This document shows positions 1-64,000 of a stretch of 64,000 nucleotides of DNA, piece by piece. Origin of the DNA: Mariniphaga sp. (GTDB lineage Bacteria > Bacteroidota > Bacteroidia > Bacteroidales > Prolixibacteraceae); assembly GCA_024636975.1 (NCBI GenBank), contig JAGXGA010000019.1, positions 1 to 64,000 of the forward strand, read 5' to 3'. Position 1 is the stretch's first letter; each line of letters starts with the position of its first letter. The position numbers and the translations under genes are program-made. The notes under the pieces were generated by a model. The model was not told the origin of the DNA. It made no database searches and was given only the letters and a program-made list of their open reading frames with translations.

Positions 1-153
1 CTTTATCTCAGTATTTGTTGAAAATTCTCCTTTATCACAGTTTAATAAAATATAAGCTGCACGAAAGGCTTGTGATGTATGGCTGCCTTTATTAATTACC
101 TTACTGAGTTCTTCTACCTCGGATTCACTTAGTTTAATTGTATACAGTACCAT
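1..153 (-). CDS. IS630-family transposase, N-terminal fragment (runs off window)
   Basis: The minus-strand frame opens with ATG at 153 and stays open to the window edge, giving 51 visible residues that begin MVLYTIKLSESEVEELSKVI and continue through NKGSHTSQAFRAAYILLNC. This matches the N-terminal helix-turn-helix region of IS630-type transposases (lysine/glycine-rich turn, then the 'RAxxLL' helix). The DDE catalytic domain would lie outside the window. IS630 elements insert at TA dinucleotides; the element's left end should fall within roughly 154-190, directly before the DUF4405 reading frame. The family call rests on a short piece, so it is probable rather than certain. The rest of the element, and whether it is intact, cannot be judged. 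Confidence 0.6.
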   Translation of the reverse strand, partial: MVLYTIKLSESEVEELSKVINKGSHTSQAFRAAYILLNCDKGEFSTNTEIK

Positions 154-190
154 CTTTTTTTGGTAAATATATACAATAAAACCGTCATAT
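1..190. mobile_element. Left end of a probable IS630-type insertion sequence (boundary approximate)
   Basis: The transposase fragment starts at 153 facing out of the window, so 154-190 should hold its leader and terminal inverted repeat. Only one end is visible, so the inverted repeat cannot be confirmed. A TA at 188-189 directly precedes the conserved part of the next gene and is a candidate insertion site; this boundary is inference. Confidence 0.35.
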
Positions 191-230
191 CAAAATTAAC
201 TTAACACTAGATATACTTCTTCTGGCAGGG

Positions 231-452
231 ATGGTTTTAATGATTCTAAGTGGTATTGCCATTGCAAGAACAATTGATTTTTCCTGGCTCAATTTGGGAG
301 GCTCACGCAATTTCTGGCGGGTGATGCATACAAGTTCATCTTTTATTACGCTGACGTTGTTTGGTATTCATCTCGGATTGCACTGGAATTGGGTACTCCG
401 GCGCTTTAAATATAAAAAAGACAAAAAATGGCAAAAAGAATTGGCATCCTGA
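231..452 (+). CDS. DUF4405-type membrane protein, N-terminus probably altered by the adjacent IS
   Basis: A small two-helix membrane protein resembling DUF4405 (cytochrome b561-like): a hydrophobic helix at residues 1-15, a Trp/Gly loop, then a second helix carrying His at 'VMHTSS' and at 'FGIHLGLHW', the typical His-bearing segment that may bind heme. The first ATG (231) lies inside the first helix. The same frame is open back to 180 and encodes KINLTLDILLLAG just upstream, which looks like the true N-terminal segment but has no ATG. The IS630-like end sits exactly there, so the native start was probably lost or replaced. The downstream gene overlaps its 3' end. Members of this family often accompany electron-transfer or flavinylation systems, but no partner is visible here. 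Confidence 0.6.
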   Translation: MVLMILSGIAIARTIDFSWLNLGGSRNFWRVMHTSSSFITLTLFGIHLGLHWNWVLRRFKYKKDKKWQKELAS

Positions 453-922
453 TAATTTCAATAGCAATTATAGTTACTGGAATAATTGCGTTTAACAAGC
501 TTCATTACTGGGAGCAAAGCGTGCGGATTTTTAGTATAAACAAAGAACAATCCTTCAGAAGAGGAGGTGATCGGCATCGCGGTGATTTTAACAGGGATGA
601 AAGACATAACCGCTCTGAAAGATGGAACAGGCAAAACCCCCGCGATTCACGTGATGAGAATCGTGGAAGCCGGTTCGACGAAGGGCAGGCTCTTGTTTTG
701 CCCGATTCTTTGAACCAAACTGAAAATACACGGACAGACCGCAGCTCATTCAGAGACAGCGATTTTAGAAGAGAAGGACATCACCGGGGTGATTCTCGCC
801 GGAGTAGCAGTATTCGTCTTGAAAATGCAGGCTGGTTTCTTGCAGCATTTGCTATGTTTACTGTTGTTACCATTTACATCGATAAAATAATAAAAAGAAT
901 TCGATACGGTTTTTTCAGGTAG
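428..922 (+). CDS. Hypothetical two-helix membrane protein with Arg/Asp/Ser-rich linker
   Basis: Starts 25 bases inside the end of the DUF4405 gene, implying translational coupling. The 164-residue product has a transmembrane segment at about residues 5-23, a long highly charged, low-complexity stretch at about 42-130 dominated by Arg, Asp, Ser, His and Gly (motifs such as RRGGDRHRGD and RREGHHRGDS), a second transmembrane segment at about 134-153, and a short basic tail. The linker is presumably disordered and, with both ends in the membrane, most likely extracytoplasmic. I do not recognise the family. Overlap suggests it works with the DUF4405 protein. It is probably genuine because the hydrophobic ends are well formed and the frame is clean. 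Confidence 0.6.
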   Translation: MAKRIGILIISIAIIVTGIIAFNKLHYWEQSVRIFSINKEQSFRRGGDRHRGDFNRDERHNRSERWNRQNPRDSRDENRGSRFDEGQALVLPDSLNQTENTRTDRSSFRDSDFRREGHHRGDSRRSSSIRLENAGWFLAAFAMFTVVTIYIDKIIKRIRYGFFR

Positions 923-1054
923 TGAATTGCCTTAGTCATTTAGTAAGCTTTAGTTGGCTGAACAAACTGGAAACCGGTGAGTATAAAAAACTTCCGGGCA
1001 AGCGGGTTGAGTAATTGATTATAATTGGCTGAAATGATTTAATCACAATTTTCA

Positions 1055-1062
1055 TACATTTG
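1055..1062 (+). promoter_or_regulatory. Candidate -7 element TACATTTG
   Basis: Matches the Bacteroidota -7 consensus TAnnTTTG, 40 bases before the start codon at 1103. No -33 TTTG is found at the usual distance (a TTGG at 1025-1028 is too far), so support is partial. Confidence 0.35.
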
Positions 1063-1102
1063 CAAAAAGATCATTTTAATACCAACTTATTCAACCAAAA
1101 AA

Positions 1103-1603
1103 ATGGATTACAGCGAAAGTAGAAAGCGGGTACAAGACCTGCCCATTTACAAAAAGGGTGAAGAGATTTATGATCTGACCCGTAAAATCTGCGATTTGAT
1201 TCCTGAAGAAAATGATCACCTGCAACATTTAAAAGGACAAATGCTTTCAGATGCCAGGATGCTTATTGTAAAAGTGGCCGGCGCCGAGGGTGGTGATTTG
1301 TACGATTTGCGAATGGAAGCAGCAGCCATTATCCGCAAGGCAGCGCATGATTTGATGGTTTCAAACCATTCCCTGAAAAGATTCGGATTTAAAGAAGTGG
1401 AGTATTTTGATATCGTAAGGGAATTAATTGAAGAGTACCGCCTGCTTTTTATCGACTGGGTGGCCGGGTTTGACCAGACGAACTTCTATATTGATCGTTG
1501 GGGATTGTTTAATCCTCCCGGTGTGGGCCCTTTCGACAAAGATCCCGACGATGACATTCCATTTAATCCTGAAGATTTTTTCGATGAGGACGATGAAGAC
1601 TGA
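1103..1603 (+). CDS. Four-helix-bundle-like protein with acidic C-terminal tail
   Basis: The 166-residue product begins with a helical region containing 'DLPIYKKGEEIYDLTRKI', which resembles the opening 'LPVYKKA-x-E' of the four-helix-bundle family associated with 23S rRNA intervening sequences. Helices continue to about residue 120. The C-terminal 30 residues are Pro/Asp/Glu-rich, ending in DEDDED. Function is unknown. The gene is isolated, with its own candidate promoter, and converges on the DMT transporter gene, from which 85 bases separate it. Family placement is by pattern only; the acidic tail is not part of that family as I know it. Confidence 0.6.
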   Translation: MDYSESRKRVQDLPIYKKGEEIYDLTRKICDLIPEENDHLQHLKGQMLSDARMLIVKVAGAEGGDLYDLRMEAAAIIRKAAHDLMVSNHSLKRFGFKEVEYFDIVRELIEEYRLLFIDWVAGFDQTNFYIDRWGLFNPPGVGPFDKDPDDDIPFNPEDFFDEDDED

Positions 1604-1688
1604 AGCCATGAAAAAACCGGATTTATTCCCGTTGAGTTAACCACCATAAGGCAGGTACACGATAAATTTCAAAAAAAACAATTTGAAA

Positions 1689-2594
1689 TTAAATTCTCCG
1701 TCTCTTTAAAAATCCGGCCCTTGCCACTGTCATTACCAATACTCCCACAATGGTGATCAGACCTCCTATAAGTTGGTGGGGAAGCGGAAAAGTTCCAAAA
1801 AAGAACCAGGCACCAATCAACACAAATATTCCTTTCAGGCTTTGAACTACCGAAGAGCGGGAAGCTTCAATGTAGCTAAACGAATAGTATAGGGCCAGAA
1901 TGGCAATAAATGGCCCAAGTAATGCACCAATAACTATATTTTGCAAGGCGGATGCGGGAATATTAAATGACTGCCCGTAAATAAAAAACATAATAAATGA
2001 AAATACCAGCAGCCATACCGAGCGATTTAAGTTTAACAACTCTGCGCTTATTTTCCGGACATGTACCTTCACAACCAGGGAGGCAATTGTGGCAAAAATG
2101 GCATTAATAACAACAACCCCTGTACCCGGGATAAAAAATTTCTGCCAGGAGGTTTCCCCGGAATAACTAATAATGAAAGCTCCGACGAGCGCCAGTGCGG
2201 CACCCCCTGTTTCAATGGGCCCAAAACGTTCGCCAAGAATAAATACACCTCCCAGGGCAAGCATAACCGGGAACATATTTCCTAAAAAGGAGGTCACTGC
2301 CGGATCAGGAATAATAAATATTGAAAGATAAAAGGTAGTGGCTGTCAGGATTTCCAGCACACCCAGTGCAATCAATACATGCACCTGTCGTTTTGTAAGT
2401 TTTTTTATCTGCCCCAGCTTCCCCTTTGCCATCGACCAGGCCAGCATGGCGATGGTGCATACGGCAAACCAGTAAACTCCAAACTGAGCCATGTGGACCT
2501 CACTAAAAGCCGCTTTGCTGAAAATGTATTCACTTGCAAAGGCAACTGTGCCGATTAATGCAAATAAGTACCCCTTAAACCTGTTTGATCTCAT
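1689..2594 (-). CDS. EamA-type (DMT superfamily) transporter
   Basis: The 301-residue product is almost entirely hydrophobic with about ten predicted transmembrane helices arranged as two EamA repeats (about residues 8-140 and 155-290). The start of repeat one is 'FALIGTVAFASEYIFSKAAF', and basic residues (FLKRRRI) end the chain, as in many DMT permeases. Such proteins move metabolites or drugs across the inner membrane; the substrate cannot be read from sequence. It is a single gene, convergent with the four-helix-bundle gene. A candidate -7 box lies on the minus strand at 2639-2646 (TACTTTTG), 45 bases before the start. Confidence 0.85.
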   Translation of the reverse strand: MRSNRFKGYLFALIGTVAFASEYIFSKAAFSEVHMAQFGVYWFAVCTIAMLAWSMAKGKLGQIKKLTKRQVHVLIALGVLEILTATTFYLSIFIIPDPAVTSFLGNMFPVMLALGGVFILGERFGPIETGGAALALVGAFIISYSGETSWQKFFIPGTGVVVINAIFATIASLVVKVHVRKISAELLNLNRSVWLLVFSFIMFFIYGQSFNIPASALQNIVIGALLGPFIAILALYYSFSYIEASRSSVVQSLKGIFVLIGAWFFFGTFPLPHQLIGGLITIVGVLVMTVARAGFLKRRRI

Positions 2595-2793
2595 TCAGAA
2601 AAATTACAGTATTTATATTCCCTTTTTAAACAGGCCAGCAAAAGTATAAAAATTTAACTCTGCGTCTTTCAAGAGTTGAAAACTCACCTGCATTACACAA
2701 GCCGGAAATCAGGTTTCCAGTTTTTAAAGCCGAACTGAAAAACCTCTTACTGGCAACTTTTCGCAGAATCATTGTAGGGACCTTCTCCGGACT

Positions 2794-2903
2794 AAACTCA
2801 ATGTAAACTCAATATAAACTCAGTATTAACTCAATGTAAACTCAATTATAATTGAATTTATATTGAGTTATGGTTGAGTTAATGCTGAATTGATACTGAA
2901 TTT
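2794..2903. repeat. 110-bp palindrome made of ten 11-bp units, copy 1
   Basis: Five AAACTCA-type units begin at 2794, 2805, 2816, 2827 and 2838. Five inverted TGA(G/A)TT-type units begin at 2853, 2864, 2875, 2886 and 2897. All steps are exactly 11 bases. The symmetry centre is the perfect 12-mer CAATTATAATTG at 2843-2854. Arms are imperfect complements. A near-identical architecture with the same centre lies at 34470-34579. It could form a long hairpin in RNA or a cruciform in DNA, or present helically phased protein sites. I do not recognise a named family. Confidence 0.85.
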
Positions 2904-2960
2904 GATTAGGAGTATGTATGTATTATGAAAGCACCTTTTTATCAGTATGGTTTTCAAAAT

Positions 2961-3311
2961 GTCGGACTTGGAAAGTCCGACTCCCCGTGGCTTCTGCTCC
3001 GATAGGCACCGTAGCCATTTTGTACTGCAAACCCACGGGACTTTGAGTTTCCAACTCAAAGATTTTTGATACTGTTTAAAAGGTAAAATTTCCGGTACAG
3101 AAACTTCCCTCTTGTTCCGAAAAATGTCGGACTTGCAAAGTCCGACTCCCGGTAGCCACTGCACCGACAGACACCGTAGCCATTTTGTACTGTAGGCCCA
3201 CGGGACTTTGAGTTTCCAACTCAAAGATTTTTGATACTATTTAAAAGGTAAAATTTCTGTAACAGATACTTCGCTCTTGTTCCCGAAAATGTCGGACTTG
3301 GAAAGTCCGAC
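2961..3311. repeat. REP/BIME-like tandem array, 165-bp period
   Basis: Hairpin A has stem GTCGGACT/AGTCCGAC with a 5-base loop and occurs at 2961-2981, 3126-3146 and 3291-3311. Hairpin B has stem CTTTGAGT/ACTCAAAG and occurs at 3041-3061 and 3206-3226. Read on opposite strands, both have loop TGGAA (TGCAA in the second A copy). The spacing A-A and B-B is exactly 165 bases, and the sequence between hairpins is also conserved. Opposed small hairpins in alternation resemble REP/BIME units mobilised by REP-associated tyrosine transposases; no such gene is in the window. The array sits at the 3' end of the GH3 gene and may also shield or terminate its transcript. Confidence 0.8.
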
Positions 3312-3360
3312 TCCCGGGGGGATCTGTTCCTTTTTGGCAATTTTACACTTCCTGATCAGC

Positions 3361-5649
3361 CTATCTGAACGAAAATTGAGCCTGTTTTACATCCTCACTG
3401 TTTGTGCCTATAAAAACCTCAAACTCTCCTGGTTCAGCAAGGTACTCCAGGTAGTAATTGTAAAACTTTAAATCGTCTTCCGTTATTTTAAAATTGATCG
3501 CGCGCGATTCACCTGCCTCAAGAAATATCTTCTGAAATCCTTTCAATTCCTTTACTGGTCGGGTAATGCCGGCAACCATATCGTGGATATACATCTGCAC
3601 CACCTCATGCCCATCGTATTTACCGGTATTGGTAACCGTAACACTTGCGGTTAATGTTCCTCCGGCAGAGAATTCCCTTTTGTTAAGCTTAACATCGCTG
3701 TATTCAAAGGTGGTATAGCTTAATCCATATCCAAAAGGATACAAGGGTGAGTTGGGCACATCGAGGTAGTTGGAACGGAATTTCTGAAACACATCCCCCT
3801 CATTGGGTCGTCCTGTGGTACGATGCGCATAATAAATGGGTATCTGTCCTACATTTCTTGGGAATGTCATTGTAAGTTTTCCTGAAGGATTGTAATCGCC
3901 GAACAATACATCGGCAATAGCATTTCCTGCTTCCACACCCGGGTGCCAGGTAAGCAGTATGGCATCAGCAAGTTCCATTTCCTCTTCAATAGTCATTGGA
4001 CGGGCAGCCATTAAAACCAATACCAGGGGCTTGCCGGTTTCCTTCAGCCGGCGGAGGAGTTTTTTCTGAGGCTCCAGCAATGACAGGTTTGACATGCTTC
4101 CGGATTCGCCGCTCATTTCAGAAGCCTCACCTACAACAGCAACTATTACATCGGCCTTTTCGGCTGCAGTCATTGCTTCTTCCAGCATTTCTTCAGGCGA
4201 ACGGTCATCGATATCGATCCGGGTTCCAAAAACATTTACCTTTTCTGCAAATTCAGGATCATCTGAAATATTGGACCCTTTGGCATAAACCACATCCGAC
4301 TCAGTACCCGCCAAGTTCTTAACTCCTTCGAGTATAGGAACCGAAAGCTGCGGATCGCCGGTAGGCGCCCAGGTTCCAAGCATGTTGTTTTTATTATTAG
4401 CCAGGGGTCCGACTAAGGCAATTGTACCTGATTTATTGAGTGGCAATACCTGGTTCTCATTTTTAAGCAACACAAAGGTACGGGCTGCCACTTCACGGGC
4501 TACCGCCCGGTGTTCATCAGAAAGTATGTCTTTTTCGGGCCTTGCTTCATCAACATACCGGAAAGGATCGTCAAACAATCCCAGCTTATATTTTGCCTCC
4601 AGTACCCTGCGGCAAGCCTTGTTTATATCCTCCTCCGTTACTTCTCCTTCTTCAAGCGACTTTGGGAGGGTGGTTAAAAACCCTTCACCTACCATATCCA
4701 TATCCAACCCGGCTTTAAGCGACATTGCTGAAACCTGCTGCAGATCGCCCAATCCATGGGCAATCATTTCATTCACCGAGGTATAATCCGATACCACAAA
4801 GCCATCGAACCCCCATCGTTCACGCAGTACATCAGTCAGCAGCCATTTGTTGCCGGTGGCCGGTATTCCTTCCACATCATTAAAAGACGACATTATGCTT
4901 CCAACGTCTGCATCAATTGCTGCCTTAAATGGTGGGAAATAAACATTGAACATACGGTTACGGCTCATGTCTACAGTATTGTAATCGCGTCCCGCTTCCG
5001 CGGCGCCATACAGTGCAAAATGCTTAACAGTAGCCATCATGGTGCGCGGATCGGCTAAATCGTTTCCCTGGTACCCGTTTACCATAGCACGGGCCACCTG
5101 GGCACCAAGGTAGGGGTCTTCTCCTGCCCCTTCGGCAACACGACCCCAGCGTGGATCAAAGGCGATGTCAACCATTGGCGAAAAGTTCCAGAATATACCA
5201 TCGGCAGTAGCTTCAACTGCAGCCACTTCGGCTACCTTTTTAATAAGTTCCATATCCCAGCTGGCCGACAAGCCAAGCGGTATCGGGAATGTAGTTTTAT
5301 AGCCGTGAATAACATCCGAGCCAAAAAGCATTGGAATACCAAGCCTGGTTTGTTTTACTGCCAACTCCTGTGCCTTACGAACTAACTCCGGACCGTAAAC
5401 ACCAAATATTCCCCCTACATTACCTGCTTTGATTTTACCTTCCACATCGGTACTAACAGCCTCCCCTGTGGGAATACCTCCTCCCGGAGTTATCAGGTTT
5501 AGCTGGCCGATTTTTTCTTCTATGGTCATTTTTGCCATTAACTCTTTTACGAAGGAATCCATGTTTGGATATTTTGGATCCGGATTTTGTGCAAAGGAAC
5601 TACTTACTGTAAACAGTAAACCCAATAAATAAAAAGCTATTCGTTTCAT
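3361..5649 (-). CDS. bglX: GH3 beta-glucosidase, BglX-type, secreted
   Basis: The 762-residue protein has a signal peptide (about 1-20, ending SSFAQ), the GH3 N-terminal TIM-barrel-like domain, the GH3 C-terminal domain, and a fibronectin III-like domain at about 665-755; this is the standard BglX architecture and length. Lys209-His210 lie in 'VKHFALYG', and the nucleophile should be Asp288 in 'FVVSDY'. A 'SGESGS' segment near residue 490 matches the acid/base loop. It removes terminal beta-glucosyl residues in the periplasm. As the last gene of the locus that starts at susC, it would finish degradation of oligosaccharides made by the GH144 enzymes. Related Bacteroides GH3 enzymes beside GH144 prefer sophorose. 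Linkage preference here is inferred from context. Confidence 0.93.
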   Translation of the reverse strand: MKRIAFYLLGLLFTVSSSFAQNPDPKYPNMDSFVKELMAKMTIEEKIGQLNLITPGGGIPTGEAVSTDVEGKIKAGNVGGIFGVYGPELVRKAQELAVKQTRLGIPMLFGSDVIHGYKTTFPIPLGLSASWDMELIKKVAEVAAVEATADGIFWNFSPMVDIAFDPRWGRVAEGAGEDPYLGAQVARAMVNGYQGNDLADPRTMMATVKHFALYGAAEAGRDYNTVDMSRNRMFNVYFPPFKAAIDADVGSIMSSFNDVEGIPATGNKWLLTDVLRERWGFDGFVVSDYTSVNEMIAHGLGDLQQVSAMSLKAGLDMDMVGEGFLTTLPKSLEEGEVTEEDINKACRRVLEAKYKLGLFDDPFRYVDEARPEKDILSDEHRAVAREVAARTFVLLKNENQVLPLNKSGTIALVGPLANNKNNMLGTWAPTGDPQLSVPILEGVKNLAGTESDVVYAKGSNISDDPEFAEKVNVFGTRIDIDDRSPEEMLEEAMTAAEKADVIVAVVGEASEMSGESGSMSNLSLLEPQKKLLRRLKETGKPLVLVLMAARPMTIEEEMELADAILLTWHPGVEAGNAIADVLFGDYNPSGKLTMTFPRNVGQIPIYYAHRTTGRPNEGDVFQKFRSNYLDVPNSPLYPFGYGLSYTTFEYSDVKLNKREFSAGGTLTASVTVTNTGKYDGHEVVQMYIHDMVAGITRPVKELKGFQKIFLEAGESRAINFKITEDDLKFYNYYLEYLAEPGEFEVFIGTNSEDVKQAQFSFR

Positions 5650-5793
5650 ATCTGTGATATTTTAATTATTCCAATTGTTCTTAAGCCAGCATTTCCCATA
5701 TGCTGTTGCCAAACTCAAAACTTACTATGAGAAACTTTTAGCCTAACGTCCATTATATTTCAGACAAATATTACATCTGCTTTGTTGAATGCC

Positions 5794-7611
5794 TCAAGGC
5801 ACATTTTGCACGTTTGTTTTTTTTGATATGCCATTTTCATTAAAAGCCTCAAGCTGCAAGAAATACTCCTGCCCTTTATTCAGGGCTCTCAACTCATAGT
5901 TATTATCACCATAAATCATTACCGAATTGTTTAGTTTTTTTTCTGCAATACCCCAGTAGAGCGTATAACCCATGGCATCATCAACAGCATCCCATGAAAT
6001 ATCGGCATTGCGTTCATCGGTCTGCCGTTTTACAATGAAGGAAGAAGGTGTCAAAGGTTTTTCACCGTTTCCGTTTCCAAATACCCTGAACTCACCAATC
6101 GCCAGGTACCGGTTAGGGAAGTATTTATTTTTGAACTTTACATACCTGCCTTGTACCGGTTTTTCCAGTTCGATGTAGGCATGAGGCCGGTCCTCCCGGT
6201 TATCTGAAAAATCAATTGCGATTTGCCACTGTTTACCATTCTGTGAAGTTTCAATGATAAACTGCTGCCTAAGGGTATCGGGTTTTCCAAATATACTGGC
6301 ATTGAAATCCTGGTAGTTTATCTGAACAGCATTAATTGTCATCGTTCGACCGAGGTCCATTTCAAACCAGATTGAATCGCTGTTGCTTTCTGCCACCCAT
6401 AAGGTCCGGATGTTCTCGTCGTTCAACATTTGAGAGGAATAATCCGGCTTCTCCTGTTCCGGCATGTAACCTTCTTCATATTCATCCACCACATTTCGTT
6501 TTACCCCTTTGAGGATGGAATTCGTCCGCACCGGCTTATCTTTCGACAGCAGCATCCATCCTGTAAACCGGTTTTTATGGGCAGCCACTTTTTCATCAGG
6601 CAGATAATGCGGATAATCGCCGTATGCGGTGTTTACATACATCTGTCCATCGGGTTCAAAGCCTGCCGGAAACATACCTAACCTTCGTTCAAACTTGTAA
6701 TTTACTGAAATTGCCATTGTTGAAAAGTGCCAATAGTTGTCGTTATTATCCTGCACCGTACTACCGTGACCCGAACCCTTTAAAAATCCACCGGGTTTGT
6801 ATGCTATGGGGTTATAAGGAGCATATTTAAATGGGCCCAACGGATTATCGGATGTATAAACCCCATCGGCATAAACATTCCACTGCGTTCCGGGTGCGCC
6901 GTATTCAAGGTAATACGTGTTGTTGTGCTTTACCATCCAGGGCCCTTCAATGAAGGGATCGAGATCGGACCGATGGTCCTGCCCGAAACGCTCCCACCCA
7001 TGATTTTCAGGGTCGAGATTAAACAAGTCGACCTGCTCGCCCATGGGAATGTAAAAATTATCGGCATCCAGTTCTACACCTCTTATAGGCCATTTGTTGG
7101 AAGATTCTTCATACAGGTATACCCTTTCGTTATCATCAACAAAGATGTTGGGGTCCTGAATTCCTCCCGGAGGATTCATTACTGCAAAATTTGTTTTCCA
7201 GTCACCAAGCTCAGGGTTATCGGTTTCTATAACCGGCCCTCTGCCCGAAGGATCGCCGTAAACCAGAATTTTATCGTCTTTGACTGCCGCAGCAGGCGCA
7301 TTGGAACCACTGAAATACCAGCTTTGTGGCCGGATAAATTCCCACCTGCTCATATCCTCTGAGACCCAGTATCCGTGCGACCGGGTAACAAACATATAGT
7401 ATTTCCCCCTGAAATTTACAACTGCAGGATCGGCACCCGACCGGTAGGAAACATCGGTGTTTGCCCTGTAGTGGGACATATACGTATAATCAACATCCAA
7501 CGGGTTGCAGTAAGTGCTTTTTGAAGTTGTTTGCCCTGCAAGGGAGCCGGCAGCAAGGAAAGCGATAGCAGCAATCCAAATTCTTTTTCTGTATATTCCA
7601 GTTGTTTTCAT
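5794..7611 (-). CDS. GH43-like protein with discoidin and fibronectin III domains
   Basis: The 605-residue protein has a signal peptide (about 1-26), a five-bladed beta-propeller of GH43 type (about 30-370), an F5/8 type C (discoidin-like) domain (about 395-510), and a fibronectin III domain (about 520-605). The three GH43 carboxylates appear present: Asp61 in 'SGADPAV', Asp153 in 'IQDPNIF', and Glu222 in 'FIEGPWM'. GH43 enzymes usually act on arabinosides, xylosides or galactosides; the specificity here is unknown, and the family covers many activities. It lies 11 bases downstream of the sulfatase and is surely cotranscribed with it, suggesting the two act on the same decorated glycan. A carbohydrate-binding role for the discoidin domain is likely. 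Confidence 0.82.
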   Translation of the reverse strand: MKTTGIYRKRIWIAAIAFLAAGSLAGQTTSKSTYCNPLDVDYTYMSHYRANTDVSYRSGADPAVVNFRGKYYMFVTRSHGYWVSEDMSRWEFIRPQSWYFSGSNAPAAAVKDDKILVYGDPSGRGPVIETDNPELGDWKTNFAVMNPPGGIQDPNIFVDDNERVYLYEESSNKWPIRGVELDADNFYIPMGEQVDLFNLDPENHGWERFGQDHRSDLDPFIEGPWMVKHNNTYYLEYGAPGTQWNVYADGVYTSDNPLGPFKYAPYNPIAYKPGGFLKGSGHGSTVQDNNDNYWHFSTMAISVNYKFERRLGMFPAGFEPDGQMYVNTAYGDYPHYLPDEKVAAHKNRFTGWMLLSKDKPVRTNSILKGVKRNVVDEYEEGYMPEQEKPDYSSQMLNDENIRTLWVAESNSDSIWFEMDLGRTMTINAVQINYQDFNASIFGKPDTLRQQFIIETSQNGKQWQIAIDFSDNREDRPHAYIELEKPVQGRYVKFKNKYFPNRYLAIGEFRVFGNGNGEKPLTPSSFIVKRQTDERNADISWDAVDDAMGYTLYWGIAEKKLNNSVMIYGDNNYELRALNKGQEYFLQLEAFNENGISKKTNVQNVP

Positions 7612-7622
7612 TTCAATATACC

Positions 7623-9182
7623 TTATTCTGTAGTATGATAATCGGGAACCTCGTAAATGGTTTGCAATCTTTTTAGTTCCTGTTCTAATTCCTTAAAGAT
7701 TTGTTCCGTACCTTCCTTTCCATAAATGTTAAATACTTCAAGAGAATCCGTTTCCAGGTCATAAAGTTCCCATGTATCGATTTCATAAAAATGGATGAGT
7801 TTATGGCGATCGGTTCTAACCCCATAGTGCTTCTGAACACTATGAAAACCTGGAAATTCATAGTAATGGTAGTAAAGTGAATTCCTCCATTTCATAGGTA
7901 TTTCCTCTACCATCAGGTTGTTCATTGAAACACCCTGCATATCTGAGGGGGCATCTATCCCGGCATAATCGAGAAGAGTTGGGGCGAAATCGATATTTTG
8001 AGTCAGTTGTTTAACTACAGCCCCCCGCTGAATATGCCCGGGATAACGCATAAGCAGGGGCATTATCATCGATTCTTCATACATAAACCGTTTATCGAAC
8101 CAGCCATGCTCGCCCAGGTAAAAGCCCTGATCGGAAGTATACACAACAATAGTGTTCTCAGCAAGCCCTTGCTCATTCAGGTAATTTAGCAGTTCACCTA
8201 CGCTTTCATCGACCGATTTAATTGTAGCCAGGTAATCTTGCATGTAGCGCTGGAACTTCCATCTTGCCACAGCCCTTTCATCGGTTGTATCGATTTTAAA
8301 ATAGCTGTCAATGTTATCTCTGTATGCTTCCCAAAAACGTTCCTTTTCATCAGCAGTCATTCGTTCAATCCATACCTGTGGCCAGGGATCGTAGAGAAGA
8401 TTTCTGCTGCCCTCCTCCTCCACCATTTTCAAATCATGCCCTTCGTACATATCACGGTAAATGTTCATTTCCTGCTGCGCCGCAGCCAGCCTTCCTTCAT
8501 AATCATCGAAAAAAGTTTCAGGAACGGGAAAAGTAACCGTATCGTAAAGGTTGTAATGTCGTTCGGCAGGAATCCAGTTTCGGTGAGGGGCCTTATGGTG
8601 CATCATCAGGAAAAAAGGCCTGGATTTATCCCTTTGATCAAGCCACTCTTTGGAAAAATCGGTAATAAGATCGGTAGCATACCCCATGTATTGAGAGGTG
8701 TCGCCTTCAGTAATAAAATCAGGGTTGTTGTATTCACCCTGGTCATTCAGAATTTTCCAGAATTCAAACCCGGTGGGTTTGGAAACCAGGTGCCATTTTC
8801 CTATTATGGCTGTCTGATAACCATCCTCCTGCAGTATCTTTGGAAGAGTCTGCTGTGAGCCATCAAATCCCTGGGATGAATTTTGCATAAAACCATGCTT
8901 ATGGCTGTGCTTGCCGGTAAGGATGGTGGCCCTGCTGGGGCCGCATATTGAATTGCCGCTATAATTGGCAATGAAAAGTGCGCCCTGGTCTGCCAGCCTG
9001 TCAATGTTGGGAGTGGGTGCCAGTTGGGATATCGGATGGCCGTATGCACTGATTGCCTGAATAGCATGGTCATCAGACATGATAAACAGGATGTTTGGTT
9101 GAGTAGATTTTTTTTCTCCCTCGCAACCATAAAAAAAAGAGAGTAAAATCAATCCATAAAGGTATAAGCCTGTTAGTTTCAT
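7623..9182 (-). CDS. Type I (S1 family) sulfatase, probable lipoprotein
   Basis: The 519-residue protein begins with a lipoprotein-type signal (FFYGC, Cys20) followed by the alkaline-phosphatase-fold sulfatase domain. The modification motif is Cys80-Gly-Pro-Ser-Arg84 (C-x-P-S-R), where Cys becomes formylglycine. Metal ligands are visible as Asp37-Asp38 near the N-terminus and 'TSDQGFYLGEHG' later. The C-terminal region ('LIHFYEIDTWELYDLETD') is the DUF4976-like end common in polysaccharide sulfatases. It removes sulfate esters from glycans in the periplasm or at the cell surface. The required maturase is not in the window. It lies 5 bases after the GH144 gene and 11 bases before the GH43 gene, so it belongs to the same transcript. 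Substrate is unknown. Confidence 0.92.
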   Translation of the reverse strand: MKLTGLYLYGLILLSFFYGCEGEKKSTQPNILFIMSDDHAIQAISAYGHPISQLAPTPNIDRLADQGALFIANYSGNSICGPSRATILTGKHSHKHGFMQNSSQGFDGSQQTLPKILQEDGYQTAIIGKWHLVSKPTGFEFWKILNDQGEYNNPDFITEGDTSQYMGYATDLITDFSKEWLDQRDKSRPFFLMMHHKAPHRNWIPAERHYNLYDTVTFPVPETFFDDYEGRLAAAQQEMNIYRDMYEGHDLKMVEEEGSRNLLYDPWPQVWIERMTADEKERFWEAYRDNIDSYFKIDTTDERAVARWKFQRYMQDYLATIKSVDESVGELLNYLNEQGLAENTIVVYTSDQGFYLGEHGWFDKRFMYEESMIMPLLMRYPGHIQRGAVVKQLTQNIDFAPTLLDYAGIDAPSDMQGVSMNNLMVEEIPMKWRNSLYYHYYEFPGFHSVQKHYGVRTDRHKLIHFYEIDTWELYDLETDSLEVFNIYGKEGTEQIFKELEQELKRLQTIYEVPDYHTTE

Positions 9183-9187
9183 AATAT

Positions 9188-11602
9188 TTATTTGTTAACA
9201 ACAAATTTTGCGCGTTGATATTTCCCATCCTGAATTAACTGTAGTATATAATGCCCATCCTGAAGATTAGCAACAACTGCAGAAAATTCTTTTCCATCAG
9301 GAAACAGTTGTTTTGTCATCTGCAGTTGTCCGCCAACTGAATAGATTTTCATTACAACCGGCTCTTTACCACCAGCATCCGGCAAGGTAAAATGAACTGT
9401 ATGATTTGCCGGATTGGGATATAGCAGGAAGTCATTGTTCAGGTCAACAGAGCTTACAGCAGTTGGCACCTGATACTGGAAACCCAGCTTATCAAGTCCT
9501 GCCTGCACATCGGCATCCTGCATAACCAGTTCCCAGAGTAACCCGGTACGGTGGTTTTCTATCATCACCACTATGGGTCCCTGGTCAATTCCAATGTAAC
9601 CATCCTGCACCCAATCATAGTTATCGTTAAAGGCATCATAAAAACCATATATTCCAAAAAGTTCCTGTCCTCTTTCCCTGTAAAAGTATTTTAAGGCACT
9701 CAATGATTCCTCCGGGACGTAAGGCATACTCGACAATGCAGCCGTTGGACTGATGGTTCCGTTATCGTTTGACACCGGCTGGTGGGCGGTATAGCCAAAC
9801 GGATCGTCACTTGCAGTCAGTCCCCAGTTCTTTTCACTGTAATTCTCATGGTCTGACGGATTTTCTAAAGCGTAGGCATGATGTATCAATGCAGTGTTTA
9901 CATGCTCCTGCCAGTAATCGGCATATTCATCCTGCAAGCCCCGGGGGTCAATACCCAGATGAGTATAATGAGTCCAGAACAAAGGCCCTCCCCAGTTGGG
10001 TGCAAGGCTGATCTGGTGGCTATAGAATGAACGCAGATTTACCATTGCTCCATTTCGTGCCCAGCCCTGTACGTATGTTTTTAAAGGAATTCCATGTGTT
10101 GGAGAAGAAGCTGCCATAATATAAGTAATCAGGGCTTCATTCCATCCCCTGACATGCATATTTTTCTGGAAGCCAATGTTGGGTGACCAGTGCCAGATTA
10201 ACACATTGAGCCCGTTTCGATACCAGTCCCATTCAATCTCTTTCCATAACTTATCGGCTGTTTCCCTGATCTGAACCGATTCAACATCCGTTCCGGTAAA
10301 ATAGTTCCTCAGGGCAATCAGTGCTGCAGCAACAAATGACGTCTCTACAATGTCGCCGCCATCATCATCGGGGGTAAATGGCTGCGTTTCCCAAATTTCG
10401 GCATTGTACCAGTGCGACCATGCTCCATGGTACCGCTCGGTATTTTCAAGAAAATCCAAAATAAGCAGAATCCTTTCTTTTATATTCTCCTGAGGTTCGT
10501 ATTCACGCTCATGTGCCACTATCATTGCCATCAGGCCCATACCTGTTGCCCCTGAAGCAACCGTATTGTCGTTTCCATTCGAACGTTCCAGAGCCATACC
10601 TGTGGGATTATGTGCCCCATCCCAAAAATACCGGAAGGTGTAGCGCTGAACCATATTGAGCAATTCCTCATCACTGAAATCTTTGATTTCTGCTGTAGCT
10701 TCCACAAATTCCGATTCGCGTTCCTGGAATAATGTAGTTATACGATAAGTTACGGTGCTGTTCCTTGCACTGTCAGGAACAAAATCGATGTAATAATCCT
10801 CTGTAGTTTCTGCATGTACTTCAAAATTCTGCCCCCCATCATACGATGCATAAATACGATACGTCAAATCGGGCAAGGGAAATGTCCAGTTCAGTTCAGC
10901 GTGACTGTCGTACCCGGTAGCTGTCAGCATTTCAATACCCGGTATTTCATCAATGCTCCGGTAGGCAGAAATTTCATCAATAAATAGTAGGTGCGAGCTG
11001 CTATCACTTTCCGATTGGTTAAATATCACTCCTTTTACTGCAGAAAAATTAAGCTGACTGTTATCGGGGTCACCAAAAAACCTGTTCAGTGGGAACCGAA
11101 TATGAGTCCATTCGCCCGCTGGCACATCCTCATTGTATTCGGCCAACGGATACAAAACTGAATTTACATCTGCCGATCCAACAGAATTAACAGCTCTAAG
11201 CCCAATTAACGGAAGCGCTGAGGCCGGCAAATCATTTTCGGAATATATATAGAATGAAACCGAATCCAGTTGTGTCACATCAACTGCCGACCAGTCGTTT
11301 CGGTATATGGTTGCTTTCCAGTTCCCGTTTTCGGCGGAAGTGTAGTTAAATTTCAATGATGTGGCACCAATATATGCTGCTGTTGAGGCAGGAACTTTAT
11401 CGTTGTACTGTGGGGACCCAGGAGGATGGGTATGTTCAAAGCTGCTCTCTTCCAGGTTACCGACATCAACTATACCCTGGTCGTAAAAGGTGGTATCAGT
11501 AGCTTCTGAAAAGAAAAAAACTTCCTGAGTGTATCCAACGTTAAACACTAATACCATTAGGGTGACAAGCAAATGGGACTTTACTACTTTATATAAATTC
11601 AT
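9188..11602 (-). CDS. Multi-domain GH144 (glucoamylase-domain) hydrolase with T9SS sorting domain
   Basis: The 804-residue protein has a signal peptide (about 1-25), a beta-sandwich that looks carbohydrate-binding (about 30-215), a fibronectin III-like domain (about 222-305), a GH144/'glucoamylase' catalytic domain (about 315-715, from 'YTFRYFWDGAHNPTG' through 'YIGIDQGPIVVMIENHRTG'), and a C-terminal type A T9SS sorting domain (about 725-804, 'LLYPNPANHTVHF', ending KFVVNK). Characterised GH144 enzymes are endo-beta-1,2-glucanases. Export by type IX secretion means it acts at or beyond the outer surface, making the first cuts before SusCD uptake. The shorter GH144 paralogue in the same locus lacks the accessory domains. 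Activity on another linkage is possible. Confidence 0.88.
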   Translation of the reverse strand: MNLYKVVKSHLLVTLMVLVFNVGYTQEVFFFSEATDTTFYDQGIVDVGNLEESSFEHTHPPGSPQYNDKVPASTAAYIGATSLKFNYTSAENGNWKATIYRNDWSAVDVTQLDSVSFYIYSENDLPASALPLIGLRAVNSVGSADVNSVLYPLAEYNEDVPAGEWTHIRFPLNRFFGDPDNSQLNFSAVKGVIFNQSESDSSSHLLFIDEISAYRSIDEIPGIEMLTATGYDSHAELNWTFPLPDLTYRIYASYDGGQNFEVHAETTEDYYIDFVPDSARNSTVTYRITTLFQERESEFVEATAEIKDFSDEELLNMVQRYTFRYFWDGAHNPTGMALERSNGNDNTVASGATGMGLMAMIVAHEREYEPQENIKERILLILDFLENTERYHGAWSHWYNAEIWETQPFTPDDDGGDIVETSFVAAALIALRNYFTGTDVESVQIRETADKLWKEIEWDWYRNGLNVLIWHWSPNIGFQKNMHVRGWNEALITYIMAASSPTHGIPLKTYVQGWARNGAMVNLRSFYSHQISLAPNWGGPLFWTHYTHLGIDPRGLQDEYADYWQEHVNTALIHHAYALENPSDHENYSEKNWGLTASDDPFGYTAHQPVSNDNGTISPTAALSSMPYVPEESLSALKYFYRERGQELFGIYGFYDAFNDNYDWVQDGYIGIDQGPIVVMIENHRTGLLWELVMQDADVQAGLDKLGFQYQVPTAVSSVDLNNDFLLYPNPANHTVHFTLPDAGGKEPVVMKIYSVGGQLQMTKQLFPDGKEFSAVVANLQDGHYILQLIQDGKYQRAKFVVNK

Positions 11603-11741
11603 GTTGGTGTGTTATTCATTATTATTCCTTCCAATATTAACAATGAATGCAGGGTTACTGTTTCTGATTAAATGACATAAGAAAGTAACTGACACAATTA
11701 ATTGTCTGTTCTTTCTTTTCAAATTGTTGATTCTATTTCCA

Positions 11742-12494
11742 TCAAAGTTCTTTTAACCAAACATTCCTGAACTGCACTAAACTGGAGCCACCCTGAAGTT
11801 TACCTGTTTCTTTATTTAAGCCGCCATGATGCTGCAATCCAATGGGTCCCCTCACATTCAGCCCAGGATAATAGGCATTATCAATAACCCTGATTCCATT
11901 ATTAAAAATGGTTATCCGCTCTCCCCGTACAATGATGTCGAAGGCGTTCCATTGACCTACAGGCTGATCCGCATTCTCAGAAGGTACTGCAGCTGCCCGC
12001 ACTTCAGGGGGCAACGTCTGATCATTTCTTACAGACCACAGCTCACCAGAACCAACTGACCAGCACCATAGGTTTGTTTGTCCAACATTCTTTAGCAGGA
12101 TTCCTGAGTCAGAATTGGGGCCTAAAGGTTCAATAATATCGCCATCTTCATTTCGCAAATACTCTCCACCCGGCAAGATCGTGGGTAGTGGAAACAAATG
12201 ATCGCCATAGCCTTTAAACCGCCATTCGATATGAAGGTTAAAATCCTGAAACTCCTTTTCTGTCCATAGGTTTTTATCTTCTTCTGCCTCCGAAAGGGCA
12301 TCGTAATCTATTACTCCATCGATAACCGACCAGTGCCCGTTATCGCCTTCAGGAATTATCCATCCATTAAGGTTTTTGCCATTAAATAAACTGGTATATC
12401 CTTCCTGTTCAAAATAATCCAATTCCTGGGCAACAATGTTACCCATAAACAAAAACAGGCCAATACCTGTAATAAGTAAAGTCATTTTTTTCAT
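11742..12494 (-). CDS. DUF1080 (3-keto-disaccharide hydrolase-type) protein
   Basis: The 250-residue exported protein has a signal peptide (about 1-22, ending NIVAQ) followed by one DUF1080 beta-jelly-roll domain, starting 'YTSLFNGKNLNGW' and ending 'QFRNVWLKEL'. Members of this family have been linked to hydrolysis of 3-keto-glycosides formed by Gfo/Idh/MocA-type oxidoreductases; no such oxidoreductase is in this locus. It is placed between the two GH144 genes on the same strand, so it likely acts on a product of the same glycan. A binding rather than catalytic role remains possible. Domain identity is clear; function is inferred. Confidence 0.85.
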   Translation of the reverse strand: MKKMTLLITGIGLFLFMGNIVAQELDYFEQEGYTSLFNGKNLNGWIIPEGDNGHWSVIDGVIDYDALSEAEEDKNLWTEKEFQDFNLHIEWRFKGYGDHLFPLPTILPGGEYLRNEDGDIIEPLGPNSDSGILLKNVGQTNLWCWSVGSGELWSVRNDQTLPPEVRAAAVPSENADQPVGQWNAFDIIVRGERITIFNNGIRVIDNAYYPGLNVRGPIGLQHHGGLNKETGKLQGGSSLVQFRNVWLKEL

Positions 12495-12557
12495 AACCTA
12501 TAAATTAACCATCTATTTTTCCTCACAATTATTAAAGTTCCAGGCTCAGCACAAATA

Positions 12558-13985
12558 TCAATCTACTTTCTTTTCAAGATAAGGACTTTCAAAGCCTAAG
12601 TTTTTCAATCCCCGCTGAACATCATCGTTTTTCATGAACAGATTCCATAACAACCCGGTACGGTGGTTTTCAATCATTACAGGCACTGGTCCCTGATCGA
12701 TAGCCAGGTAACGCTTTGGATACCATTCATATTCTTCGCTAAAAGCATCGTAAAACCCATAATCGCCCCAAATTTTATCTTTCATGTTCTCATAAAAATG
12801 GCGGATGACCGGCATCACTTCATCTGGCGCATAGGGATAAGAGGAAAGCGCTGCCGTTGGGGTTATCACTCCTAAATCCAACGCCGGATGATGTGCGGCA
12901 TAACCAGCTTGACCGGAATTTCCTTTTGAAGGCTTTTCATCCGTCCTTCCTTCAACATACTGTACTGCTCCCGGAACCGAATAACTGGCAGTCAGTCCCC
13001 AGGAATTCTCCCCGTACCCTTCATATTCGTGCGGGTTTTCAATGCAGTGCTGCCGGTTTATCATGGTATGTGCAACATTCAAATCCCAATAGCTGGCATA
13101 TTTGTCGGTTAAATTACGCGGATCCAGCCCCAGGTAGGAATAATGTGCCCAGAATAACGGGCCTCCTTTTTCAGGATCGGCATGATGCTTTAACTCCAGG
13201 GTATATCCATAGGCACCGCCATCTTCATCAATATCGCCCCCCTGAGCCCAACCTTCATGGTACACCTCAGGAAGAATGGCATAAGTTGGTGAGGAGGCAG
13301 CCAATACATAAGTTATAAGGCACTCGTTGTAACCGGTAATCTTATGGTTCATTTGCCAGCCGTGATTAGGCGACCAATGCCAGTAAAGCACATCCTCCCC
13401 ATCACGTGTATGCCAGTTCCATTCCACTTCACGGCAAAGCCTGTCGATCTGCGCTGCCAGCTCCTTTTCCACTGTATTGCCGTCGATAAAATATTCCCTG
13501 ACGGCAATCAATCCTGCAACCAGGAAGGAAGTTTCAACCAAATCGCCGCCATCATCGTATGTACTGAATGGCTGAACCTTCCCTGTTTCACCGTTAAGCC
13601 AGTGCGGCCAGACACCATGAAAACGGTCGGCTTTCTCAAGAAAATCAACTGCATGCAGCAGCCGGTCTAGTCCTTCTACACGTGTTATAAAGCCTCTTTC
13701 TATACCAACCAGAATGGCCATTAAGCCAAAACCGCTGCCTCCGGTTGTTATAATGTGCTTGTCATTCTGAGGATAAACACCGTCTTCGTGAAAGCGTTCG
13801 CGGGCCAGCCCTGATGTTAGTTCAGCCCCATCCCAGAAATACTGGAAATAGTAATACTGAACCGAATCAAGCAACTGCTCATCGGTAAGCACATCAAGTG
13901 CACTCATCGAATCGGTACTCTTTTGTGACTGCGCACATCCAGCAATAAATAAAAACAGAATACCCGTTATTAAAAAATTTTTCAT
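12558..13985 (-). CDS. GH144 (glucoamylase-domain) lipoprotein
   Basis: The 475-residue protein has a lipobox (LFIAGC, Cys17) and one GH144 domain covering nearly the whole chain, from 'YYYFQYFWDGAELTSG' to 'AIDQGPVPVMIENHRTG'. It closely parallels the catalytic part of the 804-residue paralogue in this locus (shared 'DDGGDLVETSFLVAGLIA', 'SPTYAILPEVYHEGW', 'ALSSYPYAP'). Characterised GH144 enzymes cleave beta-1,2-glucan to oligosaccharides. Lipid anchoring places this copy in the periplasm or on the surface, so the pair may divide the work between outside and inside. It differs by an insertion near residue 340 ('VEGRTDEKPSKGNSGQ') absent from the larger protein. Confidence 0.88.
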   Translation of the reverse strand: MKNFLITGILFLFIAGCAQSQKSTDSMSALDVLTDEQLLDSVQYYYFQYFWDGAELTSGLARERFHEDGVYPQNDKHIITTGGSGFGLMAILVGIERGFITRVEGLDRLLHAVDFLEKADRFHGVWPHWLNGETGKVQPFSTYDDGGDLVETSFLVAGLIAVREYFIDGNTVEKELAAQIDRLCREVEWNWHTRDGEDVLYWHWSPNHGWQMNHKITGYNECLITYVLAASSPTYAILPEVYHEGWAQGGDIDEDGGAYGYTLELKHHADPEKGGPLFWAHYSYLGLDPRNLTDKYASYWDLNVAHTMINRQHCIENPHEYEGYGENSWGLTASYSVPGAVQYVEGRTDEKPSKGNSGQAGYAAHHPALDLGVITPTAALSSYPYAPDEVMPVIRHFYENMKDKIWGDYGFYDAFSEEYEWYPKRYLAIDQGPVPVMIENHRTGLLWNLFMKNDDVQRGLKNLGFESPYLEKKVD

Positions 13986-14092
13986 AAATGTGTATTACAG
14001 TATAGGATTGTTTAAATGAGACTACCGGAAAAATATCCGGCAGCCTCTAATCCAATTCTTTCAATATATATTACATCTTTTATTTAACCATC

Positions 14093-15877
14093 TCATTGAT
14101 TGATATCATCAATCATTGTCTGGATTTCCTCCTGTGTAAGCACCCGGTCGTAAATACGCAGCTCATCGAGTAAACTCAAATCGGAGTAATGATCCCATTC
14201 GGTAAACCGCGGAGCGCCCGACATGATAGTCAGCAAATCGGCACCAGTCCAGTCTATTCCTGCGTGATCGCCTGTACTCACTTCTTCTCCATCAATATAA
14301 ACTGCAGCCTGACCTTCAGAAATTGTAAATGCAAAATGCACCCATGTATTGGCAGCAGGATCTACATCAGCATTGGCTGCTCCATCAAACCAGGTGTCGC
14401 TCTCACCCGTTCCAACATTTAATTTAAACCGTTGCATGCCTGAGGCATCCTCCCTGAAGAAGCGGAAACCTTTGGTACGGTTGTTTTGTATGTCAGGATA
14501 ACCTGCATTCTCTGTATCTTCAGGACTCATAACCAATATACCTGCACGATTGGGTTCAGCATTTATTGACATCCAGAAAGTGGCGCTAATGGCATCGTTT
14601 TGCAACCGTCCGCCCGGGAAGGTTAAATAAGCACCATCTGCGCCGGCATAGGCCTGCCCTGAGATTCCGTCTTCAAATCCCGGACTTCCAACCACCGTAG
14701 CATCTTCACCGGTTGCCTGCTCGGTGTAATTACCATCAAAAGGCATATAGAAGATTTCGCCATACTGACCTTCCCACTGCGGTATTTCGCCAGATTCAGT
14801 CTGTATTATACCCTGAATCTCTTCCTGTGAAAGCGTCCGGTTAAACAGACGTAACTCATCCATATAACTTAAATCGGACAAATGATCCCAGCCGGTAAAC
14901 CTAGGGGCGCCCGACATAATTGAAAGCAAATCGGCCCCTGTCCAGTCTATTCCGGCAAATTCGCCCTGACTGACCACCTGCCCGTTGATGTAAACTGTTG
15001 CCTGATTTGCAGCAATTGTGAAAGCTAAATGCACCCATTCATTTGCCGCAGGATCCACATCAGCAATGGCTCCTCCATCAAACCAAACTTCAGCATCACC
15101 GGTACCTACATTTAGTTTAAAGCGTTGCATACCGGCAGCGTTTTCTCTGAAAAACCTAAAACCTGCATTACGGTTATTTTGTGCATCGGGATTTGCAGCA
15201 TCTTGTGGGCTCATAACCAGTATACCTGCCCTGTCGGGTACTGCATTGATTTTCATCCAGAGCACAGCACTGAATTCTGTATTTTGAAATGCTTCAGCAG
15301 GAAACGTCAGGTATGAATCTGTTGCCCCTGCATAGGCATTTCCTCCCTCAACACTTTCTCCGGCAAAGCCCGGGCTTCCCACCTCGGTAACTGCCTGGAA
15401 CGAATTAAGTTCCATGTAATCGCCATCGAAAGGCATATAGAATATCTCTCCGTCGTAAACCGGTACATAAGGCGGAACCTTATCGAAACTTACACTTTCT
15501 GAAGTACTTTTTCCTTTCAGGTCGGTGGCTGTTATTGTCAGTTCATGCGACCCGGTGGGTACACTGTCGTAGGTAAATTCATGAACAAACCGCCTGTAAT
15601 CCTTAAATTCATTAAATGAAGCAATCTGATTGCCATTAAGTGATACGACAACCGTTCCCAGCTCAATATCGTCTGAAGCCTCAAATTGAATAAGTACCGG
15701 CGATACTGGTTCAGGTACTTTAATTTCGTACCCTGCAGTTGGTGCCTGTATGCTTACCTGTGGTTCGGCCTCATCAGGTCCCGGATCTAAAGGAGATATA
15801 GGATCAATTCCCTGATCGCAGGCAACTACAAGCATTGCTGCAATTACAAATAATAAAAATTGTTTTATCGAATTCAT
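14093..15877 (-). CDS. Double-LamG surface lipoprotein, probable glycan-binding protein
   Basis: The 594-residue lipoprotein (MLVVAC, Cys20) has a Pro/Asp-rich linker, an Ig-like domain (about 40-135), then two concanavalin A-like LamG domains (about 143-355 and 375-592) that are close internal duplicates: both contain 'EIFYMPFDG', 'GMQRFKLNVGTG', 'WVHxAFTI' and 'DWTGADLLxIMSGAPRFT'. It follows susD by 24 bases, the position normally taken by a SusE/F-like surface glycan-binding protein, and no catalytic motif is seen. The most likely job is holding polysaccharide at the outer membrane for the SusCD complex. The duplication may add avidity. Ligand is unknown. Confidence 0.8.
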   Translation of the reverse strand: MNSIKQFLLFVIAAMLVVACDQGIDPISPLDPGPDEAEPQVSIQAPTAGYEIKVPEPVSPVLIQFEASDDIELGTVVVSLNGNQIASFNEFKDYRRFVHEFTYDSVPTGSHELTITATDLKGKSTSESVSFDKVPPYVPVYDGEIFYMPFDGDYMELNSFQAVTEVGSPGFAGESVEGGNAYAGATDSYLTFPAEAFQNTEFSAVLWMKINAVPDRAGILVMSPQDAANPDAQNNRNAGFRFFRENAAGMQRFKLNVGTGDAEVWFDGGAIADVDPAANEWVHLAFTIAANQATVYINGQVVSQGEFAGIDWTGADLLSIMSGAPRFTGWDHLSDLSYMDELRLFNRTLSQEEIQGIIQTESGEIPQWEGQYGEIFYMPFDGNYTEQATGEDATVVGSPGFEDGISGQAYAGADGAYLTFPGGRLQNDAISATFWMSINAEPNRAGILVMSPEDTENAGYPDIQNNRTKGFRFFREDASGMQRFKLNVGTGESDTWFDGAANADVDPAANTWVHFAFTISEGQAAVYIDGEEVSTGDHAGIDWTGADLLTIMSGAPRFTEWDHYSDLSLLDELRIYDRVLTQEEIQTMIDDINQ

Positions 15878-15901
15878 TTCCTTGATCTTTTAAAGTTTAC
15901 A

Positions 15902-17440
15902 CTATTGGTTTTCTCCTAATATAGGCAACAAATCCACCTGATTTTGAGGATAAGGCAGGTATATATCTGCAGGAGCACTAAATGTTCTCCCATCGTAGCT
16001 TAACTCATCATAATTTTCAAGCCTGATCATATCATAGTAACGTATTCCCCATTCCATGGCCAGTTCAGCGAATTTCTCTGCCACAACCTGCTCGCTTGTA
16101 ACACCTGAAACCGGATCCAGTCCTGCACGTTCCCTGACAAGATTCACCGCCTCATCGGCTGTCATAGCCGAACTGGTAGCCCCACGTGTAAGCGCCTCGG
16201 CATGCATCAGCAGAATTTCGGCATAACGGATAATGGGGAAGTTTTTATTTGTCCCATAATCTGTCCGACCTGGCGTCAGTTGGTCGGAAGGCAAATAATG
16301 TTTGCCGCTCGAGAATATAGCGCGGGCAAAATTATTGATTACATCACCCGAGGGCGTAGTGTTTGAAATCCAGCCCGGAATGGTTGCATAATTTGGATCG
16401 CTGCGCAAAGCGTTAATTCCGGCATTTGTAAATAAAACACTTGTCTCAAGCCGGGTCCGCTCACCGCGGTCAATCATAAACTTGATCCATTTCAGGCTGG
16501 GTTCCCAAAACCCCCATCCTGCAGCAGCGCCTTCCACTTTAGGGGTCCAGCTTTGAGGGCCATAAAAAGCAAACAAATGGCTGCGTGTATCACCAGCTCC
16601 CAGACCAAAGTCAGAGTATTGCAAAGTAAAAAGCATTTCATCACTCAGCTTACCCGGAATCTTAAATAGGTTATAATAATCGGGATACAGGCTGAACAAA
16701 CCGGAACTTATAATTTGTGATGTGGCATCGGCCACCCCCTGGTAATTTTCCATTTCAAGCTGTGCAAGTGCCTTAACTGCCAAAGCAGTATGCCGGGTAA
16801 TCCCTCCACGGACATCCGTGCGCTGATTTGGCCGGACATCAGGCAATGCTGGTATGGCTTCATCCATCCTGCCGGAAATATACTGCATTACTTCTGTTTT
16901 GGAAGAAATCTCAGTTGTTGAAAGATCATTCGGATTGGGAGTCGCAGGAATTAAAATATCACCCCACACCCGTGATAGCTGAAGCAGCAAAAATGTTTCC
17001 ACCACTTTGGCTTCCGCAATGTACTGATCAGCCCTGGCTGCATCCACTCCATTTTCCTTAAACAGCTCAAATTCATCAATAGCTGAAAGGGCAATAAAAA
17101 CATCGCTGTAAAGTCCCTGCCAGGCACTGTTGTACATCCAGAAATCCTTATTATAGTTGTAGTAATCAGTTTCAGCGAAATCCTGTTGGTCGCCTAACCC
17201 GCCATGATTTACATCATCGCCTCTGACAGAAACCAGCGGATGAACTTCCCAGCCCAGGTTATAAAACTCAGCATATACACCAATTAAAGGTAAAATCAAA
17301 TTCTCGGAATTTGTATAGTCCGTTTCTTCGGTGAACTGTCTGTTTTCAGCAGGCTCTTCCAACAAATCGTGACATGCCGGAAAAATCAGCACTGTCAATA
17401 CAACAATAAATGGTTTAAATAAATGAAATATCCGTTTCAT
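15902..17440 (-). CDS. susD: RagB/SusD family nutrient-uptake lipoprotein
   Basis: The 512-residue lipoprotein (lipobox FPAC, Cys23) has the usual SusD plan: an N-terminal alpha-helical TPR-like half ('AYIAEAKVVETFLLLQLSRVWGD'-like region near residue 145-160) and a C-terminal half with 'FPIIRYAEILLMHAEAL' and 'AMEWGIRYYDMIRLENYDEL', both hallmark segments. It forms the lid on the SusC transporter and binds oligosaccharide at the cell surface. Its start is 19 bases after the susC stop, so the two are cotranscribed. The gene symbol denotes the family; the substrate is not starch as far as context shows. Confidence 0.93.
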   Translation of the reverse strand: MKRIFHLFKPFIVVLTVLIFPACHDLLEEPAENRQFTEETDYTNSENLILPLIGVYAEFYNLGWEVHPLVSVRGDDVNHGGLGDQQDFAETDYYNYNKDFWMYNSAWQGLYSDVFIALSAIDEFELFKENGVDAARADQYIAEAKVVETFLLLQLSRVWGDILIPATPNPNDLSTTEISSKTEVMQYISGRMDEAIPALPDVRPNQRTDVRGGITRHTALAVKALAQLEMENYQGVADATSQIISSGLFSLYPDYYNLFKIPGKLSDEMLFTLQYSDFGLGAGDTRSHLFAFYGPQSWTPKVEGAAAGWGFWEPSLKWIKFMIDRGERTRLETSVLFTNAGINALRSDPNYATIPGWISNTTPSGDVINNFARAIFSSGKHYLPSDQLTPGRTDYGTNKNFPIIRYAEILLMHAEALTRGATSSAMTADEAVNLVRERAGLDPVSGVTSEQVVAEKFAELAMEWGIRYYDMIRLENYDELSYDGRTFSAPADIYLPYPQNQVDLLPILGENQ

Positions 17441-17459
17441 AACTATGATTTTTAACCTG

Positions 17460-20400
17460 TTAAAATTTAATATTCAACCCGAGGGTATATACTGCAGGAA
17501 TCGGGTATGTCTGCCGGTCGATACCATCTGAAACCTCCGGGTTAAACCCGTTGTAGTTAAACAGCGTAAGTGGCCGCTCGGCAGTAAGGGAAATCCGTAA
17601 ATCGGGAATTTCTGTATCAAACCATGACTGATCCGTCAGGCTATATGACAGCTGAACATTCTGAACCCGGAAAAAAGAACCGTCTTCAACCAGAAAGTCA
17701 CTCATTCTTTGGTTCCACCCTTTCCGGCGGCCGGCTGATGAAGGATATTCATTGGATGTACCTTCTCCGTGCCACCGGTTAATGGCCATTTCAGCATCAA
17801 TATTCAAATCGGGGGTCCATATTACCTCACCCCGCTTACGGTTCAGAATTTTATTTCCTGTCTGCCCCATAACATAGGCAGTTAAACTTAAGTTCCTGTA
17901 TCTGAATTCCAGATTGCCGCCATACATAAATGAAGGAAAATAGGAACCAAGAACTACCCGGTCATCGTCATTAATGGCATCATCCCCATTTTGGTTTCTG
18001 TACTTAAAATCGCCCGGTTGCAGGTTATTTGCCACTGCAATAGGGTCGGCATCAATTTCCTGTTGATTCTGATAAACGCCTACCACCTCATATCCGTAAA
18101 AAGCGAGCAAGGGTTCACCAATCATAGAACGTTGACGGAATTCAGCTGATCCGCCATCTATATATTGCTGACCAAACAGGTCGCGTACTTCATTTTTGAG
18201 GGTTGAAATATTAACCCCCACGGCATATGAAAAATCTCTTGAAATGGAATTATTCCAGTTCAGTGCCAGTTCAAACCCGGAATTTCGGATAACACCCACA
18301 TTCCGCAGCACCGAACCACCAATTGCCGGAATGTTTACATAAATTGCTGCATTCTTGGTATCTCGGACGTAATAGTCGGACTCCACTGAAAGTTTATTTT
18401 CAAGCAACCGGGCAGTTAATCCAACGTTGGTTTCTTCGGTCATCTCCCATTCCAGCGATGAAAATGTACTGGCAGTAGTAGTTCCTGCTAGCAGATTATC
18501 ATCAATGGCTGTTTGAACAGGTGTAGTTGTGCGGGCTCCATCGCTGGCCTGAATCTTATCGTTTCCCAGTTGTCCCCAGCTTGCACGTAACTTAAGAAAA
18601 TCTACAAAGTTGGTCCCCTGCATAAAACCTTCTTCCGACAGTACCCACCCGATTCCTATTGTTGGGAAGTAACCCCATTTTTCCTGGTATTTTGAACTGC
18701 CATCTGCACGCATGGTTGCATATAATAAGTACTTACTCATATAATTATAGGACAACCTGCCAAAATATGAGATGCCGTATTGCCTTAAACCGTCGTCATC
18801 AACACCGTCAACAGGTATATTTTCGGCCTGGCGAATATACCACGATTCTTCCTGGTCGATAGGAAAATCAAGCCCCCGTGCGGTAAGCATCTGCCACGAT
18901 TCATCCCTGTATGAATGCCCAAGCATTATGGATAAATTATGCTCATCAAATACATCGGTATAGGTAAGAACATTATCCCATATTTGATTGGAAAAGGTTT
19001 CTGCTCTTTTTGTGATAGCGGCATTAGGTCTCTGAAAGGCATCACTAATAAAGTAAGGAAGGTCTACATCCCTCTGATTCAGTACTTCCAGGCTGTGATT
19101 GTAAGTAGTCCTGAAGTTCAGTTTATCTGGAATGATATTTATTTGTGCATGAATGTTTGCTAATGTCTGCAATGATTTCTGACGGTTATTATTAAATTCA
19201 AGTGCCGGCATGGGGTTCTGACCACCCCTGAACCCTATATGCTGAGCGCTGGCAAAATTTATCGGCCTGGCAGCAAGGTTTTGATCATCGTAAACCGGCA
19301 GAATCGGAACTGCCCAATAGGCCTGGCTCCAGGCATTATCATCCTGCAAATACCGCTGGGCATTGCTGAAGATTATGTTACTGCCAATTGTAAACCATTC
19401 GTTGGCATTGTATTCTATCTTTGCCCTAAGGTTAAACCGCTCATATTTATTTTTCATATCCAGAATTCCTTCCTGGAAAAAGTAGCTGCCACCTACCGAA
19501 TAGGAAGCACTTTCCCCTCCTCCCGAAACATTCAGGCTGTGGTTCTGAATGGGCGCAATGCGCATAATTTCATTGTACCAGTCGGTATTTACATCCGGCA
19601 CATTCGGATTGATACGGCTCCTGCCATAACGCTGCATAGCATTGGAAATATTGGCAATATCGGGTGCAGAATTTGATTCTAAAGCCATTGTGGTAAACTG
19701 TTCGGCATTAGCCATTTTCAAAACATTCTGCGGCACCTGGTAACCGAAATAACCATCGTAAGTTATTTCAGCCGGCCGGTTTAAACCTCCTGCCTTGGTT
19801 TCGATAAGTACCACACCATTAGCTGCCCTTACGCCATATATGGCTGCTGCCGAGGCATCCTTTAACACCGAAACAGTGGCTATATCGGAAGGGTTCAAAA
19901 AATCGATGTTATCGAAAAACATACCATCCACTACATAAAGCGGCGCCTCATTATCCTGTCCGGGAAAAGATCCTATACCCCGCACCCTGATGGTAGGTGA
20001 TTCTCCCGGAGCACCACTGCTCACTACCTGAAGCCCTGCAACTTTACCCTGCAAAGCCTGCATGGCCTGCCCCGAAGGTGTGCGCTCAAGCTCGTCGGCC
20101 TTCACCGTGGCAATCGATGAGGTAAGGTCCCTCACAACCTGTGTACCATAACCCACAACTACAACCTCTTCAATATCCACAGTGCTTTCAGTCATCCGTA
20201 CATCAATGTTTGATCTTCCTTCTACCGGAACTTCCTGCGATTGGAATCCTATAAAAGAGAAAATCAGCGTGGCCATTTCAGCAACCTCGATTGAATATTC
20301 ACCTTCGAAATTGGTAATCGTGCCGTTTTGGGTTCCCTGCTCCTGGATTGTTAAACCGGGAAGCCCCAAATTCGTTTCATCTGTTACCACACCGGTCACA

Positions 20401-20471
20401 GTAACTCTCTGCTGCCCCCATAGCGTAATAACAAAAAAACATAAGATGGAAAAAATTAATAATCTCTTCAT
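17460..20471 (-). CDS. susC: SusC/RagA family TonB-linked outer membrane transporter
   Basis: The 1003-residue protein has a signal peptide (about 1-19, ending LWGQQ), a carboxypeptidase-regulatory-like domain (about 23-100), a segment 'DIEEVVVVGYGTQ' typical of SusC proteins, a plug domain (about 110-225, including 'ALQGKVAGLQVVSSG' and 'PLYVVDGMFF'), and a large beta-barrel to the C-terminus, which ends in Phe (LGLNIKF). It imports oligosaccharides through the outer membrane using TonB energy. It is the first gene of the locus; about 790 bases upstream carry no gene. There is no N-terminal FecR-interacting (STN) extension, so anti-sigma-factor control through this protein is unlikely. Confidence 0.95.
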   Translation of the reverse strand: MKRLLIFSILCFFVITLWGQQRVTVTGVVTDETNLGLPGLTIQEQGTQNGTITNFEGEYSIEVAEMATLIFSFIGFQSQEVPVEGRSNIDVRMTESTVDIEEVVVVGYGTQVVRDLTSSIATVKADELERTPSGQAMQALQGKVAGLQVVSSGAPGESPTIRVRGIGSFPGQDNEAPLYVVDGMFFDNIDFLNPSDIATVSVLKDASAAAIYGVRAANGVVLIETKAGGLNRPAEITYDGYFGYQVPQNVLKMANAEQFTTMALESNSAPDIANISNAMQRYGRSRINPNVPDVNTDWYNEIMRIAPIQNHSLNVSGGGESASYSVGGSYFFQEGILDMKNKYERFNLRAKIEYNANEWFTIGSNIIFSNAQRYLQDDNAWSQAYWAVPILPVYDDQNLAARPINFASAQHIGFRGGQNPMPALEFNNNRQKSLQTLANIHAQINIIPDKLNFRTTYNHSLEVLNQRDVDLPYFISDAFQRPNAAITKRAETFSNQIWDNVLTYTDVFDEHNLSIMLGHSYRDESWQMLTARGLDFPIDQEESWYIRQAENIPVDGVDDDGLRQYGISYFGRLSYNYMSKYLLYATMRADGSSKYQEKWGYFPTIGIGWVLSEEGFMQGTNFVDFLKLRASWGQLGNDKIQASDGARTTTPVQTAIDDNLLAGTTTASTFSSLEWEMTEETNVGLTARLLENKLSVESDYYVRDTKNAAIYVNIPAIGGSVLRNVGVIRNSGFELALNWNNSISRDFSYAVGVNISTLKNEVRDLFGQQYIDGGSAEFRQRSMIGEPLLAFYGYEVVGVYQNQQEIDADPIAVANNLQPGDFKYRNQNGDDAINDDDRVVLGSYFPSFMYGGNLEFRYRNLSLTAYVMGQTGNKILNRKRGEVIWTPDLNIDAEMAINRWHGEGTSNEYPSSAGRRKGWNQRMSDFLVEDGSFFRVQNVQLSYSLTDQSWFDTEIPDLRISLTAERPLTLFNYNGFNPEVSDGIDRQTYPIPAVYTLGLNIKF

Positions 20472-21265
20472 AGTTCATTTATTATTTCTGTTATACTTAA
20501 TACTTATTCATTATTGAAATACATGTTTCACAATGTTTTATATATTCTATTTTGAATTTAATTATCAAAGAACACATTACCACCAGTTCATGCCAGAAAT
20601 GCAGTTCCTTTCACTAAATTCTGTTTAATGAAACAACAGACGCTCAAAAACAAACCGTTTGATTTTGGAATTTAGATTGTGATTTTGCTGATAAGGGTTA
20701 AAATCATGATTAAGTTACAACAATATTTACACTTTAGAAAATCCTGAAGAGGTTTTTGAAAATAATTCTAAACTAATACGTTAAACAAAAAAATACTGGA
20801 AAACTTTACTGAAAAAATAACTGCAAATAGACCAAACAGAATACACAGATTTTTCAACTACCATTTGAAAGGTACAGGGTGATAATTCTTAGAAAATAGA
20901 AAGGATTGTTCTTGTCAGATCAATATAGTCAGGCACAGGGCTATAAATATTCATACCCTGATCCTGTCTTTCCAATGTCAAATTCGGGGTTAATTCGTAG
21001 TATGTTCGTAGTATCTTCGTATGAAATTCGCAATTTTATGAATTTAATACAAAGATGATACATAGAAATATATGCAGTAATACCTTCCTGTTATTTACAT
21101 ACAATACATTTTTCTATGGCCAGAAATAGGATTAAATTAAACAACCTAAAGAGGTCAGGTGATTTTATTTCCCGGGATGATTGCCCGAAAAGATAATGAA
21201 TGCAGCATGAATAAACAGATTTTGCTCCCGAAACTGGTAGTATCATCAGCAACCGGAAGGTGATG
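20472..21265. other. Gene-free region upstream of susC
   Basis: About 790 bases, AT-rich, without a credible gene. It must contain the susC promoter, but no clean TAnnTTTG/TTTG pair was found on the minus strand. Visible structures are a short palindrome CAAACCGTTTG at 20651-20661, which might be an operator, and an 11-bp periodic array at 20983-21064, listed separately. No nearby regulator gene (HTCS, SusR, LacI, ECF sigma) is present. Confidence 0.6.
20983..21064. repeat. Degenerate 11-bp periodic array, partly palindromic
   Basis: Five TTCG-starting units begin at 20983, 20994, 21005, 21016 and 21027, each 11 bases apart; the best copies read TTCGTAGTATG and TTCGTAGTATC. Right of the centre (about 21034.5), segments at 21036-21042 and 21047-21053 are imperfect complements of units five and four; further units decay. 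The period and the five-unit arm match the two 110-bp palindromes elsewhere in the window, but the unit sequence differs. It lies between the 3' end of the 930-residue hypothetical gene and susC. Confidence 0.6.
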
Positions 21266-24055
21266 TTAGTTCAGGGTATAATTATAGAGTAATCCGCCCT
21301 CACTGCCCACCACCAGGTTCATACCCTCTGAATCTCCGGAAATTTTGCCGATCGAGAATTCACTGTTTCCCTGCAGCGGAAACCCGGCGTGCAGCTTTCC
21401 GTCGGGGTTTATTAAATAAATGCGGTTGGTGGCAGCCTCAGTTACTCCTACTTTCTTAAGGTCGGGTGAAAAGGTATATATCGCCGGGTTATTCATCAAT
21501 GGATTATTAAATTTCCGGTTAAACATTTTTTTACCGTTTTCGTTCATCACACTGATTTCATTTCCATCGACAAAAACAAAATCAGGCACATTGTTTCCAT
21601 CCAGGTCATCAATGACAAAGGAATGGTTCTCACTAAACCGGGCAGTTTTCTTTTCTTCTGTCTTCCCATCGAAATAAATGTAATAAACCTTACCATATTT
21701 ATCTGTAGTCGCAATCTTGGGCTTTCCGTTAAGGTTCAGCATCAGCGGGTTCTTTGAATTTTCAAACCGGGCAGCTATTGAAACACGTTGTTCGCCCTGC
21801 CTGTCGTTAATGTAAATCGACTCCTGATCTTTAAACACAATATAATCTTTCCCGTCCACACGAAAATACTGAACAGGGGTGGTCACTTCCTGGTCCGTTT
21901 TATCAAAGTTCCATCCTTTCACCCTTTTACCCTCCTGGTCAAACAAATATATACTGCGGTCTTCCCCGGCCACAAAGATCCGGTAATTCCGGTTATTGTC
22001 GTAATCAAAAACATTTACCCCATTGGTAGCCGGCGATGGCAGCGTAATGGGGAAAGGAGGAACATTGTTTCCATTCCGGTCGAGGAGATAGAGCTTTTCT
22101 TTTGTATTGAAAAGGTATTGCAGCTTACGGTTTTGATACGCATCAATCTGGTGGATTTCAGACAGGATTGCCCCTGATAAAGGTATGCTCCAGCGAACCC
22201 TGCCCATACCGGAAACCTGGTGCAGATTATTCTGACTGTCCTGGAATATAATATCACGGGTCGACGGGTCGGTATGGTCTATCATCAGTTGAGGTTTTGT
22301 TTGAATCCGACTGCCTATAACGCTTTGCCAGGTGGTTTGGGCTTCTTCTCCGGCAACAGGCTGAAAAGAAACAGCTACAGAGTTAAAATATTCCGATTTG
22401 TCGTGCTGAACCTGCCAGTTAATCATTCCAAATTTCCGGATAACTTCTTCTTTCTCATTAACTGGTTTTAAAAATACTTCCGAAAAAAGTTCATTGCGGT
22501 AACTGAATACCTTATTCACATCGACAAAAACATTCAGGTTGGCCCGGCTTGAACTGTTCTGGCTGAATTTCCGGTAACCAATGTTATTAGCTAAAGTTGT
22601 TCCAAGAACCATGTTCCGTAAATATTCGCGCAACCCTTCTTCGGTATTTGCAAATACCATGTAATCGTTGTAGAACGAAACGAACCGGGCATCAATCATA
22701 TTAAAAGGGCTTCCAAGCCATAATCCCGGAAACGAAGGATACGGAAAGCGATATACCGGGAACCTGGTTTCATTATCTACTGAAAATTCAGATATAAACT
22801 CACCGGGCTCTTTTTCAACACGTGCAGCATAGCTGGTAATAACTTTTCTTAGTTGCTCTTCAGCAGGTATTTTTCCGTGTGTATGTAAAATAAAGTAAAC
22901 AGTTTTATTTTCAGGATTTACAGGAATAGTGCCTGCTGCCACAATTACTTCGTCGTTTAACAGCTGCGTAAACAGATTGCGGGTGTTGGTCCGCAGGCCC
23001 ATGTCGAAGCGTTTCATCCGTTCCTCGCGGTGGTAATAACTTTCGGAATGAGCAAAAAATGCTTCAAGCCGATCGAAAAAAGTATTTTTACTGGAAAATG
23101 AGTAGCTGCAAAAAAATGAAGTATTTACAGGAAGTACATCGCCGGCATTAAACCGCACCGGCTGTTGGTCGTTAAATACAGTAAGGAAATGATTCAACGA
23201 ATCATCGGCTGCTGTAATTCCATTCAACAAAACATATTCATCATTAAACCGGAATTCCAGTTCGCTCCAGGCGGCATATTCCCTGAACTTTGATGCCTGG
23301 GCTGCAGGTTGAAAACGCAGGGTAGCCCCGAATTCATCAGTTCGTTCAAATGATTTCCTGTTCAGGATATTGCCAAAAAAACCCTCAAAACGGGCATGGT
23401 TTATAAATAAAGTAACCCCCTCTGATCCTGATGAACTAAATACTTCCTGGAAATAGGGACTTTTTAAAATCCCGGAAGATGACATTTGTAAAATTACCTG
23501 TTCGATGAGAATTTGTTTTGTGCTAACCAGCAACAGGTCGTTTGTAAATGAATAATATATTGGATCAGCCGGTTGGCCTCTGTTGATCTCTGTGATGGTA
23601 TTATTTCCATACTCCCTGTCACTGTATGAAAAATTTGCAGGCGGATAGAGTGCATTAAGAAATTCTTCCAACGAACGTTGCCTGTTTCCCGATTCCGATT
23701 TGGTTATTATGAGGGGGACCATCTGGTTTCTGCCGGAATATCCCCAGGTAATAATAAACGGGGAATTAAGAAGGTTTCGTGGTAACTTTTCGATATTGCT
23801 GACAAGTGAATCGGCATTATGCAGGAAATTAAACCAGGTTTTACCTATGCCTGCATTTTCCAACTCGTGGATTATGGCATTACTGAAAAAAACAGAATTA
23901 GCTGAATTCACTTCCAGGAACAATGGAGCTGATATAGGAATAGCCTTATAAACAGATGAGTCTTTTGAGAAATAAGTCTGCTCATTGCTGAAAAAATAGT
24001 ATCCGGCGGCGGCTGCAAGAATAAGAATTAAACCTATAACCAGGTATCGTTTCAT
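21266..24055 (-). CDS. Large membrane-anchored protein with C-terminal beta-propeller-like region (DUF3352-like)
   Basis: I chose the ATG at 24055 (MKRYLVIGLI); an upstream in-frame TTG at 24076 adds only seven polar residues. The product (about 929 residues) has one N-terminal transmembrane helix (about 5-22) and a large extracytoplasmic part. The N-terminal two thirds resemble DUF3352-type proteins ('YKAIPISAPLFLEVNSAN', repeated later as loading-type folds). The last third (about 620-929) has repeated beta-strand motifs such as 'YLLDRNGNNVPPFPI', 'IYLFDQEGKRVKGWNF' and 'IYLINPDGKLHAGFPL', fitting a VCBS/PQQ-like propeller. Function is unknown; similar proteins are widespread in Bacteroidetes. 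A candidate -7 box TAGTTTTG lies on the minus strand at 24074-24081. Confidence 0.75.
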   Translation of the reverse strand: MKRYLVIGLILILAAAAGYYFFSNEQTYFSKDSSVYKAIPISAPLFLEVNSANSVFFSNAIIHELENAGIGKTWFNFLHNADSLVSNIEKLPRNLLNSPFIITWGYSGRNQMVPLIITKSESGNRQRSLEEFLNALYPPANFSYSDREYGNNTITEINRGQPADPIYYSFTNDLLLVSTKQILIEQVILQMSSSGILKSPYFQEVFSSSGSEGVTLFINHARFEGFFGNILNRKSFERTDEFGATLRFQPAAQASKFREYAAWSELEFRFNDEYVLLNGITAADDSLNHFLTVFNDQQPVRFNAGDVLPVNTSFFCSYSFSSKNTFFDRLEAFFAHSESYYHREERMKRFDMGLRTNTRNLFTQLLNDEVIVAAGTIPVNPENKTVYFILHTHGKIPAEEQLRKVITSYAARVEKEPGEFISEFSVDNETRFPVYRFPYPSFPGLWLGSPFNMIDARFVSFYNDYMVFANTEEGLREYLRNMVLGTTLANNIGYRKFSQNSSSRANLNVFVDVNKVFSYRNELFSEVFLKPVNEKEEVIRKFGMINWQVQHDKSEYFNSVAVSFQPVAGEEAQTTWQSVIGSRIQTKPQLMIDHTDPSTRDIIFQDSQNNLHQVSGMGRVRWSIPLSGAILSEIHQIDAYQNRKLQYLFNTKEKLYLLDRNGNNVPPFPITLPSPATNGVNVFDYDNNRNYRIFVAGEDRSIYLFDQEGKRVKGWNFDKTDQEVTTPVQYFRVDGKDYIVFKDQESIYINDRQGEQRVSIAARFENSKNPLMLNLNGKPKIATTDKYGKVYYIYFDGKTEEKKTARFSENHSFVIDDLDGNNVPDFVFVDGNEISVMNENGKKMFNRKFNNPLMNNPAIYTFSPDLKKVGVTEAATNRIYLINPDGKLHAGFPLQGNSEFSIGKISGDSEGMNLVVGSEGGLLYNYTLN

Positions 24056-24170
24056 CTTTTCCTGAATTTTCTTCAAAACTACAAAATTGATTTACTTAGG
24101 TATTATATTTCCAGTATGATTAATGAATGAATGAATGTTAATAACTTATTTGGGAAAATGTAAAACAAAG

Positions 24171-24215
24171 AAAAATGCGGATCTTCCTTTTGTAATGAAG
24201 AAAATCCGCATTTTT
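24171..24215 (-). terminator. Factor-independent terminator after infB
   Basis: A perfect 12-bp outer stem AAAAATGCGGAT/ATCCGCATTTTT encloses a further short GAAG/CTTC pairing and a loop. It is flanked by A and T tracts, so it could work in both directions. It starts 27 bases past the infB stop. Confidence 0.75.
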
Positions 24216-24241
24216 AAAATATAGTATCCTTGCAAGAATAA

Positions 24242-27200
24242 TTAGAGTTGTTTTGCTACTTCCACTTCATGGAAAGCTTCCACATGGTCGCCCACTTTCA
24301 TATCATTGAAATTATCAATGTTCAATCCACATTCATAACCATTCTTCACCTCTTTGGCATCTTCCTTGAAACGTTTGAGTGATCCCAGATTACCGGTATA
24401 AATTACAATGCCATCGCGAATCACCCTGATCTTAGAATTACGGCTTATTTTTCCGTCACGTACTATGCAACCGGCAACCGTACCTACTTTTGTCACCTTG
24501 AAAACTTCAAGCACCTCGGCGGTACCAGTTATTTCTTCCTTGATATCGGGTGACAACATGCCTTCCATGGCCGCCCTGATTTCGTTGATGGCGTCGTATA
24601 TAATTGAATAGAGGCGAATATCTATTTGTTCTTTTTCAGCCAGTTTCCTTGCACTGAGTGAAGGCCTTACCTGGAAACCTATTACAATGGCTTCGGAAGC
24701 TGCAGCCAGCAGGATATCGGATTCTGAAATCTGACCAACTGCCTTATGTTTGATGTTCACCTGGATTTCTTCGGTAGAAAGCTTGATCAATGAATCGGCA
24801 AGTGCTTCAATAGATCCATCTACGTCACCTTTTACAATAAGATTAAGTTCCTGGAAGTTTCCAATGGCAATACGCCGGCCGATTTCATCGAGTGTAATAT
24901 GTTTCTGTGTACGTAATCCCTGCTCACGTGCAAGCTGTTCACGTTTGTTTGCAATGTTCCGGGCCTCACGTTCGTTCTCCATTACGTGGAATTTATCACC
25001 TGCCTGCGGGGCACCATCCATACCGAGGATAATAGCCGGTTCAGCTGGCCCTGCGGTATCGATCCGCTGGTTTCGCTCGTTGAACATCGCTTTCACGTGA
25101 CCAAAATACTGGCCAGCCAATACAACGTCACCGGCTTTTAAAGTACCGGTTTCCACAAGTACTGTGGCAACATATCCACGGCCCCTGTCGAGGGTCGATT
25201 CAATGATAGTACCTTTGGCTCTCCTGTTAGGATTAGCTTTTAAATCAAGGAGTTCGGCTTCAAGCAACACCTTTTCGAGCAAATCATCCACTCCGGTGCC
25301 AAATTTTGCCGAAATATCCTGAGACTGGTATTTTCCTCCCCAGTCTTCAACCAGGTAATTCATATTTGCCAGCTCTTCCTTAACCCGTTCAACATTGGAA
25401 TTTGGCTTATCCACCTTATTAATGGCAAACACTATAGGCACACCGGCAGCGGCTGCATGGTTGATAGCTTCTACCGTTTGAGGCATTACATTATCGTCAG
25501 CAGCCACAATAATAATGGCAATATCAGTAACCTGGGCTCCACGGGCACGCATGGCTGTAAAAGCCTCATGACCGGGTGTATCAAGAAATGTAATTTCTCG
25601 TCCGTCCTCCAGGCTCACGTGGTAGGCTCCGATATGCTGGGTAATACCGCCTGCTTCACCTGCAATTACGTTGGTGCTTCTTATATAGTCGAGCAACGAT
25701 GTTTTTCCATGATCAACGTGACCCATTACAGTCACAATCGGAGAACGCGGAAGTAAATCGGTGTCGGCATCTTCATCCGATTCAAAGGAATCCTGTAAAT
25801 CGGCGCTCACAAATTCCACTTTGAAGCCAAATTCATCGGCAACCACCGAAAGTGTTTCTGCATCAAGCCGCTGGTTAATTGAAACAAACAAACCAAGGCT
25901 CATGCAAGTAGAAATCACCTGGTTCACGTTCACATCCATCATGGTTGCAAGTTCGCTTACCGAAACAAATTCGGTAACTTTCAGAAATTTCTTGTCTTCT
26001 ATGTTTTTCTCCTGATCGGCATGCTTCCGCTCACTGATGGCGGCTCTTTTATCGCGCCTGTGTTTCGACCCTTTTGATTTTCCTTTTGAAGTAAGTCTGG
26101 CAAGGGTGTCTTTTATCTGCTTTTGAACTTCACCTTCATCCACCTCTTTTTTCAAAAGAACCTTTTTCTTTCTGCCTCCGGCTTTTTGAAGTTTTGGCTC
26201 TAATTTAGTACGCTCCTGCGGTTTATCTTCAAGCTTAATTCTTCCGGTTTCCTTGATTCTTTTACGCCGTTTCTTTTGCAGTGCTTCTTCGGCAATATCT
26301 TTTTGTTTCCTGAGTTTTTTATCCGGTAAGTCGATCCTGCCAACTACAGTCGGGCCATTTAATTTGCCGGCTCTGGCTTTAATAACGTCTTCTTCTTTTC
26401 TTACAGTTTCTTCTCCCTGGGCTTTTTGTACCGGCTGTTCAGAAGTGGTTTCTTCCGCTTTAACAATACCCGGCTTCGGGCGTCTCCGGTCTCTGCGTTC
26501 TTTCTCCCGTTCTTTTCTTGTTTTTTTTGCAGGACGCGTCTTCTGGTTTAAGGCATCAAGATCAATTCGCCCAATTACTTTCAATTCTTCCACTTTAGGC
26601 ACTCCGGTTTCTATGGTTTTCTCTTTTGGTTCTTCTGCATGCTTTTCTTCTGCTTCTTCGGCAGGTTTTTCGGGCTGAACTTCTTCTTTTTCTATTTCTT
26701 TTTCTACTTCTTTTTCAGTAGGTATTTCCGCTTCGGCAGGCTTTTCTGCTTCTTTAGGAGTTTCCTCCACCGCAGGCTCCTGCGGCGGTTTTTCCTCTAC
26801 AGGTTTAGTCTCTTTCTTCGCAGGCTTGTTAACACTGTCAAGATCAACCTTACCTACAATTTTTAACCTGTCTTCGTGTTTCGGTTTTTCAACCGGTGCC
26901 TCTTCCCGTTCTTTCTTTTTAACTACAGGGGGTGCAGTTTTTTTGGGAGCAGCTTTGGGGGCTTCTTCCTCATATTCATCCTCTTCATCAAATTCTTCTT
27001 CAGGTTTGTCATCAATAGTAATAACCTCCTGCTTGGGACGATGGCTTTTAAGAATGATCTTTTCTGATTCCTTCTTCAGGTTCAGATCGATTTTATACTC
27101 TTTTTCAAGAAGGGCTAAAGCTTCCTCAGAGACTTTCGTGTTTGGGTTTGAGTCGTAGTCATACCCTTTTTTGTGCAAGAAGTCCACGATGGTGTGAATT

Positions 27201-27256
27201 CCTACATTGAACTCTCTCGCAAGTTTACTAAGCCTAATTGTCTTGCCTAATACCAT
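24242..27256 (-). CDS. infB: Translation initiation factor IF-2
   Basis: The 1004-residue GTPase delivers initiator fMet-tRNA to the 30S subunit. An IF2_N helical domain (about 1-60) is followed by a very long Glu/Lys/Pro-rich linker (about 75-420), a second IF2_N-like module (about 430-485), then the GTPase domain with G1 '[15 protein letters not shown]', '[10 protein letters not shown]', G3 'DTPGHEAF' and G4 'NKVDKPN', and C-terminal beta-barrel and fMet-tRNA-binding domains. Length is within the range for Bacteroidetes IF-2. It is the last gene of rimP-nusA-infB and is followed by a strong terminator hairpin. Confidence 0.98.
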
Positions 27257-27348
27257 ATTCTAATTTTTCCTTTCCTATCTCCAATATTTTAAGTCTCTGC
27301 AAGTTTAGCCAAAAGCTATAACAGTAGCTTAGTTTTGGTTATTTTTTT

Positions 27349-28584
27349 TTATTCGAATTCAGATTTCAAGATTTTCAGCACATCATCAATGGTTTCATCT
27401 TCTAAATCTGTACGTTTAATCAGCTCTTCGCGGGGAATGTTCAATACATTTTTAGCTGTATCGCAACCAATTCCTTTAAGTGTATCAATGATCCATCCTT
27501 CGATTTCGTCAGAAAATTCATCAAGGTTAACATCATCATCATCTTGCTGTGTCTCGCGATATACGTCTATTTCATAACCAGTAAGCTGACTTGCCAGCCT
27601 GATGTTTAATCCACCCTTCCCAATGGCAAGCGACACCTCTTCAGGTTTAAGGTAAACATCAGCTTTTTTATATTCTTCGTTTAATTTAATGTTATTAATT
27701 TTCGCAGGATTTAATGCACGCTTAATAAATAATTGAGTATTTGCTGAATAATTAATAACATCGATGTTCTCATTTCTTAATTCACGCACAATGCCATGAA
27801 TACGCGATCCTTTCATTCCCACACAAGCGCCAACTGGGTCAATTCGTTCGTCATATGATTCCACAGCCACTTTAGCACGTTCGCCGGGAACCCGCACAAT
27901 TTTTTTGATTGTAATCAGGCCATCGAAGATTTCAGGAATCTCAAGTTCAAATAAACGCTCAAGAAATACAGGCGCAGTGCGGGATAAAATAATTAGCGGG
28001 TTGTTATTTCTGAGCTCTACCTTATATACTATGGCACGAACTGTATCGCCTTTCCGAAAGTAGTCAGAAGGAATTTGTTCTGTTTTTGGGAGGATAAGTT
28101 CGTTTCCTTCATCGTCCAGAATAAGAATTTCCTTTTTCCAAACCTGGTAAACCTCTCCGGTAACAATGTCTCCTATTTTATCCTTGTACTTTCCGTAGAT
28201 ATGGTCTTTTTCAAGTTCCATAATCTTACTGGCAAGGTTCTGGCGCAGGTTCAAAATGGCACGACGGCCAAAATCCAGCAGTTTAACCTCATCGGTAACA
28301 TCCTCTCCCACCTCATAATCGTCGTCGATCTTTTTTGCTTCCGAAAGGGATATCTGGAGGTTAGGGTCATCTAATTCATCATCTTCCACCACTTCCCGGT
28401 TTCTCCATATTTCAAAGTCACCTTTATCGATGTTAATAATGACATCAAAATTTTCATCTGTGCCAAATTGTTTTATCAGCACACTGCGAAAAACATCCTC
28501 AAGGACACTCATCATTGTCACGCGATCAATGTTTTTCAATTCCTTGAATTCAGCAAAAGTATCTATAAGGCTAATATTTTCCAT
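27349..28584 (-). CDS. nusA: Transcription termination/antitermination factor NusA
   Basis: The 411-residue protein has the NusA N-terminal RNA-polymerase-binding domain (about 1-130), an S1 domain (about 133-200, 'GDIVTGEVYQVWKKEILI'), and two KH domains (about 205-345; 'RIDPVGACVGMKGSRI' and 'SLAIGKGGLNIRLASQLTG' are the GxxG-type motifs). A short acidic helical end follows, without the acidic repeats of enterobacterial NusA. It controls pausing, termination and antitermination. It sits 9 bases after rimP and 92 bases before infB, the conserved bacterial order. Confidence 0.97.
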   Translation of the reverse strand: MENISLIDTFAEFKELKNIDRVTMMSVLEDVFRSVLIKQFGTDENFDVIINIDKGDFEIWRNREVVEDDELDDPNLQISLSEAKKIDDDYEVGEDVTDEVKLLDFGRRAILNLRQNLASKIMELEKDHIYGKYKDKIGDIVTGEVYQVWKKEILILDDEGNELILPKTEQIPSDYFRKGDTVRAIVYKVELRNNNPLIILSRTAPVFLERLFELEIPEIFDGLITIKKIVRVPGERAKVAVESYDERIDPVGACVGMKGSRIHGIVRELRNENIDVINYSANTQLFIKRALNPAKINNIKLNEEYKKADVYLKPEEVSLAIGKGGLNIRLASQLTGYEIDVYRETQQDDDDVNLDEFSDEIEGWIIDTLKGIGCDTAKNVLNIPREELIKRTDLEDETIDDVLKILKSEFE

Positions 28585-28593
28585 TGTTATTCT

Positions 28594-29058
28594 CTATTTA
28601 AATAAAACTACAACTTTTGCGCTTTTTATATCGCTGTATTCAATTTTATACTCTTTAACTACCAACTGTTTTTTCTTATGACCTTCCACCTTTTCACGGG
28701 ATGAGGTTTCAAGTAAAATATCATCAGGTGTTGCATCCTTAAGAATGCCTGCAAGTTTCCTGCCATCTTCGGTATCAACTTCCAGCTGGCGGCCAATATT
28801 TTTAATATACTGATCTTTTACCTTTAAAGGTTCCGACAACCCCGGAGAAGACACCTGAAGCTCAAAATCTTCTTCCTCACGATCAAGGCTATGCTCAATG
28901 TGCCTGCTTATTGCCACACAATGGTCGATGGTAATACCGTCAAAACTTTCAATGGAAACCCTGATAAAATTAGATGCACTCACCTGCACCTCAACAAGGA
29001 ACATCCCCTTTTCAAGTTTCTCATTAACCAGTTGCTCTATTTTCGCCTTATCTACCAT
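28594..29058 (-). CDS. rimP: Ribosome maturation factor RimP
   Basis: RimP assists 30S subunit assembly in the cytoplasm. The product is about 154 residues with the N-terminal alpha/beta domain ('GITIDHCVAISRHIEHSLDRE' and 'FELQVSSPGLSEPLK', the family signature) and a C-terminal SH3-like barrel. I chose the ATG at 29058 (MVDKAKIEQL) because family members begin this way; an in-frame ATG at 29073 would add five residues (MLRLI). It is the first gene of rimP-nusA-infB and has a good promoter upstream. Confidence 0.93.
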   Translation of the reverse strand: MVDKAKIEQLVNEKLEKGMFLVEVQVSASNFIRVSIESFDGITIDHCVAISRHIEHSLDREEEDFELQVSSPGLSEPLKVKDQYIKNIGRQLEVDTEDGRKLAGILKDATPDDILLETSSREKVEGHKKKQLVVKEYKIEYSDIKSAKVVVLFK

Positions 29059-29121
29059 TATTAGCCTTAACAAAATAGGAGACCTTAGGTCCCCTAATTC
29101 AGGTTTTTATAAAAATCAGCG

Positions 29122-29152
29122 CAAAAATAGTAAATTCCTGATAAAATACAAA
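29122..29152 (-). promoter_or_regulatory. Promoter of rimP-nusA-infB
   Basis: On the minus strand, -33 TTTG (29149-29152) and -7 TATTTTTG (29122-29129) are separated by 19 bases, matching the primary sigma-factor consensus of Bacteroidota. Transcription would begin near 29115, giving a leader of about 55 bases before rimP. Confidence 0.6.
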
Positions 29153-29231
29153 TATTTAAAGGTATGATAAACGCCTTAAACCGAATTAATTAAACTTTTG
29201 TATTTTTATCATCGAAAGTAAAAGAAAACAA

Positions 29232-30488
29232 GTGACACAATATTATCTGAACAAGAAAAAAATTATTAACGATCCTGTATTTGGGTTTATCACGCTGCAA
29301 TCGGAGATGGTGTTTGATCTTCTGGAACACCCTTACATGCAGCGGTTAAGGCGTATAAAGCAACTCGGGCTATCCTTTCTGGTGTATCCCGGGGCCAACC
29401 ATTCACGTTTTGAACATGCCCTGGGCGCCAGCCACTTAATGCGGCAGGCAATTGATGTGCTACGACTTAAGGGCCATGAAATTACTGAAGAAGAAGCAGA
29501 TGCAGTTACTCTTGCTATCCTGCTTCATGATATAGGCCATGCTCCCTTCTCCCATGTACTTGAAAATACGATGGTTGAGATTTCCCATGAAAAAATTTCG
29601 CTGATGATGATGAATGAACTCAACCGGCAGTTTGAAGGCAAACTCAGCCTTGCCATCGACATCTTCAGAAACAGGTATAAAAAACAGTTCCTACACCAGC
29701 TGGTTGCCAGTCAGCTCGACATGGACCGGCTGGATTACCTGAGCCGCGACAGTTTTTTTACCGGGGTGGCTGAAGGCATAGTAGGCATCGACCGTATTAT
29801 AAAGATGCTCACAGTTTGGAACGATCAGCTTGCTGTGGATTATAAAGGAATATACTCCATCGAGAAGTTTCTGATAGCTCGCAGGCTCATGTACTGGCAG
29901 GTTTATTTTCACAAAACAGTTGTTTCAGCAGAGTTTCTCCTTATTAATGTCCTGAAAAGGGCAAAAGAACTTTTAACTTCAGGAAATAATGTTTTTGCAA
30001 CCCCTACCCTGCTTATATTCTTAAAAAATGATTTCACAACAGTTGATTTTTCGAAAAATATTAAAATTGGAAACCAAAACATCCTCGACTGGTATGCTTT
30101 ACTTGACGACAACGATATTCTAACTTCAATTAAAGAATGGCAGATGCATCCCGATCCAGTGCTGTCAAAATTAGCGTTCCGCCTGATAAACCGGAAGTTG
30201 TTCCGGATTGAACTTGAAGATGCACCTGTGTCGGAAAAATGGAAAGAAAAAAAACTAAAGCAGATCACAAACAAAATTACAGGCGATGCTGATCTGTCAC
30301 ATTATTTCTTAATTACAGGTGAAATTACCAACAACGCATACAATCAGAACACCGAGAACATAAAGATTCTTTTTAAAAACGGAAAGGTTAAAGATATGGG
30401 CAAAGCATCTGATATTAACCTCTCTGTATTAACCAAAACGGTTCGTAAATATTTTGCCTGTTATCCAAAAGAATTGGACATTAATTAG
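29232..30488 (+). CDS. HD-domain phosphohydrolase
   Basis: The 418-residue protein starts at a GTG (29232; MTQYYLNKKKIINDP). It carries the HD metal-binding set: His in 'SRFEHALGASHL', His-Asp in 'LLHDIGHAPFSH', and a later Asp in 'QLDMDRLDYLSRD'. This pattern matches the SAMHD1/dGTPase-like branch of the HD superfamily, which hydrolyses nucleotides or related phosphate compounds in the cytoplasm. The exact substrate is not known. It is divergent from rimP and lies 36 bases before lpxD, a neighbour arrangement I have the impression is common in Bacteroidetes, although lpxD has its own promoter within the gap. Confidence 0.9.
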   Translation: MTQYYLNKKKIINDPVFGFITLQSEMVFDLLEHPYMQRLRRIKQLGLSFLVYPGANHSRFEHALGASHLMRQAIDVLRLKGHEITEEEADAVTLAILLHDIGHAPFSHVLENTMVEISHEKISLMMMNELNRQFEGKLSLAIDIFRNRYKKQFLHQLVASQLDMDRLDYLSRDSFFTGVAEGIVGIDRIIKMLTVWNDQLAVDYKGIYSIEKFLIARRLMYWQVYFHKTVVSAEFLLINVLKRAKELLTSGNNVFATPTLLIFLKNDFTTVDFSKNIKIGNQNILDWYALLDDNDILTSIKEWQMHPDPVLSKLAFRLINRKLFRIELEDAPVSEKWKEKKLKQITNKITGDADLSHYFLITGEITNNAYNQNTENIKILFKNGKVKDMGKASDINLSVLTKTVRKYFACYPKELDIN

Positions 30489-30504
30489 TTTAAACCTATA
30501 TTTG
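30474..30504 (+). promoter_or_regulatory. Promoter of lpxD-lpxC/fabZ-lpxA
   Basis: -33 TTGG (30474-30477) and -7 TATATTTG (30497-30504) are 19 bases apart, as in the Bacteroidota consensus. The -33 box lies inside the end of the HD gene. The start codon at 30525 is only about 20 bases downstream, so the leader is very short. Confidence 0.55.
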
Positions 30505-30524
30505 CATCGCAAAAAAAATGATGA

Positions 30525-31580
30525 ATGGAATTTAAAGCTACAGACATCGCTGCTTATCTAAATGGGGAAATAGTTGGAGACAGCAATGTCAAGGTATCAG
30601 GCATATCAAAAATTGAGGAAGGCGAACCCGGAACCCTCTCTTTTCTTGCCAATCCAAAATATGAAAGTTACATATACACGACCCGTGCATCAATTGTTTT
30701 GGTGAATAATTCATTCCACCCCAGGGCGGAAATAAAAACCACCCTTATAAAGGTTAAAGATGCCTATCAGTCATTTGCTTCACTTCTCGATTTATATGTT
30801 CAGGCTAAAAAAGACAGTCGCAAGGGAATTGAAAATCCGACACAAATTCATGAAACGGCTAAAATTGGAGAAGATGTTTATATTGGAGCATTTACCAGCA
30901 TAGGGCGCAACGCCACGGTAGGCAACGAATCAAAAATCTTCCCGCAGGTATTTTTAGGCGACAATGTATCGGTCGGTGAAAACTGCATCATCTATGCCGG
31001 GGTGCGGATATACGACGATTGCATAATTGGCAACAACTGCATACTGCATTCCGGGGCGGTAGTTGGGTCCGATGGCTTTGGCTTTGCACCACAGGAAGAT
31101 GGAACCTACAAAAAGATTCCGCAACTTGGAAATGTGATACTGGAAGATGATGTGGAAATAGGCGCCAATACGGCCATCGACTGCGGTACATTTGGTTCAA
31201 CCATTATTCGCAAGGGAGCCAAAATTGACAACCTTGTACAAATTGCCCATAACTGTGAAATCGGTGAAAATACAGTAATTGCAGGTCAGACTGGTTTGGC
31301 TGGTTCCAGCAAAGTGGGTAAGAACTGCAGGTTTGCCGGTCAGGTTGGCCTGGCCGGTCACCTTACAATTGGCAACAACGTTCAGATTGGCGCTCAGTCG
31401 GGAGTCAGCAAATCAATAAAAGACAATGAAATTGTTCTATCTTCACCTGCTGTTAATTATAAGGACGCTATAAAAACATATACCATTATCCGGAACCTGC
31501 CAAAACTTCGGGAGGAAGTCATACAACTTCAAAAAGATGTTAGATCCTTAAAAAAGGCTGATTCTGCCAATTCTAAGTAA
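30525..31580 (+). CDS. lpxD: UDP-3-O-(3-hydroxyacyl)glucosamine N-acyltransferase
   Basis: LpxD performs the third step of lipid A synthesis, adding a hydroxyacyl chain to the amino group of UDP-3-O-acylglucosamine. The 351-residue protein has an N-terminal uridine-binding domain (about 1-100), a left-handed beta-helix of hexapeptide repeats (about 105-320), and a C-terminal helix. The catalytic His is in '[18 protein letters not shown]'. It is the first gene of a three-gene lipid A operon, 12 bases before lpxC/fabZ. Confidence 0.97.
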
Positions 31581-31592
31581 ATTACTGAAAGC

Positions 31593-32993
31593 ATGGTAAA
31601 ACAAAAGACTTTAGCTAAATCTTTTAAGATTCAGGGGAAAGGCCTGCATACAGGAGTAAATGTAACAATGAATTTCCTGCCTGCCCCGGAAAATTATGGG
31701 TTTAAATTTAAACGGGTAGATCTGGAGGGATCACCGATTATAAATGCCGATGTGGATTTGGTAATCGATACCTCCCGCGGTACATTACTCGAATACAACG
31801 GAGCACGCATAGGTACAATTGAGCATGCACTGGCAGCACTTACAGGCATGGATCTGGATAATGTGCTGATAGAAGTGGATAACGAAGAAGCGCCTATCAT
31901 GGATGGCAGCTCGCGATATTTCGTGGAAGCCATTGAAAAGGCAGGTATTGTGGAACAGGAAGCCGACCGTGAGTACTTTGAAATCGGGGAAAAAATTGAA
32001 ATCTTTGATGAAGCATCCGGATCGCAAATCATTGCTCTGCCCGATAATGACTACCGCATTAATGTGCTCATATCCTTTAAATCGAGAGTATTGAACAACC
32101 AGTTTGCCACTCTTGAATCAATAAGTGAATTCAAAGATGAAATTGCAAACTGCCGCACGTTTGTTTTTCTACATGAACTGGAGTACCTTCTAAAAAATAA
32201 TCTTATCAAGGGCGGGGAATTAAATAATGCCATTGTAATAATCGACAAGGAGGTCGGACAGGATGAACTTGACCGCCTGGCCGATTTGTTTCACCACGAC
32301 CGGGTTGAAGTTAAGCCCCAGGGCATTCTGAATAATCTGGAATTGCATTTCGATAATGAATGCGCCCGACATAAACTGCTGGACGTGATTGGTGACCTGG
32401 CATTATGTGGAAAGCGCATAAAAGGCAGGGTAATTGCCTATAAACCGGGCCATCGACCCAATACTTTATTTGCCCAGGCCTTAAAGGAGGCCTATAAAAA
32501 ATCACTGAAAGAAGTGCCTGAATACGACCCTGATGTGCAACCGGTTTTTGATACAAATCAGATAAAGGAACTACTGCCTCACCGGTATCCGTTTTTACTT
32601 GTCGATAAAATCATATCCAAAACCGACACAGAAATAGTTGGCATAAAAAATGTTACCCAAAATGAGCCATTCTTCCAGGGGCATTTTCCCGATGAGCCCG
32701 TTATGCCAGGGGTACTGCTCATAGAAGCCATGGCTCAAACAGGAGGAATACTTGTGCTTAGTTCACTTGAAGGGAAATACTCAACCTATTTCATACGTAT
32801 TGATAATGTCAAATTCAGAAAAAAAGTAGTGCCCGGCGACACACTTATATTTAAACTCACTTTAACAGCACCTATCCGCCGTGGAATGGCTATCATGAAA
32901 GGGGTAACCTACGTTGGCAGCCGTGTAGTGGCAGAGGGAGAATTTATGGCCCAATTAGTTAAACAACGGGTAAACAGCCCAGAATCTGTGTAA
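31593..32993 (+). CDS. lpxC-fabZ: Fused LpxC deacetylase / FabZ dehydratase
   Basis: A 466-residue bifunctional protein. Residues about 1-300 are LpxC, the zinc-dependent deacetylase that commits UDP-3-O-acyl-GlcNAc to lipid A; ligand motifs are '[11 protein letters not shown]' and '[10 protein letters not shown]', and the catalytic His is in 'KPGHRPN'. Residues about 315-466 are FabZ, the 3-hydroxyacyl-ACP dehydratase, with '[11 protein letters not shown]' and active-site His and Glu in '[20 protein letters not shown]'. This fusion is typical of Bacteroidetes. It links the balance of lipid A and phospholipid acyl supply. lpxA follows after 5 bases. Confidence 0.97.
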
Positions 32994-32998
32994 ATATT

Positions 32999-33781
32999 AT
33001 GAAACAACCACTAGCTTATGTACATCCCGATGCAAAAGTTGCAGACAATGTAGTTATTGAACCATTTGTATCAATCGACAGGGATGTTGTTATCGGTGAA
33101 GGAACCCGCATCGGCTCAAGTGTTACCATTCTATCAGGAACACGAATCGGCAAAAATTGCAACATTTTTCCAGGTGCAGTTATTGGTGCCGCTCCCCAGG
33201 ATTTGAAATACAAAGGGGAATACACAACTGTGGAAATCGGCGATAACAATACCATTCGCGAATATGTTACAATTAATAAGGGAACTGCATCGAAAGGAAA
33301 AACTGTGGTGGGCAACAACAACCTGTTAATGGCTTATGTGCACATTGCCCATGATTGTTATGTGGGTAATTATGTGATTTTAGGCAACAACACCCAGCTA
33401 GCCGGCGAGGTCATCATCGACGACTGGGCCATCATTTCCGGTATGACCGGCATACATCAGTTCTGTCGCATTGGCTCACATGTTATGATTGCCGGCGGAT
33501 CACTTGTCAGAAAAGATGTTCCTCCTTTCATTAAAGCAGGCCGTGAACCGCTTTCCTATGTTGGCATCAATTCAATTGGATTGCGTCGCCGTAACTTTTC
33601 AAACGAAAAAATCAGGGAAGTCCAGGATATCTACAGGTACATTTATCAAAAAGGGTTAAATACAGCCCAGGCGGTGGAAATTATTGAAGCCGAAATGCCT
33701 GCCTCCCAGGAACGGGATGAAGTACTTCTGTTCGTAAAAGATTCAAAAAGAGGTATAATCAGAGGTTATTTACCCGATTAA
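32999..33781 (+). CDS. lpxA: UDP-N-acetylglucosamine O-acyltransferase
   Basis: LpxA catalyses the first step of lipid A synthesis, moving a hydroxyacyl chain from ACP to UDP-GlcNAc. The 260-residue protein has the left-handed hexapeptide helix (about 1-190; catalytic His in 'MAYVHIAHDCYVGN', and the 'GMTGIHQFCRIG' segment) and a C-terminal helical domain ('NSIGLRRRNFSNEKI'). Length is normal. It ends the lipid A operon and is followed by a hairpin at 33804-33850. Confidence 0.97.
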   Translation: MKQPLAYVHPDAKVADNVVIEPFVSIDRDVVIGEGTRIGSSVTILSGTRIGKNCNIFPGAVIGAAPQDLKYKGEYTTVEIGDNNTIREYVTINKGTASKGKTVVGNNNLLMAYVHIAHDCYVGNYVILGNNTQLAGEVIIDDWAIISGMTGIHQFCRIGSHVMIAGGSLVRKDVPPFIKAGREPLSYVGINSIGLRRRNFSNEKIREVQDIYRYIYQKGLNTAQAVEIIEAEMPASQERDEVLLFVKDSKRGIIRGYLPD

Positions 33782-33803
33782 GACCCTTTCGTAGCATGTA
33801 TGC

Positions 33804-33850
33804 CATTACCGGATTTTAAAGAACTTTTTTCACTTTATAATCCGGTAATG
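33804..33850 (+). terminator. Stem-loop after lpxA
   Basis: Arms CATTACCGGATT and AATCCGGTAATG flank an A/T-rich loop, with extra pairing TAAAG/CTTTA. The hairpin starts 23 bases after the lpxA stop and is followed by GGGTTTTC, so it lacks a long T tract. Termination is likely but the T stretch is weak. Confidence 0.55.
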
Positions 33851-34118
33851 GGTTTTCAGTGAGTTAAATCATCTCACTCTTTAGAAAATTATTCAGTTAA
33901 CTAATTGCTCCCAACTCTAGATAACCATCAGATAAAAAAAGGGAAGCTTAAGTTTAATATCCATATACTTAGCTTTCAGTTCTCCGTATTTTCAATCAAC
34001 CCAGCAACAAGTCGATTAAACCAGGCGGAGTCATTTTCAATACCTGTCACCTTTACCCTTTCCAACCCGGCATTTTTACCAAACAAAAACACCATCACTT
34101 TCAAATTTTTCTCCGGTT

Positions 34119-34287
34119 AACCTTATTTACAGTTCCTAAACCTTAGTAACCGCTTAGCAACTCCACATCACCCTAACCTTATTCCCTTATTTCCTGATTG
34201 ACTGCAACACCGCCCGAATAAGGCAATAAGATTAAGAAGGCAGGGGCATAAGTTCAGTTACTAAGGTTTGTCGAAAAAAATAAGGTT
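34119..34287. repeat. MITE-like 169-bp imperfect inverted repeat
   Basis: The outer arms pair AACCTTATTT (34119-34128) with AAATAAGGTT (34278-34287), and the perfect 12-mer AACCTTAGTAAC (34139-34150) with GTTACTAAGGTT (34257-34268). Inside, TAACCTTATTCCCTTATT (from 34174) is nearly complementary to AATAAGGCAATAAGATTA (34217-34234). The whole could fold as one long interrupted hairpin. No coding frame is inside. It may be a non-autonomous mobile element or a structured RNA; a target-site duplication was not identified. Confidence 0.6.
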
Positions 34288-34469
34288 TTTCTGTTCTTAT
34301 AACTCAAGTATCGTTGCTGAAATTAAAATTACCATTAAAATATTAAACTGATACTGCAATTAGCTCCTCCCGGACCTGTTTTGGTCTGCAAAATCAATGA
34401 TCATGCTGTTATCCTCAGTACTCTTTTATTCAGTAACGGATAAGATATTCTTCATACCTTCCCCTGATT

Positions 34470-34579
34470 AAACTCAATGCAAACTCAATGTAAACTCAAT
34501 ATTAACTCAGTGTAAATTCAATTATAATTGAGTTTACATTGAGTTATAACTGAATTAATATTGAGTTTAAGTTGAATTT
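34470..34579. repeat. 110-bp palindrome made of ten 11-bp units, copy 2
   Basis: Left units (AAACTCA, TAACTCA, AAATTCA) begin at 34470, 34481, 34492, 34503 and 34514. Right units begin at 34529, 34540, 34551, 34562 and 34573. Every step is 11 bases, and the 12-base centre CAATTATAATTG is at 34519-34530, identical to copy 1 at 2794-2903. The two copies have the same length and unit count but differ at many positions. It lies between the convergent lpxA and thiL ends. Confidence 0.85.
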
Positions 34580-34795
34580 AATAAGGACCTGGATATAGCA
34601 GAGTACACCGTGGCTTACCGGACAAGGACAGATTAAACCGATGAAAAGCGTAGCTAGTTATATAGTTTTCAATAAGTTGACATTGCACTAATTATAAGGA
34701 TTATTTGTTTTGACTACCGTGCCATTAATCCGGCCGGAGAATAGCGGCGCAATCTTCTTCCTCTGCCTTTGCCTGTTCCTAAAATACTGCACCTT

Positions 34796-35836
34796 CTAAT
34801 CTTCCAGGTGCTTCCAGCCCTGGGCTTGCAACGGGATTGCGGAACCGCCTGTTGCAATTAAATTTGTTCCTTCCGATGCTTCGGTTATTTCGCCGATTAC
34901 GGTGAAGTCAGGATCATTTTTTATTTTTTCAGCATCTTCAGGAGATAACGTGAAAAGCAGTTCATAATCTTCACCGCCGTTTAGCGCTGCAACAAGAGGA
35001 TTGATGTTCAGTTCTCCGGCCATTTGTTTGGTTTGGTTGTCCATAGGCACCTTTTCTTCAAAAAGCCTGCACCCCACCTTTGAATTTTTGCACAAATGCA
35101 TAATTTCTGAAGAAAGGCCATCGGATATATCGATCATTGAGGTTGGTTTGACCTGTAGTTTTTCAAAAGCATTCACCACATCCAAACGTGCTTCAGGTTT
35201 CAACTGTCTTTGGAGGATGTAATCGTAACCTTCCAACTGAGGCTGCATTTCCGGATTCACTTTAAACACTTCGTTTTCACGTTCCAGAAGTTGCAATCCC
35301 GCATATGCACCACCCAGGTCTCCTGAAACACATAATACATCTCCGGGACGGGCACCACTGCGGTAAACCAGGTCCTTTTCGTCAGCTTCACCCAATGCAC
35401 TGATACTGATAGTCAGGCCGGTGAGAGAGCTTGTGGTATCGCCTCCTATCAGATCAACTCCGTAGTTTTCGCAGGCCAGGTATATTCCCGAGTACAGCTC
35501 TTCAACTGCCTCAACCGAAAACTTACCTGATAAGGCAAGGTTAACCGTTATTTGGCGGGGCAGGGCATTCATGGCAAATATATCGGATAGATTTACAATC
35601 ACTGCCTTATATCCCAGATGCTTAAGCGGCACATACATCAGGTTAAAATGTATACCTTCGGTAAGCAGATCAGTAGAGAAAACCACACATTTATTACCGT
35701 AATCCATCACAGCTGCATCATCACCCACGCCTTTCAACGTGCTTTTGTTTTTTAACTGAATATGTTGTGTCAACCTCTCTATCAGCCCAAATTCGCCTAT
35801 TTCTGCTATCCTTGTTTGTTTTCTTTCGTTATTCAT
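34796..35836 (-). CDS. thiL: Thiamine-monophosphate kinase
   Basis: ThiL phosphorylates thiamine monophosphate to the active cofactor thiamine diphosphate in the cytoplasm. The 346-residue protein has the PurM-like ATP-binding fold: 'LKGVGDDAAVMDYG' near residue 38-50, metal-binding Asp in 'NLSDIFAMNALPRQ' and 'GGDTTSS', and 'MIDISDGLSSEIMHL' plus 'GGEDYELLFTL' in the C-terminal half. Length is typical. It stands alone and diverges from sufB; a -7 candidate TAATTTTG lies on the minus strand at 35985-35992. Confidence 0.96.
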   Translation of the reverse strand: MNNERKQTRIAEIGEFGLIERLTQHIQLKNKSTLKGVGDDAAVMDYGNKCVVFSTDLLTEGIHFNLMYVPLKHLGYKAVIVNLSDIFAMNALPRQITVNLALSGKFSVEAVEELYSGIYLACENYGVDLIGGDTTSSLTGLTISISALGEADEKDLVYRSGARPGDVLCVSGDLGGAYAGLQLLERENEVFKVNPEMQPQLEGYDYILQRQLKPEARLDVVNAFEKLQVKPTSMIDISDGLSSEIMHLCKNSKVGCRLFEEKVPMDNQTKQMAGELNINPLVAALNGGEDYELLFTLSPEDAEKIKNDPDFTVIGEITEASEGTNLIATGGSAIPLQAQGWKHLED

Positions 35837-35984
35837 TTCCCCGCAATTATAATTTTTTTAAATCAGTCTCATGCATTCACCCTGGCTATACAAAAAACAT
35901 CTCCTGTTCCAAGGCATACAGAATACCTGGTTTATTTCTTTGTTAATAAAAGACAATTAAGTATTCAATTATTCTTTACAAGAA

Positions 35985-36012
35985 CAAAATTACCTATAGT
36001 TTTATATCTTTG
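35985..36012. promoter_or_regulatory. Overlapping divergent promoter elements, thiL and sufB
   Basis: On the plus strand TATCTTTG (36005-36012) matches the -7 consensus for sufB, 58 bases before its start. On the minus strand TAATTTTG (35985-35992) matches for thiL. Neither has a convincing -33 TTTG, so both are provisional. Confidence 0.4.
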
Positions 36013-36069
36013 CAATTTATTTGTAAACAGTCTCAATTAACTGATTGTTGTTAACAAAAACGTATTGAA

Positions 36070-37515
36070 ATGACAGATCAAGATAAAATATTATCGGAAG
36101 TAACCCAGGGAGAGTACAAATATGGGTTTTTCTCTGATATAGAAACAGATATAATAGACAGGGGATTAAGCGAAGATGTAATCAGGATTATCTCGGAGAA
36201 AAAGAATGAGCCTGATTTCATGTTGGAATTCCGTTTGAATGCCTACCGGAAATGGCTTAAGATGAAGATGCCTAACTGGGCTTACCTGAAGGTTCCACCA
36301 ATTGATTTTCAGGACATAAGCTATTATGCGGCACCACGAAAAAAGCCGCAATATGAAAGCCTTGACGAGGTTGATCCGGAATTGCTTGAAACGTTTAACA
36401 AACTGGGAATTCCGTTGGAAGAACAGAAGCACCTGGCAGGAGTGGCCGTGGATGCAGTACTTGACAGTGTATCGGTAAAAACTACATTCAGGGAAGTATT
36501 GGCCGAACAAGGTATTATTTTCTGTTCGTTCAGTGATGCCCTACAGAATCATCCTGATTTGGTGCGCAAGTACCTTGGGCAGTCAGTTCCGGTTGCCGAC
36601 AATTTTTTTGCGGCGCTGAATTCGGCAGTTTTCAGTGATGGCTCGTTCTGCTACATTCCAAAAGGAGTGCGCTGTCCTATGGAGCTTTCCACTTACTTCA
36701 GGATTAATTCTGCAAATACAGGTCAGTTTGAGCGTACCCTTATTATTGCCGATGACGATAGTTACGTCAGTTACCTTGAAGGGTGTACCGCGCCTATGCG
36801 CGATGAAAACCAGCTCCATGCAGCTGTGGTTGAAATTATTGCCCTCGACCGTGCCGAAGTAAAATATTCTACCGTTCAGAACTGGTATCCAGGCGACAAA
36901 AACGGGAAAGGTGGTATTTATAATTTCGTAACCAAACGGGGTGTTTGCCGTGGTGTTTCTTCAAAAATCAGCTGGACTCAGGTGGAAACCGGTTCAGCAA
37001 TTACATGGAAATACCCAAGCTGTATATTACTGGGAGACAATTCGGTTGGTGAATTTAACTCAGTTGCCGTTACCAATAACCATCAGCAGGCGGATACGGG
37101 TTCAAAAATGATCCATATCGGGAAAAATACTAAAAGCACTATTATATCGAAAGGTATTTCAGCCGGAAAAAGTAACAATTCATACCGCGGCCTTGTGAAA
37201 GTAATGCCGGGAGCCACGAATTCAAGGAATTTCTCGCAGTGCGATTCGCTGTTGCTGAACGATACATGCGGAGCCCACACTTTTCCATATATTGAAGTAG
37301 GAAATAAATCGTCAATTGTAGAACATGAGGCGACTACTTCAAAAATAGGTGAAGACCAGATATTCTATTGCAACCAGCGTGGAATAGATACAGAAAAAGC
37401 CATAGGCATGATAGTAAACGGCTATGCAAAAGAGGTGCTGAACAAACTGCCGATGGAATTTGCAGTGGAAGCACAAAAGCTGTTGCAAATCAGTCTTGAA
37501 GGCAGTGTTGGGTAA
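36070..37515 (+). CDS. sufB: Fe-S cluster assembly scaffold protein SufB
   Basis: SufB is the scaffold subunit of the SufBC2D complex, on which new Fe-S clusters are built. The 481-residue protein shows the conserved '[26 protein letters not shown]' region split by family hallmarks ('[21 protein letters not shown]', 'QCDSLLLND', '[18 protein letters not shown]'), which form the right-handed beta-helix core. Length is typical of SufB. It begins the suf operon, 78 bases before sufC. Confidence 0.97.
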
Positions 37516-37593
37516 AGTACCAAACGACAAATTATTTGATGTTAAATATGAGCACTACAGAATAACAAGGTGCTCAAAATTAGAATACTAAAA

Positions 37594-38349
37594 ATGTTAT
37601 CAATAAAAGACTTATATGTTTCCATAGATGGGAACGAGATCCTTAAAGGTATTAACCTGGAAGTAAAGCCGGGAGAAATTCATGCTATTATGGGGCCCAA
37701 CGGCTCAGGAAAAAGTACGCTTGCAAATGTTTTGGCGGGTAAAGAAGAATTTGAAGTAACCCAGGGAGAAGTAACCTATATGGGAGAAGACCTGCTTGAA
37801 ATGGCTCCTGAAGACCGTGCTACAAGTGGTTTGTTTCTTAGCTTCCAGTATCCGGTGGAAATTCCTGGTGTACCTATGGTAAATTTTTTGAAGACCGCAG
37901 TAAACCAGCACAGAATAGCAAGAGGCGAGAAAGAGCTTACAGCTGGTGAATTTCTTAAGCTTATGCGCGAGAAAAAAGAGATGATTGATATGGATACACA
38001 GTTAACCAACCGTTCGGTAAATGAAGGGTTCTCAGGCGGTGAAAAGAAGAAAAATGAAATCTTCCAGATGGCATTGCTTGAACCGAAACTTGCTATTCTG
38101 GATGAAACCGATTCAGGCCTGGATATTGATGCGCTTAAGACAGTGGCACATGGTGTGAATGCCTTAAAAACACCAAATAATGCCACTATTATTATTACCC
38201 ATTACCAGAGGCTGCTGGATTACATTATTCCCGATCATGTGCATGTTTTATACAAAGGCAGGATGGTAAAATCGGGAGGACGTGAACTGGCCCTTGAACT
38301 GGAAGAAAAAGGGTACGATTGGGTTAAACAAGAAAATGCATTGCAATAA
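37594..38349 (+). CDS. sufC: Fe-S assembly ATPase SufC
   Basis: SufC is the ABC-type ATPase that drives the SufBCD scaffold. I chose the ATG at 37594 (MLSIKDLYVSIDG), since a GTG eight codons upstream adds a non-conserved extension. The 251-residue product has Walker A 'GPNGSGKST', the signature 'FSGGEKKKNE' and Walker B 'LAILDETDSGLD', plus the H-loop 'IITHYQ'. Its stop overlaps the sufD start by one base (ATAATGA), so the two are translationally coupled. Confidence 0.96.
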   Translation: MLSIKDLYVSIDGNEILKGINLEVKPGEIHAIMGPNGSGKSTLANVLAGKEEFEVTQGEVTYMGEDLLEMAPEDRATSGLFLSFQYPVEIPGVPMVNFLKTAVNQHRIARGEKELTAGEFLKLMREKKEMIDMDTQLTNRSVNEGFSGGEKKKNEIFQMALLEPKLAILDETDSGLDIDALKTVAHGVNALKTPNNATIIITHYQRLLDYIIPDHVHVLYKGRMVKSGGRELALELEEKGYDWVKQENALQ

Positions 38350-39716
38350 TGAGTGTTATAACAGAAAAAGCAGATTTATCACTAAAATATGCCGCACATT
38401 ATAACGAAGTAAAGGAAAGCCTTCGTGAAGGCTCACCCCAAATAATGAATGATTTGCGGGGGACCGCCCTTCAGGATTTTATCAGGCAGGGTATTCCCAC
38501 ACGTAAAGTGGAAAACTATAAATACACCAACCTGCAACCTTCCTTTACTCCTGAATATGAGTTCATTCATCAACGCATAACGACAGAAGTTGATCTGAAT
38601 GCAATTTTCAGGTGTGATGTGCCTCAGCTTGATACCCACCTGGCTTTCGTATCGAACGGATGGTTCTATGAGAACAACCGTCAGTTGAGTGAGCTGCCAG
38701 AAGGAGTCCTTCTTGGGAGCCTCGAGAAGATGGCAACAGAACAACCCGGGTTGCTTGCTAAGTTTGCAACACTTGCAAGCACTGCAGATGATCCGATGGT
38801 TGCATTGAATGCTCTTTATGCCAAAGACGGCTATTTTTTGTATGTTCCCCGTAACGCCAGGGTTGAAAAACCGATTCAGCTCATTAACCTGCTTCAGTCG
38901 GAAAATGATACTTTTGTTACCCAACGGAATTTTATTCACATAGAAGAAGGTGCCCACGTAAAGCTTATATTATGTGACCACACCATGAACCTTAACAAAT
39001 ATCTGAGCAATTCGGTAACAGAAATTTTTGTCGGACAAAATGCTTCCCTTGAATATTATGCACTGCAAAATCATCATAACAATTCAGCCAGTATAAATTC
39101 AGTATTTATTCACCAGGAACGGGATTCAACGGCCAATACGCTGTATTCAACATTGCATGGGGGATTGATCAGAAATAATCTGAAGTTCATTCTTGATGGC
39201 GAAAATGCCGAAGCCAATTTATATGGGATGGCTTTTATTGACCGACAACAGCATGTTGACAATTTCACCCAGGTAATCCATGCAAAACCGCATTGTCAGA
39301 GCAACCAGATATATAAAAACGTTCTGGACGATGAATCAACAGGAGCGTTTTCAGGCAGAATTCATGTTGTGAGGGATGCACAAAAAACAAATGCCTTTCA
39401 GCGTAACAACAACCTGTTACTTACCGACAAGGCCCTAATGCAAACAAAACCACAGCTAATCATTGATGCCGATGATGTTAAATGTAGCCATGGTGCCACA
39501 ATCGGACAAATAGATGAAGATGCTTTGTTCTATTTGCGTGCCAGGGGGATTGAAGAAAAAATGGCCCGGCTTATGATGATGAATGCATTTACCCATGAAG
39601 TTATTCAGCAGGTGAAAGTTGAACCCTTGCGTGACCGCATTGATGAACTTGTTGATAAACGGTTGCGGGGCGAAATGGCAAGATGCCATGATTGTGCCTA
39701 TAACTGTGAAAGTTAA
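38349..39716 (+). CDS. sufD: Fe-S assembly protein SufD
   Basis: SufD pairs with SufB in the scaffold complex and helps iron entry. The 455-residue protein has a helical N-terminal part, a beta-helix core, and the C-terminal signature 'DVKCSHGATIGQIDEDALFYLRARG' (given here in part: 'CSHGATIGQIDEDALFYL'). Length is typical. It is coupled to sufC by a start/stop overlap and followed by a strong terminator, which separates it from sufS. Confidence 0.95.
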   Translation: MSVITEKADLSLKYAAHYNEVKESLREGSPQIMNDLRGTALQDFIRQGIPTRKVENYKYTNLQPSFTPEYEFIHQRITTEVDLNAIFRCDVPQLDTHLAFVSNGWFYENNRQLSELPEGVLLGSLEKMATEQPGLLAKFATLASTADDPMVALNALYAKDGYFLYVPRNARVEKPIQLINLLQSENDTFVTQRNFIHIEEGAHVKLILCDHTMNLNKYLSNSVTEIFVGQNASLEYYALQNHHNNSASINSVFIHQERDSTANTLYSTLHGGLIRNNLKFILDGENAEANLYGMAFIDRQQHVDNFTQVIHAKPHCQSNQIYKNVLDDESTGAFSGRIHVVRDAQKTNAFQRNNNLLLTDKALMQTKPQLIIDADDVKCSHGATIGQIDEDALFYLRARGIEEKMARLMMMNAFTHEVIQQVKVEPLRDRIDELVDKRLRGEMARCHDCAYNCES

Positions 39717-39740
39717 AGAAAAATCTAAATGATATATCAG

Positions 39741-39784
39741 CACCCGCAATTTTTAAAACTTTTAAATTTGCGGGTGTTTTTTTT
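39741..39784 (+). terminator. Factor-independent terminator after sufD
   Basis: Stem CACCCGCAA (from 39741) pairs with TTGCGGGTG (ending 39776), and an eight-T run follows directly. It starts 25 bases after the sufD stop. Because sufS lies downstream on the same strand, the terminator implies separate or attenuated expression of sufS. Confidence 0.8.
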
Positions 39785-39902
39785 GCTGTGCAGCTGTAAA
39801 TTTTCTCCACAACCGGTTTCAAATGGTTCTTAAGCAATGAAAAAAAATTTATGCAGGTTCAAAATGCTTTTTTACCTTTAACGTTTGTTTAATAGAACAA
39901 CA

Positions 39903-41123
39903 ATGAGTTACGATATTCAAAAAATAAGGAGTTGGTTTCCTGTTCTTTCTCAGCAGGTCTTCAATAAGCCTTTAGTGTATTTCGACAATGCAGCTTCAAC
40001 TCAGAAGCCGGTTCAGGTTTTGAATGCACTACAAAAACTGCATAATGAATTTTATGGCAACATACACCGTGCAGCACATTATATGGCCGATAAAACTACC
40101 CTGGAATTTGAGGCCGTGCGTGATAAAGTAAAAGATTTTATCAATGCAGGAAGCCGGGAAGAAATTATTTTCACTAAAGGTACAACCGAAAGTGCCAATC
40201 TGGTTGCCGCTTCCTACGGGGAACAATTTCTTACCCGCGGAAGCGAGATAATTGTTTCTGAAATGGAGCATCATTCTAATATTGTCCCATGGCAGTTAGT
40301 TGCTCTTAACAAAGGGGCCAAAATAGTAAAGCTTCCGGTTTCCGAATCGGGAGAATTGCAAACAGGACTGCTACCTGAACTTATTAATTCAAAAACCCGC
40401 CTGATATCAGTAACGCATGTTTCCAATGTGCTTGGAACCATTAACCCGATAAAACAGATTATAGAAACAGCGCATGTCAGGAATATACCTGTTTTTATTG
40501 ATGGTGCACAGGCTGTCCAGCATATCCCGGTAGACGTTCAGGAACTGGATGCCGATTTTTATGCATTTTCTGCACATAAAATGTATGGACCCAACGGTGT
40601 GGGAGTTTTATATGGAAAGAAAAAGTGGCTGGAGCAATTACCTCCCTACCAGGGAGGAGGAGAAATGATTTCAGAAGTAACCTTTGAAAAAACCACGTTC
40701 AGCGAGATTCCTTTTAAGTTTGAGGCAGGAACACCAAACATTACCGGTGTTGCGGCATTCGGGGCAGCCATTGACCTGCTACAGGAAATAGGACTGGATA
40801 ATATTTCAGCCTGGGAACATGATTTGCTTGAATATGCTACATCAAGACTAAAAGGCATTAACGGATTAAAAATATTTGGTGAAGCTCCCAAAAAATCAGG
40901 AGTTATTTCGTTTCTCATCGACGAAATTCACCCTTTCGATATTGGTGCACTGCTCGACAAAATGGGAGTTGCCGTGCGTACCGGTCACCATTGCGCCGAC
41001 CCATTGATGAAGTTTTACAATATTCCGGGTACAATTAGAGCATCGTTTGGAATTTATAATACTAAAGATGAAATTGACCTCTTTATGGATTCATTAAAGC
41101 GGGCAAAGGAATTATTGAATTAA
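39903..41123 (+). CDS. sufS: Cysteine desulfurase SufS
   Basis: SufS is a PLP enzyme that takes sulfur from cysteine for Fe-S cluster assembly. I chose the ATG at 39903 (MSYDIQKIRSWFPVL); an in-frame upstream start adds six residues. The 406-residue product has 'YFDNAASTQKP' at the N-terminus, the PLP lysine in 'YAFSAHKMYGPNGVG', and the active-site cysteine in 'RTGHHCADPLM', the group II desulfurase pattern. A -7-like TACCTTTA lies at 39873-39880, but it is weak. Confidence 0.96.
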   Translation: MSYDIQKIRSWFPVLSQQVFNKPLVYFDNAASTQKPVQVLNALQKLHNEFYGNIHRAAHYMADKTTLEFEAVRDKVKDFINAGSREEIIFTKGTTESANLVAASYGEQFLTRGSEIIVSEMEHHSNIVPWQLVALNKGAKIVKLPVSESGELQTGLLPELINSKTRLISVTHVSNVLGTINPIKQIIETAHVRNIPVFIDGAQAVQHIPVDVQELDADFYAFSAHKMYGPNGVGVLYGKKKWLEQLPPYQGGGEMISEVTFEKTTFSEIPFKFEAGTPNITGVAAFGAAIDLLQEIGLDNISAWEHDLLEYATSRLKGINGLKIFGEAPKKSGVISFLIDEIHPFDIGALLDKMGVAVRTGHHCADPLMKFYNIPGTIRASFGIYNTKDEIDLFMDSLKRAKELLN

Positions 41124-41174
41124 ATCAATTTGCTCGTAAGTTTAAAAATTCCATTGTTCCAATTAAATCGAAAC

Positions 41175-42140
41175 ATGAAGAAACACCTTCCCGATTGGTT
41201 TATTACAGGTCTTCTGCTAATGATTGTATTTGCCTGGGTAAAGCCCGGCATTGCAATGGGCCAGGGACTGTTAAATTTAGGATTGATAATTGATATCGGG
41301 GTTGTGCTTATATTCTTCTTTTATGGATTAAAGCTTGATCCGGGAAAGTTAAAAGCGGGTATGAGTAACTGGCGAATGCATGCAGCCATTCAGCTAACTA
41401 CCTTTCTTGTTTTCCCGATGTTAATTCTGCCTTTTTATCCGATAATGAAGGGCACTAATCTGGAGTTGTTCTGGATGGGGATGTTTTTTCTGGCAGCGTT
41501 GCCTTCCACGGTTTCATCCTCTGTTGTTATGGTCTCCATTGCCGGCGGTAATATACCCGGGGCTATTTTCAACGCCAGCATATCAGGTATTATTGGTATT
41601 TTAGTCACACCTTTCTGGATGGGCCTTTTTCTTTCCGCACAATCGGCAGGTTTCGATTTCTCGAATGTGTTGATTCAACTAATTACACAAATTATCGTCC
41701 CCGTAATAGCCGGTTTGCTGCTGCATCGTTTTTTAATTCACTGGTTACTGCCGCACCTGCCAAAGCTGGCAGCATTCGATAAAATAATTATACTGCTCAT
41801 TGTGTATGAATCCTTCAGTAAATCGTTTATGGCAGGCATTTTTTCAGAAGTAAGCTGGGCAGCACTCGCCGGTTTGTGCGTGGCAGTTGTTGTGTTGTTT
41901 TTCCTGATCCTGAATTTCACAGGTTTTCTTGCACAAAAAATGCATTTTAACAAGGAGGACCGAATAACGCTCCAGTTTGCCGGGACCAAAAAATCGCTGG
42001 TACATGGTTCGGTATTTGCCAGTGTATTGTTTACCGGTATCAGTGGTGCCGGAATATGGCTGCTACCCATTATGATTTACCATAGCTTTCAGTTGTTTTA
42101 TATTAGCCTGATTGCCCGAAGAATGCAAGCTGCGGACTGA
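41175..42140 (+). CDS. SBF-like bile acid:sodium symporter family transporter
   Basis: The 321-residue product (ATG at 41175, MKKHLPDWFITG; the upstream TTG start is less likely) is a membrane protein of about ten helices of the SBF-like branch of the bile acid:sodium symporter superfamily (yeast YCH-type). 'GLILDIGVVLIFFFYGLKLD'-like and 'AALPSTVSSSVVMVSIAGGN' segments are typical, the latter being the crossover region that binds sodium in homologues. Substrate is unknown. It sits between sufS and sufE on the same strand, so it may share a transcript with Fe-S assembly genes, but a mechanistic link is not shown. Confidence 0.85.
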   Translation: MKKHLPDWFITGLLLMIVFAWVKPGIAMGQGLLNLGLIIDIGVVLIFFFYGLKLDPGKLKAGMSNWRMHAAIQLTTFLVFPMLILPFYPIMKGTNLELFWMGMFFLAALPSTVSSSVVMVSIAGGNIPGAIFNASISGIIGILVTPFWMGLFLSAQSAGFDFSNVLIQLITQIIVPVIAGLLLHRFLIHWLLPHLPKLAAFDKIIILLIVYESFSKSFMAGIFSEVSWAALAGLCVAVVVLFFLILNFTGFLAQKMHFNKEDRITLQFAGTKKSLVHGSVFASVLFTGISGAGIWLLPIMIYHSFQLFYISLIARRMQAAD

Positions 42141-42311
42141 GCATCTAAAGCTTTATATCAAACAGCCAAAATCCTTCTCAATGGATAAATTTTTAGTTGG
42201 TATAAGGAAAATTCTTATTTCACAACACATTTCAAACAAATTAACAGGGATAATTTGGGTTCAATTAAAAATTTCCGACATTTGTATCCTTTAATTTGAG
42301 AAAGAAAAACC

Positions 42312-42746
42312 ATGACAATAGAAGATGTTCAACAAGAGATAATAGAAGAGTTTTCAGTTTATGAAGACTGGATGGATAAATATGGGTACCTGATTGACCT
42401 GGGTAATCAACTTGAAGATCTCGACCCAAAAGAAAAAACGGACCAGAATTTGATAAAGGGATGTCAGTCGAGGGTCTGGTTGGTAGCAGAAAAAAATAAC
42501 GGCAAACTTCAATTTAAAGGAGAGAGTGATGCTGTAATTGTAAAAGGTCTGGTGGCTCTTCTTTTAAGAGTAGTTTCAGATCGCACTCCCAAAGAGATTG
42601 CAGAGAACGAACTGCATTTTATTGATGATCTGGGATTGAAGCAGCACCTTTCGCCAACACGCGCCAACGGGCTGTTGGCTATGGTAAAACAAATCAAATT
42701 GTATGCTGTTGCATACAATAGGTTGGAAACTGAAGGAGGGAAATAA
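42312..42746 (+). CDS. sufE: Sulfur acceptor protein SufE
   Basis: SufE receives persulfide sulfur from SufS and passes it to the SufBCD scaffold. The 144-residue protein has the active-site cysteine in 'LIKGCQSRVWLV' (about residue 56) and the helical family pattern 'FIDDLGLKQHLSPTRANGL'. Length is typical. It lies 2 bases before the MIP18-family gene, forming a pair with it. Confidence 0.95.
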   Translation: MTIEDVQQEIIEEFSVYEDWMDKYGYLIDLGNQLEDLDPKEKTDQNLIKGCQSRVWLVAEKNNGKLQFKGESDAVIVKGLVALLLRVVSDRTPKEIAENELHFIDDLGLKQHLSPTRANGLLAMVKQIKLYAVAYNRLETEGGK

Positions 42747-42748
42747 AA

Positions 42749-43054
42749 ATGGACAAAAGAATAGATCTGATAATAGCAAACCTGAAAGAGGTTTTTGATC
42801 CTGAAATACCGGTGAATGTTTACGATTTGGGTTTGATTTATAATGTTGACGTGGATGAAAACAACATCGCCAATATTGTAATGACACTAACAGCTCCCGG
42901 ATGCCCGGTAGTTGATATTTTAATGGACGATGTTACCCAGGCAGCACGTTCGGTAGAGGGAATTGAGAATGTAAATGTTGATTTAACCTTCGAACCGCCA
43001 TGGGATAAATCAATGATGAGCGAAGAAGCCCGACTGGAGCTGGGGTTTTTCTAA
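42749..43054 (+). CDS. sufT: MIP18/DUF59-family Fe-S maturation protein (SufT-like)
   Basis: The 101-residue protein is a single DUF59 domain with 'FDPEIPVNVYDLGLIY' and 'LTAPGCPVVDIL', where the Cys lies in the conserved 'TxxxCP' position, and a 'FEPPWD' end. Family members help mature Fe-S proteins; SufT and PaaD-like forms share this fold. Its start is 2 bases after sufE, so it is coupled to it. The symbol is given by context and size. Confidence 0.85.
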   Translation: MDKRIDLIIANLKEVFDPEIPVNVYDLGLIYNVDVDENNIANIVMTLTAPGCPVVDILMDDVTQAARSVEGIENVNVDLTFEPPWDKSMMSEEARLELGFF

Positions 43055-43122
43055 TTTATCAGCATTTTATTTGATTCGTTTTCCTATGTTACCGGGATAT
43101 TGATGCTATTTAATTTTTTCGC

Positions 43123-44058
43123 ATGTTAAATCCAGATGGCACCTTACAGCTAATTAAATCGAAAGCAACAGAACTGGGCTTTTTGGAATGTGCTGTTTTA
43201 CCTGTCGGTTACCTGGAAGAAGAGAAAGAACATTATCAAAAATGGCTGGATGCAGAGATGCAGGGGGAAATGGATTACATGACACGGAACATTGAAAAAC
43301 GATTTGACCCTCGCCTGCTTTTCGAAAATGCCAAATCAATTGTAGTTGTACTGCAGAACTACTTTCCTGAAGAAACACAGCAGGATCCTGAAGCACCTGT
43401 TTTATCGAAATATGCCTATGGGACCGATTACCACTTCATTATAAAGGATAAGCTTCAGAAATTACTCGATTACATCCAGGAAATAAACGGCCCCTGCAGT
43501 GCACGTCCGTTCACTGATTCGGCACCTTTACTGGAGAAGGCCTGGGCGCGGCGGGCAGGATTGGGATGGATCGGTAAAAACAGCAACCTACTTTCCACAC
43601 GGCACGGCAGTTTTTTCTTTATAGGCGAACTGGTTCTGGATGTGGAACTACCTTACGATAACCCTAAACTGGTTAGCGACTACTGTGGTACGTGTACACG
43701 GTGCATCGATGCCTGTCCTACCAAAGCAATAGTGGCCAACCGGGTAGTGGATGCCCGTAAATGCATTTCTTACCAGACCATCGAATTAAAAGGTGACCTG
43801 GATGAAAATCTGAAGGGTAGCTTTGAGAAACGGGTATTCGGTTGCGACATCTGCCAGGATGTATGCCCCTGGAACCTTAAATCATTTCCACATGAGGAAC
43901 CCGGTTTTGAACCTCATCCCGATTTGCTGAAACTTACCCGTAACGAATGGCACACCATGGAAAAGGATCGTTTTAATGAAATATTTATAAATTCTGCTGT
44001 TAAACGGGCCGGGTATAAAGGATTAAAAAGAAATCTAAAATTCATCCAGGATTCCTGA
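43123..44058 (+). CDS. queG: Epoxyqueuosine reductase QueG, short form
   Basis: QueG carries out the final step of queuosine tRNA modification, reducing epoxyqueuosine with a cobalamin cofactor. The 311-residue protein has the catalytic Asp132 in 'TDSAPLLEKAWARRAGLG', a first 4Fe-4S ligand set Cys188-x2-Cys191-x2-Cys194-x3-Cys198 ('CGTCTRCIDACP'), and a second set including Cys241, Cys244 and Cys248 ('CDICQDVCPWN'). It is shorter than enterobacterial homologues, which carry a C-terminal HEAT-like domain; the shorter form is common in Bacteroidetes as far as I recall. It follows the Fe-S genes and needs their products. Confidence 0.95.
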   Translation: MLNPDGTLQLIKSKATELGFLECAVLPVGYLEEEKEHYQKWLDAEMQGEMDYMTRNIEKRFDPRLLFENAKSIVVVLQNYFPEETQQDPEAPVLSKYAYGTDYHFIIKDKLQKLLDYIQEINGPCSARPFTDSAPLLEKAWARRAGLGWIGKNSNLLSTRHGSFFFIGELVLDVELPYDNPKLVSDYCGTCTRCIDACPTKAIVANRVVDARKCISYQTIELKGDLDENLKGSFEKRVFGCDICQDVCPWNLKSFPHEEPGFEPHPDLLKLTRNEWHTMEKDRFNEIFINSAVKRAGYKGLKRNLKFIQDS

Positions 44059-44357
44059 AAATCTTTCTGCCCTGTTTAACCTCGGAAAATCAACAGTCAT
44101 CTGTTGCCGGATAGATCTCCTTTAAATAAATTTCAGCCAAAATAAAGATATACTTTGTAAAGGAAAATGAATTTTGTAACCCGGTGACAGGAATTACGTC
44201 TTTACATACAGCAATTGCTCAGGCTTACACAAGCAGGTAATAGAAACAGAAAAACTAAAGTTATACTTATGTCTGTATTAAGGGAAATGATTATCTTGAG
44301 TGTCATAATTACAGAAAGTTGGATTTCTATATTTTTATTCAATTAAAATCCTGAACA
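44059..44357. other. Intergenic stretch with no recognised feature
   Basis: About 300 bases between queG and the MG2/plug gene. I see no gene, tRNA or strong hairpin. TACTTTG at 44151-44157 resembles a -7 box but is one base short of the consensus. Confidence 0.5.
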
Positions 44358-46832
44358 ATGTCTAATAATATCATAAATCTGTCGGTTATCCTGCTTCTTT
44401 CGGTTTCGGGGCTGTATGCACAAAGTATAGATAACTGGGTAGCAACCAACGAAAAGGTTCCGGTAGAAAAGATATACCTGCAAACCGACCGGGATTCCTA
44501 TTTTACAGGGGAAACACTGTGGTTGAAATCCTATCTTACCGACAGCCGTTCAGGTCGGCTGATCCCGGGAGCTGAAAATATTTTCCTCCGGCTTACCGAT
44601 GAAAAAGGAAATCAGGCATTGAAAATAAATTTAATGAGCATCAATGGTCAGGCACCAGGTAGTATTTATCTGCCCGATACCCTGAAACAGGGTAATTACC
44701 TGCTTAGCGCTTATACCGACTACCTGCTGAATTTTGGCAATGAGTCATTTTTTCACAAAAAAATATCCATACTACCGCCTGCCCGGTCGCTAAGGGCTGT
44801 TGAAAGCCGTCAGCGCAATAATAGTTCACGACCAATGATTGCCGATGTATCATTTTTACCCGAAGGAGGAAAACTACTGGAAGGCATAGCCAACCTGGTG
44901 GCATTTAAAGCCATTGATGAAAATGGTTACGGTATTGAAGCCAAAGGCACTGTGAATGATGCATCAGGTACCGAAGTAATCTCCTTCAGGACTGATTACA
45001 AAGGAATGGGAATCTTTTTTCTTACGCCTGAAAATGGAAAATCATACCATGCCGTTATTAATGGCTTTCCTTCATTCAAATTTTCTTTTGATTCACTGAT
45101 AGTTTCAGAAGGAGTCAAAATCCAGTTGGTAAATCAAACGAGCCAGAATCTGATAGTAAATGTTACAGGGAATTCAGACCAATACCTGGGAGAAACATAT
45201 TACCTGGTAAACATGCACCGTGGAACAGTAGTTTTTTACCAACCGGTTATGATTGAGGAGAAAAATCAACTTGTAAAATTTAATACCGAAATGTTAAAGG
45301 GTGGTATTAATCAGCTGGTACTGCTGGACAGCAAACTCCGCCCGGTTTCAGAAAGGCTTTTATTTTCAGATAATTTCGACTTTAATGAAATTGTCGTTAA
45401 ACCGGATAAATCCAGTTTTGACTTACGTTCGGAAGCAAACCTGCAGATTTCGGGAGATAAGTCACACGAAGAAGCATCCAATCTTTCAGTTTCAGTGGTT
45501 CAGGAGGCAGCCTTTTCGGGAAATAAACAACATGAAAACATTTTATCGTGGATGCTGATTTCTTCAGATTTAAAAGGCTATATTGAAACTCCTGCCGATT
45601 ATTTTTCGGATTCAATAATTAATTCACGGGCAAAGCAGCGATTGCTGATGCTCACAAACGGATGGAGCAGCTATTTCTGGAATACTGTGCCGAATGCAGG
45701 TTCTGATCTGGAATACAAACAAAAAGCGGGACTGGAGTTGCATGGATTTGCAACCAATATTTCTTCAGGTGATCCTTTGAATAAAGGAGAAATCACACTG
45801 ATATTGGAAAAAGATGGTGAGATGGCTGTATTGACTCAACCGACAAATGAACAGGGCAGGTTTAACTTTTCAGGACTTCTGTTTAACGACACTGCAAATG
45901 TTTATCTTCAGGCTAAAAACCAACGCGGTAAGCAAAACACACAGATAACTTTTTTGGAGGAAGAAAATGCACCTGCTTCCGGCTCACATGTGAAAGCATT
46001 AAGTACTGAAATCAACTTTCCGGCTGACCTGGATAAACAAAAGTATTACCAGATGCTTGAAATGGAAAAATATCAAAGAAAAATGGGTTTACTCCCTGTG
46101 GCTTCAAAAGACGAGGAAGAGGCTGATACCGGAGATGGCCATTTTCGCCTCTACGACATGGCGGATCAGGTTATTGAAATACCAGAAAAAGAAGCATCCT
46201 TCGGAAACATCATCGACTATATGGTAGGAAAAGTACCTGGACTCGATGTAAATGGCAACGAAGTTACACTGCGTGGTACAACAAATGTTACAGGAAGTTC
46301 AGCGCCATTATTTCTGGTTGATGGTATCCCGGTTAGCTCCAACCGCCTGATAGCTATGTCAAAGGGAATGGGCCAAAATGAAGAAAATAATTTTGGTGAA
46401 AGCACTTCCGGTACTGTTCAAAAGGTAAAATCCATTCCTATAGGTGATATTGACAAAGTGGAAATACTTAAATCGCCACAAAATCTTGCATTTTTTGGAG
46501 TGGAGGGAGCAAATGGAGTAATTGCCATATATACCCGCAGGGGAAGATCGGAAACGGCAGATGTAGCAAAAGGAATGTTGGAAAAAAAAATTGCAGGGTA
46601 CTCCACATACCAAAAATTTTATTCTCCACAATATTTTCCTGAAGCGGAAAAACAAGAATCACCCGATTTTCGTACAACACTTTTCTGGGAACCGGAATTG
46701 CTGTTAGAGAACGGAAAGGAAAACATTACCTTTTTCACATCCGATCAGCCGGGCAGATACAAAGTAACAGTTGAAGGAATAAGTGAATCGGGCCGAATCT
46801 GTTACGGCACCTCGTGGATTGAAGTAAGGTAA
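44358..46832 (+). CDS. MG2-type and TonB-plug-domain protein without a barrel
   Basis: The 824-residue exported protein (signal peptide about 1-21, ending GLYAQ) starts with an MG2-like domain ('KVPVEKIYLQTDRDSYFTGET', residues about 33-130), followed by several beta-sandwich regions, a carboxypeptidase-regulatory-like segment near 440-540, and a TonB-dependent-receptor plug domain at about 595-715 ('MVGKVPGLDVNG', 'PLFLVDGIPV', 'DKVEILKSPQNLAFFGVEGANGV'). No outer-membrane barrel follows. Proteins of this form are widespread in Bacteroidetes; their role is unknown, possibly surface assembly or an energised partner of a separate barrel. It stands alone, convergent with the PLP enzyme gene. 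Confidence 0.8.
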   Translation: MSNNIINLSVILLLSVSGLYAQSIDNWVATNEKVPVEKIYLQTDRDSYFTGETLWLKSYLTDSRSGRLIPGAENIFLRLTDEKGNQALKINLMSINGQAPGSIYLPDTLKQGNYLLSAYTDYLLNFGNESFFHKKISILPPARSLRAVESRQRNNSSRPMIADVSFLPEGGKLLEGIANLVAFKAIDENGYGIEAKGTVNDASGTEVISFRTDYKGMGIFFLTPENGKSYHAVINGFPSFKFSFDSLIVSEGVKIQLVNQTSQNLIVNVTGNSDQYLGETYYLVNMHRGTVVFYQPVMIEEKNQLVKFNTEMLKGGINQLVLLDSKLRPVSERLLFSDNFDFNEIVVKPDKSSFDLRSEANLQISGDKSHEEASNLSVSVVQEAAFSGNKQHENILSWMLISSDLKGYIETPADYFSDSIINSRAKQRLLMLTNGWSSYFWNTVPNAGSDLEYKQKAGLELHGFATNISSGDPLNKGEITLILEKDGEMAVLTQPTNEQGRFNFSGLLFNDTANVYLQAKNQRGKQNTQITFLEEENAPASGSHVKALSTEINFPADLDKQKYYQMLEMEKYQRKMGLLPVASKDEEEADTGDGHFRLYDMADQVIEIPEKEASFGNIIDYMVGKVPGLDVNGNEVTLRGTTNVTGSSAPLFLVDGIPVSSNRLIAMSKGMGQNEENNFGESTSGTVQKVKSIPIGDIDKVEILKSPQNLAFFGVEGANGVIAIYTRRGRSETADVAKGMLEKKIAGYSTYQKFYSPQYFPEAEKQESPDFRTTLFWEPELLLENGKENITFFTSDQPGRYKVTVEGISESGRICYGTSWIEVR

Positions 46833-46862
46833 CTGCTGTGAATTAGTCACCGTAAAAATATC

Positions 46863-48095
46863 TTATTTCAATGCCTGTGAAATATCTGCAATCAGATCGT
46901 TTGTATTTTCTATTCCAACCGACAAACGAAGCATGGTATCCCGAATTCCCGTTTTGTTGCGTTCATCTTCTGTAAATTCAGCATAAATTGTAGAATGCGG
47001 GTGTATGATCAGGGTTTTGTTATCATTAAGATTGGTAGCTCTTCTAATCGTCTTTAACCGGTTCATAAACTGGAAGCAGGCATCTTTCGATTCCAGATCA
47101 AATGTCATTATAGTTCCGGGAATACCTGAAAAATATTTTTTGGCAAAAAAATGTTGCGGATCATTTTTTAATCCTGGATAGCCCACTGCTTTTACATGTG
47201 GGTGCTGCTGAAGATAGTCACCAAGTGTCATACAATTCTGGTAACATTTTTCAACCCTGATTTCCAGTATATCAAGTCCTTGAATCATATTTGAAGCAGT
47301 TTGAGGAGTCATGCTTCCCCCTGTATTGCGATAGATATTTTTTCTCAGCTTTGCTATAAATGCATTATTCCCGAATTTTGGGGTATAATTGGTCAGGTTG
47401 GGATTTAATTCCCAGTTGTAGTTGCCGTAATCGATGATTACACCTCCAAAACATGTGGCCCCCCCCGATATGTACTTTGTAGCGGAAATAACTTCTATGT
47501 CGACACCAAACTGCTGTGCATTAAAAACATTCGGAGGAGTAATCGTGCTGTCGGCAATTAAAAGCAGGTTGTGTTTTTTGGTTATTGCCGAAAGCATCTC
47601 TATATCAACAACTTCAAGCTGAGGATTAGTGACCGTTTCAAAATAAATGGCACGAGTTTTAGAATCTATCAGTTTTTCGATCTCTTCCTGATGTTTCATT
47701 TCCGAAAACCGCGTTTCTATTCCCAGATCAGAAAAAGTATGTGCAAAAAGTGTATAAGTATGCCCAAAAAGCTGGTGTCCAGAAATAATATTTTCGCCGG
47801 TTTTAACTACAGAAAGTATTGCATTGGAAATGGCAGCCATGCCAGAGCTGACAGCCAGTACACCATGAGCATTAAGTAAAGCTTTCATCTTTAATTCAAA
47901 ATATTCCACGGTAGGACTTGAAGCCCTGGAATAAACATGAGCCACATATTCACCACGAAAATTGGCTTCTATCTGTTCTGCTGAATCAAATTCGAATGCC
48001 ACCGCTTCATAAATAGGCATTTGCAAACTACTGTGAGGATCCTTTTTAGAATAAGGAACATTAAGCGACCTGGTTGTAAAACCTGTTTTTTCCAT
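46863..48095 (-). CDS. Cys/Met metabolism PLP-dependent enzyme
   Basis: The product (about 410 residues from the ATG at 48095, MEKTGFTTRSLN; an ATG seven codons upstream is less likely) belongs to the cystathionine gamma-synthase/methionine gamma-lyase fold family. 'YSRASSPTVEYFELKM' binds the phosphate, and the PLP lysine is in 'EVISATKYISGG'. Candidates are O-acetylhomoserine sulfhydrylase (MetY) or methionine gamma-lyase; sequence alone does not decide between them. It forms its own unit, convergent with the MG2/plug gene. Confidence 0.88.
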   Translation of the reverse strand: MEKTGFTTRSLNVPYSKKDPHSSLQMPIYEAVAFEFDSAEQIEANFRGEYVAHVYSRASSPTVEYFELKMKALLNAHGVLAVSSGMAAISNAILSVVKTGENIISGHQLFGHTYTLFAHTFSDLGIETRFSEMKHQEEIEKLIDSKTRAIYFETVTNPQLEVVDIEMLSAITKKHNLLLIADSTITPPNVFNAQQFGVDIEVISATKYISGGATCFGGVIIDYGNYNWELNPNLTNYTPKFGNNAFIAKLRKNIYRNTGGSMTPQTASNMIQGLDILEIRVEKCYQNCMTLGDYLQQHPHVKAVGYPGLKNDPQHFFAKKYFSGIPGTIMTFDLESKDACFQFMNRLKTIRRATNLNDNKTLIIHPHSTIYAEFTEDERNKTGIRDTMLRLSVGIENTNDLIADISQALK

Positions 48096-48356
48096 TTGTT
48101 GTTTATTATCTATCAAGTTTATTAAAAATAAACTATTTAAAAAATCTTTATGCTTTTACAGGGCTTCCTGTTTGAAACAAATCAATCATATATTTTCCTA
48201 AATTAATAAAAATTAGCTGATGCCTGTTTTCTAAACCCGCAAAGTACATCCCGGCACGGCATTTGAAGTACTGCATGTGGAATTTTTTTAACCCCGGATG
48301 CAATACAAATAAGCATCTTATACGTTATAAGCTAATACATAAAATAGAACATACAC

Positions 48357-50741
48357 GTGAAGGAAACACTATATAACAAATTGGAGAAAATAAAATCCTC
48401 AATTAAAAACACAAATAAGAAAAATGTAGCAAAAAAAACATTAAAAGTTCTGCTTTTGCTTGGAGCAACAGGCTTTGTACTTTTCCTGGTATTCTTTTTT
48501 GCAGTATTTTTCGGCTATACGGGGCATGTTCCCACATCAGCGCAACTAAAAAAGATCAGCAATCATACAGCTTCAGAGGTATTTTCAGAAGATGGGAAGC
48601 TGTTGGGGCGTTATTATGTGGAAAATCGCAGCAGTATAAATTATGATGAAATTTCACCAAAAGTTATTGATGCACTTATTGCCACCGAAGATGCCCGTTT
48701 TTATGAACACAGAGGCATTGACGAAATCGCTCTGATGAGGGTATTGGTAAAAACTATTTTACTTATGGACCGCAGTTCAGGTGGTGGCAGCACAATAAGC
48801 CAGCAACTGGCAAAAAACCTGTTTCCAAGGAATAATGTGGGGGTACTTTCTTTGCCGGTTAATAAGCTTCGGGAATCAATTATTGCCTACCGTCTTGAGC
48901 GGATATATTCCAAAGAAGAAATATTAACTCTATATTTGAATACAGTTCCATTTGGTGAAAACATATTTGGGATAGAGGTTGCAGCAGAACGCTTTTTCAA
49001 TAAAACACCGGCCGATTTAACAGTTGATGAAGGAGCAGTATTAATTGGGATGTTAAAAGCCAACAACAGCTATAATCCCCGTATTAATCCTGAACGGTCG
49101 AAGCAGCGCAGGAATGTGGTGATTTCGCAAATGGTGAATTATGGATACCTAAGCCAGGAAGAGGGAGATACACTTAAAGAAAAACCTCTCGTGGTTAACT
49201 ACAGGAAGATCTCCTTTAATGAAGGGCCAGCGCCCTATTTTTTAGAAATGATTAAACCTGAGTTACTTGAATGGTGCGCATCCAATACAAAAGAAAACGG
49301 AGAACCATGGAACCTTTATACCGATGGACTTAGAATTCAGACAACCCTGAATTTTGATTTCCAGCAATATGCTATTCAGGCGGTAAGTGAGCAAATGAAG
49401 TCGGTTCAGGAGGATTTCGATAAACACTGGGCAGATCAGGATCCCTGGCGGGGCAATGAAAATATCATTCAACGTGCAGTCAGGCGTACAAAAAGATATC
49501 AGAAAATGGAAGCCCAGGGTTATTCTGAGGAGGAAATAGAAAAATCATTTAACCAAAAGATAAACACTACTCTGTTTACCTGGGATGGGATGGAACAGGT
49601 GGAAACCACTCCTATGGATTCTGTAAAACATTACCTTAGATTTTTAAATGCAGGCTTCCTGGCCATAGAACCTTCAAGTGGTGATATGAAGGCATGGGTA
49701 GGTGGTATTGATTTTCGCTTCTTTAAATACGATCATGTACTTTCAAAAAGACAGCCAGGTTCTACCTTTAAACCTTTTGTATTTCTGGCTGCTCTGGAAA
49801 ACGGACTTAGCCCTTTCGATTATTATCCGGCAAGGCAAACTGTTTACTATGATTATGATAACTACTCACCTGCTAACTTTGATGGCAAACATGAAGGTTT
49901 TTACACAATGGAAGGAGGACTTACCAATTCGGTGAATACGGTAGCAGTTGATCTTTTAATGGAAACCGGAATTGATAATGTAATTCACACAGTGAATGAA
50001 CTGGGGCTTACAGCCGATCTGCCAAAGGTTCCTTCAATAGCCCTTGGAGTGCATTCTGAAAACCTTAAAAACCTGCTCTATGCATATGCTACAATTGCAA
50101 ACAGGGGAATGAAGGTTGAACCATATTACCTGCAATCCATTTCAACCAGTGAAGATGAAGTACTGGAAGAATTCCTAAGGCCTGCAGGTACTAAAACTAA
50201 CTTAAATGAGCTAAACTGCCAGCTGGTAACCCATATGATGGAATCAGCAGTGCAAAGAGGCACAGGAGTTAAAATTCGTTCAGTCTATAATATCAGGGGT
50301 GACTTTGCAGGCAAAACCGGCACAACCCAAAATTATGCCGATGGTTGGTTTGTTGGATATACCCCTACGCTGGTAACTGGCTCATGGGTCGGAGGTGAGG
50401 AACCCGGTATCCGGTTCAGAAGCAGCAGACTGGGCCAGGGATCATATACAGCATTGCCTATTGTTGGTAAATTCTTCAGATCGCTGTACGATGATCCGGA
50501 TTATAAAAAAATTCAAAATGCCCGGTTTCCCGATTTAGAAGATGAATTGGTTGCTGACCTTGATTTGCCGCATTATAAAGAGATGCTTGAAATGGAAAGA
50601 CAGGATTTCTTTAATCGTCTGTTTGCAGGCAATAGTAAAGAAAAAAACCTTCGCGAATTACAGACTATGGAACTGGATTCAATTAAACCAAAGAAAAATG
50701 TCTGGCAGAAAGTGAAAGGAATATTTAAAAAAAACGATTAA
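48357..50741 (+). CDS. mrcA: Class A penicillin-binding protein (PBP1a-like)
   Basis: A bifunctional peptidoglycan synthase, 794 residues, starting at GTG 48357. It has an N-terminal cytoplasmic basic stretch, a transmembrane helix (about 30-55), a GT51 glycosyltransferase domain (about 75-265; 'ATEDARFYEHRGID' with the catalytic Glu, 'GGSTISQQLAKNLF'), and a transpeptidase domain (about 430-720) with SxxK Ser in 'GSTFKPFVF', SxN in 'TNSVNTVAVD' and KTG in 'FAGKTGTTQN'. The C-terminus is basic (KKNVWQKVKGIFKKND). It makes and cross-links the cell wall on the outer face of the inner membrane. Confidence 0.94.
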   Translation: MKETLYNKLEKIKSSIKNTNKKNVAKKTLKVLLLLGATGFVLFLVFFFAVFFGYTGHVPTSAQLKKISNHTASEVFSEDGKLLGRYYVENRSSINYDEISPKVIDALIATEDARFYEHRGIDEIALMRVLVKTILLMDRSSGGGSTISQQLAKNLFPRNNVGVLSLPVNKLRESIIAYRLERIYSKEEILTLYLNTVPFGENIFGIEVAAERFFNKTPADLTVDEGAVLIGMLKANNSYNPRINPERSKQRRNVVISQMVNYGYLSQEEGDTLKEKPLVVNYRKISFNEGPAPYFLEMIKPELLEWCASNTKENGEPWNLYTDGLRIQTTLNFDFQQYAIQAVSEQMKSVQEDFDKHWADQDPWRGNENIIQRAVRRTKRYQKMEAQGYSEEEIEKSFNQKINTTLFTWDGMEQVETTPMDSVKHYLRFLNAGFLAIEPSSGDMKAWVGGIDFRFFKYDHVLSKRQPGSTFKPFVFLAALENGLSPFDYYPARQTVYYDYDNYSPANFDGKHEGFYTMEGGLTNSVNTVAVDLLMETGIDNVIHTVNELGLTADLPKVPSIALGVHSENLKNLLYAYATIANRGMKVEPYYLQSISTSEDEVLEEFLRPAGTKTNLNELNCQLVTHMMESAVQRGTGVKIRSVYNIRGDFAGKTGTTQNYADGWFVGYTPTLVTGSWVGGEEPGIRFRSSRLGQGSYTALPIVGKFFRSLYDDPDYKKIQNARFPDLEDELVADLDLPHYKEMLEMERQDFFNRLFAGNSKEKNLRELQTMELDSIKPKKNVWQKVKGIFKKND

Positions 50742-51022
50742 TGGAAATCCCTGTCTGTGTAGTTGTAAATAAATTCATACAATATTAGAAATACTAAAGT
50801 CTTCAAGCATTTAAGAATTTGAAAATAAACAATTAAAATTCATATGGTTCAAATTTGAACTCCAAAAGAACCAAAGTATAATTACAATTGAATATAAGCC
50901 TGTATTGAATTGCATCTTTCAGATAGATGAAGCAAGACAATATGTTTTTGTTATAATCTATGTATTTTTATTGCGGATGAAGGAATTTTCCTAAGTGTTT
51001 CCTATCTTTATGAGAAAAGAAC

Positions 51023-53038
51023 ATGTTTAAAAATATACCGAAACTAATTCAGGATGACATATGGCTAAAACCCTTTGAAGAGGCGATAATCCAAAGGATT
51101 GAATCAGCCAAAAACAAAGAAAGGGAACTCGCAGGTGAAAGTTCCCTCTACGAGTTTGCCAGTGGTCATTTTTATTTCGGGTTACATAAAACCAGTGAAG
51201 GTTGGGTTATGCGTGAATGGGCTCCAAATGCCACGTACATTCATTTGGTTGGCTCCTTTAATAATTGGGAAGAGCAGAAAAAGTATGCATTTCAGCCTGT
51301 TGGACACGGTATTTGGGAGTTGAACCTGGATACGAATGATTTACATCATGGTGATTTATATGCCCTTTCAATGCATTGGGCGATTGATGCCGGGAAGCGT
51401 GTCCCCGCCTGGGCAAACTACGTAGTACAGGATCCTGAAACAAATATTTTCAATGCAAAGGTATGGTATCCCGAAAACAGGTATCAATGGAATAGTGATT
51501 TTAATGGATTAACTGAACCGCCTTTAATTTATGAAGCCCACATTGGCATGGCTGGAGAAGAAGAAAAAGTCCATACCTATAATGAATTCAGGGAACACAT
51601 GCTTCCCCGGATTAAAGCCAACGGATACAATACCGTGCAACTAATGGCAATCCCTGAACATCCTTATTATGGAAGCTTCGGGTATCATGTTTCCAGCTTT
51701 TTCGCTCCATCTTCGAGATTTGGAACCCCCGATGAGTTAAAGCAACTTATTGATGAGGCACATGAAATGGGTATGGCTGTCATTATGGATATTGTACATT
51801 CGCATGCAGTTAAGAATGAAGTTGAAGGGTTGGGAAGATATGATGGCACACGCTATCAGTTTTTTCATGATGGTGGCAGAGGAGAACACCCGGCCTGGGA
51901 TTCCTATATCTTTAATTACGGTAAAAATGAAGTGCTTCACTTTTTACTTTCCAACCTGAAATTTTGGCTCGAAGTTTTCCGTTTCGACGGATTCCGTTTC
52001 GATGGAGTAACAAGTATTTTGTATTACGATCATGGTTTAGGCAAATCGTTCAGCAGCTATAATGACTATTTCAATGGGAATGTTGATATGGAAGCCACGA
52101 CTTACCTGACTCTGGCAAATATCCTGATTAAACAGGTAAAACCCAACTCCATTTCAATTGCTGAAGATATGAGCGGGATGCCTGGTCTGGCTGTGCCCTT
52201 AGATGCGGGTGGAATGGGTTTTGATTACCGCATGGCTATGGGAGTTCCTGATTACTGGATAAAGATTATTAAAGAAAAAAGCGACGATGAATGGGAAGTA
52301 GGTGATATTTTCCATAGTCTCACATCGAAGCGGCTTGATGAAAAAGTAGTGAGTTATGCCGAATCGCATGATCAGGCCCTGGTAGGTGATAAAACTATTA
52401 TTTTCCGGTTGATCGATAAGGAAATGTATTACAGCATGCGGAAAGATCAGCCTAATATGATGGTAGATCGTGGTATTGCATTGCATAAGATGATACGGTT
52501 AGCAACAGCAACCACTGCAGGTGGCGCTTATCTGAACTTCATGGGAAATGAATTTGGACACCCCGAATGGATTGATTTCCCCCGTCCGGGAAACGAATGG
52601 TCGCATAAGCATTGCCGGCGACTCTGGAGCATATCTGAAGATCCCCAGCTTAAATTCCATTGGTTGTATGATTTCGATAAGGATATGATTTCATTCCTTC
52701 GTGAACATAAATTACTTACCATCCCCCCGGTTGATCTGGTATTGGAGAATAAACCTGATAAAGTGCTGGCTTTTCACAGAGGATTGTTTCTTGTTATATT
52801 TAACTTTAATCCGGTGCAATCATTTACCGACTATGGCATCCCTCTGGGCGCCGGAAAGTATAAGATCGTATTAAATACCGACTCAGGCAGGTATGGTGGT
52901 TACGACAGAATCGAAGAGGATTTTCCATATTACACCATGCCAATCGGGGGAATAACAAGTCAGCATTATTTAAGGCTGTATCTACCTGCACGTACTGCTC
53001 TTGTTCTTAAAAAAATAGATATCCCAAAAGCTAAGTAA
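51023..53038 (+). CDS. glgB: 1,4-alpha-glucan branching enzyme
   Basis: The 671-residue GH13 enzyme makes alpha-1,6 branches in glycogen. A CBM48 domain (about 50-130, 'REWAPNATYIHLVGSFNNW') precedes the (beta/alpha)8 barrel. Catalytic residues appear intact: nucleophile Asp in 'GFRFDGVTSILY', acid Glu in 'SIAEDMSGMPG', and the transition-state Asp in 'AESHDQAL'. The overall pattern is the eukaryote-like (GH13_8) subgroup, common in Bacteroidetes. It begins the glycogen cluster, with the next gene 1 base downstream. A -7-like TATCTTTA lies at 51004-51011, very close to the start. Confidence 0.95.
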   Translation: MFKNIPKLIQDDIWLKPFEEAIIQRIESAKNKERELAGESSLYEFASGHFYFGLHKTSEGWVMREWAPNATYIHLVGSFNNWEEQKKYAFQPVGHGIWELNLDTNDLHHGDLYALSMHWAIDAGKRVPAWANYVVQDPETNIFNAKVWYPENRYQWNSDFNGLTEPPLIYEAHIGMAGEEEKVHTYNEFREHMLPRIKANGYNTVQLMAIPEHPYYGSFGYHVSSFFAPSSRFGTPDELKQLIDEAHEMGMAVIMDIVHSHAVKNEVEGLGRYDGTRYQFFHDGGRGEHPAWDSYIFNYGKNEVLHFLLSNLKFWLEVFRFDGFRFDGVTSILYYDHGLGKSFSSYNDYFNGNVDMEATTYLTLANILIKQVKPNSISIAEDMSGMPGLAVPLDAGGMGFDYRMAMGVPDYWIKIIKEKSDDEWEVGDIFHSLTSKRLDEKVVSYAESHDQALVGDKTIIFRLIDKEMYYSMRKDQPNMMVDRGIALHKMIRLATATTAGGAYLNFMGNEFGHPEWIDFPRPGNEWSHKHCRRLWSISEDPQLKFHWLYDFDKDMISFLREHKLLTIPPVDLVLENKPDKVLAFHRGLFLVIFNFNPVQSFTDYGIPLGAGKYKIVLNTDSGRYGGYDRIEEDFPYYTMPIGGITSQHYLRLYLPARTALVLKKIDIPKAK

Positions 53039-53039
53039 G

Positions 53040-54077
53040 ATGATTTCAAATTTTCACACCGAAGTAAATGTTCCTGACTTCGGATGGAAAACAGGATACA
53101 GGCAATCCACGATGTTCATGGGTTCATGCTTTACTGAGAACATCGGAAATAAAATGGTGGCATTTAAATATCCGGTAGATTTAAATCCCTTCGGCATATT
53201 ATATAATCCGGTTTCTATTGCCCATGGCTTACGGTTTCTATTACAAAACAAAAAGTTTATAATAAATGATCTAATCAATCACGATGGACTTTATCACAGC
53301 TTTTATCATCATGGAAGGTTTTCTTCGCCCGATGCTGAAAAAGCGTTAATGGAAATGAACCATCGAATTGAAACCTCTTCCCTGTTTTTACAAAAAGCCG
53401 GCTTTCTTTTCCTTTCTTTCGGTACAGCGTGGGTATATGAATATAAACCCACAGGCCAGACTGTTTCCAATTGCCATAAAATTACAAATAAAGAATTCAA
53501 ACGGTTCCGTTTAACCCCGGGTGAAATTGTAGAGGAATACCGTCAGATACTTCCTGAAATCTGGAAAATCAACCCCGACCTGAAAGTAATTTTTACAGTG
53601 AGCCCAATCAGGCACTGGAAAGATGGTGCCATCGAAAACCAGCGCAGCAAGGCAACACTCCTGTTGTCGATTGATAACATTATAAGAGGATTTGGAGAAG
53701 AACGCTGCAACTATTTTCCCTCGTATGAAATCATGATTGATGAGTTACGCGACTACCGGTATTACGATGAGGATATGATTCATCTGTCATCATCAGCCGT
53801 CAATCATATATGGAAAATTTTTCAGAATGCACTAATAGAAGATGAGTGCCAGAATATATCAAAAAAAGTTCAAAAATTAACTTCTGCGTTGAACCACAAG
53901 CCTTATAACATGTTTACTCAGGAACACCTTCAATTTTTAAGAGAAAGTTTTATAAAGGCACAACAGCTTCAGGGAAAATTTCCTTACCTTAATCTAACGA
54001 ATGAAATAAATTTGCTTTCAGACAGAATAAGCACAATTGCAGATAAAAACAAGCCAGATGAGCTATCTCAAGTTTGA
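53040..54077 (+). CDS. GSCFA-domain protein
   Basis: The 345-residue protein has the defining motif 'MFMGSCFTENIG' near residue 27 and later 'HDGLYHSFYHHGRF', 'SPIRHWKDGAIENQRSKA' and 'YFPSYEIMIDELRDYRYY', which match the GSCFA family. The fold resembles SGNH hydrolases; the activity is not known. It is inserted between glgB (1 base) and the GH133-like gene (20-base overlap), so it is translated with glycogen genes. That makes a role in glycogen metabolism, for instance deacylation of a glucan or sugar, a reasonable guess. Confidence 0.85.
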   Translation: MISNFHTEVNVPDFGWKTGYRQSTMFMGSCFTENIGNKMVAFKYPVDLNPFGILYNPVSIAHGLRFLLQNKKFIINDLINHDGLYHSFYHHGRFSSPDAEKALMEMNHRIETSSLFLQKAGFLFLSFGTAWVYEYKPTGQTVSNCHKITNKEFKRFRLTPGEIVEEYRQILPEIWKINPDLKVIFTVSPIRHWKDGAIENQRSKATLLLSIDNIIRGFGEERCNYFPSYEIMIDELRDYRYYDEDMIHLSSSAVNHIWKIFQNALIEDECQNISKKVQKLTSALNHKPYNMFTQEHLQFLRESFIKAQQLQGKFPYLNLTNEINLLSDRISTIADKNKPDELSQV

Positions 54078-56019
54078 CAAGGAACAGTTAATAAACCTGT
54101 TGTATTCACTCGATCGGGAAATTCTGCGATCAAGCCGTACGGGATCTTATATCAGTACGACGTTAAACGGATGCAATACCCGTAAGTATCATGGGCTATT
54201 GGTATGCCCCATCAGTCATTTCGGAGAAGAAAAACATGTTCTGCTTTCCTCTCTCGATGTTTCAATCATTCAAGAGGATGAAGAATTCAAACTGGGTATT
54301 CATCGTTATCAAGGAGGCACTTATGAACCTGCTGGTCATAAATATATTCAAAATATCGAATTTGGTCACATTCCTAAAATAACCTATCGGATTGGCAGTA
54401 TTATACTTGTCATGGAGAGGATTCTGAGTAAAAAAAAGAAGCAGATACTTATCCGATATACACTTGAGGAAGCACCGGATACTACAACGTTTCGTTTTAA
54501 GCCATTTCTGGCTTTCCGCAATATGCACAATTTAAGCAAGGCAAATCTTTTTGTTAACAGCAAATACCTTCCTGTGGAAAATGGTATAAGTACCAGGCTG
54601 TACGATGGGTATCCGGAACTATACATGCAGTTTAGCAAAAATAATGAATTCGTGCCCGTGCCCGACTGGTATTACAACATTGAATACATTAAAGAATTAA
54701 ACAGAGGCTATGATTACCTTGAAGATTTGTTCGTTCCGGGTTATTTCGAATTAAACCTCAATCCGGGAGAGAAAGTGGTTTTTGCAGCGGGCATTGAAAA
54801 TGCAAAGCCAAATTCATTAAAGCAAACCTTTTCAAAGGAAATTAATAAAGGCAGCCACAGGACTACTTATACAGGAGCGCTGAAACACGCCGCCGAACAG
54901 TTCATCTATCAAAAAAAAGATGACACAACAATAATTGCGGGGTTTCCCTGGTACGACAGTATCAGCCGACAGGCATTTATTTCGCTGCCTGGACTGGCGC
55001 TGGCAACCGGTAATAATAACCTTTATCCTGAAGTTCTGGGTACTTATAAAAAATACCTGAACAATGGCCTTTTTCCTGATAACATCCTAAGCCCAACAAA
55101 AATATATAGTTCAGCAGATGCTTCCCTGTGGTTTATCTGGGCCTTGCAAAAATGTACCGAAACTCAGCGGTTGCCAAAAGGAATATGGCTGAATTACTGC
55201 AGTACAGTTAAAGAAATATTGGAAGCATACAGAGGTTCCATCCCCGAATTTATCAATATGACCCCGGATGGATTGATTGAGGCTGAAAAAGAAAATACCG
55301 CGCTTACCTGGATGAATTCCTATATTAGCGGAAAGCCGGTAACACAAAGAGAAGGACTGGCAGTTGAAATAAATGCATTATGGTATAATGCTATTGTATT
55401 TACCCTGGAAATGTGCCGCAGTTTAGGCGACAAGGAATTTATAAACAAGTGGGAGGATATGCCTGAAAAAGCAGGGAATGCCTTTATGAAAACCTTTTGG
55501 AACCAGGGGCACGAACATTTGGCAGATGTAGTCAAAGAGGAAGTTGCTGATTGGGCCGTGAGACCAAATATGATCATTGCCGCGGCAATGAAGTATTCCC
55601 CGCTTTCGAAAGAGCAAAAAAAACAGATTCTTAGTGTTGCAAAACAGAAATTGTTAACCAGCCGCGGAATGCGTTCTCTTTCTCCCGATCATTTGCGTTA
55701 TAAAGGAGTTGTGGAGGGCGGACCGATTCAACGTGATGCAGCCATACACCAGGGGGCTGCCTGGCCTTGGCTGATACAATTCTTTACCGAAGCTTATTTG
55801 AATATACATGGTGCAGGTGGTCTTCCTTTTATTAAAACCCAGATAGAAATGTTTGAGGAAGCGTTAACTGAACATTGTGTGGGTACTTTTTCAGAAGTTT
55901 ACAACGGAGATCCACCGCATATAGGGAAGGGAGCAGTTTCCCAGGCTTTTAATGTGGCAGGAATTTTTTACGCACTTCACCTTGCACATAATTTTAAACC
56001 ATTAAATGGCAGGCCATGA
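54058..56019 (+). CDS. GH133-like amylo-alpha-1,6-glucosidase family protein, catalytic Asp not seen
   Basis: The 653-residue product (ATG at 54058, MSYLKFDKEQLINL) has the N-terminal GDE_N-like beta domain (about 1-270; 'GSYISTTLNGCNTRKYHGLL') and the (alpha/alpha)6 barrel of glycogen debranching enzymes (about 280-645). In the motif usually read W-G-R-D-T-F-I, this protein has 'ISRQAFI', with Gln305 at the catalytic Asp position. The other catalytic region, 'FSEVYNGDPPHIGKGAVSQAF', keeps its Glu. Debranching activity is therefore doubtful. It overlaps the GSCFA gene by 20 bases and the glycosyltransferase gene by 4 (ATGA). Confidence 0.82.
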   Translation: MSYLKFDKEQLINLLYSLDREILRSSRTGSYISTTLNGCNTRKYHGLLVCPISHFGEEKHVLLSSLDVSIIQEDEEFKLGIHRYQGGTYEPAGHKYIQNIEFGHIPKITYRIGSIILVMERILSKKKKQILIRYTLEEAPDTTTFRFKPFLAFRNMHNLSKANLFVNSKYLPVENGISTRLYDGYPELYMQFSKNNEFVPVPDWYYNIEYIKELNRGYDYLEDLFVPGYFELNLNPGEKVVFAAGIENAKPNSLKQTFSKEINKGSHRTTYTGALKHAAEQFIYQKKDDTTIIAGFPWYDSISRQAFISLPGLALATGNNNLYPEVLGTYKKYLNNGLFPDNILSPTKIYSSADASLWFIWALQKCTETQRLPKGIWLNYCSTVKEILEAYRGSIPEFINMTPDGLIEAEKENTALTWMNSYISGKPVTQREGLAVEINALWYNAIVFTLEMCRSLGDKEFINKWEDMPEKAGNAFMKTFWNQGHEHLADVVKEEVADWAVRPNMIIAAAMKYSPLSKEQKKQILSVAKQKLLTSRGMRSLSPDHLRYKGVVEGGPIQRDAAIHQGAAWPWLIQFFTEAYLNIHGAGGLPFIKTQIEMFEEALTEHCVGTFSEVYNGDPPHIGKGAVSQAFNVAGIFYALHLAHNFKPLNGRP

Positions 56020-57302
56020 AAATTCTGATGTTTGGGTGGGAATTCCCTCCCCATATTTCCGGGGGGTTAGGCACAGCCTGTTATGGATTGACAAAAGGCC
56101 TCTCCAGTTTCAAAGGACTCGAAATTCAGTTTGTTGTACCTAAAGTGTTTGGAGATGAAGAACCTGCCACCATTCAGCTTACAGGTGCCAATAATATTCC
56201 GGTTAGCAAAAAAGAAATTGCATTCACTGATACAGAAAATAAAATTGAATACTTCGAAGTAAACTCAAACCTCATTCCCTATGTTAGCGATGAGGAATTC
56301 TGGTACTTAAAAAGCCAACGGCAGACAACAAAAAATCGTTTTGTAAAAACAACTGAAGGATTTAAAATAGAATTTAGCGGCACCTATGGCCCCAATCTTA
56401 TTGAAGAGATCAAAAATTATGCAATAGTTGCTGAATCTATAGCCCGCGACAGCAGCTTCGACCTGATTCATGCACACGATTGGCTTGCCTATCCGGCAGG
56501 TATTGCAGCAAAAAGACTTTCAGGAAAACCACTGGTGATACATGTACATGCCACCGATTTTGACCGCAGTGGAGGAAATGTTAATCCTGCTGTGTATGCT
56601 ATTGAAAGGGATGGCATGGAAACTGCCGACAGAATAATTGCAGTAAGCAATTTTACCAGGCAAATTATTATTGGAAAATACAATATTCCTCCTGAAAAAA
56701 TAACCACTATTTATAATGCCGTGGAACCGGAAGCCAAATTAAACAAAATTAAGTTAAAAAAAGGTTTAAATGAGAAGGTTGTAACATTCCTTGGCCGGAT
56801 AACCCTGCAAAAAGGCCCTGAATATTTTGTGGAAGCAGCTTTCCTTTTATCCAAAAAAATGAAAAACGTTCGGTTTGTAATGGCAGGCAGCGGCGATAAA
56901 ATGAATGAAATGATTGCCCGCGTAGCCCAACTGGGATTGTCCGATAAATTTCATTTTACGGGTTTCCTCAAAGGGGATGAAGTCTATCAGATGCTTAAAC
57001 TCACGGATGTTTTTGTCATGCCGTCGGTATCGGAACCATTTGGTATTGTCCCGCTTGAAGCCATGCAGGCTAATGTGCCGGTCATTATCTCCAATCAATC
57101 TGGCGTATCTGAAATATTGAAGAACGCAATTAAAATTGACTTTTGGGATACTTATTCAATGGCCGATTCTATATACGGACTGCTTCACTACACTTCACTG
57201 GCAGAATTTCTTAAGAAATCGGGAAAACAGGAAGTAAATGAACTCACCTGGAAACACTCAGCGAAAGAAGTTAAAAATGTTTATAAAAGTTTACTTAGTT
57301 AA
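56016..57302 (+). CDS. GT4-type glycosyltransferase, probable glycogen synthase
   Basis: The 428-residue enzyme has a GT-B fold: an N-terminal domain starting 'MKILMFGWEFPPHISGGLGT', where the Gly-rich loop binds the acceptor, 'LIHAHDWLAYPAGIAA', and a C-terminal nucleotide-sugar domain with 'VTFLGRITLQKGPEYFVEA' and the E-x7-E motif in 'EPFGIVPLEAMQ'. In related Bacteroidetes clusters, the gene between the debranching-type and GH57 genes is annotated as glycogen synthase. It overlaps the GH133-like gene by 4 bases, so they are translationally coupled. No glgA or glgC of classical type is in the window. Confidence 0.85.
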   Translation: MKILMFGWEFPPHISGGLGTACYGLTKGLSSFKGLEIQFVVPKVFGDEEPATIQLTGANNIPVSKKEIAFTDTENKIEYFEVNSNLIPYVSDEEFWYLKSQRQTTKNRFVKTTEGFKIEFSGTYGPNLIEEIKNYAIVAESIARDSSFDLIHAHDWLAYPAGIAAKRLSGKPLVIHVHATDFDRSGGNVNPAVYAIERDGMETADRIIAVSNFTRQIIIGKYNIPPEKITTIYNAVEPEAKLNKIKLKKGLNEKVVTFLGRITLQKGPEYFVEAAFLLSKKMKNVRFVMAGSGDKMNEMIARVAQLGLSDKFHFTGFLKGDEVYQMLKLTDVFVMPSVSEPFGIVPLEAMQANVPVIISNQSGVSEILKNAIKIDFWDTYSMADSIYGLLHYTSLAEFLKKSGKQEVNELTWKHSAKEVKNVYKSLLS

Positions 57303-57326
57303 TAATTTGACCAATTGCATTTGGAT

Positions 57327-58667
57327 ATGAAATCGATATGCTTATTTTTTCAAATTCACCAACCATTCAGGTACCGACGTTACCGATTTTTCGACATTGG
57401 GAACGATCATTATTATTACGATGATTATGCAAATGAAACTATTCTCAGCAAAGTAGCAGAAAAGTGTTACCTGCCTACAAATAAACTTTTATTAAAACTG
57501 GCAACTAAATATAAAGGGGAATTCAAAGTTGCCTTTTCAATTACAGGGGTTGCATTGGATCAGTTTGAATTATATGCACCTGAGGTAATTAAGTCGTTTC
57601 AAGATTTAACAAAAACCGGATGTGTTGAATTTCTTTCTGAGACTTATTCTCATTCCATATCATCACTTAAAGATAAAAACGTATTTGAAAAACAAGTTCT
57701 CTTGCATGATCAAAGAATATTTGATCTTTTCGGGCAAAAACCTAAGGTTTTCAGGAATACTGAAATGATATACTCCGATGAAATTGGAGCCCAAATTCAT
57801 AAAATGGGTTATACCGCCATTTTAACAGAAGGGGCACGACATGTTCTTGGCTGGAAAAGCCCAAACTTTTTATACGTAAATGCAATCAACCCCCGGATAA
57901 AAGTTTTAATGCGAAACTTTAAGTTTAGCGACGATATTTCATTCCGATTTTCAAATACAAACTGGTCGGAGTTCCCTTTAACAGCAGAAAAATTTACAGG
58001 ATGGATCAATAAACTTCAGGAAAAGGAAGAAATAGTTAACCTTTTTTTGAGTTATGAAACTTTTGGACAGAGGCAGCCAAAGGAGAGTGGTATCTTTGAT
58101 TTCCTTGAACATTGGGTTGACACTGTTGTTAAAAATGACAACCTGAAATTTGTTACACCTTCTCAGGCAGTTCAGGAGTTACAACCAATTTCTATTGTAA
58201 GTGTTCCTGATCCCATATCCTGGGCTGATGAAGAAAGAGATTTAACTTCTTGGCTTGGGAACGAAATGCAGAAAGAAGCATTCGAAAAACTATACGTTCT
58301 TTCACAAAAAATGACTAATTGCAAAAATGATGACCTGATTAAAGACTGGAACTACCTTCAGGAAAGTGATCATTTTTACTATATGTCAACTAAATATTTT
58401 TCAGGTAACCAGGGACAGATTTATAAGAACCCATTTGATTCACCCTATGAAGCTTTTATAAATTACATGAACGTTTTAAGTGATTTTACCCTCAGGTTGA
58501 ATGAAGATGTACCTGATTCAGAGGAAAACCAGTTGAAGGTTGAAAATCTGCTGGAAATTATTCGTCTGAAAGATAAAAAAATAAGAACACTGGAACTGGA
58601 GATACAAAGGTTGCAAAAGCCTAAACAGAAATTAAAACCTAATTCAAAAAGAAAAAAAGGGAATTAA
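57327..58667 (+). CDS. GH57 alpha-amylase-like protein, catalytic Asp not seen
   Basis: The 446-residue product (ATG at 57327, MKSICLFFQIHQPFR; the upstream TTG is less likely) has a GH57 barrel: 'FFQIHQPFRYRR' (region 1), 'CVEFLSETYSHS' (region 2), and 'VFRNTEMIYSDE' with the presumed nucleophile Glu146 (region 3). Region 4, usually 'DYETFGEHQ', reads 'LSYETFGQRQ', with Ser242 where the acid/base Asp is expected. A Lys-rich coiled C-terminal tail follows (about 405-446). Alpha-amylase-like GH57 homologues with a lost catalytic residue have been described in Bacteroides; this may be one of them. It follows the glycosyltransferase gene by 24 bases. Confidence 0.82.
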   Translation: MKSICLFFQIHQPFRYRRYRFFDIGNDHYYYDDYANETILSKVAEKCYLPTNKLLLKLATKYKGEFKVAFSITGVALDQFELYAPEVIKSFQDLTKTGCVEFLSETYSHSISSLKDKNVFEKQVLLHDQRIFDLFGQKPKVFRNTEMIYSDEIGAQIHKMGYTAILTEGARHVLGWKSPNFLYVNAINPRIKVLMRNFKFSDDISFRFSNTNWSEFPLTAEKFTGWINKLQEKEEIVNLFLSYETFGQRQPKESGIFDFLEHWVDTVVKNDNLKFVTPSQAVQELQPISIVSVPDPISWADEERDLTSWLGNEMQKEAFEKLYVLSQKMTNCKNDDLIKDWNYLQESDHFYYMSTKYFSGNQGQIYKNPFDSPYEAFINYMNVLSDFTLRLNEDVPDSEENQLKVENLLEIIRLKDKKIRTLELEIQRLQKPKQKLKPNSKRKKGN

Positions 58668-58741
58668 TATATTTCATGTTATTACATTGTCAATCAATCC
58701 AAAATTATCTACTAATTCAGAGCTCAACTAAACAGAAAGTG

Positions 58742-58749
58742 TATTTTTG
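58742..58749 (+). promoter_or_regulatory. Candidate -7 element TATTTTTG before glgP
   Basis: Matches TAnnTTTG, 38 bases before the glgP start. No clear TTTG is at the -33 position, so support is partial. It would allow glgP to be expressed apart from the preceding operon. Confidence 0.35.
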
Positions 58750-58786
58750 CGGTCAACTTTTTTAAGTACTAAAATTCGAATTTATA

Positions 58787-61363
58787 ATGAATACTGAAGG
58801 CAACACATATATACAATGGCAGGAAAACGAGCAACCTGTCTGGAGAAAAATAATTGTAGAATCACACTTACCGGAAAGCCTGGCTCCCTTGCGCGAATTA
58901 TCAAAGAACCTTTGGTGGGTTTGGAATAACAGTGCACGGGAATTATTCAGTTACATAAACCCTGAAGTATGGGAAATATGTGCCCATAATCCGGTCTTTA
59001 TGCTTGAAGAGGTAAACTACAAACGTTTTCAGCAACTGGAAAACGATGAAAAGTTTATGTCGGATATGCAAAAGGTTTACGGTGAGTTTAACCGTTACAT
59101 GGAAGAAAGGCAAAATCCCTCAGGACCTCAGATTTCTTATTTTAGTATGGAATACGGGCTGCATGACTCCCTGAAAATTTATTCCGGAGGTCTTGGCCTG
59201 CTGGCAGGTGATTATCTGAAGGAAGCCAGCGATATGAAAGTAAACCTTACTGCAGTTGGATTATTATACCGCTATGGATATTTTAAACAAGTCCTTAATA
59301 TTCATGGGGAACAAATGGCCAGCTATGAATTCCAGGATTTTTCTAAAATTCCTGTTCATCCCTTGCTGGATGAGAAAGGTGATTGGGTAAGTATTGAAGT
59401 GGAATTTCCCGGACGCAAACTTGTTGCCCGAATCTGGCAGGTACTGATTGGTTCAATTAAACTGTACCTTTTGGATGCCGACCTTCCCGAAAATCAGGAA
59501 CAAGACAGGTTTGTAACACATCATTTGTATGGTGGCGACAACGAAAACCGGCTCAAACAGGAAATTCTGCTGGGAATTGGGGGCATAAAAGCGTTAAACA
59601 AGCTTGGAGTAATTGCTGATATATTCCACTGCAACGAAGGTCATGCTGCTTTCATTGGCCTCGAACGGATGGCATATATTATGGAAAAATACAAACTAAG
59701 TTTTGCTGAAGCTAAAGAAGTAGTGCGTGCTACAACTGTATTTACCACACACACCCCGGTGCCTGCCGGGCACGACTCATTTTACAACGATCTGTTCAAG
59801 CCTTATATGGCCGATTATCCCCGTAAACTTGGTTTAGACTGGCAGCAATTTGAAATGCTTGGAAAAGCAAAGCCGAATGAAACCAACTTTAATATGAGTT
59901 ACCTTGCCTGCAACCTTTCACAGGGTATTAATGGAGTTAGCAAACTCCACGGTGAGGTAAGCAAAACCGTTCTTAAATCGCTTTACCAGGGATTTCTGGA
60001 AGAAGAACTGGAAATAGGTTATGTAACCAATGGTGTACACTATCCTACGTGGACCGCACAGGAATGGAAAAATATCCATAAAGAATACTTTGGAAACGAA
60101 TTCCCAAACAATCAACTCGACTTCAATGTCTGGAAAAAAATATACGATGTTCCGGAGAGCAAAATCTGGGATCTCAGAAAAACTCTTCGCTCAAAGCTGG
60201 TAAGCTATATTAAAGCGCGTTTCTCAGATACATGGATTAAACGTAACGAAAACCCGCAGCTGATTACCGAAGTCCTGGGAAGATTAAATCCTAATGCACT
60301 TACAATTGGTTTTGCACGACGCTTTGCTACTTATAAAAGAGGATATCTGCTTTTCCGTAATCTGGAGCGGTTATCAGCGATTGTGAACAATCCTGTCAAG
60401 CCGGTACAATTTATTTTTGCAGGAAAAGCTCATCCTGCCGATAAGGCTGGCCAGGATCTGATAAAATACATTGTTGAAATTTCCAAACGACCTGAATTCA
60501 GAGGAAAGATCCTGTTTCTTCAGAATTACGACATCAACCTGGCAAAGATGCTTTTGCAGGGTGTTGATGTTTGGCTGAACACTCCTACCCGCCCTTTGGA
60601 AGCGTCAGGAACCAGCGGGCAAAAAGGAGCAATGAACGGAACACTGCATTTTTCTGTTCTTGATGGCTGGTGGGTGGAAGGCTATCAAAAAAATGCCGGA
60701 TGGGCCCTGGCGGCAGAACGAACCTATGATGTGCAGGATTTTCAGGACGAACTTGATGCCGAAACAATATACACTATCTTGGAGCAGGAAATTGTAAAAA
60801 CTTTTTACAATCGAAACAATGAAGACATTCCAATGGAATGGATTTCCTACATTAAAAATACCATTGCACAAGTGGCTCCAAATTTCACTACCGGAAGAAT
60901 GATGCGGGATTATCATACCAGGTATTATCAGCCCCAGCTTGAACGGAGTAAAAAAATAATACAGGATGATTTCAAATGGGCAAAAGAACTGGCTGCATGG
61001 AAATTCAAGGTTAGTTCAATCTGGAACAAAATAGAAATTAAAAAAACTGATTTTGCTGATGGCCTTAACAACGTAATGAAAATTGGAAAAGAATATCCGA
61101 TACGTATTGATATCGATCTGAAGGGACTTAATTGCGATGAAGTTGGCCTTGAACTGCTCGTTACTGAAAACGGCAACGGAGAAGGTTCAAAAATAATTGA
61201 ATCAGTTAACTTTGATAAGACAATCTGCAGTGAAACTGTATGTAGTTTTAATTTAAAATACAGACCAGTGCACCCCGGCTCGTTCAGTTATGGATTCAGA
61301 CTATTCCCAAATATAGAAGGATTACCCCACAAACAAGATTTCAAGTTTGTTAAATGGTTGTAA
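58787..61363 (+). CDS. glgP: Alpha-glucan (glycogen) phosphorylase
   Basis: The 858-residue GT35 enzyme releases glucose-1-phosphate from glycogen. It has an N-terminal DUF3417-type domain ('LSKNLWWVWNNSARELF', about 35-130), the 'YFSMEYGLHDSLKIYSGGLG' region, and the PLP-binding lysine in 'EASGTSGQKGAMNGTLHFS'. It also carries a C-terminal extension (about 750-858) with a beta-sandwich-like end ('HPGSFSYGFRLFPN'). This is the thermophile/Mycobacterium-type family rather than the E. coli MalP type. It lies 119 bases after the GH57-like gene and 12 bases before the XRE-cupin gene. Confidence 0.93.
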   Translation: MNTEGNTYIQWQENEQPVWRKIIVESHLPESLAPLRELSKNLWWVWNNSARELFSYINPEVWEICAHNPVFMLEEVNYKRFQQLENDEKFMSDMQKVYGEFNRYMEERQNPSGPQISYFSMEYGLHDSLKIYSGGLGLLAGDYLKEASDMKVNLTAVGLLYRYGYFKQVLNIHGEQMASYEFQDFSKIPVHPLLDEKGDWVSIEVEFPGRKLVARIWQVLIGSIKLYLLDADLPENQEQDRFVTHHLYGGDNENRLKQEILLGIGGIKALNKLGVIADIFHCNEGHAAFIGLERMAYIMEKYKLSFAEAKEVVRATTVFTTHTPVPAGHDSFYNDLFKPYMADYPRKLGLDWQQFEMLGKAKPNETNFNMSYLACNLSQGINGVSKLHGEVSKTVLKSLYQGFLEEELEIGYVTNGVHYPTWTAQEWKNIHKEYFGNEFPNNQLDFNVWKKIYDVPESKIWDLRKTLRSKLVSYIKARFSDTWIKRNENPQLITEVLGRLNPNALTIGFARRFATYKRGYLLFRNLERLSAIVNNPVKPVQFIFAGKAHPADKAGQDLIKYIVEISKRPEFRGKILFLQNYDINLAKMLLQGVDVWLNTPTRPLEASGTSGQKGAMNGTLHFSVLDGWWVEGYQKNAGWALAAERTYDVQDFQDELDAETIYTILEQEIVKTFYNRNNEDIPMEWISYIKNTIAQVAPNFTTGRMMRDYHTRYYQPQLERSKKIIQDDFKWAKELAAWKFKVSSIWNKIEIKKTDFADGLNNVMKIGKEYPIRIDIDLKGLNCDEVGLELLVTENGNGEGSKIIESVNFDKTICSETVCSFNLKYRPVHPGSFSYGFRLFPNIEGLPHKQDFKFVKWL

Positions 61364-61375
61364 CTTCAAAAGAAG

Positions 61376-61948
61376 ATGAACAAAAAAGCATTAGGAAAGA
61401 AAATCAGGGATTTTCGTGAATTCAGGCAGGTTTCTATGGAGGATTTGGCTTTAAAGGCAAACCTTGATAAGAATCAACTTGAAAAAATCGAAGAAAAAGG
61501 AGTCATTCCTTCTCTGGGGCATCTTATAAAAATCTCGCGTGCACTCGGTGTGCGTATTGGTACTTTTCTTGATGACCAGGACCATGTTGGCCCGGTGATA
61601 GTAAAGGCTGGAGAAGAACAATCAAGCCTTAGCTTCTCAACCAAAAACGACTCAAACCGTGAGCACCTAAACTTTTTTTCGCTTGCACAGGACAAAACCG
61701 GAAGGCATATGGAGCCTTTTATTGTTGATATAGAACCTAATCTGGAATCTGATTATAAACTTTCTTCACATGAGGGCGAAGAGTTTATTTATGTCCTCGA
61801 AGGTAGCATTGAAATTAATTATGGCAAGGATGTATTTCAAATAGAAAAAGGAGATACTATATATCTCGATTCCATTGTGGCTCATAACGTACATGCTGCA
61901 AAAAATCAGCCCGCCAAAATTCTGGCTGTAGTATATACCCCAATTTAA
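61376..61948 (+). CDS. XRE-family regulator with cupin domain
   Basis: The 190-residue protein has an XRE helix-turn-helix (about 6-62; 'KIRDFREFRQVSMEDLALKA') and a C-terminal cupin_2 barrel (about 115-188; 'HEGEEFIYVLEGSIEI', 'EKGDTIYLDSIVAHNV'). Such proteins sense small molecules through the cupin and control adjacent genes. It follows glgP by 12 bases and precedes an acyl-CoA synthetase gene by 38 bases; the partnership with the synthetase is a recurring arrangement in Bacteroidetes, so it probably senses a fatty-acid-related ligand. This is inference. Confidence 0.9.
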   Translation: MNKKALGKKIRDFREFRQVSMEDLALKANLDKNQLEKIEEKGVIPSLGHLIKISRALGVRIGTFLDDQDHVGPVIVKAGEEQSSLSFSTKNDSNREHLNFFSLAQDKTGRHMEPFIVDIEPNLESDYKLSSHEGEEFIYVLEGSIEINYGKDVFQIEKGDTIYLDSIVAHNVHAAKNQPAKILAVVYTPI

Positions 61949-61986
61949 CTTTAGTATTTTAGTAACCTAAACCAGATTAAAACTTC

Positions 61987-63639
61987 ATGCAGTTACTCGA
62001 ATATAAATTAGGTGAAATTCTGGAAAAATGGGCCTTTGAAACGCCCGAAAAAGAATTTATAGTTTACCCCGACAGAAACCTTCGTTTCACTTACCGGGAA
62101 TTCAACGAACGGGTGGATGCATTGGCCAAAGGATTATTATATATTGGAGTCAGGCCGGGTGATAAGGTTGGTATATGGGCAAAGAATGTTCCCGACTGGA
62201 CTACCGTTATGTTTGCCACTGCTAAAATAGGTGCTGTACTCGTTACCATCAATACAAATTACAAACTCTCCGAACTTGAGTTCCTGCTGAAGGATGCCGA
62301 CATCAACACCTTGTTTTTGGTTGATGGCTACCGTGACAGCGATTATGTACAAATGATTTTCGAGCTTGTTCCTGAACTAAAAGAACAAGCCAGGGGTGAA
62401 ATAAAAAGTGAAAAATTTCCTGCACTTAGAAATGTTGCCTTTATAGGCCAGCAAAAACACCGGGGGATGTACAATACACCTGAGCTGATTCTGCTGGGCA
62501 ACCATATGGATGATGTTGAACTCGAATCGATTAAGGAATCACTTGATTGCCATGATGTAATTAATATGCAGTACACCTCGGGCACTACAGGATTTCCGAA
62601 GGGAGTAATGCTTTCCCATCACAATATACTGAACAATGGATATTCAGTGGCCGAATGCATGAAGTACAGTTCCGATGACAAACTCCTGGTATGCGTGCCG
62701 TTGTTTCATTGCTTTGGGTGCGTGTTTGCTGTTTGCGGAACCGTATCACACGGTGCCACAATGGTATTCACTGAAGAATTTGACCCGCTCATGGTTCTTG
62801 CTTCCGTTCAAAAAGAAAAATGTACAGCCCTTTACGGCGTTCCAACAATGTTTATTGCCGAACTGAACCATCCAATGTTCGATATGTTCGATCTGAGCTC
62901 CTTGCGTACAGGCATTATGGCCGGTTCGCTGTGCCCCATCGAAACAATGAAACAGGTTATGACCAAAATGCATGCAAAAGACATCATCATCGTTTACGGT
63001 CTGACCGAAGCATCGCCCGGAATTACTGCCACCAGAACACATAATGCCGCTGAAGTGCGCGCTACCACTGTAGGGTTCGAATTGCCCAATGTGGAAGTTA
63101 AAATTGTTAACCCCGAAACCGGAGAAACATGCAGTACCGGCGAACAAGGTGAAATTTGCTGCCGTGGCTACAATATAATGAAAGGATATTACAACCGGCC
63201 GGAAGCAACCAGCAATGCCATTGATGCCGATGGCTGGCTGCATTCGGGCGATTTGGCTGTTAAAACTGAAGATGGGTTCTACCGGATAACCGGTCGCATT
63301 AAAGATATGATAATCCGTGGGGGTGAAAATATATATCCCCGCGAGATTGAGAATTACCTGTACGGGCTTCCCCAGATTGAAGCAGTAGAAGTTGCAGGAA
63401 TCCCTAGTCCTAAATATGGTGAAGAAGTGGCAGCATTCATAAAAGTTAAAAAGAAACACACCTTATCCGAGGCTGAGGTGACGGATTATTGCCGTGGTAA
63501 AATCGCCCGGTTTAAAACACCTAAATATATTTTCTTTGTTCAGGAATTCCCTATGACTGCCAGCGGAAAAATTCAGAAGTACAAACTGGGTGAATTAGGA
63601 AAAAAATGGTGCCTTGAGAAAGGAATTGAGATTAAGTAA
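61987..63639 (+). CDS. AMP-binding acyl-CoA synthetase (fatty-acid CoA ligase type)
   Basis: The 550-residue adenylate-forming enzyme activates a carboxylic acid to the acyl-CoA through an acyl-AMP. P-loop-like motif '[14 protein letters not shown]', '[11 protein letters not shown]', the hinge '[20 protein letters not shown]', and the catalytic Lys in '[11 protein letters not shown]' are all present. Length and order are normal for the medium/long-chain group. The chain length is unknown. It lies after the XRE-cupin gene, which may regulate it, and 17 bases before pyrH. Confidence 0.92.
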
Positions 63640-63656
63640 AGTTGCAATATCAAGTT

Positions 63657-64000
63657 ATGGTAAAATACAAAAGGATTCTTTTAAAATTGAGTGGTGAATC
63701 ACTCATGGGCGACAAAAACTTTGGCATTGATGAAAACCGTTTATATGAATACGCTCAGCAGATTGCAGAAATAACTGCATCAGGGGTTCAAACCGGAATT
63801 GTTATCGGAGGGGGAAACATATTCAGGGGCCTCAGCGGAACGGATAAGGGTTTCGACAGGGTAAAGGGCGATCAAATGGGAATGCTGGCAACCGTCATTA
63901 ACAGCCTTGCCCTGAGCTCATCGCTGAATGCAGCAGGTGTTAAAACAAAAGTGTTCACTGCCATCAGAATGGAGCCGGTGGCCGATTACTATGTCAGGGA
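63657..64000 (+). CDS. pyrH: UMP kinase, N-terminal part (runs off window)
   Basis: PyrH converts UMP to UDP in pyrimidine nucleotide synthesis. Translation from ATG 63657 starts MVKYKRILLKLSGESLMGDK, the standard UMP kinase opening, and continues with 'GIVIGGGNIFRG' and 'DQMGMLATVINSLALSSSL', both conserved. About 114 residues (just under half the usual 235) are visible; the frame is open to the window edge. Confidence 0.95.
   Translation, partial: MVKYKRILLKLSGESLMGDKNFGIDENRLYEYAQQIAEITASGVQTGIVIGGGNIFRGLSGTDKGFDRVKGDQMGMLATVINSLALSSSLNAAGVKTKVFTAIRMEPVADYYVR

Follow-up and report, generated by a model that had tools for sequence, protein, structure and literature searches.

What is the 110-bp block of mirrored 11-bp units that lies near the start of this DNA, and why does the same structure recur further along it? 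In the window (the whole stretch of DNA analysed, 64,000 nucleotides), positions 2794-2903 hold five 11-bp units, a centre CAATTATAATTG and five inverted units, and a second array at 34470-34579 likewise has 5+5 units at 11-bp steps around CAATTATAATTG. The initial annotation had placed 5+5 units at exact 11-bp steps around a 12-base centre at both positions, with the copies about 31.7 kb apart. Both claims are confirmed, and the distance turns out to be close to the typical array spacing across the genome. A joint score, in which mirrored positions and period-11 matches are summed, reaches 109 for the array at 2794 and 112 for that at 34470; the background maximum over 60 first-order Markov resamples of the whole window is 72. 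The palindromes are imperfect, with 42/60 and 47/60 mirrored positions, respectively.

The left arm of the first array (2794..2848, forward strand) consists of five units of the form WAAYTCARTRT reading toward the centre; its right arm (2849..2903, reverse strand), with five inverted units, is the more divergent of the two. The second array is built in the same way, with five 11-bp units in the left arm (34470..34524, forward strand) and five inverted units in the right arm (34525..34579, reverse strand). Beyond the units lie an outer stretch, TACCTTCKCCTGACT, on one side and its looser inverse on the other, which makes the element longer than 110 bp. With these outer stretches, matches to a sequence model (R1) cover 2775..2922 (forward strand, 121.3 bits) and 34450..34595 (forward strand, 117 bits). 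The four genes flanking the two arrays carry the Pfam families EamA, GH3, hexapeptide acyltransferase and AIRS. Separately, a tandem 165-bp repeat at 2956-3317 contains two short palindromes, GTCGGACTTGGAAAGTCCGAC and CTTTGAGTTTCCAACTCAAAG; the former has 39 sites that merge into 27 places in the genome, and at 4 of these an 11-bp array lies no more than 350 bp away.

The repeat class supposed by the initial annotation is real. When the genome and its relatives were searched for copies, at least 67 strong ones (R1, at least 73 bits) were found on 30 contigs of the genome from which the window comes, with 150 of 3986 candidates scored; this family is called F1. The R1 model was built from 34 copies, 6 of 40 early copies being left out of the alignment (A1), and blastn alone gives at least 40 places in the same genome (40 of 86 candidates scored). 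Five weak R1 places (25.9-46.1 bits; C20:102039, C12:200372, C42:57015, C50:130985 and C14:86641) were kept out of F1. Four of them coincide with places of the families F2 or F3 described below and are counted there; C12:200372 is uncounted. Judged by a loose unit rule, the 67 copies divide into 45 with 5+5 units, 16 with 5+4 and 6 with other counts. Their outer ends are terminal inverted repeats, TACCTTCKCCTGACT on the better arm and a weaker inverse on the other. Weaker conservation reaches about 37 bases beyond the units on the better arm, and positions -15, -26 and -37 have a T/G preference in common, a hint of further, decayed 11-bp steps.

The F1 unit has a nearly fixed core. Among 513 units (centre unit excluded), position 5 is T in 510, position 6 is C in 509 and position 7 is A in 511, where units were counted only at 8 or more of 11 loose positions, a rule that favours the core somewhat. 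Other positions vary: position 4 is C in 384 and T in 123, position 8 is A in 350 and G in 147, and position 10 is G in 254 and A in 195. This mixture of core and degenerate positions would fit sequence readout under selection. Differences among 48 compared F1 copies have a minimum of 7 and a median of 16 per 110 positions, with no near-identical pair among them.

Two further families have the architecture of F1 with other units. F2 (unit WAATTCGTAGT, AATTCGTAGTA; 37 places) first appeared when a family-blind finder was run on parts of contigs C38 and C57 that lack F1. Its pattern has 89 matches, against 1 in a reversed control; these merge into the 37 places, each of which requires three perfect TTCG steps in one arm. 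Matches on both strands occur at 13 of the 37, and the symmetry of the remaining 24 is partly shown. F3 (unit AAANTCRCATY, AAAGTCACATC), found in further gap stretches, adds 10 places beyond those of F2; its pattern search (up to 3 mismatches) gave 63 matches against 3 in the control. Four of the 10 places have matches on both strands, and those on C13 and C19 consist solely of three-mismatch matches. WAANTCR is common to the units of F1, F2 and F3. Six places combine F2 on one strand with F3 on the opposite strand (C8:22.9, C14:86.7, C48:360, C50:23.2, C55:4.4 and C67:69.0 kb).

A family-blind scan of 854 kb at periods 7-18 found 12 arrays, all with period 11; period 12 gave a single place, and periods 7-10 and 13-18 gave nothing. 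The scanned DNA was mostly picked for F1 absence, and its 12 arrays are all in the family lists. The ten strongest palindromes in it (at least 38/60) are all 11-bp arrays of the F1-F3 class. Arrays in the scanned stretches have a joint score of at least 96 and everything else at most 81, with one exception: the array at 20974..21060 of the window (forward strand, units AATTCGTAGTA), a decayed F2 array whose left arm is clear and whose right arm is mostly lost by eye. It scores 77, inside the range of the top background scores (up to 81). Its position between the two F1 arrays of the window suggests that old nodes are replaced by new ones. The single place at period 12 is a palindromic stretch at about 62.4 kb of C14 (L200), inside a 1251-aa open frame; a partial match to Y1_Tnp lies in the same frame, about 70 bases upstream.

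The initial annotation held that the architecture, not the sequence, is selected. This is half right: the architecture is common to the different units of F1, F2, F3 and two related genomes (G061 and G062, below), but the core T-C-A is nearly invariant within F1.

Regular spacing is the strongest feature of the arrays, and it was not visible to the earlier reader. Mapped places of all families number 114 (67 F1, 37 F2 and 10 F3) and define 72 gaps with a median of 34.7 kb and a coefficient of variation of 0.43. The genome thus contains more than 100 such blocks, many shown to be palindromic, commonly 25,000-42,000 letters apart. Seventy gaps, on contigs of known length (C13 and C58, with 2 gaps, left out), were compared with a uniform null. 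Gaps of 25-42 kb, an interval chosen after viewing the gaps, number 43 of 70 against 14.0 expected (sd 3.4); 1 of 70 is shorter than 18 kb against 26.9 (sd 3.5). For the coefficient of variation, the observed value is 0.43 and the null value 0.90. In 10,000 uniform draws, no value as extreme arose for any of these three measures. Spacing is clearest on contig C50, with arrays at 23, 58, 92, 131, 159, 189, 227 and 258 kb.

Exclusion operates within and between families. F1 alone has 37 gaps with a minimum of 18.4 kb, so none falls below 18 kb (11.0 expected). Across families, 1 of 33 F2/F3 places lies less than 18 kb from an F1 array against 15.1 expected, and this sole exception is the decayed F2 array at 20974. 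F1, F2 and F3 therefore exclude each other about as strongly as they exclude themselves. A control repeat of the same genome (the GTCGGACTT family) behaves differently in a small sample: 4 of its 8 gaps are below 18 kb, one of them inside a 1.2-kb cluster.

The regular spacing has interruptions. Whole or partial scans of seven gaps measuring 60-93 kb revealed no hidden array; none was seen in the scanned parts of C48:70-131, C38:155-225, C14:307-360, C53:20-97 and C43:40-120 kb, nor in C48:258-278 and C33:70-90 kb. The end of C38 (225-324 kb) also has no array. It was considered as a possible island and rejected: GC dips in parts, but the six of its proteins that were scanned had 0 PADLOC matches and no Pfam mobile-element family. 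Folding the gaps at 26-43 kb was uninformative about a fixed period, since the value merely rises with the period tried.

Outside this genome, arrays are patchy. Among 60 genomes searched by blastn, F1 matches occur in 2, namely the genome itself and G053, a member of another family of the same order (26 bases). The R1 model has matches in 8 of 140 genomes of the family, including the genome itself (G000), and in part these matches fall on analogous arrays built from other units. G061 and G062 have palindromic 11-bp arrays of this kind. Those of G062, whose sequence is the same as that of Prolixibacteraceae MAG UBA10471, extend up to about 210 bp, with units of the CAATACAAAGT type on the outside and of the ATTACGGGTAC type on the inside. 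On a 262-kb contig of G061 (C76) there are nine palindromic arrays, whose units look by eye to be of three or more types (L130, L271-L282). Their smallest gap is 10.9 kb (P 0.026) and their coefficient of variation 0.47 (P 0.031), in a test restricted to these nine; a tenth place (202.2 kb), weaker with a score of 82, was set aside along with two direct arrays. By eye, some arrays of one type in G061 have flanks that resemble each other beyond the units. The two direct 11-bp arrays at 141.9 and 158.4 kb of the same contig also have like flanks. G063 has one direct array of about 13 copies of TGGTCATTCAA (C2:3843-4019, L131), which begins right after the apparent stop codon of an open frame. 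The R1 matches in the other four genomes of the family are unremarkable by eye.

Samples of three other genomes are free of arrays: 378 kb of the same-genus G003 (top score 73), 180 kb of the same-genus G002 (one place at 82, not array-like by eye) and 400 kb of G060 (top score 71). The function of the arrays is therefore not conserved in the family.

The initial annotation knew of no named family of this kind, and the wider searches agree. Rfam families have 0 matches to the window or to six loci that carry F1, F2 and F3 arrays, and plasmid and phage collections gave no match at the sensitivity used. A strict F1 pattern has 0 matches in genome_contigs and a similar pattern 0 in viral_contigs, collections that, like the plasmid and phage ones, may omit records near this genome. 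A looser 11-bp pattern matches 22 stretches in genome_contigs and 0 in viral_contigs; 5 of the 22 are palindromic arrays, or parts of them, in one Prolixibacteraceae MAG (UBA10471). The other 17 are direct tandem 11-bp runs in unrelated bacteria and archaea (L160-L162, L164-L169, L172-L176, L178-L180). Searches of the open-access literature found no paper on evenly spaced or intergenic palindromic 11-bp arrays, or on palindromic repeats in Prolixibacteraceae, and among the papers listed by a looser search none names such arrays in its title or opening abstract text.

Several explanations compete for these arrays. The palindromic symmetry invites the idea of a functional hairpin or cruciform in RNA or single-stranded DNA (a bidirectional terminator, an mRNA stabiliser or an attC-like recombination site), and a single strand of the first array does fold well (z -4.88), as expected because it is a palindrome. 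Arm pairing is not in excess. In 34 aligned F1 copies, oriented by likeness to the consensus arm (which may bias the result slightly), 80.5% of cells are paired against 81.3% in shuffles. With G-T pairs allowed, the unit region lies below all 300 shuffles on both strands and the outer ends lie at the shuffle mean. Selection on a hairpin was rejected on these pair counts, and the mixed places with F2 and F3 arms point the same way, so the hairpin role named in the initial annotation is unsupported. A pattern scan found no terminator-like site within the first array, and the spacing is left unexplained; this explanation is accordingly disfavoured and very unlikely. Operator arrays of a global transcription regulator, distributed over many intergenic regions, would account for the intergenic location and the phased repeated sites, and a sigma-70-like match overlaps the first array, though such matches in the region are no more numerous than in shuffles. 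The F1 copies examined are intergenic and favour no gene orientation. Among 47 of them (open reading frames of about 90 aa or more), 46 have neighbours on both sides, of which 21 are tandem, 14 convergent and 11 divergent. Overlap with an open reading frame occurs in 2 of the 47, L001 (118 aa) and L024 (about 92 aa), and these frames may not be genes. A terminator or promoter role was rejected on this context and on the pattern scan around the first array. Operators would not be expected in convergent, tandem and divergent spaces alike, nor with regular spacing across families, and we consider them very unlikely. Selfish minisatellite growth, in which functionless 11-bp slippage occurs at palindromes, finds parallels in the plain direct 11-bp arrays of unrelated prokaryotes and in the array families of G061 and G062, which look layered from inside to outside. 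An invariant unit core, mostly 5+5 units, outer ends common to the copies and regular spacing speak against it, and it is the most improbable of the explanations considered.

The main rival is a foldback (MITE-like) mobile element, whose inverted repeats would be tandem sites of a transposase encoded elsewhere and whose target immunity would keep insertions about 20-30 kb from an array of any family. Outer inverted ends, the patchy distribution and the like flanks in G061 all speak for it, and so do two loci at which sister genomes lack the array. In the first, a convergent gene pair, 249 bp separate the aligned flanks in G000 and 104 bp in G003. The excess of 145 bp compares with an array match of 144 bp; neither G001 nor G002 was found to have these two genes adjacent to each other. 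In the second, between an LpxA-like gene and AIRS, the space measures 1014 bp in G000; the aligned ends lie about 10 bp apart in G002 and 80 bp apart in G003. The extra DNA at this locus far exceeds the array. Tn7 offers a precedent, with arrays of TnsB sites (several transposase sites per end) and a target immunity that inhibits a second insertion near an existing copy, according to extracts of two papers (PMC11406308, PMC4321384). An extract of the latter also gives double insertions at a distance of 27 kb, and the immunity is therefore incomplete (PMC4321384). Insertion models give a divided answer. When insertion is random and the hard exclusion radius is 13.4, 18 or 20 kb, every run yields fewer 25-42 kb gaps than observed, and the same holds for three soft versions. 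Hard exclusion of 24 kb matches their number (P 0.31), but places all arrays in just 42 of 300 runs and is unable to yield gaps shorter than 24 kb, of which 8 were observed. If the coefficient of variation is the only measure used, the data are compatible with hard exclusion at 20 kb (P 0.15) and with soft exclusion at 25 kb (P 0.07) or 30 kb (P 0.28). Other marks of insertion are missing: at most 4 of 67 copies share a flanking word in the 15 highest-scoring of 32,400 register tests, which gives no sign of target duplication; no near-identical pair exists (minimum 7/110 differences); and a non-exhaustive look saw no longer element with the same ends. A near-invariant core despite divergence between copies fits selection in place better than neutral decay. 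The mere presence of a RAYT does not explain the arrays: Y1_Tnp occurs in all 9 genomes that were searched for it, whether or not arrays are known from them, including G001, G002, G003 and G060, which have no array in the parts searched. Taken together, a self-avoiding foldback element is a real possibility, with a probability well short of even.

The explanation that we prefer, though tentatively and at somewhat less than an even chance, is that the arrays are nucleoprotein nodes that mark or anchor the chromosome. Phasing at one helical turn, a conserved core, inverted symmetry free of pairing constraint, exchangeable families and regular spacing together lead us to infer a bound protein and a role tied to chromosome position. 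A putative sequence-specific DNA-binding protein, or a set of paralogues, would sit on each 11-bp unit. The 11-bp step would put neighbouring molecules on nearly the same face of the helix and favour cooperative binding, and the two runs of about five units would aim at the common centre. Nodes of this kind would recur at 25-42 kb whatever the gene orientation or unit family, because their proposed job is marking or anchoring the chromosome and not gene regulation. That job might be loop anchoring, segregation or division control. Among the three roles offered by the initial annotation, a phased protein-binding array fits best and the hairpin is not supported. Mobilisation is a putative role: no target duplication and no near-identical pair is seen, though sister genomes lack the arrays at the two compared loci. 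Several observations count against chromosome nodes, namely the array-free samples of relatives, the incomplete spacing, the reproduction of the 25-42 kb gap number by hard exclusion of 24 kb, and the G061 flanks, which by eye are alike as for copied elements.

The array class looks like one of two things: an undescribed means by which the chromosome is marked or organised, or the footprint left by an unusual, self-avoiding mobile element. The fuller form of the former, an undescribed organising or segregation system whose nodes prefer distances around 33 kb, interchangeable families, replacement of old nodes, and fast-evolving sites within a conserved architecture, is plausible but somewhat more likely wrong than right. 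If the arrays are nodes, they would offer a tangible way into the question of what sets nucleoid domains of tens of kb. If they are foldback elements, the self-avoidance of a mobile element would be readable from one genome and would work across diverged families. Both readings predict a single protein, or a few paralogues, as the binder of all arrays.

Known systems share individual traits with the arrays. REP/BIME and REPIN elements are short, dispersed, intergenic, palindromic and present in many copies. MITEs have the same general traits, as described in an extract of one paper (PMC4133298). Terminal inverted repeats are present here as in MITEs; what differs from MITE, REP and REPIN elements is the absence of target duplication, the 11-bp tandem substructure and the presence of several unit families in one spaced set. 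The TnsB sites of Tn7 are given as 22 bp in the extracts, whereas the units here are 11 bp and form a palindrome that has no interior, no cargo and no target duplication.

For a dispersed role, the sites of Noc, SlmA and MatP, which serve in nucleoid occlusion and Ter organisation, are the closer analogy. According to extracts of two papers, Noc has about 70 sites and SlmA 24-52 sites across the chromosome, and for sites of this type relative position rather than the targeted gene is thought to matter (PMC4726725, PMC3116907). Here the dispersal is seen in the DNA and the binding is putative. In the same extracts, each Noc or SlmA site is one palindrome (for Noc, of 14 bp) and the sites thin out near the terminus, whereas the arrays here have multiple units; regular spacing and interchangeable site families are not among the features that the extracts describe for Noc, SlmA or MatP (PMC4726725, PMC3116907).

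For local structure, the nearest analogy is parC of ParMRC plasmids such as R1 and pB171, where ParR binds arrays of 10-11-bp repeats, as stated in an extract of one paper (PMC9426499). No par genes were recognised by Pfam among the four genes flanking the two window arrays. Plasmid R1 parC has ten direct repeats flanking a promoter, going by a reference title listed in that paper (PMC9426499). The repeats of plasmid R1 are thus direct, whereas the units described here are inverted about a centre and are found at more than 100 places on a chromosome.
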